Of a stretch of 64,000 bases of DNA, positions 1 through 64,000 are shown piece by piece. Both the position numbers and the translations under genes were made by a program. Under the pieces are notes generated by a model. That model was not told the DNA's origin, ran no database searches, and saw only the letters and a list, made by a program, of their open reading frames with translations. Source of the DNA: Siphonodentalium dalli (Eukaryota > Mollusca > Scaphopoda > Gadilida > Siphonodentaliidae); contig CP136067.1 in the NCBI GenBank assembly GCA_032622095.1, positions 95,284,707-95,348,706 on the forward strand. The letters run 5' to 3'. Position 1 is the stretch's first letter, and every line of letters starts with the position of its first letter.

Positions 1-1130
1 GCTGGAAAATACTCAAAATTTGTATAATTTTCTGCTATTATATCTGCATACTAGCCTTTTTGCTGAATCGTGAATGCCGGTTATATTGCCGTGTGAAATC
101 CTAGTACCAGATAACATTGGGTATGTACATGTATATAGCATACCACCTGAAAATGGCTTGAATATCACATACCAAAGCGGGGTGGGGGTGTGTGTGACAC
201 CCTCCTTGATCATAGTCTGTATTCTACAGGGTATGTTAACTGTTTCGAGTTGGTGCAATTAATGTGATTGTTTAATCTCTACCATCTGAAATCTATTTAT
301 AGCATATTTTGCTATCTGATCAATATTGCTACTTAGTACTGATATAAAACAGGATAAAGATGGTGTGTCTCTTTCCCGAATGTTCTGTTTACATGTACAT
401 TTGGGGGTTTATGAGTCAAATAATATCAGACAACATGTCCTTCTAACACTAAGAAATAATATGTTCTTATGAACCAGGACAAAATATGACTATTTCTGGA
501 GCATTACAGCACATTATTACAAATCTATATTTGTAAGCAGTAAGATAATGACAGGAAACATGTCCTCAGACTAAGAAATAATTTTTTGGTGTGTATTTCA
601 CACCACAGCTCATGTGTATACTCACATTAGTTTATGTCATTCAAAGGGAGAAACCCATTTAGAAAGTTTAAATGAGACAAAACTACCTCACTGTAGATGT
701 AGTTGCAAGGTACAACATGTACATGTATTCTGGTAAATGACATTGGAACTAAAATAATGATTTTTGTGTCCACCGGTATGTCATGTACCGGTACTAGTAT
801 ACATTGCTACTACATGTACATGTAACTTGCCTAACATACCATATACATGTATGAAGAGGGACTTTGCAAGTGTTTTTTAATCAAAATTTTAACCCAACTC
901 TTGTTGTCAGTAAGTTTTAACCCATGCAGTTTAATGAGTTTATATATTTATATATTACATGTGTTTCTATACATGTATTTTATCTTTAGTTAGTTTGTTG
1001 TCCTTGAATAAACTTGTATTGCTGCACAATCAGTTTCCTTAATGTTCTATTATACTAAAACAACTCCATTGATAACAATACCCCTGCATCCCATCAAAAT
1101 CTACTTCATTGCCATCCTCATCATTTCACT
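1..1130. other. AT-rich non-coding stretch
   Basis: No coding frame with recognisable content is seen on either strand. The sequence is AT-rich and carries repeated ACATGTACATGT-like palindromic words (for example around 712-726 and 810-824), which are common in mollusc and some other marine invertebrate genomes. A short GT-rich run lies at 180-200. No feature can be supported here. Confidence 0.6.
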
Positions 1131-1131
1131 T

Positions 1132-1800
1132 TGGTATCCCCACCCAGGTGTACCTTGGTGTTATTCACCCAGGTGTTCCTTGGTGTTTCCTACCCATGTG
1201 TACCTTGGTGTTTTCTTACCCAGGTGTACCTTGGTGTTTTCTTACCCAGGTGTACCTTGGTGTTTTCCTGCCCAGGTGTACCTTGGTGTTTCCTTACCTG
1301 GGTGTACCTTGGGGTTTTCTAACCCAGGTGCATCTCAATGGGAAATCCACCTGGGTAAGAAAACACCAAGGTACACCGGCGTAAAAAAAAACACCAAGGT
1401 ATACCTGGGTTGGAAACATCAAGGTACACCTGGGTGGGGAACACCCAGGTAGGAAACACCAGGGTACACCTGGGTGAATAATACCAAGGTACACCTGGGT
1501 GGGAAACACCCAGGTAGGAAACACCAGGGTACACCTGGGTGAATAACACCAAGGTACACCTGGGTGGGAAACACCCAGGTAGGAAACACCAGGGTACACC
1601 TGGGTGAATAACACCAAGGTAACCTGGATGGAAAACACCCAGGTAGGAAACACCAGGGTACACCTGGGTAAATAACACCATGGTACACCTGGGTGGGGAA
1701 ACACCCAGGTAGGAAACACCAGGGTAGACCTGGGTGGGAAACACCCAGGTAGGGTACACCTGGGTGTGGTCACCTGGGTAATTACACCCAGGTTTACCCA
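1132..1800. repeat. Minisatellite array that switches strand (inverted minisatellite)
   Basis: From about 1140 to 1336 the plus strand carries tandem copies of a roughly 27-base unit with core ACCCAGGTGTACCTTGGTG. From about 1345 to 1800 the same unit continues as its reverse complement (core ACCTGGGT..ACACCAAGGT). The switch lies near 1336-1365, where the two orientations abut with almost no spacer. The right half has a higher-order period of about 65 bases, alternating a CCAGGTAGGAAACACCAGGG unit with a GAATAACACCAAGGT unit. Diverged copies trail on to about 1950. The long open frames on both strands are products of the repeat, not genes. Confidence 0.9.
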
Positions 1801-1979
1801 TACCAGGGTTTTTATCCAGTTTCAGGTGGGTAAATCATGGTAAAACCCAGGTTTCGCGGGGTCTTAATGGTTGGTGGATGTCTTGGTAGATAGATTTTTA
1901 CCTGGGTTTCGGCCCAAAAAACCTGGGTGGATTTACCCAGGTACATTTTTATATGGGTATGTTAATATAATTTATTACC

Positions 1980-3480
1980 TCCCCCTTTAAGTCATCCGAG
2001 GTCAAAGGGACCTATCCCCTATGTACAACATATGTTCATATATATCGTCTAAGCTGATAAGGAACGCCCTTTATTTATCATGTATGATAATATAATTGTT
2101 CTTTATTTTGGGAATTCACCCATGCATACCAATTTCCAGTATCCAACTGTTTTGAGCATATGATTAATTATTTATTTATAATTGTTTGTTAATGTACATT
2201 TAAGTCGTCTGATGTCAACAGTTCCTATTCCATGATCCTGGTCGTGTATATTTACCCATGTGAATAACTTTTCAACTACCAGTTTAAAACCATTTTGGGC
2301 ATATAATGACTTATTTAGTTAAATTAATTGTTATTAGTATCCCTTTAAGACAACTGACGTCAACGGCACCTATCACATTATACACTGACGTCAACGGAAC
2401 CTATCACATTATTCATTTTCCGGGTCAATCGATCCCTGTGTACACATTTTCAGCCCCGTGTGTCTATCCGTTTGGTCACCCGGACAGACAGACACACACA
2501 ATGCAAATTGAGTTTGATTAGTACTAGCTGGGTTACAGGGCGTTACTCGGGTAAAGGATGAGTAAATGATTAGTGCCCATTCAACTAATTTTAATTAGAT
2601 ATTAGTCTCCTGCTGATGTAAACATCACCTATTGCTTGACACTTTGCGGATAAATTTACCTCTATATTTCAAGTCAATAACAAAAGCTCTGTATTGCTAT
2701 TTACCATTGCTTCTTTAAGTCATTTGATGTCAACGGTACCAATCACATGCAACTCCCCGTGCCAAATTACCCATGTGTGCCATATCTTCATATTGACAAT
2801 AAACGATCTTCATTTATCAGCAATGCCATAATTATTTAGTAGCCGACTTTAAGTAACATGAGGTCAGTAGCGCCTACTCCGTGATATTCCCATAGTCAGG
2901 AGACTCGTGTGTACCAATTTCCCTAAATATATCTAGTATAAATGGGTAAGTTATGCGTTTTATTATCTGGACAAAGTTATATCCATTTTTTAAGTTGATA
3001 ATAAACGCTCTCTATTGATAATTATGGGTGACTCTTTAAGTCATCTGAGGTCAACAGTATATACCCCATGATACTCTCGGTGTTAAATTGTTCGCCATTT
3101 AAGTAATATGAGATCAAATGAGCATATGTCATGATATTACCATGGCCGTGATCATCCTACACAACTGTCTAAGCTGATAAGAACCTCTTTATTGTCAATG
3201 GCACATATCCAATGGTACTACCCGGGGCATTCTACAACTGTATTCCAATTTCCAGCAATCAGGGTCCAACCATTTTGGGTATATGATTAATTATGTAATT
3301 AAAAGTGTGTGTATTAGTGCACATTTAAGTCGTCTGATATCAACGACAGCTATAGTGTCATTTTTCATAGACCAGATTCCAACCCTTTTGAGTATATCAT
3401 AAGTTATTTAGTTGAATTAATTATTAGTGGCTTTTAATACAATCTGACGTCAACAGCACCTACCCCGGGACATTCCCCGG
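1980..3480. repeat. Irregular array of a diverged module
   Basis: A module resembling TTTAAGTCATCTGAGGTCAAC followed by GGCACCTATCCCATGAT occurs at least nine times, near 1987, 2201, 2345, 2715, 2849, 3035, 3094, 3325 and 3433. Spacing is irregular (about 60 to 370 bases). Linking segments recur too, such as ACCAATTTCCAGC and TTTTGGGCATATGATTAATTATTTA. This looks like an old tandem array that has lost its regular period. No coding potential is seen. Confidence 0.7.
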
Positions 3481-3545
3481 GTAAATTGACACAAGAGTGC
3501 AAATTGTCAGCTCCGATGGTCCAGCCGTTCGTTCGCCCATAGTCC

Positions 3546-3578
3546 TACAAACAAACAAACAAACAAACACACAAACAA
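3546..3578 (+). repeat. (CAAA)n microsatellite
   Basis: Seven or more CAAA units, slightly interrupted by CACA, lie just downstream of the diverged module array. Confidence 0.9.
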
Positions 3579-3727
3579 AATTGAGTTTTATCAGTGTAGG
3601 TAGATATATAACTGCACCGATCCCCACGACAGGGGGATAACTTATGAACATCAATTTTACCTCGTATCGCCTACAAATTGTTAATATGTACTACCAAAAG
3701 GTAATCAAGTTTATTACGAGATGATAT

Positions 3728-3942
3728 TTAACCCTTTCAGTGCCAAGTCCGATTTTTGTATCAACCCATATTTCCTTGATCATTTTTCAAATTTATTGAT
3801 TATAATAATGTGATACATTGATGGAAAGAGCTCTTAGAGCTCTTTCCATCAATGTATCACATTGTTATAATCAAGAAATTTGAAAAATGATCAAGGAAAT
3901 ATGGGTTGATACAAAAATCGGACTTGGCACTACAAGGGTTAA
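3728..3942. mobile_element. Palindromic piggyBac-like MITE with TTAA ends
   Basis: A near-perfect inverted repeat of about 215 bases. The left end reads TTAACCCTTTCAGTGCCAAG and the right end is its near reverse complement ending in AAGGGTTAA. The arms are about 100 bases each and meet at AGAGCTCTTAGAGCTCT near 3827-3843. TTAA at both outer ends matches the target duplication of the piggyBac superfamily, and CCCTTT-type termini are typical of that group. No transposase is encoded. Related elements lie at 5209-5658 and 61010-61228. Confidence 0.8.
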
Positions 3943-5208
3943 ACTTTGCGTGAGAAATGCTTTGTGCGTGGCATCAGCCCCGGATAAATGAGCAGGTCCT
4001 CCGCAATACTATTGTTGAGTATGTCCACACGTCGCGATTCAAGCGATAGGAGACCGTTGGTAAATGTCATTCGATGAAGACTACAGTCAATTCACCCGGT
4101 GACACGCAATCCAAGGTCATGAAAAAAGTCGATTCCATGGTGATTGATAAGGAAATGGGTACGTTTCTCTCGATTGGACACTTACATGTAGGTTGTAGCA
4201 ATCACAGAGTGCATTCTTAACATCAATCGTATGGTCTGACGCACGCACGGCATTTCAGATTTGTGTGGAAGGAAGTCTTGTGGAGATGGCGGCTATAATG
4301 TTTATCCAACCGGTGAATGTTCCCGGATAACACTTTCACCAGCAAAAAATTTAAAGTTGCATGTGCTAGCAATCAACCAAGAACGAAACGAAAACAATCC
4401 TACCGCACACGGCATCATTAGAAGTCAGCCCCGTGCGAACTCGAATCCAAAGAAGTCAGCCCCATGCGAACTCGAATCCAAAGAAGTCAGCCCCATGCGA
4501 ACTCGACCCCAGAGAAGTCGGCCCCATGAATAACAAAAGCTTTGTTTAAAATCTTTCTTTTTTAGTTATGAATATCAATACGGTAAAAAAAAATGTAGCC
4601 CCACACATATTTTACTTTAATTTGTTAAATTAAAAGGTTTCATTTTCGCTCGAAAACCACATGTATACTTTTTAATAATATTTTGAAAATATTAACATTT
4701 CCGCCCTTTTTGTGAAAGCAAACTGAGAAACAACACAAATCAGTATGTGGTATATTGGTAGTACATGTAGTAGTAGTAGATACCATATGTATGACTCGAA
4801 CTCAATATTAGCGTTGTATTATTGTGCTCGATTGTGCTCCAATATGTTGAAAATAAGTCGACACAGTGACATCCGAAGTAATAACTGTTTTTTTTTTTAA
4901 AGACGGCCACTTGCGCCAAATCGGTTGAATATATATCCACCAGTGCCATCCAATCACACAGACGGTTGTATGACCTGTTATACTATATGGTTATATTCTG
5001 TCCGACGTATCCTAAATTCACGTAAACAGCAATTTGGGGAAAATTTATCACCGGGTCATTTGGCACTCAAAACGTATTACTCACCGCAACTACATGCATG
5101 TACTCATCACCGAGTTGTAAATACAGTCTTTTTGGTCTTTTGCAGAGGATGTTCAGGGTGAATTACGCATACGATCAAGCTGTTGTGAATATATTTGTGG
5201 GGCATACA
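3943..5208. other. Non-coding, with a short tandem repeat inside
   Basis: No recognisable gene. An open frame at 4261-4533 is created largely by the short tandem repeat at 4424-4527 and has no family signature. The rest is AT-rich, with short poly-A and poly-T runs. Confidence 0.5.
4424..4527 (+). repeat. 31-bp tandem repeat, about 3.4 copies
   Basis: The unit AGAAGTCAGCCCCATGCGAA plus CTCGAATCCAA repeats with few changes. A 31-base period is not a multiple of three, so each copy is read in a different frame and the array is unlikely to encode a protein repeat. Confidence 0.85.
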
Positions 5209-5658
5209 TTAACTCTTTCAGTGCCAGGGGCCGATCTCATTGGCCCTAATTTACGGTCTGTAAAATCGGCCCTAAAAAAATATAAATATATATATATATA
5301 TAATTTTTTTATAGATGTTTTTGGGTTGAATTTGTTTTGGGTATGCTTCAGCATGCTATAGCGAATTTAAAACAAACTGGATAAAACCTTAGGGGCATGT
5401 TATAACTCAAAACTCTCACCAAGTATTCATAGTAATAATTTTGATGCCCATGAAAAACGTAAGATTCCCTGGCACTAAACCTACAAAATAAGTCTGTTAA
5501 AGAATATAAGAAAAAATGATTAAAATTGTAAAAAATAATAACTAAATGATGAAAAATTGTTAGGCCAATGCATGTGGTCGACTTGCATATATAAGAGAAT
5601 GCATTGGCACAGGGTATATGGGTTGATACAAAAATCGGACCTGGCACTGAAAGGGTTC
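5209..5658. mobile_element. Diverged piggyBac-like MITE
   Basis: The left end TTAACTCTTTCAGTGCCAGG and the right end GGCACTGAAAGGGTTCA match the termini of the palindromic element at 3728-3942. The right TTAA has decayed to TTCA. The interior is about 450 bases and AT-rich, with a (TA)n run at 5285-5302 and a GCATATATAAGAGAATGCATT segment (about 5585-5606) shared with the element at 61010-61228. The frames inside are not gene-like. Confidence 0.7.
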
Positions 5659-6948
5659 ACGTGGGATCTGATCGGCGCTGGTTATTGCTGGTTATTGTTA
5701 TCGTAAATAAGAGCGACTTACAATTCCGTTGTCGTTGTCACTGAACATTACGAGATACTTCTCACAAAGCTAACATATCAGATTATCCGCAAACAGGAAC
5801 ATTGGAATGGATGTATTATCTGAATAATGAACTGGGATATTCATAAATAAAATGCATGGACAGAAATAAACTCACTTTTTCTTGTTGACCCCGAAACATT
5901 TACCAGACGACCGGAAATCCGTGACAATAGGTTCTTCGCCGTCTTGGTGCTACGCGGATGGCCGGTTTGAACATGGACTCAAACGAACCAATGAACCAAA
6001 GGAAAAAAAACCCAAGCCGATCGAAAGCCTGTGAACACGACCTCACTTAACATGAATTACACTTAATCAACTCTTGATCTGAACTATAATGTGGTAAGAT
6101 AAAATACAAGTCGGCTATCGCTAGATAGAGTTTGCGACGACTTAACTACACGTAGACCGTGTTGTGTTCGACTAATTTTGTTGAAAGGACAGTTTCATTG
6201 TCACAAATCGTTATCATGATCGCAAATAAATAAACCAAAATGATCCCATTTACCAATCGCAATACATGTAGAATGGTAAGAAATGCCTGATACATCAAGT
6301 GGAATAAGCATAATGTCCTATCGAGTTTGATCCTGGAAAGTTCGCTTGAAAGGCTGTATGATTATCAAACTTATCAAGTTTATTTCAATTACTACGACTA
6401 AAAAGTCCTCCTTCTCTGAATTATGTGCCCCTTCTCTGAATTGTGTGGCCCTTGTCATTGGTTGGTTCCGGCACCATCGTATTTGCGAAATGCGAATTTA
6501 TGGAATGAATGGCATTAGAGTTGGATGATAATATTATATTTTCTGTCCATAACAAACAAGACACATATATAAGGTTCAGATATACACAGAACGGCACGTA
6601 TGTGCAATCGCTTGAAATTGATAGTAGGACCCAAAAACGATGGAAATGTGTGTTTTTCACGAACAGGTGCGTAATAAATAATGACATTGTTTTGCTACGC
6701 TTCGGCGATTAAAAATAAAAATCGGTTGATAAACACATATATTACATATATACGCTCTACGTGCATATGTAAAACAAACTCATTGTGTAACTTTCAATTG
6801 CTGGATAAACACATCATTATAGTACCTACATGTATATATGCCCGTCTTGTATGTAAAGCAAACTGATTGTATATATTTCAACCGATGAGGAGCATTACTG
6901 AGCGTTCCTTGCTAATAAATTAATGCGGATATAACCACCAAACATCGA
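5659..6948. other. AT-rich non-coding stretch
   Basis: Short open frames (6346-6528, 6421-6687, 6509-6712) overlap one another on both strands and show no domain signature. A small direct duplication of CCTTCTCTGAATTRTGTG lies at 6409-6448. No gene, RNA or element boundary can be supported. Confidence 0.5.
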
Positions 6949-7082
6949 GATTGAGTGGGGTAATTGGTTTGGACCGGCAAAGTAATTAAACAAAGTTCGT
7001 GTGAATCCATTATTCACATAATCACAAACTTTGTTGAATTAAACTCTGCGGTCAAAATTCAATGACCCCAATCGATCTTCAA
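6949..7082. mobile_element. Short inverted-repeat element (MITE-like)
   Basis: The left arm starts GAGATTGAGTGGGGTAATTGG and the right arm ends in CAATGACCCCAATCGATCTT. Reverse-complementing the right arm aligns with the left over about 60 bases, including AATTAAACAAAGTTCGTG against CACAAACTTTGTTGAATT. The apex is near 7010-7018. It lies 20 bases from a second inverted repeat of unrelated sequence. Confidence 0.7.
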
Positions 7083-7102
7083 GTAAAATACCATATATAC
7101 AT

Positions 7103-7266
7103 GTTAACGCTGCAGTGAATTGATCTGGGGCGAAGTATCACGTCGAGTTGAAGAGGTCAGATCGCTGGATCAAACGAGCCGCCGCAGGCGTCGAGTTTGA
7201 TCCAGCAATCTGACCTCTTCAACGAGACGTGATGCGAAGCCCAGATCAATTCACTGCAGCGATAAC
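7103..7266. mobile_element. Near-perfect palindromic MITE, GC-rich core
   Basis: GTTAACGCTGCAGTGAATTG at the left end mirrors CAATTCACTGCAGCGATAAC at the right. The arms (about 75 bases) include GTCAGATCGCTGGATCAAAC and its mirror GTTTGATCCAGCAATCTGAC. The centre, CGAGCCGCCGCAGGCGTCGAG, is more GC-rich than the flanks. There is no coding capacity. Confidence 0.8.
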
Positions 7267-8300
7267 AGGTATATTATATGACATGCATTTTAAATGACAT
7301 GCTTTTTATTTAAAAAGCACAATTTCTCTTATTAATTATGAAATGAAACCAATTGCACACGCTCGCTAGTATCAAAAATAAAGAAAGAACAGTTTCTGTC
7401 CTGCTTTTTCCGGTCATGCGCAGTATGCGAGATAGAGAAGAGTGGTATGACATCGGATCAAACTGTAGCTGATCCGATGGTCCGGAAATGATCACTTTAT
7501 TATAGTGGTATTGGGGAATGAAAAACGATAATCATATAATAAATCACTTTATATCACGTATGTACAAAAGTTGAAAACAGCTGATCAATTTCTATTTCTT
7601 TGATAAGTAATTTCAGAATATATACAGAATCTTGATATATGCAAGTTATGTATTATTTATAGGCCTATTTCGGTCACCAGAACGTGACAAAATGGATAAA
7701 TTGCACTGAAAATCTCGTTGACTTAAATTTTACTCAACAATTATTCAACTTTAGTGTAATTATACCACTAAGAAACGTTGAATTAAGTGTTGGGTAAACT
7801 GGTTCTACCCAATGAATTGAATATCAATTTTACTCAACACTGAAAGTGAAATTGCTCCACAACCGATTGAATTTGCTCAGTGCTGACTGCAAAATGTAGC
7901 TTTACAGAAAGGAATTGGCTACAAAAATTGGCTACAAGAATTCTAGAAACTGAACTGGATGATATATCCAGAATCAGCGACCGAAACAGAGTTGGACATT
8001 TATGAAATTCCCGACAAAGTATCCAACGATATTAAAATATTCTGTGATATAATATGATTAAAATTGTTCAGATGTGTGGCTTGTTTGTGGTGTCCATGAA
8101 ATGGCACCACGTCCCTGATTCTTGGTGCACACGGCCGCCACATTGCACAGCCATGTACGTATATGTGTACCTGTTAATACCGTTTTTTGTTGTTTTGTAA
8201 GTTGCTACCCGTAACTAGATCATGCACTCCACTTGTATTCTTTGACTACTTTGCATACTTGGGAAATTATAGTCGATTAAATTCCAGAAACGGATGCTTT
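7267..8300. other. Non-coding, upstream of the lectin gene
   Basis: No gene-like frame. A small hairpin (CATCGGATCA...TGATCCGATG type) lies at 7450-7475. Between 7720 and 7850 TTTACTCAACA-like words appear in both orientations and suggest a very old inverted repeat. Nothing firmer can be said. Confidence 0.5.
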
Positions 8301-8310
8301 TTGTGCGACG

Positions 8311-8404
8311 GGCGCTTATATATAGCACACAACGGATATACGAGAACAAAGAATGAATAGAACAACGTGATCCTTAGAATTGCTCCACGACGACGATGAC
8401 GTCA
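8311..8404 (+). promoter_or_regulatory. Candidate core promoter of the PAN/lectin gene (TATA box and CRE)
   Basis: A TATATATA box lies at 8317-8324 in GCGCTTATATATAGCAC context, about 245 bases before the predicted start codon. A perfect palindromic cAMP-response element, TGACGTCA, lies at 8397-8404. Seen directly: both motifs. Inference: transcription would start near 8345-8355, which would put the CRE inside the 5' untranslated region. No experimental start is known. Confidence 0.4.
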
Positions 8405-8568
8405 ACTGTTTGGTTTTATCATAACAATTGGTGAATCTTCTTAAACGTATATGTGCGCAGTTCGTATGTTTTCCGCTACGTTCCAGGAATTGATTCATTT
8501 CATCTGTGGCGCTAACCCACTCTCGTCGATGTTGGACATTATATTATACTTGTGAATCAGGTAGTGCT

Positions 8569-8881
8569 ATGGATCTTGCACATTGTAGATCCACCATTGT
8601 CGAATGGTTAACACTCACGATATTGTTGCTCGAGTTCAGACCATCAGTGTGCGAGATCGCTCATTTCTCGCTAAAGGAATGGCCCGGCAAACAGGCACCA
8701 GATGCATGGGTGGTCGCGGCTCAGTCGTTACTACACTGCACGTCCCAGTGCGTTGCCAACAGCGGCATATTCTGTAAACAGGTATCATACAATAGCGTCA
8801 CAGAGGAGTGTTACATGTCAGGGTTAACCCTCAATTCTATGGTCACAGGAGCGAAAGTTTTCTCACGTATCCTGGGAAAAG
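8569..8881 (+). CDS. Secreted PAN/Apple plus C-type lectin domain protein, exon 1 of 3
   Basis: Exon 1 encodes residues 1-104 of a predicted 244-residue secreted protein. I chose the ATG at 8569 because a hydrophobic signal-peptide core follows it (WLTLTILLLEF, residues 13-23) with probable cleavage after about residue 28. An upstream in-frame GTG at 8506 would spoil the signal peptide. Residues 49-100 look like a PAN/Apple module, with C57, C61, C69 and C81 in the order HCTSQC...CKQVSYN...CYMSGLTL. PAN modules bind proteins or carbohydrates outside the cell. The exon ends at a good donor (AAAG|GTAAGG at 8882), leaving one base of a codon (phase 1), which fits the two downstream exons. The likely role is extracellular recognition, possibly innate immunity; the ligand is unknown. 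Confidence 0.82.
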
Positions 8882-11800
8882 GTAAGGGAATTGAACTATT
8901 TAATAATTAATTTAATTTCATTATTGTTTTGGCCTTTTTCATAGACTCTGACCAACATGACATACCAAACTGTGGGATAATCGAGAAGACCACAACTAAA
9001 GACAAAATAGAAAGAAAAATGCACAAAAACAATTTAATGTTGGACAATGTTTTAAAGTGAAACGGAAATGTGAATGAATTGGGGCCGCAAAACCGACATA
9101 GGTCTAACCGGCAAAGTACATCAATACAAACAAGCATTGCGTATTCGCCAACATTGCCGTACCCACATTTTTCTGTGCCAGGTATTATCGTGCCACCTTG
9201 GGCAGGGAAAATCAAATTCCTTTCAGTACGTAGCATATTGTTATCACGCTACACACATGTAACGTCATTCTACATTTAACAAGACATTATTTCAAAAAAT
9301 GCAGATAAAACTCACTTGGTGTCTATTCTGAGAACTAACACCGTCCATGTTGGACGCCATCTTGTATGATGTCTGCTAAGCCACAGTTTGTTCCAGATAA
9401 CATTTCCCAAAGGTATATGAATGTCACAAGGAACAACTGAGTTGAACTGAGTCATGTATGTTAAATTTGGTGGTGTATTGAGTTCATGGTATCTACCCCA
9501 GCGATGGAATAGAAAAAGATAGAATTTGTTCATATTCAGCAGGAAAGAAGAACTTAATCGGGTCTGCTGAGAACGTTTATTAGTCATACATATCAATAGA
9601 AACAATTGTCAGCTGATAACAATACTGTTAGAAAATACTGTCGGTTTGACTGTTTCGGACCGTCATAATCATAACCCACACCATTTCATCAGTTATACGG
9701 TTCTTTACCGTTATTTTATGTGCCCATGTCTAAGTTAAAAATTTTCGTTATTCAAAGTTCATGCCGTAAAAATTCAATAGTATATTTATCGGCGACCAAA
9801 TAATATACGACAATGACTCCATAGAGTACGACTGAATCTGACTCTGTTGATATTTAATATGTATTATTAAGTGTTTGTTTTAAATACAATTATCCGGCAT
9901 TCATTCTCTGTTATGTGGGTCCGTCTTAGCTTGAGTACGTAATTACGTTATTCTCAAGTCCGGGTTTAAGTTCCCTGCTTTAGCACTCGCCTATTTTATT
10001 TCGCCATCTTGCGTATTTCATCCCAAGCGAATTACAAACTTTTTTTTTTTGGGAAAATGTTATCTTTCCAGTTGTGGACAGTTGTTAAGACGGTCTGATT
10101 TCTGTTCATTTGTTAACCGGACAAGTTTCAATTCAGCGAAAACAGGCTTAGTCATTGACATTTTCCACTAAATTGTGACAACTGGGCCGTATTCTACTCA
10201 CAATTTCGAGAGTTTTATTCATGGCATGATCTCAGATCGGCTGTAACCTGACTTCATTCGACTCAGTGCTTATGTTGAAATTGACAGTGTTGTGACGATC
10301 AAAACACTGGCACATTTACTGACACAAGAGGATGCCGGAAACAACACGAGCTTCGATGATGTCAACCAATAGTGACAATAATAACAACAACGAGCAGCTA
10401 TTAGAATGTTGACAATGACCTGTTCAATCCAGTTGACGGTGTTCCGATTGTTTTAAAGCACATGCATGCACATTTACACGAGGGGATATGCATGTACTGT
10501 ACGCACCAGAGTAACTCACAAGAGCTTCAATGTCAACAACAACACCATAAACAACGAACTGACGCGGCACAGTGACGAATGACCTGAACATATATACAAT
10601 TCCAACTTCCAAGTACAGCTATTACAATTACATGAACCGATTCATCACATGTTCATAAATTTTCATTGAAACGTGTGTATATGAGACATTGTCGTCATTC
10701 GCCATGTTATCGTCCAGTTACATGTATTACGACAATTTACAGACCGGGAGCTCAGTATGGGTTGGATGTTCTTATGAAATTATATTTGACTGACTCACTG
10801 ATATGGATACTAAGTGTCGTGATACCAGTTGGATAGCAGTTGGATGCATCATGCTGTCAAATTTCATCGAAAAATGTGCGAATATAGGAGTACATTGTCG
10901 CCAAGTCATCGGGCACAGTTATTGCGGGATCTGCTGTTGTCTTGAAGGTTTCAATTTCAACTAGCTGATATACTGATATATTGTCATGATGTACTGCTTC
11001 ACCTGTTAAAACAAAACCTGTGCTTACAAGTGTCTGGACAATTTTACGCCTTACATGTTACAAAAAAGTATGCCATTAAGATGTTTAACTTTTACATGTA
11101 CATGCATTTTAGTTTTAACTGTGATACATGGAGCTTTGTTCTTTTAGGTCTTAAAATGGCATGTCAATTCATATGTTTTAGAATGATCTAAATTAGTATT
11201 ACTTGTAACTGAACACTGATGCGTTGTCTTTTCGGCTATTACTGGTATCATTTTTTTTATTTACAGTCATATTTATACAGTGAAAGCTGAACACATCCTT
11301 TTTCCGGATTAAATTCCACTAGACAGATAACAAGTTTGATCCTCTGCAAAATGCGAAGTTTCATAAGTATTGTCTATCACTTTATGCATTGATATTTTAC
11401 GCTTCATCAAAACTATGATCGTAATAGAAGAACTAATATGTATTTTTCAGTTACGAATAATACTAGTATGAATCGTAATACCTACCGGGAAATCATATTG
11501 TCACCATGGGAACCGGGCTAATTCTACGGTAAATTAGCACATTAATAGCAAGAAATTGGTGTTGACCCGTAAAAATACCATTGGTCTGACCTTTATTAGT
11601 TACGGTCTTGATATTAATTAAACGGTGTTGAACCATAAAAAATACAAATGTCTGACAGTTACTGGTTACAGCCTGCCAGTTACTTAAACGGTTTTGTATC
11701 GTGGAACATGATACAGTCTGACCGTATGTTTAACGTTCCAGGGTTGGCAGCGATGTTTCGCGGTCTGAGACCGTTAAGGCGGCGGGCTTTTTTTCTAACA

Positions 11801-12367
11801 GCGAATGTTAAACGAGTAATTAGGCGACGTTAGCTCGATTCGACAGTTTCGTTGGTTTGTGTGACTATAGGGTGGTTAAGTCTCAGACAATTAAATGCTT
11901 GTGCACGAGTTAATCATACCAATGTCAAATATTTCCACATAGACAAATATATCAGGCATTTTATAGGCTTTGGTCATCTCGATATGTTAATATACGAACG
12001 TGGTCAGACAACGCATGTGTATTAGCGAAAAGTATGGTTTCCAACGAAAGTCGCCTTACTCTCAGCAGCTATCCCTATATGTTGATATATAAAACACCTT
12101 GGTGTTGGCGAGATGATAGACTTCTTTAATATGTTTCTTGGATTCAAATTCCTATATCCACTAGTTTTATATGCCAAAATCATGATGTTCCTTCGATGTT
12201 TATTTTTTGAAATACACAATATATTAAACACACGTAAATCAATAGCACATTACCGATGTGTAGATATATTACACCGAAAACTGCATCCCTCTTTGTTAAC
12301 ATTTTCTGGCATTCAGATGAACATCATCTCATATCTATAAGCTGACTATTTTATTTGTTGATTGAAG
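8882..12367 (+). other. Intron 1 of the PAN/lectin gene
   Basis: A 3,486-base intron, GTAAGG at the 5' end and TTGAAG at the 3' end. It holds no convincing extra exon: all frames of useful length lack domain signatures. It contains a 66-base tandem repeat (11558-11755). The rest is AT-rich non-coding sequence with nothing else that I can support. Confidence 0.6.
11558..11755 (+). repeat. 66-bp tandem repeat, about 3 copies
   Basis: Copies begin at 11558, 11624 and 11690 with GGTGTTGACCC, GGTGTTGAACC and GGTTTTGTATC. Each continues through a GTCTGAC word, and the first two share GTTAC...TTAATTAAAC/TTACTTAAAC. The period is exactly 66 in both steps. It lies inside intron 1. Confidence 0.65.
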
Positions 12368-12544
12368 AATGGTGCGAAGCAAACAGATACAACTACAATG
12401 TGATGTACAATCTGTGCACAACGACTGTGATGACGACAGTGAACGGGCACGATGTAGCTGCGGATCACTGTGCAACAGAGAACGCCCACCTGTTCAGCAT
12501 CAAAACGATGGGGCACTATAACTGGATTGTTTCAACACTATCTG
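12368..12544 (+). CDS. PAN/C-type lectin protein, exon 2 of 3 (first half of the lectin domain)
   Basis: This 177-base exon encodes residues 105-163. The acceptor is ATTGAAG|AA and the donor is TATCTG|GTGAGC, both phase 1. The first two bases complete a GAA codon with the last G of exon 1, so the reading frame is continuous. Residues 106-121 (WC...LC) look like the extra N-terminal disulfide pair of long-form C-type lectin domains. Residues 132-149 (HDVAADHCATENAHLFSI) match the helix-2 signature A..xC....AHL.SI, with C139 as the first canonical cysteine. The exon boundary falls in the middle of the fold, as is usual for split lectin domains. The polypyrimidine tract before the acceptor is weak. 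Confidence 0.8.
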
Positions 12545-15059
12545 GTGAGCATTTTATTTATATTAATGTCCAGTCGCTAAATTGGTCTGTGTAAACACCC
12601 ACCGATGTCAATCTTCCATAGTGCGTTTATCGTAGTCTCGGCGACAACTCAGTTCTCGGAAGAGAGCCACCCCAGATAACGTCACATGTGTTACAAGAGT
12701 TTATGAAAGTGAATGAATGAATGCTTTATTCTCAGCCATTTCTGCATGGAACATAAGGCAACTATTTACATTATTTACACATAGTGCATTGGCGATTCAC
12801 AGAAGCATGACTTAATAGATCTGTCGGCTGTAACATCGTACAACTACCTGTAATACAGTGGACTAATCAAACGTGCAACATTAACTAACATACACACCGA
12901 ACATATACAATACATCGAAACGAGTAAAGCTAAAAATAGTTAAAATACATATACATGTACATTATTTTTCGTTGAAAACACACGGGCTTAGATCACAATC
13001 AGCCTTCATATGTGCTACTGGGTTTTAGGAAATTGTTCAAACCTAGTTTGATAAAGATTGCCAAATTGTTCAATATCACAGGGCTGGTCGAGCTAAGAAG
13101 TATGCATACAAGTTATCTCGACGGTGCGTCATAGCACGACTTCCTAATATATTTCTCGCGCAAATTTTAAATATAAAATGAGAGTCTCCCTTTGCACACT
13201 GTACATTATGTCTGACATTTTTGCTGGCATTTATATACAGCAAGCTATAATGTACAAGAAACAAAATGCACGTGTACCAGAGATAACTAATTGAGAAACA
13301 AACACTTTGTCAACAGCTCAAAGTAAGTAATTTCCCCTCTGACATATTGCACTCTATCTCAAGAATCCTAAGGCCGGTTGTTGGGGAATATTTTGTCTAT
13401 ATTCAGTATATTAGGACATATGAAGTGAGCTAATGGCGACCACCGTGAGTGCTTGCATGTGTGGATGAACACCGCGTGTGCGGATGTAGTACTTACATAT
13501 TATTCCAAATGTCATAGCACAATTAGGAGGGTAGACAAATCATTTAAAGAGACAACTTATTTAAACGTGTAACCCCATGCTACAACAAGACTTGAATGTA
13601 CTGTGCACTCATTCCAATGAGCAAACAATGTATTTTAATACTGACACTTGAAGTAGTATTAGTAGACGAGGAATATATAACACTCTGGCCCCGAGCGTTA
13701 TATCCTGGGAATAACAGATTCTTCCACGAAGTTTAAATTTCAAGACCTTTATGCAAAGAAATAGTGCAACATACAGTCACATCACGTCCTCAGCGTTTGG
13801 CAGTTGGAAAGGAATTTTTTCTTAAAGGAGTTTCCCCGCTATTCCTTTGTCCGGGAATTATGCGTCCTCATTGGACAGTGAGATGAATATTAATTAGTTT
13901 GGATCAATATGCAAAGAGATCTCACTGCCCAATACTATGTCAATATCGAAGTCTTACAAATCCCCCTGCTAATATATTATGGGTATTACAAAACAATATA
14001 AATTAGTGTCATTATCCATTTTATGTTGTAGACTGCCCTCTCCATGTAGGTGCCCAGTAATCATGGAGATGTCAACGCGTCGTTAACCGAAAATTCTGAC
14101 ATTTGAACTTAACGTAACGTGAACAGGTTCCTTCATAGTGAATTATTTGATTTTGTGATTTTTGTAACGTCGACTCTTCCAGTTCAGTTAGCGTTCGTTC
14201 AAGCACATATAACCACTCACAACTTTGTTTATCATCAGATATGTTTGTCACTTTTAAATAACATATTCCCGCACTCATATTGACCGCACTCTGATTATCA
14301 CATCTGATATTATCCTGTTTTATAGCAGATGTGAACTTACTTAAGTGTTTAGTTCCACCAGTAACGATTCTATTTCATAATAAAAAATAAATCTTACATG
14401 GATTTACGGCAAACAATCAGTAGCACCAATGCATGCATGCGAAACAACATATATGTCACTCCTCGCGTCGATATCTTTGGTAAAGGTGCGATTTGTACAG
14501 GCGTTGTCGCGCATAGTCTGTCATTAGTATTTTACAGCAACTGCCTGCAAAATATCCTAGACATATATGGCAGAGTGTGAACTCGGTGTAAGTTAGAGCT
14601 TGAACATACACTAAATGTTAGCTGGATGTTGCTTCAAAATGACCATAATTATACTTCCATGGTGTAACCAAGGAAGTATATTGTTTTTCTATTGAGGTCG
14701 TGTTCCGTTTATTTGGAAATACTCATAAACTAATTGCAGTATGTAGGCATCTAAGGTCTACTAAAAATAAAGGTATCCGCATACAGGTCCAAGGTTTCTA
14801 GACGGAGTTATGGCCTTTTACGATTATTTTTCACTATTATTATACTTTACCTTATTTTTCAACGCCTTAATCTCTGAAAGTATTAGGAATAGAAAACTCA
14901 AGGTTGGTAAGTATGATGGGGTAAATGAGTTCTATGCCTTTGGCGCATGACGAATATTGTCCGCGTTTACCCCGCGGAGTTATCTCCCTTTATATGAAAA
15001 AATGTCATTTTATTATCTCGGAAATTATAAGGAGCAGAGCATCGAAAATTGGACCGTAT

Positions 15060-16205
15060 GCACACCTCGATATGCCCTACTGCCCACGGGCATCAAAACC
15101 TGTGTCCGCGCTCTCCCTGCTGAGTTACCGCCCATATTTTGGCAAATACCATACACCAGGATGTATAAACTGTATTTTTTTTTATAAGTCTAGCGCTATT
15201 ATTTTTTATCGCATATTCCGAATGGGAAGAGTGATTCGGACCCGAATATACAACTTAAAAGTTTTTTTTCTCCCAAGCCTCTCCGATATACGGGGAACGG
15301 AAAAATTACACCTATTTTCCCGCCAAATCCAAACGGGCTTATGACAGAGCAAGGTATTGCCGAACCAGGTACATCGGCATACTGTACGTACGCTTCCAAC
15401 ATTTGACCACTATAGTTCAAAAGCAACCTGTCCAACGGAGAGTGGGAGTTGGGGTGGGTTGAGACTTTTGGAAAATTCCACTGAAAATCGTAAAGGGGCA
15501 AAATTCAAACAACGAGATACATCTTTTTTTACTAGAGCATCTGATGGGTATTGATCACGCGCATCTAGGATGTGATTTTCTAATTTTTAGAGGGAACGGT
15601 TTACTCGTGACAATGATATATAACATAAATACGTATATTTATGTAATCTATCACTAACCTATTTTAGCCCCAAATCCAAATGGAATAACGAAGGAGCGAG
15701 TTTAGTGCAGGACCTCGTACGTCGGTATACTGTAGAGCCGCTCTACTATAAATGCAACCTCCTCAACGGAGAGTTTGTGTTGGGGTGGGTTCAGATTTGG
15801 AAAATTCCACCTAAAATCAAATGGGGAAAATTACTCCAAAAATCAGATATTGAGATAAAAACTTTTCGACGAGTGGATGTGGTTGGTGGTATCCACGCGC
15901 AAGATAAGTACGATTTTCAAAGTTTTAGAGAGGACGGTTTAACCCTGGTAGCGTTGTTAACGAGTGGTAAATATTACTCAAATTCAAACCGATACTTCCT
16001 GACGCAAATTCAAACGGACTTATCAAGGAGCAAGGCAATACGTATAGTGCATGAATAAGTTCACCGATATGCTATAGGTATGTCCGTTCTACTATGAAAG
16101 TAACCTGCCCAACGGAGAGGGGGCGCCGGGGAGGATCGATGCTTTTGGCAAATTCCACCGAAACTCGTAAACGGGACAAAAATGGAAAATCGAACTTTCT
16201 AACAG
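15060..16205 (+). repeat. Tandem repeat of about 338 bp, three clear copies and one decayed copy
   Basis: The motif CCTGTCCAACGGAGAGTGGG...GGAAAATTCCACTGAAAATC recurs with its start at 15433, 15773 and 16110, a period of 337-340. A further decayed copy (TTTTGGCAAATACCA near 15137) sits about one period upstream of the first. A second anchor, CAAATCCAAACGGGCTTAT..AGCAAGG, occurs at about 15325, 15672 and 16007. The copies are about 70-80 percent alike by eye. Open frames at 14925-15344 and 15705-16058 lie in the repeat and are not considered genes. Confidence 0.75.
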
Positions 16206-16644
16206 TCTGTTCAACGTGACATGAGATGATTTTTTTCGTTCGATATTTCTCAAATTGGGTATTATAACATTGTTTGAGTGTATTCGTTTATCTGATAATA
16301 TCATGGATGTTATATATGTGAACAAAGAAAATTAAAAACATGGCTTTCTTATGGCGTGGTAATTCTTATATACATATCATCGTTCGAACCAAAGTGATAA
16401 GTACACAATTATTCAGCATAAATATTATGCGTCCAATCAGCCAATACAATCTACTACACATTGCACGATAATATGACGTGGTCTAGGTTATTGAATTGGT
16501 CTGGTGTTGATGAAAGCACGCACCATCGACGCACATTGTGTAGTGACTCCGCAGCAGGCGCTTCGATTCCAAATGTTCTGACACTGACTCTTCGTGTGTG
16601 CTAGTTCAAATCATTTAAATCATATTTAGACTGCTCACCCTGTT

Positions 16645-17054
16645 ACACCTGCTTGTCTGATACATCTGTCACCCTTTTCGCGAGGATAATCTTGTCATCT
16701 TCCAACTCGTTCACTCTTCTCTCAAGGGCCACTGAATGCCACTATAATGTCTGCCTTGAAAAAGCGATAGTTCCATTGAACGAATCAAAGTGCTTCGTTT
16801 TAGAATTCGTCAAATCGGTGTGATTTCGTGTGTTATGGTGGCTAAACCATTGACTCTAGCTATCAATGATTTTCTCTGCTTGGCGATAACACCATGCAAC
16901 TTCGATAGGTTGATTAGAACCACAGCTCACGAATTCCTCCATCGCAAGTTACTATTGGGCAGTGGGCACTACTACAATTCTGTTCAGGGTTTTCACCTGT
17001 ATCAGAAAGCGGCGTCCTTTTCTTTACATTTGTCCCGTTTTTTGATCGAGTCAT
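16645..17054 (-). pseudogene. Degraded coding remnant with Cys motif and coiled coil (possibly LINE ORF1)
   Basis: On the minus strand a frame starts at 17054 (MTRSKNGTNVKKR...), runs into a cysteine-bearing stretch (CSSAHCPIVTCDGG) and, after a one-base shift, continues as IREEFVSCGSNQPIEVAWCYRQAEKII. Further on, past stops and another shift, it resumes near 16729 as ALERRVNELEDDKIILAKRV, a clear heptad coiled coil. The order zinc-binding-like cysteines, linker, coiled coil resembles ORF1 of several invertebrate LINEs, but I cannot name the family. Frameshifts and at least two stop codons show it is dead. A host-gene pseudogene is also possible. Confidence 0.4.
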
Positions 17055-17077
17055 CGTAGACAGTATACAGTTGTCGC

Positions 17078-17131
17078 CCACACACACATACGTACACACA
17101 CACACACCCACACCCCACACACACACCCATA
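17078..17131 (+). repeat. (CA)n microsatellite
   Basis: An interrupted CA/CACC run lies immediately beside the start of the minus-strand coding remnant. Confidence 0.9.
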
Positions 17132-18307
17132 CATGCATATATATGCATGGTGACAATTCCTGGCTATAAGTTACCAAATGATAGTCCAGTCTCCCTTTTA
17201 AATACACAATTTTCCATTTGCTACATGGGACTCAGTTATACTACCATAATGTAAAGTATGCACGTATAACTTTCAATATTCATATCATTAAATTAAATGA
17301 GCTGACCAGAGCTGACGTTGGAATAACGGGAATAAATGAAAGTCAATAACAGCAACGAATACCTGTGAGAACTGATGGAATTGCTTTTTATAACGTGTTA
17401 TAAAGAACAAAATATTGTGTAATATTTAAACTATAGGACCCCCGTCTCTTGGTTAATGATCTAGTTTTGTCCAGTTCTCACAATTTGTCTCTAAACATGG
17501 ATTTGGAAATAATTACATGTCATTGGAAATATCTGCGATCGGGGCTCAGATACCACCCACCCACCCGGACATTGTATTCTGGAAACCTTTCGAGAACCCC
17601 CTCTGTTATGACCATAACATTTTATAATAATAATTATCAATAACTTCAATCACGGCGATAGTTAGTTAAAATAGTTCTAATGTTTCAACTTATTGCAAAT
17701 TCCAAATTCGGCGAAATTAATTGCAGCCCCACCTGTCGCCCCCTCTCTCCAATGAATTGATAATTTCCAACAGGTACCTCATTTTTCCAGTTGTTGGAAA
17801 TCCCCGCCTGATATCACTTATAATAATTGTTCGAAATGTATTCAACTGATTACCATTTCAGCTCAAACATTTGACCGAATTTAGGGGGGAAATCGACTTT
17901 TGGTACAAAATAAAATTCGGGGTCACAAAAATAAAAGAATTAAAACTATTTCAACCTATTTTTGTCAGGTTCTTCCAACTAATTGGCCATCAATGCATAC
18001 CATTTCCAGCTGCTAAATCTGGGCAAGTTTGTACGGGGTCTGTGGTTTCTACACGCAGCGGAGTAATTTCTTGGTGAAATTTACTGTCTACATGGACTTT
18101 CCTCCAACCATAAAATCGACAAATTCATGACATGGCCTTACGACTGAAACGGCGATAAACCCAATCAACAAACCAAACCATTGATTGTAAACTTTAACTA
18201 TCGGGGCAATCCCAACCTATGGCCATGGTCGGTCTGAACTTTCCAACTCCCGTTGAAAATAAGAGGTGAGAAACACGTGACCCCTGTCTAACGGCGACGG
18301 CGTGCAG

Positions 18308-18502
18308 GTACCTCTATACAATACCGTGATAAGCGGCTTTCGCGTGCTCTGGTTTGGCGATACCAACACACCGATCTCGATGCAGAATGCAGCACGCTTT
18401 TGTCCAGAGATTGATGTTGATTGGACAATAATCGCCTATCCCAGCTCGCGACCAAGTAGTTTCGCGAGACCAGGTCCCGATTTGGAACACCGTGATTATT
18501 AG
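18308..18502 (+). other. Weak candidate exon in intron 2
   Basis: After a plausible acceptor (GGCGTGCAG at 18307) an open frame reads VPLYNTVISGFRVLWFGDTN... and includes MQNAARFCPEIDVDWTIIAY, loosely like a lectin-type helix with a cysteine. However, it would start in phase 0, while the flanking lectin exons join in phase 1, and it has no good donor before its stop. It is best treated as chance or as a remnant. Confidence 0.15.
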
Positions 18503-19289
18503 CGTGGTCTAGACCAGAGACCAGAATTCAGCCGAATATGATTGGGTGGCGTAATACATCAAAATGATAAAAAAATTCACAAACAAAGGAAAGAAATCCA
18601 TAAATAAAAGAATATATGCATGACCAGCATACCAGACGTACACGAATATATGCACATTAACATGCCATTGAAGAAACATTCGGATTGGTGAAATATGCAG
18701 GATGCAGAAGCTCAGATCATAGCTGCACGCGATCAGGCTATACGTTCCAGGTACTCTCAACGGAAAAAGACAAATAAATCAAAAATGCCGAATGTTTCAC
18801 AAGTCGTTGGGGACAGTCGAGCATATAATATCAGGTTGTCAAACGCTCGATCCAACATACTAAACCGGGAATCACAATAAGGTTGTAGCATATGTTCGTT
18901 TGTGCATATAATGTGCAGGCACTATGGAATAGCCGTAACTAACCGGTGGTACGAACATCAGATATGCAACATTGCGACAAAAGAGGGGAAACACCAGACT
19001 ATGGGATACCCAAGTACACACCTACCGTATTATACCACATAATAGAACACACATTAAAACAAGCCAAATAAAAGCATGCCTGTTGATTGATGTAGCGGTC
19101 CACATCGATCATACCGTGATTGAAACAGCGACAGGAAAGACCTAACAGCATGTGGGCTAACAAATAGATGTTAGTAAAATGTGAGGACTCAACACAACTG
19201 TAGTTCCAATCATCACGTGAGCCACTGGTGCTGTGGGTCATAATTTAAGTACGTGTAAATGGCTATCCGTAAATTCCCGTGCTCCTAAT

Positions 19290-19640
19290 ACAGCCTTTTC
19301 TCCAATAAATAAGCTCATATAGAACTGTTTTTAAATCACCCGAAAATGGGCCGAAATAGGTCCATATACGGATTATTTTTTTCTGAATTAAGCTCTATAT
19401 GAACCTAAGTGGTATACGATAAAAACAGTCGAATGTGAGCTTATTTCAATTCGAAATAAGCTCATATAGGCACTATTTAATCTACTTTTTCATCGACACG
19501 ACGTACCAGACTCACGCTCTGTATAATGTGTTTGCACTGCGGCCCGCGCCATTCAATGAAATAACGGGTTAAAGTCCTATGTGAGCTTATTTCAGAATCT
19601 ATGTGAATATTTAGGTCCCATATGAACCTATTTGGACGAG
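19290..19640. mobile_element. MITE with a conserved GC-rich core
   Basis: AATAAGCTCATATAGAACTG near the left end is mirrored by TTCACATAGATTCTGAAATAAGCTCACATAG on the opposite strand at the right. An internal palindrome, GAGCTTATTTCAATTCGAAATAAGCTC, sits at 19437-19463. A core, CACTGCGGCCCGCGCCATTC (19533-19552), is far richer in GC than the rest. An inverted-orientation relative at 51470-51790 keeps the core as GAATGGCGCGGGCCGCAGTG. No open frame is seen. Confidence 0.65.
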
Positions 19641-19987
19641 GATATGTTGGCTAATAAATGTTCACAATATAACTGTTTAATGTTTGTTCATATGATGGGT
19701 AAAGATAAAATCACTTGATCTATTGTTAACGTAATATACAGGCCGTATTAGCAAAACTACCATTACAAGTAGTATTTAAACTTGTGATTATATCAAATCA
19801 AGTGTATGATATTTCAAATGAAACTGATGGTGGCGCTCTAATGTTTTCTTCTTCTCCCGACTCACGAGCCGCAGTCCGGGCACCCACTTAGGTGTCGTTT
19901 ACATATAGCCGGTGAGCTATCTGAGCGGCGAACCCGTTAACGGGAGAAAGTTACTGCAGAGTATTTACACATCGCCGGCGAAGTTAC

Positions 19988-22900
19988 TAGTCCGGGCGCC
20001 AGGTCACGGATGCGTGTTTTGGCGTATAAAGTTTTTTCTCTGCGGATTTTGTAAACTCAGGTATCCGACATCAAGATCTTATCGGCTGGCCATCTGTCAG
20101 CCTTGAGCAATTTTTGTTATAGTGCCCTAAAATGTATACCCCCCCCCCAATTTTTTTCACAGACGTAAAACCAGTTACTTGGAATTTATTGCAAACTCAC
20201 ATGACTAATCTAGTAAAATATATATATTTTCATGAAGCTAAGGTATAATGACACTATTTTGGCCCAAAATTGAAACTCACCATCCAAGATGGCCACCAAA
20301 ATGGCCGCCGGAAGTTGAAAATATGACATTTTTTTAACAAATATCTTCTAGATCAGTTCATGATGTTTGGAACTGGTTGAGTAATATGACGTTATTTTGT
20401 ATTTTTTATATTAACTGATCATTGGAGCAATTATATATGCCATTATTTGGGTCCTACCCCCTTGTAATCCCTCAAAAAATCGATTTTACATAACGCGGTA
20501 TAAAATTTCACAAAAAAATCACAACTGGGATTCTAGTCATATTTCAACAAGACATGAACAGAAGGTTGCAAATAAGTGAGGTATACCATTACCTATGAAT
20601 ATTCCAACTCACTGGAACCAAAATTCTTACTTTGGCTCAAAATGGCTGCCAAAAAGGCCGCCAAAATATGGAAAATGGTAAATATTGCCCTTGGGTGTCC
20701 TGCAATCGCTTACAAGTTGTGGTTGATGTACAAAATTGGCTATTATGCCTTCTATACATTGAATACTAACATGTCTGCTGCACCATGGTTAATTGTTACT
20801 GTTATCACCACTGACATCACCAAAAATATTGGACTTTTCTCTCAAAAACTTGACATATATATCGGCAAAAATTTACTTTTCAGGTTTGGATCATTTTTTC
20901 AAGTAATATGTAACTATCTTTAGATTGAAAGGTGTTTATTGTATTGGTCTATCTTAAATGTGCCACACTACGGTGTTTATGGACCAAATTGCTCAATATG
21001 GCTTCCAAAATGGCAACCAAATTGGTAAAAGTTATTTTTTTACATATATCATTATAACATTATATATATAACATTATTCTCTGCGTTATCCGAAAATGTA
21101 GCAAATTGTGACTCACTTGGTTATTATACGTGTTAGTTAATTAACTGACAACTAAATGTTCTATTATGGTTGTCCCAGTTCCGAATGGGGCATGACAAAT
21201 TCATTTTAAAGTATGGAAATTTGCGGAGAACCTCTTTTGTGATTCTGACCATATTATTGAAAGGAAATGGGCAGAACTTTGAGACGGAACTGAGATGAAC
21301 CATAATATGTGGCTCTTCTGGTCCATTATGATAAACCAATATCAACTGGATACAGGATGGTTGCCAATATGGTAGCCAGGGAGTTACTCTATGTGAATTG
21401 GATAGGTATACATGGAGTTAATGTATGTCATGAATGATGTGAATATGTATACAATGAGTGACTATCTGGTTATGAGTGTGTTGTCCATAGTGAGATGTAT
21501 GTGTATACAGGGAGAGGTCATGGTCATGTGTGGGGTGAATCGGTATGAATTGAGTGACTGCATGGTGTATGGTTGTGTGTATCCTGTACGGGTGCACCTT
21601 GTGTGCCTGTATGGACATTGATGTGGTATATGGATGTAGCTACATGGTCATCTATGTATTGATTATGTATATATGGAGTGACTGTAAGGTCATGGGTGGG
21701 AGGTACATGTGTTTCTGTATGCTCACGAATGGGGTGTGTGGATAAATAGTGAGTGATTGTATGGTTAGGGGTAATGTGTATGGTATACATATTCACCTCA
21801 CCATTGGCCATATCACTCACTGTATCCTTATTTGTCACACCATAGCCGAACAGCCACTAAAGATATACTAATACACCCCAGCCATGTCAGTATAGTCACT
21901 CCATGTGAGCATATGCACATCATCCATGACCCGATATATACACATACACCTCGCCCATGACCATATAGCAACACGATTGTATATCCGCATAACCTACACA
22001 TGACCATACTGACACGAGTCGCCAAGCAGGAACAACAGGTATACTCACACACCTGACACATGACCATTTAGTCACTTCCTGCATAGATATTCATTACATT
22101 GATGACATACAGTCACTCCTTGTATACCTACTCATCTCACCATTGACCATACAGTCACTACATGTATACATATTCCACACACCGTCATATAACCACTCGA
22201 TATATACATATGAAGCTCATCCTAGACCATAGAGTCACTCCAGGTATACATATACACCTCACCACTGGCCATTCAGTCCTTCCAGATATACAAAAACCCG
22301 CACACACGACCACTCATACCATCCATACTTGCATATACACCTAACACATGACAATTCAGCAACGCACTATATAACCATACACGCCATCCATGATCATACA
22401 GCTAATCCCTACACACCCACCAATGATAATACATCCACGATATATATACATATACATCCCATCCGTTACTACAAGGACACTTCCTATATACCCACACGAT
22501 AATGTCCACCAGATTACTCCAGGTATGCATATAGACTTCGTGCATACCTATACAGCCCACACCTGACCATGACCTCTCCCTGTATACCTATACATATCAC
22601 TATGGACAACACAAGCATAACCATATAGTCACTCATTGTATACATATTCACATCATTCGTGACATACACTAACTCCATGTATACCTATTCACCTCACCTA
22701 TGATCATAGAGTAACTCCCTGTCTCCCATCTTGGTATCCATCCTGTTACAGTTGATATTGGCTTATCGCAATGGACCAGAAGAGCCATATATTATGTTTC
22801 ATCTCAGTTCCGTCTCAAAGTTCTGCCCATTTCCTTTCAATAATATGGTCAGAATCACAAAAGAGGTTCTCCGCAAATTGCCATACTTTAAAATGAATTT

Positions 22901-24095
22901 GTCATGCCCCATACGGAACTGGGACAATCATAATAGAACAATTAGTTGTCAGTTAATTACCTAACACGTGTAATAACCAAGTGAGTCACAATTTGCTACA
23001 TTTTCGGATAACGCAGAGAATAATGTTATATATATAATGTTATAATGATATATGTAAAAAAAATAACTTTTACCAATTTGGTTGCCATTTTGGAAGCCAT
23101 CTTGAGCAATTTGGTCTATAAACACCATAGTGTGACACATTTAAGATAAACCAATACAATAAACACCTTTCAATCCAAAGATAGTTACATATTACAAGAC
23201 AAAATGGTCCAAACCTGAAAAGTTAATTTTTGCCGATATTTATGTCAAGTTTTTGAGAGAAAAGTCCAATATTTTTGGTGATGTCAGTGGTGGCAACAGT
23301 AACAAATAACCATGGTGCAGCAGACATATTAGTATTCAATGTATAGAAGGCATAATAGCTAATTTTGTACATCAACCACAACTTGTAAGCGATTGCAGGA
23401 CACCCTAGGGCAATATTTATCATTTTCCTTATTTTGGCGGCCATTTTGGCAGCCATTTTGAGCCAAAGTAAGAATTTTGGTTCCAGTGAGTTGGAATATT
23501 CCCCCAATGGTATGCCTCACTTAAATGCAACCTTCTGTTCATTTCTTGTTGAAATATGACTAGAATCCCAGTTGTGATTTTTTGTAAAATTTTATACCGC
23601 ATTCTGTAAAATCGAATTTTTGAGGGGATCACAAGCGGATAGGACCCCAATAATTGCATATTTAATTGCTCCAATGATCAGTTAATATACAAAATACAAA
23701 ATAAAGTCATATTACTCAACTAGTTCCAAACAGCATGAACTGATCTAGAAGATATTTGAGAAAAAATGTCATATTTTGGTGGTCATCTTGGATGGTGAGT
23801 TTCAATTTTGGCCCAAAATAGTGTCATTATGTCTTAGCTTCATGAAAATATATACATTTTACTAGATTAGTCATGTGAATTTGCAACAAATTTCAAGTAA
23901 CTGGTTTTACGTCTGGGGAAATCTGGGGGGGGGGATACTTTTTAGGGCGCTATAAAACAAATTGCTCAAGGCTGACAGATGGCCAGCCGATAAAATCTTG
24001 ATGTCGGATACCTGAATTTACAAAATCCGCAGAGAAAAAAACTTTATACGCGAAAACAAGCATTCGTGAATTCCGGGTGTTTGGCGACCGGACTA
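19988..24095. mobile_element. Foldback-like element A: 1.4-kb inverted arms around a minisatellite core
   Basis: The left arm (19988-21390) and right arm (22725-24095) are inverted copies, about 95 percent alike by eye over the inner parts. The outermost shared bases are TAGTCCGG on the left and CCGGACTA on the right. Matched landmarks include the run of C at 20140-20148 against G at 23925-23933, and GGCTGACAGATGGCCAGCCG against its mirror. Both arms keep a similar open frame (20576-20923 plus; 23223-23507 minus, sharing AIAYKLWLMYKI), but nothing identifies it as a protein and the arms contain AAAATGGCYGCC words. The core (21395-22720) is a bidirectional minisatellite. No transposase is present. 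Long inverted arms with tandem repeats near the middle recall Foldback/Galileo-type DNA transposons, but the family is not established. Confidence 0.75.
21395..22720. repeat. Bidirectional minisatellite in the core of foldback element A
   Basis: Units of about 45-55 bases on the pattern GAGTGACTGTATGGTCATGG...TGAATATGTATACATG run in plus orientation to about 21780. From there to 22720 the same unit is reversed (CATGTATACATATTCACCTC...CATGACCATACAGTCACTC). The switch near 21783 is a tight palindrome (GTGTATGGTATACAT). The right block is about twice as long as the left. Frames on both strands are artefacts of the repeat. Confidence 0.8.
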
Positions 24096-25071
24096 TACGC
24101 ACAATATTCATGTGTCTCCTTTACTTGTTAATAGTTTTCATTTTAGTTCTCACTAAACTGGAATATGATATTGCTGTATTCCTGTAAACACATAGCCGCT
24201 TCCTGCTAGAGGTATGGTTGGGCAGTATAGTGAAGTGAAAAAATTTAGAAATGGAAATGCGGAAATTATTTTATTTGGGCGTTCACCATGTCCACGTATA
24301 CAGGGCCGTGGCGATGGGGGTGTCTCATCCTAACATTAATCAAAATATTCAAAAGCTGGAAATTTCCATACCTGACACGACATTAGTTGGAAATTTGACA
24401 TAAAAAATATGTTGAAATTGTTCTCGTAGTTTGATTTTCCGACAATTTATTAGTGGTGATTTTTTTTAGACCAACATTTCTAACTATCAGAACAAATACA
24501 CAAACTTTCGGTCTGATATTAAATTTCCATTTGGTGAAAATGTTGGTAAACCGCCCCTGCGACCACCAACTAGTTTGAAATTTCCAACCATAGGGGCGTT
24601 CGGTTAGAACTTGACTTGAAATAATATACAAAATGGATTGGGACAAAAGTTCTTTTCAACTTACTAAGCCCCTCTCCCAATACAATATAATAATACACAT
24701 GTAAATATATGCCAGATATCGACTTTTAGAAGAGGAAGTTTCAAATCGCATTCAATTTTTGACAGCCTAAAAAAAACAATTATCGTATATATGTGATAAC
24801 GAACCATCGTCCGAAATGGGTATATAATAAATATATATGATCGTTTTTACTTGTCATGAACGTAAAACTGACGAATGGGTTTGTGCATTTTTGCTGTTCC
24901 TGTCCCTTACTAATGATGGCAATTGCAAGTATTGCTTCCACTTGCCTCGTACGCTGAACGTTAACTTAGACACTATTAACAAATGTGGTGTGTAATCGGA
25001 CAGTGGATCTTTAAATATTTGTCTGTTGCTCGAAACTGCATAATTATTAGCCTTGTTTGTGTTCTTTTCAG

Positions 25072-25316
25072 TTAGTACTGGATTGTTAACTGCAATTGAC
25101 GGAAAGAGGCTGGCGCCGGTATGGTTCACTACATTCTTCGATTATGACGGCGAGGCTATGTTTGACCCCGATATTTGGAGGGGCACTGAGCCAGATGGGG
25201 ATGACTGCATGTTTCTCTCCAGAGACACAATTGGAGGTCTGTGGGAGTATCGGGCATTACCATGTGGGGGCAGCATAACCCTCAGTTTCATATGCCAACA
25301 AGATATTGGTCAGTGA
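25072..25316 (+). CDS. PAN/C-type lectin protein, exon 3 of 3 (second half of the lectin domain, stop)
   Basis: Exon 3 follows a strong acceptor (GTGTTCTTTTCAG) and starts with TT, completing a valine codon with the last base of exon 2. It encodes residues 165-244 and ends with TGA at 25314. Features include IWRGTEPDGDDCMF (residues 198-211) with C209, LWEYRALPC (220-228) with C228, and LSFICQQ ending in C238. These give the canonical pairs C139-C238 and C209-C228. The sugar-specificity triplet is EPD (203-205) instead of EPN or QPD, and the WND calcium motif has become WEY (221-223). Calcium-dependent sugar binding may therefore be lost; this is inference from known lectin rules. No clear polyadenylation signal is seen close to the stop. 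Confidence 0.85.
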
Positions 25317-26164
25317 GAAAGTTTTGAGCAAGCTCCTAGTGATAGATTCCGCCAACACAAGTGTTATTCGCATCTCACGGATAAATTTACGACTATAAAT
25401 AAGGAATGTTTCGCAACTTTTCCGACAAAACTCCTAAAAATTATATTACATTTCTACGACGACGCGGCACTCCCAAAATGATGTATATAATAAGCCGTTT
25501 CCAAATATGGAGTGAATTCCCGGCGTAGTAAATGTTTGTGAGAATCAGAATTAGTTAGAAATCGTTTTATTTTCAAGATGCGATGAATATCTTTGACTGA
25601 TCAAAACTTGAAGATGATGTCTTCTATATTGCGAAGAGTAAAATTAGTTAGGGATATATCGCCTGTATTCAGTTTTCCAACAATAGTTGAGTTTGACAAT
25701 GCGTGGGAAAAATCGCCAACTTGTCATTGACCTCTGATCTGTGAAGTAGTCTGTTATGTCATAAACCAATGAAATTGTGCATAGTCTGTGCCACGCTCCA
25801 ATGAAATGGAGGGAATCCCTTCAATACAGAAACTAATTTTAAATGAGACATCCAGAGACGTACATCCGATAGGAGTTTTATCGGCTTTTCAAAGTGACTG
25901 ACGTTTAGGTATTTGTAGTGCTTAAATTTCTGCGGTGCCAAACACTAAACATAATTGGACTCACTGAACGCTGCAAGCATGGACACTCGTGCGCTGTGCG
26001 ATTTTCTCGCTGCACGGTCTATTTGATTAAGCTCAACGCAGACAATAACTGTATTCAATCGGCCAATTGATGTTGGGTTTCCGAGGCTTGGTAGGTGATG
26101 TATGTATGAAACAACAAAACTAATTGACTGAGTGTACGTTTCTTTAAAAACGAGAAATGCGTTT
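25317..26164. other. 3' flank of the lectin gene, non-coding
   Basis: This should contain the 3' untranslated region. No canonical AATAAA stands out in the first 200 bases; ATAAAT and AATAAG variants occur at 25380-25402. Short frames on the minus strand (25759-25941, 25945-26271) lack signatures. Confidence 0.4.
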
Positions 26165-26515
26165 GGGACGGCAATAAGCAGCAACTGCCCGCATGATGAG
26201 TAGCGAAAATAGAACAATATGTAAACGTAGAAAGGCGGCCAACACGTCACCGGTAATGTAAATGGCGTCATACGTATTTAGCTCGGGAAAGAGTATTGTG
26301 TCGACGGAATATATTATAAATTAGCTATAGGTTATCGGCCGCAATAAGTAGAATGCTGCCCCCATCATAAGTAACAAAAGTCGGCCAATAGGTAAAAAAT
26401 AGTCGGCCAATAAGTAGAAAGGTGGCAAATAAGTCAACCGTAACGTAAACGACGTCATACGTATTTAGCTCGATCGGCAAAGAATAATTGGTCGACGGAA
26501 GATATATTACAATTG
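26165..26515 (+). repeat. Two-copy tandem duplication, about 170-190 bp per unit
   Basis: Copy 1 (about 26167-26312) and copy 2 (about 26338-26512) share GGCAATAAGYAG...GCCCGCATGATGAGTA, CGTCATACGTATTTAGCTCG (26265 and 26454) and TGTCGACGGAATATATTA/GGTCGACGGAAGATATATTA. Copy 2 has an extra GTCGGCCAATAAGTAGAAAGG-type insertion. Confidence 0.7.
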
Positions 26516-27640
26516 CTTTCGGATGAATTACGGTACGGACCGTCACTGATTTTGGGTGAACGTGTGAGAACTATGTATCAGTAATATTATCATATGCTAG
26601 CGTAATTAACGAACCAAAGCAAAACCACTCACACGAGAGTAGCTGTGGCTTTTTTAAAATATTTTTTTTATCAAAATCAGTTTATAGATTCCTTGGTATT
26701 CCCTCAAAATAAGATTCACATAAGGCTATATTTCCTGGGTTCGTCAAATGAATGGACCCCAATCGTAATTTCCAGAATAAATTAGGCAGATCGTACTTCC
26801 GGGTAATCTTGATCGACAGCTTGACTATTCATGGTTATAAAATACTAGTACAAACATCAAAGTGAAAATAGTTATACCTTGTCGAGAGGGGAACGGGAAC
26901 ATCTTTAATAAATTTACCCAATGTATTTCTTTTCTTGACGATGGATGAGAACTGCGGCGGAGATACTATACTATACAGAGAAGCGTGTCCATTTCATAGC
27001 TGTTCATTTCATTCAAAGGTGTCACCGTGTCGATTTCAACGAAAATCGACGAACAACGTCATAGTGTAACTCCCCATTGACCAAGTTCGCCTGAATGTAT
27101 CTTCTGCTTTGTTCATAATTATGTGTTTCCTTTCGATCCCATGGCGAAAATAGTATATTTATGGATTACCGCATGCATGTATGTACTATATAGCCTTATG
27201 ATAACAATTAATTCCTTATTAAATATATGTGATTTCGTTTCGCACAGTACTGCGCCCTACCAAGTGCTGAACATTAAATGCCCAGTAAAACGGTAAATTC
27301 GTGATGCCAATCTTATTATATTTCACATCAGGAATGTCCCACTTCTCACTCGCCTCGATGTGTGTAGACTGTAGTTACAATAGTGTCGTTAGTTAGTGTG
27401 TCTTATTTTCTCAATAAAAGGTAAACTAACGCAACGAATGGACTTACATTGTAATTCAATATTCACAATTCTCATTTGCAATACCAGTAATCGAAAGACG
27501 CAGTAACAAGATTGTCCGATTACGACATTAATGCTTTAAGCCCACCGATCTACTGTGTGACATAGGCGCTCGCGAAATTCAAAACATCAGCGTCGTATTA
27601 AATGATAATTGGTGACGTCACAAAATCAGATATAGTCTAT
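26516..27640. other. Non-coding stretch
   Basis: No gene-like frame, RNA gene or clear repeat boundary. A CRE-like TGACGTCA occurs at 27611-27618 without a nearby gene. Confidence 0.5.
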
Positions 27641-27669
27641 ATACGACACAAAGCGTCCGGCTTTGTTTC

Positions 27670-28385
27670 GTTATCAATATCATTCCCAGTAGAAACAGAC
27701 AGTACTGTGAAATCGCTACATGTTCACAAGTTTGCAAGAATAAAAATTGCTGTATAATTGTTAATGTATTAATGCACACAATGGTATATATCTATGTTAA
27801 TATATTAATCCTGTGAAATAACAATTGCCAATGTTGCTAATTAATAAAATACTTATAATTGGTTGTTTCCACATTGACCGAATTATGAGGCCTCTGTCTG
27901 TCGTATTAGCCTTCGGCCTGTGGCAGGCCAATAGGACAGCCATCGTCCTCATAACTCGGCCAATATGGAAACAACAAATTAATAACACATATTACAGTTG
28001 ATATCGGATGATTGATTGACACTGGACGAATTACGGTCTATGTTTAGGGAGCAACTGTACGTGAATTAACTATCCGTGTAAAATTCCCAGTATAAACATA
28101 CATTACTCTGGAATCCATTCAAGGTATTCACAAAAAATGCAATTGTAATTTAATAACACAGTGTCACAACGATACATTTATGTTAATATGTTCCCACTGT
28201 GAAACAACCCAATTTACCATTGCTAATTACAAAATACTTATTAATTAGGTGTTTCCGCATTGGCCTCAATTATGATGCCTCAGTCTGTCATATTGGCCTC
28301 CGACTCGTGGCCTCGGGTCAATAGGACACACATCGGCTTCGAGCTCATACCTCGGCCAATATGGCAGCAACCAGTTAATAACATA
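27670..28385 (+). repeat. Two-copy tandem repeat (about 380 bp), each copy with a palindrome
   Basis: Copy 1 (about 27680-28005) and copy 2 (about 28080-28383) align from ATTCCCAGTA-AAACA-ACA through TATGTTAATAT, TGCTAATTA-AAAATACTTAT and GTTTCC-CATTG. The inner palindrome of copy 1 (27870-27968) pairs CCACATTGACCGAATTATGAG with CTCATAACTCGGCCAATATGG; copy 2 keeps a weaker version (28255-28365). The tandem plus palindrome structure suggests an old MITE-type dimer. Confidence 0.65.
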
Positions 28386-28542
28386 TACAAAAGTGTTGGG
28401 TACAAACCGTAGAAATTGACGCTTTATCCGCTGTCACGGACCGTTGTGTGCATTGTGACTCACGGTTATGGCACCACGGCTACAACTATATTTGCATAAT
28501 CCGAATTAACGGTCCCACATTACTATTTCTTTCGTTTCGGAG

Positions 28543-28915
28543 GTAACAAATATTTGATTCGAGTCGAGGAACCCACCAATCAAAGCTCAGAGTGATAAGA
28601 TATCGATTTTTGAAATTTGTTATTTCTCGAAATGTGTAATTATTTGTGACCCAGAAAAGAGTCGTCAAATCGACGGTCTCGGACAAAATAGATGACTCTA
28701 AACTCAAGTGGTAATAAGGCCATATTTCGTTGAACAACATGTTGATAGATAACATGTGTTTGGCAATTTTATACCATAGTTAACAGCGGTTAGCAATAGT
28801 TTGTTGTAATTATTCAATTCTGATAACAAAAGCATATTTTGAAGAAATGTTGTTTTTGTTGTTGTAATTTGATGATATGGTGATCGTCTGTTCGGATTGA
28901 GTACCTTTAAAATGA
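28543..28915 (+). repeat. Dispersed repeat R1, copy 1
   Basis: ACAAATATTTGATTCGAGTCGAGGAACCCAC...CTCAGAGTGATAAG..TCGATTTTTGAAAT, then GAACAACATGTTGATAGATAACA, and finally CGGATTGAGTACCTTTAA. The same order of blocks recurs at 51926-52315 in the same orientation. The open frame at 28486-28755 on the minus strand is part of the repeat. Confidence 0.75.
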
Positions 28916-30860
28916 GCGCATAACTTGATGACGTAGTACAACAAACATGTTACCTAGTAACCTAAACGTAACTATATCCGTCAGATTTTTGAAACGTCCC
29001 TAATATTAATATGTATGCGTGTCACTGTATGGCAGTTTGTGAGCAAATTATCAAAAGATGCTTGTTTTTTATATTCCGTTGCATTTTATGCTTTCAAATT
29101 TGAACACTTGTATTTACAGTGTACGCTGTTGGTACATGTTTGATAAGGAAATGTGTACGCTCATGATACAACTAGAACTGGTGGGATATGCCTGTCTTTA
29201 GCATATTTTCAGAAATAATACAAGCTTGCTCCAAAATTTTCAGAGCGATTGTTTAATTTGCAATTAATTAACTCATTCAACGGGTGCGGTGGGGCGATTG
29301 GTCAGGGAGGCTAAAGCTCGTAGTTAAAATTTGAAAGTGCATGCTCAAGGTTGATAGTATTTCTCGAAAAATTTGAAATGACTACAAAACTAAGTATATG
29401 TATTGTCTGCAGAGCAACCATGAAATACTTTTATTCTGGTTTGCTTAAATCAGCTTAAATTAAAGAGTTCCTAAATGCAGTTTGGTGGCACAATTGTGTC
29501 TTATTGACACTTATGTTCTACTTAAAAAAGCATGCCTTTCCCCTGGAGTTATGCCCGGAATTTAGGGATCTGTATACATTCACTATGAATGCTGCACATG
29601 TTTCATCTAATAATTACATGGACAGCTGCATATAAGTAATGCCCTCTGAGACGATCAATAATAGTATCTTCTAGGGGGCCACCCATTAACTAAAATCTGA
29701 GCGTGAGCATTCAATGACACTTGATCATTCAAGGGTGGACTTTTTTAATAAGTACAGCCTTATTTAAAAATAATTAGAACATACGTGTGCATGTAACCAC
29801 TCACCGTAATTTATTGTAATTGCAATGGAGTCGACTTGTTAAAAGTTTTCATACATTTACCCAATAGCCACTGACTTTGGGATGGAATACAGAACACATT
29901 GACATTATTAAATTGGGTTTCAAGCATATCTTTATTTAGAATAACCGAAAAACGAACATACCTATGTTCACCTAGTAACCTACCTTCAGTTGAATTTGCA
30001 ACCACATCTTTATTTCTCAAGCAATAGCTAAACCAGGGAAATAGTGCTTTAGACATACAATGTCGTGTCATATGATGCCATGTGATGTCAATGTTAAATG
30101 TGTTTGTCTTTTGTGAAGAATATGTCCCAAATTTCACATTGTCTTTGTGATTCTCGTGGGTGGATTGGGAAGGGTGTGTTAATCCTGTGGTGGGATTCAA
30201 ACAGGACGCACGGTCAGGGGTCTCTATCATTCATAAAACTCAATTATAGAATGTGAAATCCTATATAGGCAGCAATTTATATACCTGTACAATGTTTGCA
30301 ATTATATTTAGTTTTCATGTTTTTTCGTCACGTGTTTCCTCGTACATGCCCATTTTGACAAGTGGTGTCAAATATTTAATTATTATTTAATAAGATATAA
30401 TCTTATGTAGGATAAAAATTCAATTCCACCCGTTCAATTGCAGCATGCTTTGCTCTATGTCATGGGTTCGACTGTCGAACATTTCTCAAAATATGAATTT
30501 CTCATGTCTTAAAACTGATTTTTTTCTATGTCAAATTTTCGAAATTAGACCAATTCTAAATAGTGAAACTCAATCAGATGGTTATATTTATGTTCTAGCT
30601 TACTGGAATATGCAAAAAAAAATATCAAACAGGAAACAGCGTGGTATGTTGCTATTAAAACGAACACTCAATACTATTGCTGCTACGCAATTTTAACATG
30701 GCATATATGTCACACATTAATACATTTAGAGATTTTGTATACAGCTTAGTTACTATTTTCACATTTATTCTGCCCCATCGTGCTTTTTAGTACTTATCAT
30801 TGTATTGGCACACCATTTGGTCAATATTCTCATTTCTATTTAATATCTTATTTACTCAGA
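28916..30860. other. Non-coding stretch with one unexplained minus-strand frame
   Basis: A 139-codon minus-strand frame at 29811-30230 is open but has no domain, signal peptide or splice context that I recognise. Part of its start (about 30150-30200 on the minus strand) reads CCTGTTTGAATCCCACCACAGG, slightly like a tRNA B box. Other sequence is AT-rich with no gene evidence. Confidence 0.4.
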
Positions 30861-30864
30861 GGTA

Positions 30865-31630
30865 GTAAAACATTTGCAGGAAGGTATGTCGTGTTTTTGA
30901 ATCTGGCATTTTCGGTGACCCACCACCCCGAAACCTGCAAAAAAACTTATTTTTTACTCACAATGTTGTGACACCCACCCCCCTAATGTCACTAAATTTG
31001 GTCTAAAAATCATAAAACACTACTGATATCACCCATATGACTGGGAAATTATCTCATTTAGTTCAAACAGTTTAGCATGTTGCAGAAGCTGTTTTAATTG
31101 AAAAACAGTGTGATAAATTGCTGATCATCAGTAAACCTAGGTCATTGTGCAGTATACACACGATTCCATAATTGCAAACTATTTCCTGATTAGTCTGTCA
31201 ACCAGCCCATACTGTAACATATTCCATACCACTTTTGTTTGTCTATTGGGGCAACTCCTATTATACTAACTAGTTGAAACAGGCTCCCTTCGGGCGCCTA
31301 TATTCAGCGACGGAGAGACCCTTTGTGGGACTTCGCACACATTTTGATCTTAGACAGAGTCTTTATTCAGCGGCGGCTGTTTTGTGCGCTTCAAGCAAAT
31401 TTCGATTATTGAAACATTTGGATTTATATCTATTGTTTAAAAAAATTTGTTTAGATTGAACTCTTTGCTCAATTTAGCAAAACCAATTTTTTTTTTAATT
31501 CAAAAATTTGTAAAACTGACACCGTTGTAACATCTGCAAGGGTACCCCGAGTCACTACACCAAATTTGGTTGAACTCGGTCTAGGGGTCTGAGAGAAAAA
31601 TCCGGACAGATCCTACTCATTTAAATATAT
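30865..31630. repeat. Dispersed repeat R2, copy 1
   Basis: It contains TTTGCAGGAAGGTATG, GACCCACCACCCCG, CACTAAATTTGGTCTAAAA, TTCAGCGACGGAGAGACCCT and, at its far end, TCTGAGAGAAAAATCCGGACAGATCCTACTC. The same blocks occur in reverse order and orientation at 60145-60905. The AGAAAAATCCGGACAGATCC plus TATATAGAT end resembles termini of non-autonomous Helitron-like repeats of invertebrates, but that label is inference. Open frames here are part of the repeat. Confidence 0.75.
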
Positions 31631-31837
31631 AGATTAGAAGCAGTCACAGCACCATACCAGACTTGAATACTTGAGGTCTTGTGAGATCATCTGAGTTGAT
31701 AAACATGCAAATAATTCACTGATTGGCTTGATGCACTGATGACAGTTATTTCCTTGCCATCGGTAGTCACATTACTGTTTGAGACAGTTGCACACTCTTT
31801 TTCCACGAACACAATGCTCTAGGATTTAGTTACAACT

Positions 31838-32140
31838 TTATTTATTTCAGTTTTACATTTCTCGAAGCTTCTTTCCGAAGGGTGTCAGTAAGGAATTTTT
31901 TCACCCACGTCCCATATGCTATATGCCATAGCTTAATGTCATCTCCTCTGAGGCCCATTAACATAAGTTTAGTGTTTTTGCAGCTATAAATTCTTATAGT
32001 ATGTTTTATACTGTTATTGATATCAAATATGGACACAAAAGGTCCTTAGTAAGAAAAATTGCACGAGGTTGTAAAAAACGCGTTTTTTTGTGCCTCGGAC
32101 CTCCCATCCCGACATACCTTCCTGCCATCTTTTAATTACC
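31838..32140 (-). repeat. Dispersed repeat R3, copy 1
   Basis: TCAGTTTTACATTTCTCGAAGCTTCTTTCC at the left and GGACCTCCCATCCCGACATACCTTCCTGCC at the right match, in reverse complement, 48430-48745. GCAGGAAGGTATG is shared with repeat R2, so R2 and R3 may be parts of one larger family. No gene. Confidence 0.7.
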
Positions 32141-33385
32141 CTCCCTGATTTAGTTATGAACAGTATATAATAACTTTTGTATATTATAGCATGGTCATAT
32201 CTCATTTACTTAGTGTTAACAGTTGTATACTTATGTGACATGTGAATATCCAGCGACGGGATTTAGGGTGCATTTACATTGCTATAGAACTGTACACAGA
32301 TCTACACGCAGACTAGTGTAAACGGGTTGATATAGAATGCACACAGAAAGAACACGGTACTAGTTCGTGTGAGCAAACATCGTGTCCGCTATACTTCAAG
32401 GTCAACGCCGATTTGATTAATTGTTACTCGGGCTTGGCGAATGTGTTTTAGTCTTCGTGGTCATTTCAACCCGTGCATTTCGAATATAGAACACGGACAG
32501 GGACGTGGAAACTTGGGTCAAAATTTTCAACAGTTGGAAATATGATACCTGACACAACATTAGTTGTAATTTCCAAACCAACAATAGCTTGAAAATGATC
32601 TTGTAGTTTGATTTTCAAACAATTTATTGGGGGGGGGGGGGTGAGGTACTGTTTTCGGACCAATATTTGCATAATTTCCTACTTTTTATCAATATTTTGG
32701 GCTGGACTGGCCATCAGCTGGACATTTTACAACCTTATCATGGGGGCGGGTGTCAGGTTGGAAATTTCCAACAATTGGAAAGATTGTATCCTGGTCCCTC
32801 CCCATGGCCAGTCAAAAACTGCTAGTTAATTTAAGAAAACAATATTGTCCTATATTTGGTCAACATTGTCATTGGAATTGTCATCAGTTGGAAATGTTAC
32901 TACATTCAAATAAAGGGTATTGTAGGGTGGATACCAATACATATCCATACATATCCAAAATGACCACCACTCAGATGTTGTCAAACAGGAGACCTATATT
33001 TTTATAGATGATCACCTGAAATCCTAAATATTGGTGGAATCTCCATCTAAAGATATATATATGGGTGCTCTCTAGCCTCTCTATCTATTTGTGTACACTA
33101 TTGTTTATTGTGTATTCCTATGCGATTTTCATTCTTTCTTCGAGCCATTATCAAGTGGTATAAGGATACACTTTAAATACATGCGGCACATACCAAATCG
33201 CTGGTCTGCTGATAGTTGATCCATTTTTTGTCTGGCCTAAACTGACACGATTCGCAGTGAATTGTCAATTACCAGTGTACTGATCAGCGCGCGTTCACTA
33301 TTAGTAATCATGTTGTGATCACAGTAATGCGCGACACGTGACTTCATACAGATCTGTATACAGATCTTTCGCAGTGTAAACACAC
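32141..33385. other. Non-coding with a diverged repeat and a G homopolymer
   Basis: At 32510-32670 the text ATACCTGACACAACATTAGTTG...GTAGTTTGATTTTC..ACAATTTATT matches 24370-24470 (intron 2), so a dispersed family is present. A run of about 13 G follows at 32629-32641. GTTGGAAATTTCCAACAATTGG-type words recur to 32900. No coding frame is convincing. Confidence 0.5.
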
Positions 33386-33548
33386 CCTTAGTCAGGGGTA
33401 TCACCGGGTTATAAGCGGGAGTTTTGGTCGGGATTTTTGGGGATCGCGGTGCGATCCAAGCTAACTCCCCCTGTGATACCGACCCGGTTGCCGACCTAAA
33501 TCCCACCGGGATCCCAACCAAAAATCCCGACGGGATCTCGGTGGAATC
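33385..33548. repeat. GGGAT-rich imperfect palindrome
   Basis: GGTCGGGATTTTTGGGGATC on the left is mirrored by AACCAAAAATCCCGACGGGAT on the right, and GGTATCACCGGGTT by GTGATACCGACCCGG. The segment is much more GC-rich than the flanks. It could be a MITE or a structured non-coding element. No frame is supported. Confidence 0.55.
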
Positions 33549-33777
33549 CCAGCGGGATTCCAGGTGAAATGTGTGTGATCTTATGTTTATTTTATGTGTG
33601 TGATCTTATGATCTATATTTATTCAGTTTATATTTAATAGTCTTTCAACTATTCTGACGTATGTTTTCTAATGTAGTAAGCATAGGGTGGACTCAATTGT
33701 AAGCAAGAATCACCTCAAGATAAACGCATGTATGCTGTTCCAGAAGCTGGGAATAAAATAATTGAGAACTCTCATAA

Positions 33778-33987
33778 AAAACCGCATCTACAGCATCGTC
33801 ATTATTCCACCAGTGTGACAAAGACGCATTGGTTAATCCAGAGAAATATGAATACTGGTACTGCACAAAACCCTTTGTCAAAAAGACATTCATCAATTTC
33901 ACGACGGACATATGCAAGCAGCCAAATAGTTCTAAGAGATATAATGCTCATTGTCTACGAGCAACGGCAATAAATTCGCTGCAATAG
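33778..33987 (+). pseudogene. Fragment of a Crypton/DUF3504-type tyrosine recombinase (ZMYM/KCTD1-like)
   Basis: An open frame, bounded by TAA at 33775 and TAG at 33985, includes FHQCDKDALVNPEKYEYWYC, then TFINFTTDICKQPNSS and KRYNAHCLRATAINSLQ. The motif YNAHCLRATAI matches the H-x-x-R box of the recombinase domain found in Crypton-derived proteins (ZMYM2, QRICH1 and KCTD1-like, DUF3504), usually of the form YTNHSLRATAI. The preceding tryptophan/tyrosine strand and IS/IN..A.. helix also fit. Only about 60 residues survive: no N-terminal domain, no downstream catalytic tyrosine. It is therefore read as a dead fragment of a transposon-related gene. The overlapping frames at 33728-33973 and 33951-34214 are shadows. 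Confidence 0.6.
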
Positions 33988-35438
33988 ATTCCATGCAAAG
34001 GTTGCGTTATGTCTATTGGTGTGACATAATCAACCAGTTTGACCTACATGTGTTCACCTTCTTAGACGGTCTAGAACTCCACAAACTTAACGCGATTCTT
34101 CTCGGCAACATTGGCACGTGTCTTCCTTTCGACAATGACACATGGGCACAGCTAATTATATTATCTTCCACGTTTTTGAACTATGGCTCACAACTCATAC
34201 GTATGCGCAAATGACTGGTCATGGACAAACACACTCGCTACTCGACGGAGCATGCAGCTGAACGTAAAAATGTGCACCTTACTCAGAACATATTTTAGAA
34301 CGCTGACTTGGCACTAATGTTGCCCATCGCATGGTGAAATGCGTGTATAGTGTACAATTTCTTCTCATTTTTTCAGCTTCTTTGTAAATACTAAAATATA
34401 GAAATACTATGTCCTGACAATATTGTCGACAGGGCATATTACTTTTGTAAGCTCTTCTGTAAAGGAGGTCAATAAATAAATAAGATACCCACCCACCCAA
34501 CCCTATGGATATAATTTTGCCAGTATCCGCAGTGGCAGTCTACTTCAATGTTGAAAATTCCAAGCTAGTTATACCGTTTCTCGTTTGGCATGAGAGTATA
34601 TGTGTGTATTGAATACGTGGTGCCTTGTGTGGATGGACCGGAGCCAAAGTTATGTTGCTTTGAATTATTATGATGATAAGTAAGAGAGTGTGAGTTGTGT
34701 TCTTCACTAGAAAACAGCCATGTGTGAGAATATGTAAGATGTACATGTATGAATTCGCAAGCGTATCTTGTGCTGTGCCATTGACTAGAAAACAGTTGTG
34801 TATTTGAGTTATGTAATATGTATGAATTTACACGTGTGTCATATACTGTGCCTTAATAAATTATGTACTAATAACATTTCTTAGTTAATTTACATGTCCT
34901 CAGCATGGGAGGCCTCGCATTCCCACCTATCAGCTAATTGGATATCTATGTCTAGCTTTCTCCATTGTTTAGTCTAGCTTTGATTTTGAATATATCATAT
35001 CTGGGAGTAAGGGGAGTAATTTGCAGATAATTATTGTACTAACACTATTTATTAATACTGGTATATTACTAGAACAATTTGTTTCCTTTTTCTTTGAGTC
35101 AATATTATGTTTTTCATATAGCATGGATAACCGTTTAGGCATTCAATAGGCTTATGTTCGGCTCGTGGTGATGTGGTTGGTAGTTGGTAGCTAATATTAA
35201 TCTAGAATAAATTTCGCAACCAACGCGGTTTTGTCAATTCTGGTGTGTTAGCTCCCCATCCGCAACATCACCCATGGCCGGGAACTTACATGTACGGCAT
35301 GGATGTAGATTACACGAAATGGCAGCAATATATCTCACATGGAAGTCACTATACTCGCCAGTTAGTTCACATATATAATGACTGAACCATAAAAGATAGG
35401 ATATTAGATATGCATCAGTTTTTTCTAGCTCACTGTGA
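33988..35438. other. Non-coding stretch
   Basis: A possible direct duplication near 34740-34860 (ACTAGAAAACAG...TGTGTATTTGAGTTATGTAATATGTATGAATT) is visible. No gene, RNA or transposon boundary can be supported. Confidence 0.5.
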
Positions 35439-35846
35439 TGGTACGTTCATACACTGGCAAGTTTGCACGGTATGGTTTGCAGGCATTGTGTCGTAGAAAA
35501 CAATATGGTGCCAGTATATGAACGGCAACAAACATATAAGATGCATCTATACCACAGCTAATTGCGTGCGAAATAAAATCTATGTAGTTCCACCTAGCGA
35601 TGTTACCGGAATTTGCCTTTAAATAGCATGCAATTATCTCGCAAGAATAAATCATACAGGTATTTGAATGCAAATTACAGTAGCACCGTTACATATGGAA
35701 CTACATAAGTTTTACTTCTCATGTCGTTAGCTTTGGTAAAGATGCATGTTATGTTTCCGTTCATATTCTGGCACCATGCGGTTTTCTATGACGAAATGCC
35801 TGCAAAACATACCGTGCAAACTTGCCAGCGTATGAACGTACCATGA
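35439..35846. mobile_element. MITE with about 55-bp terminal inverted repeats
   Basis: ATGGTACGTTCATACACTGGCAAGTTTGCACGGTATGGTT at the left is mirrored by ACATACCGTGCAAACTTGCCAGCGTATGAACGTACCAT at the right. The interior is itself weakly palindromic. Total length is about 408 bases with no coding capacity. A distant relative of the right half lies at about 14400-14580 (AGTAGCACC..GGTAAAG..TGCG...TGCCTGCAAAAT). Confidence 0.8.
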
Positions 35847-35888
35847 ATGCCGTGATTCGAGTCCCCATATAAATATTATCTCATATAT

Positions 35889-35914
35889 ATTTTGAAGACC
35901 TCTGTTTGTTTGTT

Positions 35915-35950
<36 letters not shown>

Positions 35951-36456
35951 ATTTATACAAATCTACGATTCTCGACCGATCGGGACGAAACTTGGTACGT
36001 GTGTGTAGTTTGACCAGGCGGTGAACGTTGTCGTATTGGCGAGCCCGTGCGGCGCCCGCTTCGCGCATGCGCAGACGAGATCTCGGAAACGGGTGGAGCT
36101 ATCGACTTGAAATTTGCTATGTGAATGTATCTTACCCCGGATACGAATGTTATCGGGTCGCCGAGCCCGTGCGACGCAAGCTTCGCGCATGCGCAGATCA
36201 GATCTCGGAAACGGGTGGAGCTGTCGACTTGAAATTTGCTATGTGAATGTATCTTGCCCCGGATACGAATTTTATCGGGTCGCCGAGCCCGTGCGACGCC
36301 AGCTTCGCGCATGCGCAGACCAGATCTCGGAAACGGGTAGAGCTATCGACTTGAAATTTGGTTTTTGAATAGCCCGGACAACGTCGGGTTGGGTAGAGCT
36401 ATCGACTTGAAATTTGGTTTTTGAATAGCCCGGACAACGTCGGGCTCATCGGCTAG
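35889..36456 (+). mobile_element. Non-autonomous Helitron-like element with tandem 122-bp units
   Basis: The 5' part has (TTTG)n(TCTG)n at 35905-35950. Next come three tandem units of about 122 bases (anchors GAGCCCGTGCG at 36042, 36163 and 36285). The 3' end is a hairpin, AGCCCGGACAACGTCGGGCT (36427-36446), followed by 6 bases and CTAG|T. A hairpin near a CTRR terminus inserted before T is the Helitron signature. The terminal block AGAGCTATCGACTTGAAATTTGG...CGTCGGG is present twice (about 36341-36393 and 36392-36445). The elements ending at 60112 and 50076 are related. No Rep/helicase is encoded. Confidence 0.75.
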
Positions 36457-36723
36457 TTATATATATTTTGAATTGACTTAATTTGGTCACCATTTTTCGA
36501 AGTGATGGCCTTTGAACGCTAAAATCTCCTTAAAACGAATATCTTCGATATGAGGATTTTGAAGTATCCGCAATGAGTTATGGTGAGAGATAATTTGTCC
36601 AATATATAGACTGCTGATATCTTCAGAAACGTATCTGGGCTTTATTTTTATAGAATAAATAAATACAACACGGTCAGACAAATAAACATACTTAAGACAC
36701 ACAATATAGTAAATGGGGACATG

Positions 36724-36855
36724 TCTCTATTCCGAAGGTTCGCTATTCCGACGGTTCACTATTCCGAAGGTTCAATATTCCGAATGTTTACTATTCCGAA
36801 GGTTCGCTATTCCGAAGGTTCTCTATTCCGAAGGATCTCTATTCCGAAGGTGTTT
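36724..36855 (+). repeat. 15-bp minisatellite (CTATTCCGAAGGTTC)n
   Basis: About nine copies of CTATTCCGAAGGTTC with single-base variants lie in tandem. A few decayed copies follow to about 36915. Confidence 0.9.
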
Positions 36856-37159
36856 GCTATTTTAAAGGTTAATTCTATATTCTAAAGTATTGAAAGAGTT
36901 CTCTATCACGAAGACTCTTTTTATTAAGGAAATAACTTAAAACATTAAATCAATAAACGTGATTTTTGTTTTGTTTTCGCGGGTTTCCTTGAGATTTGAC
37001 GTTATTTCTCAATACATATTCACGCCACGCAGCCCACACAATTGCTATGTTTCCATACGATTTAATGACATTGCGTATGACGTTATATCTCAATAATCTT
37101 AGAGGCAAGAATTGGCCGGCTAAAGGCGGATTATAACAGTGGGGCTATAATGCTTACTA

Positions 37160-37500
37160 AATACTGGAGCGCCATTTAAGAAATTGAAGTTAATTTGCTT
37201 GCGTTCCATAGAGTATTGATGCAAGTTGGTCTGACATTTGTGTCAGACCAACTTGCATCCATACTCTATGGAACGCAACAAAATCAACATCCATTACTTA
37301 TATTTACACTCCATCGAGTCCACTGGCAGATTAGAAGAGCATTAGGCGCCCATTTCCAACGTTGTTCTCGTGTCATGATGCAAGTTGCATCTAAACAAAA
37401 ATGGATGCAAGTTGGGGCCAGCACGCGACGTCATGTGACGTAATATCGACCAACCAACGTCCTGCATTCATGTTCCACAGTACGAATGCATGTGTGAGTG
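37160..37500 (+). repeat. Dispersed repeat R4, copy 1, with a perfect-type hairpin
   Basis: At 37201-37276 GCGTTCCATAGAGTATTGAT...GGTCTGACA is followed after 4 bases by its reverse complement (36-base arms, one mismatch). Beyond the hairpin the block ATCAACATCCATTACTTATATTTACACT..TCGAGTC..CTGGCAGATT to GAATGCATGTGTGAGTGTAAATATA matches 40228-40625. The frame at 37195-37443 is part of the repeat. Confidence 0.8.
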
Positions 37501-37588
37501 TAAATATAACATACTGCGTAGCAGAATATCGCTGAATAGACGGGTATGAAATGATCCTAACTGCAGTTGTGACTTTTATTGACTTTAA

Positions 37589-38055
37589 AGGCCCACTTAA
37601 TTTTCGAGTCACCGATTATTTGTTTTTATAGAGCCTTTATGTACGGTTTTAATAACAATTTATGCCATAACATATGAATAAAATACTATAATTCATCACC
37701 ATTTGAAACGTCTGTGTCTCAGAAGATGTCCATAGAGAAATTTAAAACAGCTGAAATCATAAGAAGATTCCCCGTTATGGCTCCCAGAATGCAACATAAT
37801 TCAAACAAAAATGTATTTCAATGGAAGAGGAATAACTTTATCTTTAAAATATAGTGTTATTCCCCATCCATTGAAAATAATACACTTTGTGCAACAAAAC
37901 AAGATGAAACTTAAGCACTAAAACACGTCGGTAACTCACAGTTTATTACACCGGTTAAGTTGACAATACAATGTTAGAGAACTTCCTATTTCAAATGGTA
38001 TATAATATGGCATATATTTTATATGTGATCTGGGGGTTCGCAAATTAAGTGGGCC
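37589..38055. mobile_element. MITE with TTAA flanks and AGGCCCACTTAATTT terminal repeats
   Basis: TTAA at 37585-37588 and 38056-38059 flank matching ends: AGGCCCACTTAATTTTCG on the left, and on the right CAAATTAAGTGGGCC. The interior (467 bases) has no gene. TTAA duplications occur in piggyBac and a few other superfamilies. The termini differ from the CCCTTT MITEs elsewhere in the window, so this is a separate family. Confidence 0.7.
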
Positions 38056-38760
38056 TTAATTTAATGTTGATGTTTCTTTCAAATAAAGATTGCCAGTTCG
38101 GACAGACTGTATCTCTTACATGTAGGTTATTTTAGTCATGCAGTCATCGTGTTTCATCTTTCCATAATAAACGATAAACTGATACTATATTCTTGCTATT
38201 AATAACCGACATCTGGGACAATTTGGGAATTATAATTGGGTGTATAAATGTACTACATGTATATATAGAGGATCTCACATGAGTTTCTATTTTATACGGA
38301 ATTTATCAATTCGATTTGAGACGAGGTTTACCGAGAATCAAATATAATTAAGTGGACGATGTTGATAAATTAGGAAAAATAGAACGAGTTTGAGATACCG
38401 TTTATCACATGATCAAATAAACGCGAAGTATTCATCGAAAACAACAATGAAACTTCAGCAATCGCAAGTCATTTAAATAATGGCGTGACGTCATCGCACG
38501 CGCTAATATTACACTAATTTATGGTCGATTTGAGAAACAATTAGAGTAGATTGGAGAGATCGCTCGGTTTCCGGGCTTTAGTTAATTGTGTGCATGGGTG
38601 AACGAGATCAGCAAGTCAATCAGTTTTCTCGTTAATGACATTTTCTAAGGGCAGCCATCGCTTTTGACTCTTGAGATCGCATGTTGCATCTTAGTAGATA
38701 CATAATTCCAAGACACACAATCGACGCAACAGATTACAGAATTACATAACTTGATACAAT
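38056..38760. other. Non-coding, with a small inverted repeat
   Basis: At 38271-38400 ATCTCACATGAGTTTCTATTTTA...ATTTATCAATTC is mirrored by GTTGATAAATTAGGAAAAATAGAACGAGTTTGAGAT. It is probably a small MITE. No coding evidence. Confidence 0.45.
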
Positions 38761-38763
38761 AAT

Positions 38764-38952
38764 TCACATATATACATTCCATGCAACGTTGAATATCGGG
38801 GCAAGATATGTCCACGCTACCATGCAGTCATTACAAGGCCCTGTCGACGTTATACAATTTTCTTGCATATTCTCATAGCAACCGTAAGCTCCGCCCAATA
38901 GTGAACATCTGTGGAAAGCTCCATTGATCGTGACCGCTTGATATCTGCTCAT
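38764..38952 (-). CDS. Unrecognised small Cys-containing frame, possible exon
   Basis: On the minus strand ATG at 38950-38952 opens a 62-codon frame whose product has five cysteines in INGAFHRCSLLGGAYGCYEN, NCITSTGPCNDCM and an aromatic tail. No signal peptide or known domain is recognised. About 105-155 bases upstream on the same strand lie a TATATATA box (39057-39064) and a palindromic CRE (TGACGTCA, 39104-39111), the same two motifs seen before the lectin gene. This could be a small gene or a single exon, or chance. I make no functional claim. Confidence 0.2.
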   Translation of the reverse strand: MSRYQAVTINGAFHRCSLLGGAYGCYENMQENCITSTGPCNDCMVAWTYLAPIFNVAWNVYM

Positions 38953-39056
38953 AATCGTTGAAACGTCGTTGCCAACGACGAATGGATGATTCCAATATTT
39001 ACGTTGACGTTATTCATGTGCATTGACATATTATTTATAGTCGAATGTGTGAACAG

Positions 39057-39111
39057 TATATATATCGCCTGGCTGTTGCTGTTGTTCCCTTCGCTTGACA
39101 GATTGACGTCA
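39057..39111 (-). promoter_or_regulatory. Candidate minus-strand promoter motifs (CRE, TATA)
   Basis: Reading the minus strand, TGACGTCA (39111-39104) is followed 39 bases later by TATATATA (39064-39057). The spacing is reasonable for a core promoter, but both motifs are short and AT-rich sequence makes TATA runs common. Confidence 0.25.
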
Positions 39112-40227
39112 TACGCTGGTGTTGCCTGCATAAGCACACGTACATGTCGTAGTAATTGGCGACTTGAATTGCAGCAAAACGATGAAATACGTCACGAGTG
39201 CTCCAAATATCTACAGGAAACAACCAGTAAAGATATAAGTTATAACAAACATAATATTTATAATCTACAATCGACTGTTCGTCACATATTATATTCATCA
39301 ATATAAATAATAAGAAATAATTTGATGATAATCCAACTAACGAAAACATGAATGGTGAATAAGACAACAACACTGCAAATAAACGCGCCCAATCAAAATC
39401 AAAAAAACATATTTGTATTCAACTATGTATTTGCTATCTACCGATTATTTTATTCACTGGACCTGTACAAGCTATTAAAAGCCTAAGAATCGCCACCACG
39501 CGTGTATATGTACATCTCTCACATGAATATATTAACTCACTACAGCAACGTTTCAAAAGAATCGCACATAACGTAGTACAAGTCTTACCTACACCCTTTA
39601 GTACAACTATCTTGCAAATAAAAACTGTAATTTTACCCACATGTGGGATGCTCATCATATATACAACAGAGGGCTATCCAGAATAAAACATAACACGGAG
39701 AAAACTACAGGCTCAGTTAAAGATCTGATTTGACACCATCAAACTAATATTGTTACGTGTTAACGAGAAATATGGACAAGATTGAATGAGATTTACACTT
39801 TAAAATTGACCTAGCTTATCGCAAACCAAAAAATAACATATTTTTGATATTTATTGACGACGATAGAAGCCCAAAATACAAAACTCCCCCCCCCCCCCTG
39901 ACTCGGAGTCAGATCGGCCTCGGACTAAAACTTTTAGTGTGTCCCTTCTTTATTTAGAATCAACGAAGTTGTCCATCTCGAATGTTCTGTGTCGTTTTCT
40001 TCGTCTATTCATGGAAGTTTGGGAATAACAGTGTTGGAATAATGTTAAGACTGCCTGATATCGGTTTGTATGTGAATCGGAAATGGCCATCAAGGAAACC
40101 CGAAAGACGGCCACAACAATTGACATTTCAATCGGAAACATGACTACAGTGTTTAAAAATACGTATCACAGTTACTGGAAATAAAGTCCCAAAATGACGT
40201 TTTAATCGAATTTGTAATTTACTCAGA
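39112..40227. other. Non-coding stretch
   Basis: Overlapping frames of 60-110 codons on both strands lack signatures. A C homopolymer (about 14) lies at 39884-39898. GATTTGACACCATC at 39727-39740 recurs at 40230-40243, at the edge of repeat R4. Confidence 0.5.
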
Positions 40228-40625
40228 CCTGATTTGACACCATCTATTAAGAAATTAATGTTGATTTGGATGCAAGTTGGTCTGACATTTTGTGTTGAAC
40301 GCAACAAAATCAACATCCATTACTTATATTTACACTCAACCGAGTCAACTGGCAGATTCAAAGAGTTTAAGCGTCCATTTCCAACATTATTATTATTGTG
40401 GCTCGGTGCAAGTTGCGTCCACATAAACATAAACTGGCAGATTAAACGAGTTTTAAGTGCCCATTTCCAACGTTATTATCGTGGCTCGGTGCAAGTTGCA
40501 TCTAAACAAAAATGGATGCAAGTTTGGGTCATCAGCGCGCGACGTCATATGACGTAATTTCGACCAACCAACGTACTGCATTCATGTTCCACAATGCGAA
40601 TGCATGTGTGAGTGTAAATATACTA
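40228..40625 (+). repeat. Dispersed repeat R4, copy 2
   Basis: A direct-orientation copy of 37160-37500. The hairpin's mirror half is lost (only GATGCAAGTTGGTCTGACATTT remains). An internal segment, CTGGCAGATTAAA..GAGTTTTAAGTGCCCATTTCCAACGTTATTAT..TGGCTCGGTGCAAGTTGC, is duplicated (about 40349-40425 and 40434-40500). Confidence 0.8.
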
Positions 40626-41985
40626 CTAATGTGTTACGTGTTCTATACCGATGAGCCCGTTACATGCTGGACAAGGTGGACCATGATTGCCCTGATGGTT
40701 AGATAATGACTTTCTAAAGATGACAGTTTAACACGTTTTGTAATGATACAGGGGTCCAATGATCGCCATGACATCAATCGTCCATTATTTCGTGTCTCAA
40801 ATATGTAGATAATAAAGGTTATTCTTACACTATAGTTTTCAAAGCAAAACTGATGTATGTTTTGTGGATTTAGCGAAGCATGCGCCATGAAAGTGATGAT
40901 TATTGCAAGGTAATGTTCTCTTGCCCCAGGTAGGAAAATTAAATAAAGTAGTTTCAAATCGGACTGTTAATGGGTCTTCAAATTAATGGCGGATTCAAGC
41001 TAGCAATGCGATTTTGTCAGCTGAAGAAATCAGCAAACTGCTCGAACGATGTTTGCATGTGATTTTCTCATACATGTAAGATGAACACGCCGAATCCGGT
41101 GTATTTAACTAACATTTACATATATAGATAAATTACATCCACATGTGTTTTTTTCATAATACATCATTATTGTTTTTTTCTCCGACGATATCCACATCAT
41201 GTCATATCTCAATTTAGCGATACGTAATATAATGTAGATACGATATAATTCCCACGCGAAGTGCGATATACTATTTTATACATTTTGGACTTGATTGTAA
41301 TAATTATGACGGTCATGTTTCCACGCGCGAATTAGTCAAAATACAAATAGTTCATGTGATCATCAGAACTAGAACATCAGAAAAGCTAGATATGAACCGG
41401 TTTAATAATTTAACTTAAGGTATGAAGAGTCTATGTTGCTTCTAATCACGTGGTGTTATTGTCGATAGCCGTACGTAAATATGAGCATGGGGTTCTTTCA
41501 ACATTGGTTAATGTCAAACCATTGGCTGTATTTATTTATTCTACTTTGAGTTCTGAGTACGTTTCCTTTACAACATAATTTTGCCACACAAACCTCATCA
41601 ATAATTCGGCAGGATCCAAACACGGCATAGCACATTAGCTGGACCACTTAAAATAGGTGTGCTATACCTACCGTACGAGGAGCTGGTATTCGTATAAGTA
41701 TTGCGTACACTATAGACGACCTACTTCGAACAAAAGCGATTCAAGATAAGGGTGGTCTTCGCGTCGCGATGGGTATTGCTGTTAAAATAGTGACATCTGT
41801 TAAAGCCGCTATAAACAGTAAGAATATTAAAAAATAATCACATTGTGTTCTTATAATATGTGTCGCATAAATAGTATATATCTTTATTTCCTCCATCTAG
41901 GTGAGTATGGTTTACAAAATTATAACATAATAATATAGAAAGGAAAATAGATAATAATTCCCGCCATCATGAATCATAAACACTC
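40626..41985. other. Non-coding stretch
   Basis: No gene-like frame or repeat boundary that I can support. The sequence is AT-rich with scattered short poly-T. Confidence 0.5.
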
Positions 41986-41994
41986 ATCCAAACA

Positions 41995-42140
41995 ATCTCG
42001 CACAGGCACACAATCTCATCAGCTTGCATCCGAATCCATATATACACATAGACATACACAAGTTTATACATACATGCACACGCACACACACTCGCACATA
42101 AACACCATTACATACACGCACGTATACATACGCCCGTACA
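41995..42140 (+). repeat. CA-rich simple sequence
   Basis: Degenerate CA/TACA repeats directly precede the left arm of foldback element B. A similar CA-rich run on the same strand (47445-47500) follows the right arm, so the CA runs are in direct and not inverted orientation. Confidence 0.8.
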
Positions 42141-43614
42141 ACATAATATAAACCATATTTACACACCCTATGGACCCCCCAGGACTCTTCCGGACCGATT
42201 TTTTCATGTACCTGGACTCCTCTAGAGTAGAAATCCGGATGTTAACAAGAAAACAACATGGCCGCATGTGACGTAATCCAAGATGGCGCCCATGAGGGTA
42301 GAAAAATTTCGCGATTTTACCATATGTCTATTTATATGACGATTGTGGAAAAACTAATTCAGATATGACATTGCAATGAATTGCATTTTGTTCCTTATAT
42401 ATTTCTACGTCAACTGATATTAAATTTGAAAATCAAAATCCAAGATGGCCGCCAGAATATGCCACAGAATTTGAAAAATTCGATTATTTTTCACAACTTT
42501 TTTCAGAATAAACACAAAACTAATCATAATATGTCACAAATATTTGAATATTATGACGTTTATATGACGGCATGTAATCCCTCAATATCATCTGACAAAA
42601 ACATCGGTAATTGACAACTTAGGGACAACAGTCGGTACATTTCGCGATATTACCCTATGTCAATGTATATGACGATTGTGGAAAAAACAATTGAGTTATG
42701 ACATTGCAATGAATTGCATTTGGTTTCTTGTATATTTCTACGTTAACTGATGTTATATTTGTAAATCAGCATCCAAGATAGCCGCCATAATATGGCTCAG
42801 AATTTGAGAAATTCGATTTGTTTTCAACAATTTTTTCAGAAAGAAAAACAAAACCAATCATAATATGTCACAAATATTTGAACATTATGACGTTTATAAG
42901 ACTGCAACTAATCCTTCAATATCATCTGACAAAACAATCTACAATCGACAACTTAGGGAGAAAACAAAATGGCCGCCATTGTGATCACCCGCAACAGTCG
43001 GTAAATTTCGCGATATTACCCTATGTCCAGTTATATGAGGATTGTGGGTAAGCCATTCGCTGTATTACATGTGGTGTATTCCTCGTAAAGACCCAAAATT
43101 GCCGCTATGGTATGCCTTAATTTAGAGATCATGTCTGTTTTTAACGTATTTTTGTTTATAATTATATAGCCTGGTAGCGTGGTTTACCTGGTATGGAACC
43201 CGAGAGTTCTCGTGACTTATTTGTGTATGTACCTGGACACAACTAAAGTAGAACTTTGAATGATAACAAGAATCGTCTTAGACGCACATGACTTAACCCA
43301 AAATGGCCACAGGAGGGTGAACAATTTTCGCAAATTACCCCTAAGTTTATAGTTACATGATTGGGAAAAAACTATATGAGATATTAAATTGAGGTAAATT
43401 GCGTTTTGTTCCTTATACCATTCCACGTATTGTGCTATGTATTCTGTTCAGAGAGTATAAACCCTCCTATCTACCCACACCAACGAGAAGGAATCAGGCA
43501 CCAGGGCCATTGAAAATAAATCATGTCACGAATGTGTGACAATTTGTATGTACACGTTACAAAAAGTAGCTCCAACATCAACATTATTCATCATGAACAG
43601 ACTCCATGAGTAGC

Positions 43615-43947
43615 CTATGGTAAACAAGACAGGCAAAACACGTATTTATTAATCCTGATATCATCAGATTCAACATCTGCATCGCCAGAGCTTTCAATGT
43701 TTCCTTCGACAAGCAAATATTGGAGTGTTGATGGAAGAATGCCACATTCGGACCACAGTGTCTCTAAAATCCCTTCATCATCGGTCCGTCAATTTTCTAA
43801 TGGTGACAGAATAGTGTACTTATTCAGATGACCAACACGGGAGTTCATCCGTTTTATGTGAGGCGTCAGCGACATCTTACGTTGTGGCATTTTGGATAAG
43901 TCAAATTTTGATGACTCGGTGCCAATTAGTTCACCTTTACCATCCAT
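43615..43947 (-). pseudogene. Unidentified coding remnant inside element B
   Basis: On the minus strand, ATG at 43947 opens 110 codons that stay in one frame with a single TGA (codon 53) before TAG at 43615-43617. The product begins MDGKGELIGTESSKFDLSKM, has a basic middle (PQRKMSLTPHIKRMNS), then after the stop GILETLWSECGILPSTLQYL, an acidic stretch (ESSGDADVESDD) and CLSCLP at the end. Upstream in the same frame, after another stop, LWTWISYRAKNVDTVRSMM reads on, so the original gene was probably longer. The family is not recognised. It lies opposite in direction to the gypsy pol remnant and may be a separate passenger. Confidence 0.45.
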
Positions 43948-44040
43948 CTATATTAGCATCATAGATCTCACTGTGTCAACGTTCTTCGCTCTATAGGAAA
44001 TCCAGGTCCATAAGGCGTCTTATTACCATGCCCGGTATAT

Positions 44041-46220
44041 GCCTACCATCAAGTCTTGGTCAAAGATGAGGACTGCTGAAAGACGGCATTCAGTACAAAA
44101 CACGGAAGCTGGGAATTTGTCAAAATGGCCTTTGGGCTATCGGGAAGCCCTTATACCTGGTCGATGGTAATAAACCTGGTTTTCCAAGGCCTGAACTGGT
44201 CAATAGCATTGTGCTATCTCGACAACGTAGTTATTGGAGGTTTTTCAGTATCTAATCACCTCCAGAATATCCAGGCAATACTACAGAGATTCCGTAAATA
44301 TAACCTGAAATTAAAACCCCAACCTCTTCCAGCACAAAATCGAGTTTTCTAGAAAGAATAGTCAGTCAGGATGGGGTTAAAACTGAATGACGAGTCCCTG
44401 GAAACAGTTAAAAACTGGCTAAGCCCATCAAGTACCAAGAAAGTAGAAAGCTTTTGTGGCCTGGTGATCTACCATCGGGCTTTTGTCAAAAGTTATGTCG
44501 TGCTGCCTAGACCATTATAAGCACTCACGGGAAAACAGCCATTCATAGGGGAAGAACAACAGGAGGCCTTTGATACACTCAATGCATATCTGGTGTCTCC
44601 TCCAGTCTTGGCACTACCCAATAGTGAAGACTCATTTGTCCTGGATTGCGATGGTAGTGGGTGGGCCGTCGATGTGGAGCTCTTGCAGATCATAGGGGAT
44701 GAAGGACGAGTGATTGCCCATGGTAGCTTTATCTTTACCCCCGAGCAAAGCCAGTATTGTACAACACGGAAAGAACTCCTGGCTGTCATAAGTTTTAACC
44801 GGCAATTCCGTCACTACATTTTGGGCAAGCCCTTCCTTTTAAGGCGGATCATAGCAGCCTCAAATGGTTGATGGGTGACGCCCTCTCCAGAATACAAATT
44901 TAGGTAACTTGCCAGCAGTATATCGCGGGCTGTGACCTTGACAAGTTGCCATGCAAGGGCTCCAAATACTGTCAGCGTCTCCATCGAAACTGGGCTAGAT
45001 TTGAAGAGGAAGTTGATAACATTGTGGCTTTAGCCCAGGGTTTATGGGAGTTTGTAACTTAGAATGGCCAAGAGACTCCAGCTGTCTCAATGGTAACCTC
45101 CGCTAATTACTCAGGTGAGGAATGCTGGCAAGATGGATTCCAAGGGCTGCCTTGGGACCCAGGAGGCTACTGGTCGGATTGCGTGCCATGTGTTGTCTGT
45201 GTCTGCCCAGGCACTGGAGATGGATGCACTCAAAATTGGACAAAGATTAATATGAGACAAGTTGCAAGCTCAGATCCATCCCGACCTAACCTTGGCGGGT
45301 ATATATGCACCCTAGTTGAACTTGAGAAACAACGTAAGGAACCGGATCTATCCCCAGTCATTGCGTGGATTGAATCCGATCAAGAACCAACATAGGGTGA
45401 AATATTCATCTCCATTAAGGCCACTAAATATATCTGGATTAATCGTCAGATATTTGTGATAGTAAATGGATTACTGTATAAGATAAAATAGAAATTGGGA
45501 GCAGGTTATATTCATTCCCAGCCAATTTGCGGCTGAAATCTTGGCTATTGCTCATGATATACCCGCGTCTGGTCACCAGGGAGTGGTGCGGACCAAGGCT
45601 AGGGCCAAAAAGTACTTCTATGCATGGAATTACTCAAGACATTGAATCATTCATAGGGGTCTGCCCCCCAATGCAATCAAAGGAAGAAACCATCGAGGCA
45701 TGCCAAATGGGAAATGCAAACTATCCATGTGGGTAATCCAACGGAAAGAGTGTACCTGGATTTCCTGGGACCATTACCATTTAGTGAACAGGATGACAAA
45801 TACATTCTGGTGATCACGGATCAGTTTACTAAGTGGGTGGATTGTATTCCCCTTCCTGATCAGACCACAGAAACGATGGCATGTGCGGCGGTAAATTAAT
45901 TCTTTGCACACTTCGGATGCCGGCCTTGCAAATGTTGACGGGCCAGGGCCCATGTTTTGAAAGTAAACTGTTATGTGCGATCTGCGAGTTACTCCAGATA
46001 CATAAAACCCGAACGCTCCCTTATCAACCTTCGGCAAATGGCCAGGTGGAACGTCAAAACCGGACCCTGATGAATGCTGTCCGATGATTCGCTAACAAAA
46101 ACCAACGAAGCTGTGACAAATTCCTTCCCCAAATAGCGGGCACGCTAAGATCATCAGTGCACATAATTACTGACCAAACCCCAAATAAACTTATGTTGAG
46201 ACGTGAAGTTAATCACCTAG
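44041..46220 (+). pseudogene. Degenerate Ty3/gypsy retrotransposon pol (RT, RNase H, integrase)
   Basis: The order is that of gypsy pol. Reverse transcriptase (44041-44370) starts AYHQVLVKDEDC, hits TGA at 44077, then reads KTAFSTKHGSWEFVKMAFGL and CYLDNVVIGG; the catalytic YLDD is YLDN. RNase H (44521-44850) has FVLDCDGSG and CTTRKELLAVISF..FRHYI. A linker with CKGSKYCQRLHRNW follows at about 44950. The integrase zinc-binding region (45530-45640) reads IAHDIPASGHQGVVRTKARAKKY. The integrase core has YLDFLGPLP and VITDQFTKW (45745-45840). After a frameshift it has LTGQGPCFES, where the second catalytic Asp is Gly, and NGQVERQNRTL, then RSSVH and TPNKLML (to about 46220). There are many stops and frameshifts and no gag, protease or LTRs. 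It is inactive. Confidence 0.9.
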
Positions 46221-47420
46221 TAGATTAGTGTTTAATTTTATGGAAAAAAAACTGATACTGGTCAATACCTGAAAGACCTTGAACAAGAAATGAAGCGGGC
46301 CCACGAAATTGCCCGGAAACATTTAAAAACTACTTGAAAACAATACTTAAATATTATTTATAATAGGATATATGGAAATAAAACAGGCATGTTATCTAAA
46401 TTAAGGCATATCATAGCAGTCAGTTTGGGTCTTTACTGGCATCATTGACACTAGAAAAGTACAAGGAATACACCACATGTGATACAGCGAATGGCTTACC
46501 CACAATCTTCATATAACTGGACATAGGGTAATATCGCGAAATGTACCGACTGTCGCGGGTGATCGCAATGGTGGCCATTTTGTTTTCTCCCTAAGTTATC
46601 GATTGCAGATTGTTTTGTCAGATGATATTGAAGGATTAGTTGCAGTCATATAGATGTCATATGTTCAAATATTTGTGACATATTATGATTGGTTTTGTGT
46701 TTTTTTCTGAAAAAATTATTGAAAAAAAAATCTAATTTCTCAAATTATGAGCCATATTCTGGTGGCCATCTTGGATTTTGATTTACAAATTTGACATCCG
46801 TTAACGTAGAAATATATAAGGAACCGAATGCAATTCATTGCAATGTCATAACTCAATTGGTTTTTCCACAATTGTCATATAAATAGTCATATGGTAATAT
46901 CGCGAAATGTACCGACTGTTGCGGATGATCGCACTGGCGGCCATTTTGCTTTCTCCCTGAGTTGTCGATTACAGATTTTATGTCAGATGATAATGAAGGA
47001 TTACTTGCCGTCATATAAACGTCATAATGTTCAAATATTTGTGACATATTAAGATTGGTTTTGTGTTTTTTCTGAAAAAAGTTGTGAAAAAGAATCGAAT
47101 TTATCAAATTCTGTGCCATATTCTGGCGGCCATCTTGGATTTTGATTTTCAAATTTAATATCAGTTGACGTAGAAATATATAAGGAACAAAATGCAATTC
47201 ATTACAATGTCATATCTCAATTAGTTTTTTTCACAATCGTCATATAAATAGACATAGGGTAAAATCGCGAAATTGTCCGACCCTCATGGGCGCCATCTTG
47301 GATTACGTCATATGCGGCCAGGTTGTTTTCTTGTTAACATACGGAATTCTACTCTGGAGGTGTCCAGGTACATGACAAAATCGATCCGGAAGAGTCCTGG
47401 GGGGGACCATAGGGGGTGTA

Positions 47421-48428
47421 CCTAGCTGCCCGACTAATACTTATGCACACACAAGCGCGCACACAAGCGTTCACATACACGCGCATACATATATATATAC
47501 TCAACTGTAAAAACAACGAACAACATATAGCCCAGTATTTTTGTACAATAGAATGCCCATAAGGTTACCGACCCGTAGTTGATAACTACCAAACATTCAC
47601 AAGTGATACCAGGACATGCCGGGACACGGAATTCACGGGTAACTGAAGATAATCGACTTGAGTTAAATACTCAACACCGGGAACAGCTCACTAAAGGAAC
47701 CTTGGTTAAATGGTCATCATATTATTTACACAAACGGCGCTCTCTAATCCTCACCACACACAATTTCGGTGTTGAATTGGTCACGGTGGATCACTCTTTC
47801 AAAATAATGCCACGGTTTGGAGTGTTTTGCTTGCCGCACAACTTTACGTGTAGTATATAAACATCTGCTTCACTCACACAGCTTTTTTGAATAGTATCGC
47901 GTCCATACTATCAGTGTACTATTTTATTACTGTATTATTAAGGAAATTCATAATTTGGTAACTGTTATCTCTAAATTATAACCTACAACCAAGGCATTTG
48001 TGTGCCGTTAAATATCTAGATTTAACTTGATGGCTGACTATTGGATCGCAATATACTGTATATTGTACATTTGTTAAAACACCAGTATGCATTACGGATA
48101 ACACACTCAACGATCAATTATAAAATTCAACGCGTGTGATCCTTTGGGAAAACTAATAATTGATAATCTGGCGACTCAGCATTGTCACTATTAACGACCC
48201 ACCAGCCGGTTTGTTTTAAAGATAACCCTTATAGGCAAGCGGGTGTCTGGCCACGTGACACATATGGCAGGGTCGCGAACACCAGCCCTAGCCCTCCGGA
48301 ATTAATGTAACAAGTCAGAATAACATTGCGGGTGGACTATAGCGCCTTTCCGCCTGTAAACTTAGATATAGTGAAAGACATATTGCATGCTTTAAAACAA
48401 ATCCGTCCATGGAGGGGGGGGGGGGGGG
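47421..48428. other. Non-coding flank with one unexplained frame
   Basis: CA-rich simple sequence runs at 47445-47500. A 93-codon plus frame at 47579-47860 contains QHREQLTKGTLVKWSSYYLH and a basic run, but no domain is recognised and no splice or promoter context supports it. A G homopolymer of about 16 lies at 48413-48429. Confidence 0.4.
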
Positions 48429-48429
48429 G

Positions 48430-48745
48430 CGGGTAGTACAAAATTTGCAGGAAGGTATGCCGGAGTGGGTGGATGGCCCGAGGGGCAAAAAACACGTTTT
48501 TTACAACCTCATGCATTTTTTTAACTAAAGACCTTCGTGCCCTTATTTAACATTTGTAACAGTTTAAAACCTTTTATAACATCAAAAACACCATATTTAT
48601 GTTACTGGGACCTCATATGGGCATTAGTGGAGATGACATTATGCTATGGCATGTTGCATATTGGACGGTGGGGTGAAAATATTCCTTCCCGACACCCTTA
48701 GGAAAGAAGCTTCGAGAAATGTAAAACTGAAATAAATAAACTTGT
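48430..48745 (+). repeat. Dispersed repeat R3, copy 2
   Basis: GCAGGAAGGTATGCCGGAGTGGGTGGATGGCCCGAGG at the left, GGGCATTAGTGGAGATGACATTATGCTATGGCAT in the middle and CCTTAGGAAAGAAGCTTCGAGAAATGTAAAACTGAAATAAAT at the right match the reverse complement of 31838-32140. Confidence 0.75.
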
Positions 48746-48779
48746 CTTTAACTAATACGGCAGCTCCGTGTCAAAACAG

Positions 48780-49180
48780 GGGTGAATCGTGCATTTTATG
48801 GTAAAAGCAACAAACTTTGTATACAACATCCGGAGGGGATATCTTGTGGATATAGATATCATGCCAAGCTAGGGAGAGCACATGGTTGCCATGGTAACCA
48901 CCGAAAATCATGGCCGCCAAAAATGCCAAATTGGCTTTTTGTGGAAGTGCGATTTTGGTGCCCCTCTCCCTTCACTGCACCCCTTACTCAAATAGCGCCA
49001 CTTTTGCCATCTTGAAATCACATGATTAGTTTCCTCGTTTCATGGAGAAGAATGTGTATCAACTTTGTGGAAATCGGCGCTGAACAGGTTTATAAATTAT
49101 TGTGTCCCTCTCCCCTTCCGTGCACCCCTGACTCAAATGGCGCCACTATTGACATGGTGTCACTTTAGAAAATTCTAACC
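48780..49180 (-). repeat. Dispersed repeat R5, copy 1, carrying an X-box
   Basis: Its reverse complement matches 59200-59330 and, more weakly, 57139-57260: X-box, then CTTGGCATGATATC, then TGCTTTTACCATAAAATGCACGA. Next to it, CCTTACTCAAATAGCGCCACTTTTGCCATCTTGAAATCAC is duplicated at 49126-49165 as CCTGACTCAAATGGCGCCACTATTGACATGGTGTCAC. No gene. Confidence 0.7.
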
Positions 49181-49299
49181 CGCACAATTATCTTTCTTAT
49201 AAAGAAAGTACCAAAAATAGACCCCTCTGTTGTTATCTAGATGGTCCCTGTGAATTTCAATATAACACAGACATACATTGGCAAATATCTACCATATAT

Positions 49300-50076
49300 T
49301 TTTCAGATTTCGTATATATATGTGCACGCTATAGACTCGAAAACGGCTCGACCGATTGAGCCCAAACTTGCTATCTAAGGGTAAAAATAAGCGAGAAGTG
49401 TCATCGGACCATTCGCGAGCCTGTGCGACCACTCCTTCACATTCAATTTCCACCACAATGGGGATTGATGGGTTAATCGCGTGATAGTTAAAGAGCGTTC
49501 GTATCTGCGGCGTTGTTAATAAAGAGCGTTTATATACACGACGAATATAAATACCGACCGTATCGGAAACTGGGGATTTCGAGACGAATTTTCGTACTTA
49601 GTGGTTCCAAGGAACGGGGGAGATTTTCATCGGGTCATTTTGTCCGCCCGATGTGACCTTGACCTTGAAACGGGTATCCACAAATGATATATATGTGTGT
49701 GTCCTTTATAGACTCGAAAACGGCTCGACCGATTGAGCCCAAACTTGCTACCTAGGGCTACCTTTGTCCGGAAAGTGTCATGCACGGGTCAAATCGTGAC
49801 CCCGACCTGACATTGACCTTCAAAATGATCAAGTCAATGTCAAATCAGGTAAAACTGGCGGATTTCGACGAAATTTGATACCTATGTGAACTTTTGTCCG
49901 GGGAGTGTATTGGACGGGTCATATCGTGACCAGGACCTGACCTTGACCTTCAAATCGGGAAAAACTGGCGGATTTCGACAAAATTTGGTGCAATTGCAGC
50001 ACACGTGTCTCGGAAGCTGTAGCAATTGCAACAAACCCATGGGACGAATGTCGCCAGAGTCGGGCTAATCTGCTAG
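49300..50076 (+). mobile_element. Helitron-like non-autonomous element with internal repeats
   Basis: The block CTCGAAAACGGCTCGACCGATTGAGCCCAAACTTGCTA occurs twice (49336 and 49716), each after a TATATATGTG head. GACCTTGACCTTCAAA words recur. The 3' end reads GAGTCGGGCTAATCTG and then CTAG|T at 50073-50077, like the ends at 36456 and 60112. Several units appear stacked in tandem. No Rep/helicase frame is seen. Confidence 0.6.
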
Positions 50077-50085
50077 TATATATAT

Positions 50086-50480
50086 TATCCATAACGGACA
50101 GCCAGCACTGATCTCAAGGGTCACGATCACTGTGAAAGGTCAAGGTTATTGTCAAACGATGCTGTTTTTAATACTTTACGTCATATTATTAGTCTTTATG
50201 TTGACACATTAACAACACATCATTATAAGTCATTTTGGATATGATCCGAAGCTTGAAACCTATGGCAGCCAATTTGGTAAAAACACATGAGTTTTGCCAA
50301 AAATAAACTAGCCATTATGGATTGCTAATGCCTAGTAACACCATAGGAAACTGTTGGCTATGCGTCTATTTGGATTGGATATGCGTCAGACCATATATTT
50401 GTTAGAACATATACCTTTTGTATATGGATAGATTCAAAATGGCCGCCATTTGAGCAAAAAAAAAACCTTTTATGTAAAGT
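50086..50480 (-). repeat. Dispersed repeat R6, copy 1
   Basis: Its reverse complement matches 56960-57545: GATTCAAAATGG against the CATTTTGAATC end, TGTTAGAACATATAC against TATATGTTCTAACA, CATTTTGGATATGATCCGAAG against CTTCGGATCATATCCAAAATG, and CTGATCTCAAGGGTCA against TGACTCTTGAGATCAG. The two copies flank about 6.5 kb that includes foldback element C. Confidence 0.7.
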
Positions 50481-51465
50481 GTGTAACGCCATTTGTGGTG
50501 AAATTTGTGTAAAAATCATTATTTAAAAAATAAAATTGGGCTAGACAAAACAATATTCGGTGATTCTGATTTATTTATTTTAAAAATGCTTCAATTTATA
50601 ACTACATCAAAAACATCATTTACCCCAGATTTCTTCAGAATGTTTTCCCAATTTGCACATATTCATTAGGTTAATTTTAACATAAGTCAAGTCTTTTGTA
50701 TATTATGACCTTTTATTTTAATCTTCGTTGACTGTAAATTGTTCCTCCACCGTGACTAATAAAAAAACTGCTAATTAGGTTAAGAAAACACTAATTTACT
50801 ACATTTGGTCAAAATTGTGGACTGAAATGGTCATCAGTTGGAGAATTTTCTAACCTAAGGGTAAGTATGAGGTTTGAAATTTTGAGACAGTACAGAAATC
50901 AATTACATTATTGCTGTACTGTGAAGATGTAGTTCTAATATTTCGACTGTCCTGATGAAGGTCCAGCTCGGGCCGAAAGCTTGATATTAAAGAGTTATTA
51001 TGCTACAGTTTATTATCATAAATTCCCTGATCTGGAGGACAATGTCAGCTACGAAATATTTAAAACAAATGATTTCGCCATCAATAGTCATTGCGTTTAT
51101 ATATAATATATAATATAATACATTAACAATATAACAAGGATGGTGTGTATCGTCAATTTTGATTAATATTCGTAAAAACATAACATGATAATAATACTTT
51201 GGGCACGATTATTCCTAATTTATATTTGATAACCCTACCGGAGTGCTTCTCATCACTTTAAATACAAAATGTAAGAAAGATCAAAATGTGCAAAAATTCG
51301 AGTACATGTAGTTAGCTAGTTGCGCATCATGTGGACAAACATTCGACTAACCTAAGTTAGCCTTATTGACACTTTATTTGTTTCCAGTGCAGCTGTTTTG
51401 GTGCATCGATTGATGTGATTATAATACAAAACTTACATATATTATCAATATATCTTCGTACAAAT
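50481..51465. other. Non-coding; possible Penelope-type terminus with hammerhead-like core
   Basis: Most of this stretch is featureless AT-rich sequence. At 50888-50926 an 8-base stem (CAGTACAG...CTGTACTG) is followed at 50952-50978 by a hammerhead-like core (see the separate entry). Nothing else can be supported. Confidence 0.4.
50945..50990 (+). ncRNA. Hammerhead-ribozyme-like core (candidate)
   Basis: CTGATGA (50952-50958), a 5-bp stem II GGTCC/GGGCC with one G-U pair around loop AGCTC (50960-50974) and GAAA (50975-50978) match the order of the hammerhead catalytic core. Stems I and III are not convincing: only ACTG/CAGT and TAATAT/ATATTA can be paired and they are displaced. Penelope-like retroelements are known to carry hammerheads in their terminal repeats, so this may be a decayed copy. 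Activity is unlikely as it stands. Confidence 0.3.
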
Positions 51466-51469
51466 AGTT

Positions 51470-51790
51470 CATATTGGACTTAAATATGCACATAAATGTA
51501 CATTGGCCTTATTCGATTCTCAAATAATCCTATGGTGAGCTTATAGACTTTATTCCGTTGAATGGCGCGGGCCGCAGTGACGACACATTGTAAAGAGTGT
51601 GAATCTGGTAAGTCATGCCGACGAAAAAAGTAGATGAAACAATTCACAATATTGCCAATATTGGCTTATTTCGTATGGAACTAGTCCCATATTGGACTGT
51701 TTTAAAAACCTCATTGTACGCCCATATAGAGTGTATATTGAGGTCAAATAATGCATATATGAGATTATTTGACTCATTAAAATAAGATCG
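51470..51790. mobile_element. MITE with GC-rich core, second copy
   Basis: A reverse-orientation relative of 19290-19640. It keeps GAATGGCGCGGGCCGCAGTG, then ACACATTGTAAAGAGTGTGAATCTGGTAAGTC and GACGAAAAAAGTAGAT. The flanks are more diverged (about 75 percent alike by eye). Confidence 0.65.
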
Positions 51791-51925
51791 CTATGTGCTC
51801 AAATATGTATAATCAGACTAAGCGCCCCTCGATTAATCGATTCTGATAAGTGAAGCTATTCTGATAAGTGAAGTGCATAATCCGATTGATCGCCCCTTAA
51901 TTACTATTTATTTGGATTCGGGGGT

Positions 51926-52315
51926 ACGAACAAATATTTGATTCGAGTCGAGGAACCCACATATCAAAGCTCAGAGTTATTAGAACTCGATTTTTGAAAT
52001 CTATTTATTTTCACCGTTCGATACTTATTAGTGCGCTAGTAAAAAGTCGACGAGCCGACGGTCTCAGACCAAATTGCGGGTGAAGATGGATAACTCTAAA
52101 ATCAAGAGGCTTTTTGCTGATAATAGGGCCAAATTTCGTCGAACAACATGTTGATAAATAACACGTTTCGGGCAATTGTATACTATATTTGACAGTGGTT
52201 GGCATTATTTTTGGGTAATTAATCGATTCTGATAGCTGAAGCGGCATCTCTAATAACGTTGCTATTGGAATCTGATTATATGGGGACCATCGAATCGGAT
52301 TGAGTACCTTTAATT
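51926..52315 (+). repeat. Dispersed repeat R1, copy 2
   Basis: Same blocks and order as 28543-28915 (ACAAATATTTGATTCGAGTCGAGGAACCCAC to GGATTGAGTACCTTTAA). The 156-codon minus-strand frame at 52011-52481 overlaps this repeat and is not accepted as a gene. Confidence 0.75.
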
Positions 52316-53616
52316 TAACGAGAACAGACTGGTATAGTTGTAAGTGTTGAATTTCTTTGGAATGCCTATAATACAAAAATAGTGTTTTGAGTGGAAATAA
52401 ATATCTCATTCGTAACTGAGACAGATGCTTATTTCGGCTCATGGCAACCCATTCGCGAAAGTAAACACTTGTCTGGGTCACTCATTGGATAATTTTGGTA
52501 CATGCACCCACTCATAAATACTATATACTGTTATCATCCTCTGTGTACTCTTATATCAGAACAATTGGTTTAAAACGTAGCCGGTGTTGAACTTGAGGCG
52601 TATACTTTATAAAGCAAAATGATCTCGTACGAGAATATCAGTAATAGACCGTTTTCACAATCGATCACGAATTATCTCCCCATTGTGTGACCGGATGAAG
52701 GTCAGAGCGAGAGCGAAGCGAATTGTGTCATCATTATTTCGTTTTTGTTTATTCTGAACTCAGCTCTGAACTGAGTAATTTGCGTTGTGACTTGGTTCAT
52801 ATAAAATAAAGCTCCCATCAGCTTATGTCTATATTATTATGTATATGTAATTCATAATCCAAATAAAATTATTTTAATGATATTTGATGGACGAAAATCT
52901 AATTAAATCGCATAGAACACAGCGCGACGGACACCAAGTTTGGACATTTTGCGTTGTGGTTTGGTTCATATACAATAAAGCTCCCATCAGCTTATATCTA
53001 TATTATTATGTATATGTAATGTTTATATGACCAAATAAAACTATTTAAATGATATTTGATGGACGAAAGTCTAATTAACCGCCTAGAACACAGCGCGACG
53101 GACACCAAGCTGCGGCTTGGTGTTTGGACATTTTGCGTTGTGGCTTGGTTCATATAAAATAAAACTCCCGTCAGTTTTATCTATATTATGATGTATATGA
53201 TTTTTTTATTTTTGAATTTGAATTTGTTTATTAGCATTATATTTAGCTATATATAGTTGATTAGATGAGAATGGGAAACAAACACAAGTGACGGTGAAGA
53301 ATGAGTGTATATATAGATGGGTGAAAGATTTTTTTTATAAAAGGTTACAAAGGATAAGTATTAGTAACCTACTAATAGAGTATTGTGTGTACCAATAATT
53401 ATTATTATGTGACTTATATAAGGTATGGTCAGAAGAAGATATCAAATATTTGTCACATATGAAGTATGAAGTACATGGCTAAATCAACTTAAATAATTAA
53501 ATAGCAAAAAGCAGGTGCACACAAATGTATTAATGATTGAATATTTTTGCACTGGATTTCAGTTAAATAGTTATTGAAAGGAAATGGCTAAATTAAATTC
53601 AATAATGAATATATAG

Positions 53617-53774
53617 AGGATATCCACACTTTTTCAGTGGATATGGGTTATATCTCATGAGTGAGGCCAAAACATTGAATTTCTACGAGTGGCTTTAGCC
53701 TCGAGTGAAAATTCAAATGTTTTGTCATCACGAATGAGATTTAACCCATATCCACTGAAAAAGTGTGGATATTC
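53617..53774. mobile_element. Nested palindromic MITE inside element C
   Basis: GGATATCCACACTTTTTCAGTGGATATGGGTTA is mirrored by TAACCCATATCCACTGAAAAAGTGTGGATATTC, and the interior continues the palindrome (AACATTGAATTTCTACGAG..TCGAGTGAAAATTCAAATGTT). A second, looser palindrome follows (53776-53935: TTATTATATACTT..ACTTGCC against GGGCAAGTATATAATAAAT) around a duplicated TGGGATATCA-TTATATCTCACT. Confidence 0.8.
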
Positions 53775-54110
53775 TGTTTATTATATACTTTAGTTACTTG
53801 CCTATGGCCCCAATGAATGTCAGTACATCAGAACTTTCACCAGTGGGATATCACTTATATCTCACTAGTGGGATATCATTTATATCTCACTGCTAAAACC
53901 TTATAATTCATGGGCAAGTATATAATAAATGTGTATATGTGCTGTTTATATCTCCGAATAATACTATTTTAATGATATTAAATATCATTAAAAATTTTAT
54001 GGACGAAAGTCTCATTAAACTGAAATCATCCATTCACAAGTCTTAATTAGTAAACGGTAAGCTGATTAGAGTTTTCACTCTAAAATCTTAATTTCTAAGC
54101 GGTAAGCTGA

Positions 54111-54302
54111 TTAGATGTTTCTTCTTACTGTTATTGCGGCAATTTTAAGTGTGAATTGTTGTTGATGGCTGTCACCTATTGTAGTTCAGTGTTTTGGCAG
54201 TTAGTTGTAATCAGACATTTTGGCACTGTATGGAAAGGTTGGTTATTTGACAAAGACTTTACTACAAAAACTCAAACTAAAGGTTTTCATAATGTAAAGA
54301 CA
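54111..54302 (+). CDS. Unrecognised Cys-bearing open frame in the core of element C
   Basis: This 64-codon open frame, between TGA at 54108 and TAA at 54303, reads LDVSSYCYCGNFKCELLL..., then FWQLVVIRHFGTVWKGWLFD. The start CYCG-N-F-K-C-E is loosely like the CxCGxC...C entry of P2X7-type cytoplasmic domains common in invertebrate transposon-associated proteins, but the match is too weak to name. The only in-frame ATG is internal (54165), so if real it is an exon or a fragment. Confidence 0.2.
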
Positions 54303-54340
54303 TAATACCACCACTTTGGACGAACAACAATTGCGAAAGT

Positions 54341-54655
54341 ATGAATAATGTAATCAAATTGGAGAATAACTGGAAAGTGTTAAAGTTGCCAGGTCTAACA
54401 GACAGACTGAATGACATAGCAAATGACCAAATGCAAGATGTAAGAAGTGCCCTATATGGCGCAGGTAACTACCGACTGACTGGCGACGCAAGAAAAGTAT
54501 TTGTAAAACACGGGACATGGATTAATTTGACATATGAACAACGCAGTAGACGATTGAGAGGACTTTTGACCTTCGTCGTTGACAAGATCGTTAGCCGATT
54601 GACAATCGCAAAAACTGCGGCCATAGCCAAGAAACCAGGTAAAATAAGAGGGTAA
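54341..54655 (+). CDS. Unrecognised 104-residue basic protein in the core of element C
   Basis: ATG at 54341 opens 104 codons ending in TAA at 54653. The N-terminal half reads NNVIKLENNWKVLKLPGLTD and DQMQDVRSALYGAGNYR. The C-terminal half is strongly basic and helix-like (YEQRSRRLRGLLTFVVDKIV, then KTAAIAKKPGKIRG). It is the most gene-like frame of the core: it is free of simple repeats, has mixed codon use and sits where a foldback element would carry cargo. No domain is recognised. It could be the C-terminal end of a transposon-encoded nucleic-acid-binding protein (inference). Confidence 0.35.
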   Translation: MNNVIKLENNWKVLKLPGLTDRLNDIANDQMQDVRSALYGAGNYRLTGDARKVFVKHGTWINLTYEQRSRRLRGLLTFVVDKIVSRLTIAKTAAIAKKPGKIRG

Positions 54656-55804
54656 AATCCTCTAAAACGAACTCAAACAAACGCCTTGCAGTTCAACAAT
54701 TTAAAAAATTTCTTATTTTCAATCATCAATTTTTTTCTCAAATTTTTATCATCAATTTTTCTCAAATTTCAACAATATCAATCATCAATTTCTCTACAAT
54801 TTCAATCAAATTCAATCTCTGCCTGCTTAATTTAATTAAATTTTTCTCTATTCCAATCATCATTTTTTCTCAATTTCAACAATTGGTTTAAATAATATTT
54901 TATTTTAACTAAACAGAAAAGAATTACAAACAATACATACATACAAAACGTTCAAAAGAGGATTGGGCAACAAGCTTAGGGGCTTTTGTTAAGTCCTATT
55001 TCAACAATTGACTAAAGTGGTAAAGTAATATTACAACCACTATAAACTGTACATATGTATAAACATATACATAAAAATAAAAGTCGCAAAGCGCAACGAC
55101 ACACACTCCCCTTGAATGAAAATTGTCCAAACATGTTATATAGGCAGTTTAATGAGACTTTCGTCCAGCAGATATCATTAAAATAGTTTTATTTGGTATA
55201 TAAACATTACATATACATAATAATATATAGATATAAGCTGATGGAAGCATTATTTTATATGAACCAAGCCACAACGAAAAATGTCCAAATACCAAGCGCA
55301 GCTTGGTGTCCGTCGCGCTGTGTTCTAGGCGGTTTAATTAGACTTTCGTCCATGAAATATAATTAGAATCGTTTTATTTGGTCATATAAACATTACATAT
55401 ACATAATAATAGAGATAAAAGCTGACGGGAGCTTTATTTTATATGAACCAAGCCACAACGCAAAATGTCCAAACACCAAGCCGCAGCTTGGTGTCCGTCG
55501 CGCTGGGTTCTTGGCGATTTAATTAGACTTTCGTCCATCAAATATCATTAACATAGATTTATTTGGTCAGATAAACATCACATGTACATAATAATAATAT
55601 GCACGTAATATATCCTTCTGCTGAGAAGATTTCAGTTTCCACAATTCATCCAAATTATAATCGCAGTGGACGTCAACATTGTTTCTTTTGTCGCTTATGA
55701 TTTTAGCATGGAATTCTTGGAATATGTATACACAGAGAGCCTCGCTTTCGCTCTGCTAGATAGGGGACATAATTGCTTAACTCGATTGTGAAACTGGCCT
55801 ATTG

Positions 55805-56110
55805 CTATTGTCTGGACTTGTTATGCTGGCGAAAACTGTGGACTATCGACAAAGGCACTGCGGGTGGTCTGTTGTTCAGACTAAACTCTCATTCGCGAGG
55901 ATGCCTCACCAGCAGCGCTACGTACTGCGTGATCAGTATAACATTACCACTGATCGCCGCCAAAACAGTGTCACTTGCAACACATAGGAAACAGCCGTCC
56001 ACACCATACTGTGCCATAACCGATACAAAATCGAAGACTGTCCCCCTCCAATGTGTTTTTGTTCTTGAGGACACAATTGTCACGGTTATTCACGCTGTTG
56101 GTGTAGGATT
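55805..56110. other. GC-richer island with open frames on both strands
   Basis: This stretch is clearly richer in GC than its neighbours and has a long plus frame (55773-56114) and a minus frame (55889-56083) overlapping it. Another plus frame contains RQRHCGWSVVQTKLSFARMP and, past a stop, HNRYKIEDCPPPMCFC. No frame has a convincing domain. It may be a degraded exon or gene fragment next to the right end of element C. Confidence 0.3.
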
Positions 56111-56114
56111 GTAA

Positions 56115-56955
56115 TATATGACAACTTCAGAAATTAGCAGTCTTCCGGGGACTTAATATCGAACGTTTTTTCCTTTTTGAAAACAATGAAAACTGGTTCA
56201 GCCAGTTACAGATGTGTTGATGATTTAAATGCAGACAGTGAACCACAGTGCAGTTATATTTGTCGATAACTTCCTGTTGATCTCTCCGAGACAAAATCCA
56301 TACATGGGAATGACATGACCACCATCCGATTTTAAATCTTCGAAATACATTTTTAATGTATAAACCTACATACACGGATTGAAATAGTTGGATGGGACAT
56401 GGTATGACATGATATTAATTATTTGATACAATAAAGTGCACTAAGACTATAACAATTGAATAACACATTCAAAGCAAGCACCAACTACCTGTAGTGTGCT
56501 GTCAAATATCTATATCACCTTGTCTTTCACTTTATATTACCTCTCTCCCTCTCTACGTCTGTCTTACATATACTGTTTGTGTTCTACTGAAATTGTGTTC
56601 AACTATCCTTTCACAATTTCAGTCAGTCGAATTTTTCAAAGCAATCAAACAAAAACAAAAGGCTCATTTTTCTATTTAAAAAACATTAATGTCGTTATCG
56701 CGATATATGATTTGAACAAACAGCGACCGATTTGATGCATAGTTGATAAACGGAATTTTCTTAGCAATATCTCGATCGTTTTCACAAAGCGGATGTTTTA
56801 CCTGAGATATGGATTTTAAATTGTGTACTTGAGCAATCCCAGGGCGATAACTTTAAAGCATTTCAACTGAACTGATCCCTGTTCTACAACAATATCTCGA
56901 AATAAATCAAAACTTCGATACTCAACAGTTGTTAAATATATATTATTATTGGCGT
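56115..56955. other. Non-coding stretch
   Basis: AT-rich. Short frames (56127-56375 minus, 56494-56735 plus) lack signatures. Nothing supported. Confidence 0.5.
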
Positions 56956-56959
56956 ACGT

Positions 56960-57545
56960 GTGTCATATTACCATACTGTTGGGGTAGCATTTTGAATCTA
57001 CCCATATATAAAATGTATATGTTCTAACAAGTAAATATCCAATCAAACTAGATGCACTGTGAACAGTTTTCTATGAAGTTGTTGGTCATTAGCAATACAT
57101 AATGGCTATAGTATTGCAAAAACAGGTGTTTTCACCAAAATGGTTGCCATTCCAACGGTGTACATTCTTCGGATCATATCCAAAATGACTTATAATGGTG
57201 TGATATACATGTGTGCCAACTTCGATGCTTTTACCATAACATTGACGATTGTGTCCTCTTTCCACCCAACTAATAGTGTGGCCATTGTCTATCGGGAAGA
57301 GCAATTTCTAATTTTAAAGGTCGGCAATTGGCCCGGTCACATGTTTCGTAAAGTAATAATCAGCCTATGGATAAGATATGTGGCTCAAAATAAAGGCTAT
57401 GATCTCCAGAATGTAACAAAATATCAATATGATGCAATAAATTGAGAAAGGTTCCTCATAAAGACAAATAATAGGACATGAAGTGATAATATCACTTGAC
57501 CTTTCATAGTCACCTTGACTCTTGAGATCAGTACTGGCGGTTCGT
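56960..57545 (+). repeat. Dispersed repeat R6, copy 2 (with R5-like segment)
   Basis: An inverted relative of 50086-50480. It also contains an R5-like segment (57139-57260: TGGTTGCCATTCC, GGATCATATCCAAAATG, TGCTTTTACCATAAC), so R5 and R6 are probably parts of one family. The frame at 57140-57445 is repeat-derived. Confidence 0.7.
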
Positions 57546-59000
57546 CTTGGAGAATATATACATATAAGTATTATTATATAACTATATCCACCAATAAGTC
57601 CACTGTTCTCACTAAAATACTTCATATATGATCATTTTCCAGCATTCTCAGAAACCACATACTGTTGCTATGGTAACGCCATTTTTGAGGCAATTAATCG
57701 ATAAGAAGCTTGTCAGCATTGGGTTTCAATGTTTCCAGTATATGGGATTTACGATTAACTACATTGCCCAAAATCCCCAAATTTGTTTACGAAACCCATT
57801 TTTTTTATACAAAATTTTAATGACAGGCTACTATGAAGGAAGTTGGAGTGTGAAATGGACCGATCTTCCTGAAGCATCCAAAGGTTGCCGAGAACTATTG
57901 CGATGTGGTTGCTAGAAAGGGTGCAAAAACATTTGTAATTCTCGAGGGCATCATTACGCTGTACTGATCTATGCAGCTGCAATTGCAAATACATTAATGT
58001 CTAAGTAATCGACCCCTTAACCACAGCATACTTAACCACAGATTACTTAGGGCATTACTGTAAGTGTTGCCAACAGTGGCATGTATGCAAATTTTTCCAA
58101 CTCTTTAGGGTGCGTTCACACAACTAGCAGAATTGACTGGCGATTTGTCATGAATTCTTCATACATGACTATCCTTTGCACATTCTTGAATGCCACTTAT
58201 TAGAATCGCAGAATGAGTGTCTTCGATTGTTTTATCCGATATTGGAGTGACGAAATGCCACGAGTTATTGCACGATTGATTCTCATAATATATTAGAATA
58301 ATGTTTTTTAGCACACTTCAGTTGTATAACAACTATATGGGGTATTACATATATCTCACTATATTCCTATTTCAAATGTAAACAATTCATATCATACCTT
58401 GTCGCACATAATTCGCACCTATGCTCGTAATAAAAACATTTGCTGACCTCTAATTTGAAGAACTATAGTTAATATCATAAATATTTAAACGTTGCATTAC
58501 TTGTATGTTGCGCATATAATTCCACAATGATTAGCAGGCTATTAGCAGCTTGTCAAATTGTGAGTAAGTATTATTATAGCTGCACAAAGGTAATCGTGTA
58601 GCTCCATAGCAACGGTTGCCAGGCAGTTTTGTACCAGACCAATGGGCAATATTGTCCACACACACTCGCTAAAATGATAATATGACATACAGTTAACACG
58701 GAAGATTGTCATAATCAACATTCAGACAGTTTTATATGATAGAAATGCTTCTCGTTTCATTGTAATCATCAATTATAGTAATCAAAACAAACAACCCTAT
58801 GTACATACCATTGTTTTGTTTTGTTTTTGCATTATATTTACGCTATGCCATCATCTAGCCTTTAATTTGTGTTTTGCAATCCTTAAAATTGTTATATATA
58901 TACAGAATGATTTATCAGTTTATATTTTCTTGTCAAAGTACATTTTTATAATAAAAAATGTACACACATCTCAATAAAATGTTGATACACGCATCCAATA
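57546..59000. other. Non-coding, with one X-box
   Basis: GTTGCTATGGTAAC (57664-57677) is a perfect-type RFX X-box. A second, imperfect CCATAGCAACGGTTGCCAGG lies at 58604-58623. The 95-codon frame at 57628-57915 has no signature. No gene is supported. Confidence 0.45.
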
Positions 59001-59009
59001 ATAGGGACT

Positions 59010-59380
59010 TTCAAACAAATGGCGCCCATTCTATCCACCATTTTGAATCACCCAACTATAACGGACACATGAGTCAATGGATATATAGCCTGATCCCTTT
59101 TCAGCACAAATAGGTACATAAAACATTGTTTTTCGATCAGAAACTGAGTCATAACGATGCATACTTGTTGGGATTGAGAGAAAAACCAGATTTTTTGTCA
59201 ACACAGTTGCCATGGCAACCAAGGGCATTTTCCAGCTTGGCATGATATCCAAAATGTCTTATTTTTATATGTAGTACATGCGTGTCAAGTTTGGTGCTTT
59301 TACCATAAAATGCACGATTTTGTCATCTATCCGCCCCACTATAAAGCCTAGAGCATTGTGTGCTGCTTGGGTAAGAACGA
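59010..59380 (+). repeat. Dispersed repeat R5, copy 2, carrying an X-box
   Basis: Contains GTTGCCATGGCAAC (59206-59219), CAGCTTGGCATGATATCCAAAATG and TGCTTTTACCATAAAATGCACGATTTTGTC. It is the inverted counterpart of 48780-48940. Confidence 0.7.
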
Positions 59381-59489
59381 GCAACTGGGTAGAAAACATC
59401 TGTCATCAGTGCTTCAAGCCAATCAGTGAATTATTAGCATGTCTATCAACTCAGATGATCTCTCACAAGACCTAAGTTATCCAAGTCTG

Positions 59490-60112
59490 GTAGAGTGCTG
59501 TGACTGCTATATATTATATATTTTGGAAGATCTGTCTGTGTATCTGTGGTATGTGTGTGTGTTCGCGATGAACTCGAAAACGGCCGACCCGATTTCGATG
59601 AAACTTCGTATTGAGGTTACTATCGGTCGGGAAGTGGCATAGGCATATTAATTTTCAGATCCGAGGTCAACTTTTCACGTGCCGAGGTCAAATATGTTTT
59701 TACGCCGTTTTGCGCTAATATATTTCAGTTCGGTGTTCACAAATCGATTCGTTATAGCGCGAATAATAAATTGCCAGTCATATAATTTGCACGGATAGAA
59801 TCTGTGGCGCTTCATCTTTCCAATGATGTATCACACGCCTGTGTACGTTTAAAGTTTCTACCTTAATTATCGGGAAGAACGCAGGACCATGCTTCGCTCA
59901 TCGAAAAACATTCCGTAAATATATTACGCCGTCAACAGATCGTGACGTGATCGCGTTTAACTCTTACCGGCCGATATCGCGTTAACTCATCACCGGCCGA
60001 GGTATCCGCAAATGACATTGGGCAATATATATATATATCTCGGAAACAGGTGGAGCTATCGACTTGAAATTTGTTTTTTGAATAGCTCGGACGAAGTCGG
60101 GTCACCTTCTAG
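59490..60112 (+). mobile_element. Non-autonomous Helitron-like element
   Basis: The head TATATATTTTGGAAGATCTGTCTG resembles that of 35889. CTCGAAAACGGCCGACCCGATTTCGATGAAAC follows. The 3' part, TCTCGGAAACAGGTGGAGCTATCGACTTGAAATTTG, then AATAGCTCGGACGAAGTCGGGT, 6-7 bases and CTAG|T (60109-60113), matches the 3' end of the 35889-36456 element. No Rep/helicase. Confidence 0.7.
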
Positions 60113-60144
60113 TATATATATATATGTCAACTATATATATAAAC

Positions 60145-60905
60145 GAGTAGGATCTGTCCGGATTTTTCTCTCAGATCTCTGCACCGATTTCAACCAAATT
60201 TTGTGTGGTGAATTGGGATACTCTGGCAGATGTTATAATGGTGTTAGTTTTTCAATATTTGAATTAAAACAAATAAAATTAAATTGGTTTTGTTAAATTG
60301 ATCAAGGAAATCAATTAAAAAAAAAAATTAAAACAATATATATAAATCAAAATGTTTCAATGATCAAAATGTGATTGAAGCGCACAAAGGGGCGCCGCTA
60401 AATAAAGGCTCTGTCTAAGATCAAATTGTCCCACAAAGGAGGCCACATGCATCTCAGACGCTGAATATAGACTCCCGAAGTTAATAGAATAGAAGTAAGT
60501 TGCTCCATTACATTAACATAAGTGGTATGGAATATGCTAGATAATGAGCTGGTTGACAGACTAATCAGGAAATAGTTAGAAATTATGAAATTGTGTGTAT
60601 CCTGCACAATGACCTAGGCTTACAGATGATCAGCAATTTATAAACATTTTTGTTTCAATTAAAACAGCTTCTGAAACAGGTTAAACTGTTATTTGAACTA
60701 AATGAGATCATTCCCAGTTATATGAGTAATATCACTAGAGTGTATACGGTTTTAGACCAAATTTAGTGAAAATTGGGGGGGTGGGTGTCAAAACATTGGC
60801 AGTAAACAAATATTTGTTTAGCAGGTTTGGGGGTGGTGGGTCCCCGAAAATGCCAGATGCAAAAAAACGGCATACCTTCCTGCAAATTTGTTACTACCCA
60901 CCCCC
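60145..60905. repeat. Dispersed repeat R2, copy 2 (inverted relative to copy 1)
   Basis: GAGTAGGATCTGTCCGGATTTTTCTCTCAGA opens the copy and CGGCATACCTTCCTGCAAATTTG closes it. The interior matches 30865-31630 in reverse complement, including AGGCTCTGTCTAAGATCAAA and CTAAATTTGGTCTAAAACC. It abuts the CTAG end of the Helitron-like element after a short TA run. Confidence 0.75.
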
Positions 60906-61009
60906 GGCCCGTCCTATCATGTTCCCACACAATAAAAATGGTACATAAATTTATGGATGACATGGGAAAGGATATGATGTCTGATGTCTTCAGGATTTTT
61001 TGCGAAAAC

Positions 61010-61228
61010 CCTGTGCCAATGCATTCTCTTATATATGCGAGTCGCCCATAGGGCGCCTCGCATATATAAGAGAATGCATTGGCCTAACAATATTTATCTT
61101 GATCTTGTAAGCCAGTTCATTCTCTTTTATATGCGAGGCTCCTATGGGAGACTCGCATATATAAGATAATGTGCTGAAACAGGGTCTTCAATGCTGCACC
61201 AACGCAGCTCCCATTATGAAAGGGTTAA
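61010..61228. mobile_element. piggyBac-like MITE remnant with two tandem hairpins
   Basis: Hairpin 1 (61018-61080) is a nearly perfect palindrome, AATGCATTCTCTTATATATG...CATATATAAGAGAATGCATT, with centre CGCCCATAGGGCG. Hairpin 2 (61119-61173) repeats the design, with centre CTCCTATGGGAG. The right end, ATGAAAGGGTTAA, matches the CCCTTT-type termini at 3728 and 5209 and has TTAA at 61225-61228. GCATATATAAGAGAATGCATTGGC is shared with 5585-5610. Confidence 0.7.
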
Positions 61229-62249
61229 GGCATGAGAAAAACAATTTGCATAAAATATATGTATTTAAAAAAATGATTAAAATAGGGTCGGGAGGAGATG
61301 TAAATCTAGTCATTTCGCCAATTTGGGCGGTTATCTAATGGCTGTTTTTCATCTGACGTGTGTGTCAGGATAGAGGAGCTGGAGGATTTGTGTAAATGTT
61401 AGCACAAACTACATTTCCAAACTACATTTCCAAGTAACGATGGTTTGTTGTTTATTTTGAGGAATCATACCACATCAGATGAATTCAGCCCAAATATGTT
61501 AACAGTTGTCGTGTAAAACATTTGCAGTAGGTTAGCGTTATTTGTTATTTGCGGATGTCGTTTAACATGGGGAAAATACACTACTACGTTTGAACGGCAT
61601 GTGCATTTGTCGTTTTTTAATTATAACAACATGATAATCAATAACAGAGGCAGTCTATGTCAAATACAGTCGCTCTATTTACGATACTAATTGGGGAACT
61701 TTGTAAATTAAATTACGCGTAAACCAGCGTAAACGTATACCTGCTGCAAATCGAGAAGGTGCCGGATGCCGGAATCGGCGTACTCGCCCCAGGGCTAACT
61801 CGCCCCAATCGACGTGTGCCAACTCGGAATAAAAGGCCGGCTCGGAATAAAAGATGTATACGGGGTGTTATATGGCGTTTGGTCCGTTGTTTCTCAATGA
61901 ATATTATTGAAATTTGGTGTATATGTCCGGGCTGGGACATGGAATACAATAACGTTTACAACTGTTTTTAAATTTACAAATGTGTTGATTTTATTAAACT
62001 TTTTCGTTCTGAAACACACTATACTCGTCATGTCCATATCTAGTATTACTTAGAAATGTCAGCTTTCCAGATTCATAATCGCTCCATTGACTGTAACAGA
62101 TGAAGTTATCCCCCTCTTCGGATCGAGTGTCACTGAAACTTTATTTTGTTAGACTGCCTGTAGTCACTGATTATATGTGGAAATAATCTGTAATAAGATG
62201 TAGCACTGTTTATTTTATATTTACATGTAGTGCTGTTTTTTATACAACA
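61229..62249. other. Non-coding stretch
   Basis: A small tandem duplication, AAACTACATTTCC (61407-61432), is visible. Frames at 61713-61949 and 61759-61971 oppose each other and have no signatures. No gene is supported. Confidence 0.5.
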
Positions 62250-62257
62250 ATTCCACC

Positions 62258-63431
62258 CAGGCTTCTCAACGGTAAGCTGTACCGGTACCGCGTACTCGGG
62301 CATTTGTTGCGGTAACGGTGCTGGTGTGCAGATCCACCGGTACTCGGTACTGTGGTTGCATATATGCACGTTCTTAGATCAGCAGGCTGTCTGGCAAAAT
62401 ACAGTAGTATCACGTTTCGCTCTTTAAACTACACGTGATGCACATCGATCGTGATTGTATTCATGACGTGAGAGGTCGGTCACGGAAGGGTGGTTCCTGG
62501 TTTTGATGTGTCTATTATAACTCTTCAATGGTTGAATTCCAATTCTTTGAAAGCACGGCCTTGTGATATTGTTTTAATTTTCAAAGATTATTTTGTGTTG
62601 GGAACTGATTGCAATTTATGTTTTTGCCTTTATTTTTGCCCAGTTGTGGCAATTATACACTAAACCCAGTTACAATTTCTTATCATTTATTCACCAACGA
62701 CATCACCCACAAGTATGGCCCATACGTTTTGATTAATCACATACACACGTACCCGTTCACATGTCATATCAGTTTGCATATATAAGGTAGACCATTTTGA
62801 ATTTAAATGGGTCTCATGGAACCTCCAGTTATATAACAAAATCGGGGACGAATATCCACGAACCGTGCACAATGTACATGTAATTTGCTGAATAGACATG
62901 ATAGTTCATATTTGGTATAGGAACTCGTGGAAAGAAATTGTTGCCTAACTTGACTCATTATTGTTTAGATTCAAAATAGCCGACCGCGCGACTTTGCAAA
63001 TACATTTAATCTGATTTAATATTGTGAAGTGAAAACCACCGACGTGTGTCGCGTTACTTTCTATCAGTTTATCACACACATAAGAACAATAAATTAAAAC
63101 CACAAAACGTGTGCAACGAATAGTTCTAATTTGGTTGATTGAATTGTCTATGTTGTCATTTGCGCATCACTAAACTCTACGGAAAAGTTTGTTAGTATAT
63201 TCCAAAATGGTATATAATATCCCGAAATAGTTTCTTTATTCTGATATCAAATTATCATTAGTTCATGTTAATAATAGAGTTCGCGGCTTGTGATTTTCAG
63301 CACTGTATTACCTCTAGATATTCCTAGAACTATAACATGGCTTGACAGTACCGGTACAGGAACCACGGAACTAGCAAAGTATCGATACCGGTACCGGCAT
63401 GTGTGGTACCGGCGGTACTTTGAGAAGTCCC
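62258..63431. mobile_element. hAT-like non-autonomous element with 8-bp target duplication
   Basis: The left end CAGGCTTCTCAACGGTAAG and the right end (reverse complement GGGACTTCTCAAAGTACC) are imperfect terminal inverted repeats sharing CTTCTCAA. The element is flanked by an exact 8-base direct repeat, ATTCCACC, at 62250-62257 and 63432-63439. CAGGG-type ends with CTTCTCAA and 8-base duplications are hallmarks of the hAT superfamily. Subterminal regions (62275-62350 and 63345-63415) are rich in CGGTACCGG words, which may be transposase-binding repeats. The 1,174-base body encodes no transposase. Confidence 0.85.
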
Positions 63432-63639
63432 ATTCCACCTAGATCATCATGTGATCGACCATACATGGGGTGTGATGACCTGGTTGAATTAAGAGCGGTT
63501 TGATGGATCACTTCTGTCTTCGAGCTAGATTATAGCAACCACCCCAGTGGGTGTTTATACCTAAATGCGTGTGAATTATGACGTCATATAATTTTTCTAT
63601 ATTTCTATACCAAGAGCGAAAATAGCGTGTATGCTTTTT

Positions 63640-63720
63640 TGTAAATTTCACACGTGACTTCCGGGAGGTTACTGCGCAGACTCCAGCAGAAACTGATCGA
63701 AGAATTACGTTTTCTTCACT
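63640..63720 (+). promoter_or_regulatory. Promoter-like cluster: E-box, ETS site, NRF1-like half site
   Basis: CACGTGACTTCCGGGAGG (63651-63668) joins an E-box (CACGTG) and an ETS site (ACTTCCGG). ACTGCGCAGA (63671-63680) resembles an NRF1 half site. No TATA box is present. Such clusters mark TATA-less housekeeping promoters in animals. The following 250 bases are less AT-rich and lack repeats, like a 5' untranslated exon. The CAAC-rich stretch 63720-63830 fits a leader. Confidence 0.45.
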
Positions 63721-63929
63721 TCAACTTCAACACAATCGACTGTTAGTAACGGTACTGAGTTAGGAGAGCAGCGTGCTCCGAAGACAACCGCGACGGAGAA
63801 ATTTACATACAAGTACAACAACAACGATTGCCGATGATCACTTTTTAATTGTCCTCACTGAGTCATTCAGAGACTCAATCAAATAATAGATTAATCGAGG
63901 ATTAATCACAACCTTTCTAGTCTGATAAC

Positions 63930-63939
63930 ATGGCATTCG
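63930..63939 (+). CDS. Possible start of a first coding exon running off the window
   Basis: The ATG at 63930 (ATAACATGGCATTCGG) is followed at 63940 by GTAAAA, a possible splice donor, giving a very short coding start (MAFG or MAF). If not spliced there, the frame ends after 12 codons. It lies about 260 bases downstream of the promoter-like cluster. This is speculative; exons beyond the window would be needed. Confidence 0.15.
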
Positions 63940-64000
63940 GTAAAATATTACCGTGGCACAGTTTGTGATTAGCCATCTCGATTGTAAACAAATCTTCTAC

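Follow-up and report, generated by a model that had tools for sequence, protein, structure and literature searches.

A decayed, chimeric foldback-type element with a Ty3/gypsy pol fragment between its long inverted arms

Element B, one of the long-armed elements A, B, and C in the 64,000-base stretch of DNA that was analysed (the window), belongs to a known kind of long-armed element, is decayed and chimeric, and may plausibly have captured the retrotransposon pol sequence in its core. Its ends are long inverted repeats that contain tandem repeats, the structural mark of foldback-type elements; they enclose a chimeric core of ~3.2 kb, and the earlier note was right in reading this DNA as a foldback-type element whose long arms enclose gypsy pol sequence. 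We give about an even chance to B being a single inserted copy of such an element, the core of which was patched by break repair with template switching; that B transposed, that it inserted in one event, and that its core arose by repair are all steps that we infer.

Results

The inverted arms of B are real and lie far beyond chance. They are 982 (left) and 1041 (right) bases long, and in a local alignment of one with the other 907 of 1043 columns were identical (92.6% over ungapped columns), with 73 substitutions and 8 gap events between them. Each arm begins with a terminal block of ~130 bases and continues with direct sub-repeats at spacings of 333 and 364–366 bases (a 333–366-base unit), in agreement with an earlier description of inverted arms ~1 kb long made of tandem sub-repeats, whose end coordinates (42161 and 47420) were correct to within one base. 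Across the arms, R1 was 93.7% alike and R2 was 91.7% alike, whereas neighbouring units within an arm were 87.8% (left, R2 to R1, ungapped columns) or 89.5% (right) alike. Because matching units across arms are closer than neighbours within an arm, tandem duplication seems older than the last likeness between the arms. The two arms share an outer limit (42160/47420) and an inner limit (~43141–43168/~46380–46350), the farther inner positions being those reached under permissive alignment scoring, which took the left arm out to ~43168 and the right arm to ~46350. The window contains one copy of the element.

Table 1. Features of element B and its flanks (positions within the window).
Feature	Position	Strand	Basis
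Left flank, CA-rich, taken as host DNA	42030–42159		CA+AC dinucleotides 0.385 per base
Left arm of B	42160–43141	+	starts TA then CACACCCTATGG; local alignment with right arm, 907/1043 columns
Left sub-repeat R1	42293–42625	+	direct repeat families D1, D3, D4
Left sub-repeat R2	42626–42991	+	direct repeats; 87.8% to R1 over ungapped columns
Left partial sub-repeat R3 and inner arm end	42992–43141	+	direct repeats, arm alignment
Degenerate second copy of B left end, oriented as left arm	43192–43428	+	70.5% to 42169–42410, E 1e-31, permissive blastn
Core segment between worn left-end copy and pol	43429–44013		frames not above chance
Gypsy RT, C-terminal part	44080–44349	+	RVT_1 5.5e-9, profile 111–187 of 205
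Gypsy RNase H	44521–44868	+	RT_RNaseH_2 2.6e-22
Integrase zinc-binding domain	45487–45642	+	Integrase_H2C2 4.7e-7
Integrase core, first part	45657–45896	+	rve 2e-5, below curated cut-off; PFV integrase E 0.003
Integrase core, second part, shifted frame	45860–46084	+	rve_3 0.0026, below cut-off; PDB 3kkr_A, Integrase, E 7.2e-7
Probable later pol part, two frames; final retrotransposon-like sequence	46088–46334	+	frame continuity and known pol motifs
Right arm of B	46380–47420	-	arm alignment; to ~46350 with permissive scoring
Right flank, CA-rich, taken as host DNA	47421–47550		CA+AC 0.277 per base; CA strand as in left flank

The core of B contains, on the + strand, a fragment of Ty3/gypsy pol in the order RT, RNase H, H2C2, and rve. 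Pfam recognized five of the seven pol pieces of the first scan, in pol order; 44904–45059 and 45063–45392, which also lie on the pol path, gave no Pfam match. First, the RT piece (44080–44349) corresponds to residues 703–780 of the 1547-residue Ty3 Gag-Pol (E 1.8e-6), and the YLDD of Ty3 reads YLDN in this piece, a mutated RT motif. Second, the RNase H piece corresponds to residues 860–960 of 1547 in the same protein (E 0.0076). Third, the integrase pieces match retroviral integrases; the rve (2e-5) and rve_3 (0.0026) matches fell below curated cut-offs, and PDB matches support both. Comparison of the H2C2 piece (45487–45642) with PDB gave nothing convincing. Pfam gave nothing above cut-off for 44014–44076, 44362–44517, 45396–45488, 46088–46225, or 46236–46334; these five pieces and 44799–44900 we take to be pol from frame continuity and known pol motifs. 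The longest pol frame (116 codons) is unremarkable, as 100 of 200 shuffles reach as much, so the identification of pol rests on family matches and not on frame length.

Read from the open frames, the pol path is broken by ~8 in-frame stops and ~7 frameshifts, and the fragment is cut inside coding sequence at both ends, being recognizable from the middle of RT (position 111 of RVT_1, residue 703 of Ty3) and on beyond the integrase core. Although the RT–RNase H–H2C2–rve order of Ty3/gypsy elements is common to the B core, gag, protease, and the first part of RT, all present in Ty3/gypsy, were not recognized in the core pieces scanned, and LTRs were not found: no direct repeat joined 38001–44013 with 46341–52000 at E up to 0.01, and the sole direct repeat bracketing B was a CA-rich one of 49 bases (71%) in the flanks. 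With LTRs not found, the pol sequence of B is a fragment of a Ty3/gypsy element and not an element. These observations (domains in order, stops and frameshifts, no LTR-like repeat) uphold an earlier claim of a dead Ty3/gypsy pol without LTRs. The last pol-like frame ends at 46334, 16–46 bases short of the right arm; thus, on that side B lacks the 3' end of pol, an LTR, and whatever core it may once have had there. When the RNase H, integrase, and RT pieces were compared with viral contigs, one locus was found, with a 13-residue match, and the RNase H piece had no match in prokaryote genome contigs. As no close gypsy relative was found, the ends of pol rest on Pfam, Ty3 coordinates, and the reading of frames.

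The pol fragment looks about the same age as the arms, or somewhat older. Its stop load was estimated over 724 codons in 11 segments, at a nonsense fraction of 0.0465 and with 44014–44076 and 44870–44900 left out. About 8 stops were counted. The per-arm distance of 0.039 predicts 4.0 (P = 0.049 for at least 8), and doubling the distance to 0.078 predicts 7.9 (P = 0.54). Arms that had been homogenized later would look too young, and age therefore cannot separate capture from nested insertion.

Beside the left arm, the core carries a worn copy of B's own left end (43192–43428), which scored 211 in local comparison with that end, against a maximum of 96 in 100 shuffles; a second copy of a B end on the inner right side was not found (score 39, below a shuffle maximum of 75). 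The adjoining segment, 43429–44013, had been taken earlier for a second, unrelated coding remnant. We reject this candidate, because its frame lengths are not above chance: 259 of 500 dinucleotide shuffles reach its longest stop-free run (73 codons), and 159 of 500 reach its longest pair across one stop (109 codons). Four pieces of the segment had no Pfam match above cut-off, and two pieces had no NCBIfam match. No part of the B core matched the rest of the window outside B, and no transposase of B's own was recognized when core pieces were compared with Pfam and NCBIfam.

Aligned, the ends of B read TACACACCCTATGG and TACACCCCCTATGG, and TA at both ends is the sole target sequence common to that boundary. 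A check for target duplications at these ends had been proposed in the earlier note; it turned up TA and no longer duplication, as none of 3–12 bases was present at 19 end offsets (only exact matches counted for lengths to 6 bases; one mismatch was tolerated at 7 or 8 bases and two at 9 or more). Matches of 2 bases were also seen at three other offsets of the 19 tried, and TA as a target signature of B is weak and suggestive only. The CA+AC level of the left flank was matched by 2 of 5808 overlapping windows elsewhere on the + strand and that of the right flank by 79 of 5808 (1.4%), in a test devised after the flanks had been seen. Because a CA tract of arm origin would be mirrored and the flanks are CA-rich on the same strand, one insertion is simpler, and we favour one insertion into one CA-rich tract as the reading of the B flanks.

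Searches for relatives gave little. Three B arm patterns compared with viral contigs returned 0, 0, and 9 stretches, the last of which we rejected as coincidence because the best matches to B were 21–64 columns long; one arm pattern returned 0 in prokaryote genome contigs. No published description of the B arms was found in literature searched by words and not by sequence. TU elements are known from sea urchin and FARE elements from Arabidopsis. Scans of the window for RNA families (gathering threshold) and for tRNAs (bacterial settings) found none. The longest frame of element C (54293–54652) gave nothing convincing in Pfam, NCBIfam, PDB, or viral contigs; the C core frame has a possible likeness to the C-terminal part of Mutator-like transposases. 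These results neither uphold nor refute the earlier remark that C carries foreign frames, and the suggestion that capture is general gains no support from C.

Elements A and B have a motif in common. Allowing up to 2 mismatches, CCAAGATGGCCGCC occurs 14 times in the window, where 0.12 are expected, and 13 of the 14 sites fall in the A and B arms (5136 of the 64,000 bases). Since the arms, like the sub-repeats, arose as copies of one another, the sites are not independent events, and a binomial P for this concentration is overstated. Around the motif, A and B can be aligned over 84 columns (73.8%), and their termini differ. For the shorter AARATGGC, the window has 26 sites (5.3 expected), with 4, 4, 3, and 5 copies in the A-left, A-right, B-left, and B-right arms, all pointing inward; the mean in arm shuffles was 0.11–0.17, and in 0 of 300 shuffles per arm was the observed count reached. 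Elsewhere, it occurs twice in the B core, not at all in the C arms, and at 8 other places. CCAAGATGGCCGCC contains the core of the published YY1 site GCCATCTTG (PMC7481187); of the 10 exact copies of that site in the window, the B arms carry 5 and the A arms 2, with 3 elsewhere.

Discussion

How did a piece of gypsy pol come to lie between the arms? On the account to which we give the even chance, B would be a non-autonomous DNA transposon of the foldback type, with long terminal inverted repeats of tandem 333–366-base units, that would have inserted adjoining TA within a CA-rich stretch and would depend for its mobility on transposase supplied elsewhere. Break repair inside the core with template switching, as proposed for Pack-TIRs, is the likeliest route by which other DNA would then have been copied in, leaving a patchwork of a worn copy of B's own left end, the unassigned stretch 43429–44013, and an internal gypsy pol fragment. 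This mechanism fits a pol piece that is cut within coding sequence at both ends, has no LTRs that were found, meets the arm so closely, and shares its core with a rearranged part of B. The shared arm limits, the CA-rich flanks on the same strand, and a stop load that makes pol about as old as the arms or somewhat older also support this account. Weighing against it are that B is one copy, with neither a second copy bearing other cargo nor a parental gypsy locus, that the core has no match in the window outside B, that no source is assigned to 43429–44013, that the junctions are too decayed to read, and that TA is a weak signature.

On the main rival account, to which we give well under even probability, a whole gypsy element integrated by its own integrase into the core of an inserted foldback, and deletions later removed gag, early pol, the end of pol, and both LTRs. 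Nested insertion is common in repeat-rich DNA, the stop load needs no gypsy much older than the arms, so that an intact arrival is possible, and the frames, set against the usual order of pol, suggest further internal deletion after RNase H. This history, however, calls for a separate deletion at each end, that on the right extending almost to the arm edge, and an LTR-like direct repeat was not found within ~6 kb on either side.

We consider it unlikely that B consists of two solo arms of a tandem-repeat element whose separate insertions, in opposite orientations, came to flank an old gypsy fragment. Solo arms account for 64 of 170 Galileo copies (PMC3573991), a third, truncated left end lies within the core, and a shared target is supported by TA only. 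Both arms nevertheless stop at the same inner limit, and the outer flanks are CA-rich on the same strand. It is barely credible that pol is native to B, as a retroelement moving with long inverted arms: arms and pol are of similar age by stop load, but the first part of RT is missing, no gag or protease was recognized among the scanned pieces, RT carries a mutated motif, and we know of no retroelement family that moves in this way.

The kinds nearest to B are Galileo/Tetris-type foldbacks and Pack-TIRs. Galileo, a member of the P-element superfamily in Drosophila mojavensis, has long, internally repetitive inverted arms like those of B, which in one group went from 892 bases (no internal repeat) to 1264 bases (three ~210-base tandem repeats), and its description also includes chimeric copies, core sequence recruited into arms, and solo arms (PMC3573991). 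By contrast, target duplications of 7 bases flank most Galileo copies, and (defective) transposase sequence survives in some (PMC3573991), whereas B shows TA only, with no 7-base duplication of the P superfamily kind at 19 offsets, and no transposase was recognized in it. Galileo and B are likened by description. Tetris, a foldback of Drosophila virilis, has arms of up to 1735 bases made of a flanking domain and ~220-base tandem repeats, and a core that varies in size and composition and is without coding capacity, to which we liken the B core (PMC4079207). Tetris has target duplications of 8–10 bases and is placed in Mutator (PMC4079207), whereas a duplication of that length, as in the Mutator-type foldbacks FB4 and Tetris, was not found at B at 19 offsets.

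Animal Pack-TIRs, for which gap filling and template switching are proposed and of which the foldback FB4 is a carrier, resemble B in that a single TIR element encloses foreign sequence between its ends (PMC8277862). Pack-TIR cargo has an identified parental copy (PMC8277862), whereas the cargo of B is itself a transposon piece; no parental copy of the B core was found within the window, so the bias toward nearby sources that is reported for Pack-TIRs of animals (PMC8277862) is not seen there. TA at both ends would suit a Tc1/mariner-type target, yet 2 bases are weak evidence and the B arms are far longer than is usual in that group (under 100 bases; PMC8277862). No Tc1/mariner DDE transposase was recognized in the core pieces scanned, and a non-autonomous copy would lack one.

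The lancelet ProtoRAG transposon carries the YY1 site GCCATCTTG in its inverted repeats (PMC7481187), as the B arms do in 5 exact copies and the A arms in 2. At the ends of B, no exact 5-base duplication was present at 19 offsets, and no RAG-like gene was recognized in the core pieces scanned. A 5-base target duplication is the mark of RAG/Transib elements, and we reject the kinship hinted at by the YY1 site because none was found at B. The motif shared by A and B may reflect descent from one ancestor, a host factor acting on both, or use of the same transposase. A broader proposal, that B represents a foldback family that turns over its core by capturing transposons and keeps its arms as arrays of a putative host YY1-like site, seems to us improbable. 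It would start from the inward-pointing CCAAGATGGCCGCC motif that A and B share despite different termini; a host factor, in the way that YY1 does on ProtoRAG, might then act on unrelated long-armed elements and select for longer arms.

If its core was captured, B would be a DNA transposon carrying a piece of a retrotransposon and would add to the picture drawn from Pack-TIRs. The shared YY1-type motif, for its part, would be a testable reason for unlike long-armed elements to keep and multiply their arm repeats.

Repeats in the window and the core frame of element C

The outer ends of element A, whose long arms are 93.8% identical to each other over ungapped columns, are TAGTCCGGGCGCCA and TAGTCCGGTCGCCA; TAC adjoins the element at either end, and CA/TG simple sequence is abundant in its core. 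The CCAAGATGGCCGCC / AARATGGC motif is concentrated in the arms of both A and the foldback-type element B, and several copies contain the YY1 site published from the inverted repeats of lancelet ProtoRAG (PMC7481187). Also present are a dispersed inverted repeat of ~800 bases (80.6% identity), an array of short repeats centred on ACCCAGGTGTACC and carried on both strands, and palindromes of 126-407 bases (self-complementarity 78-96%), which are possibly miniature hairpin elements.

Window positions of repeats and of the element C core frame
Feature	Positions
Element A	19988-24095
CCAAGATGGCCGCC / AARATGGC motif	20284-20662, 23084-23791, 42278-42977, 46574-47301, 50434
Dispersed inverted repeat	30861-31632, 60131-60898
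Short-repeat array	1134-1769
Palindrome	3727-3943
Palindrome	7095-7274
Palindrome	27856-27981
Palindrome	35438-35844
Palindrome	37174-37303
Palindrome	53611-53781
Palindrome	61004-61189
Element C core frame	54293-54652

The 120-codon frame in the core of element C had no convincing match among viral contigs or in Pfam, NCBIfam, or the PDB. Its likeness seems to be to the C-terminal region of Mutator-like transposases and, based upon this resemblance, the frame may be a remnant of C's own transposase rather than captured foreign cargo, the reading suggested by the earlier note.
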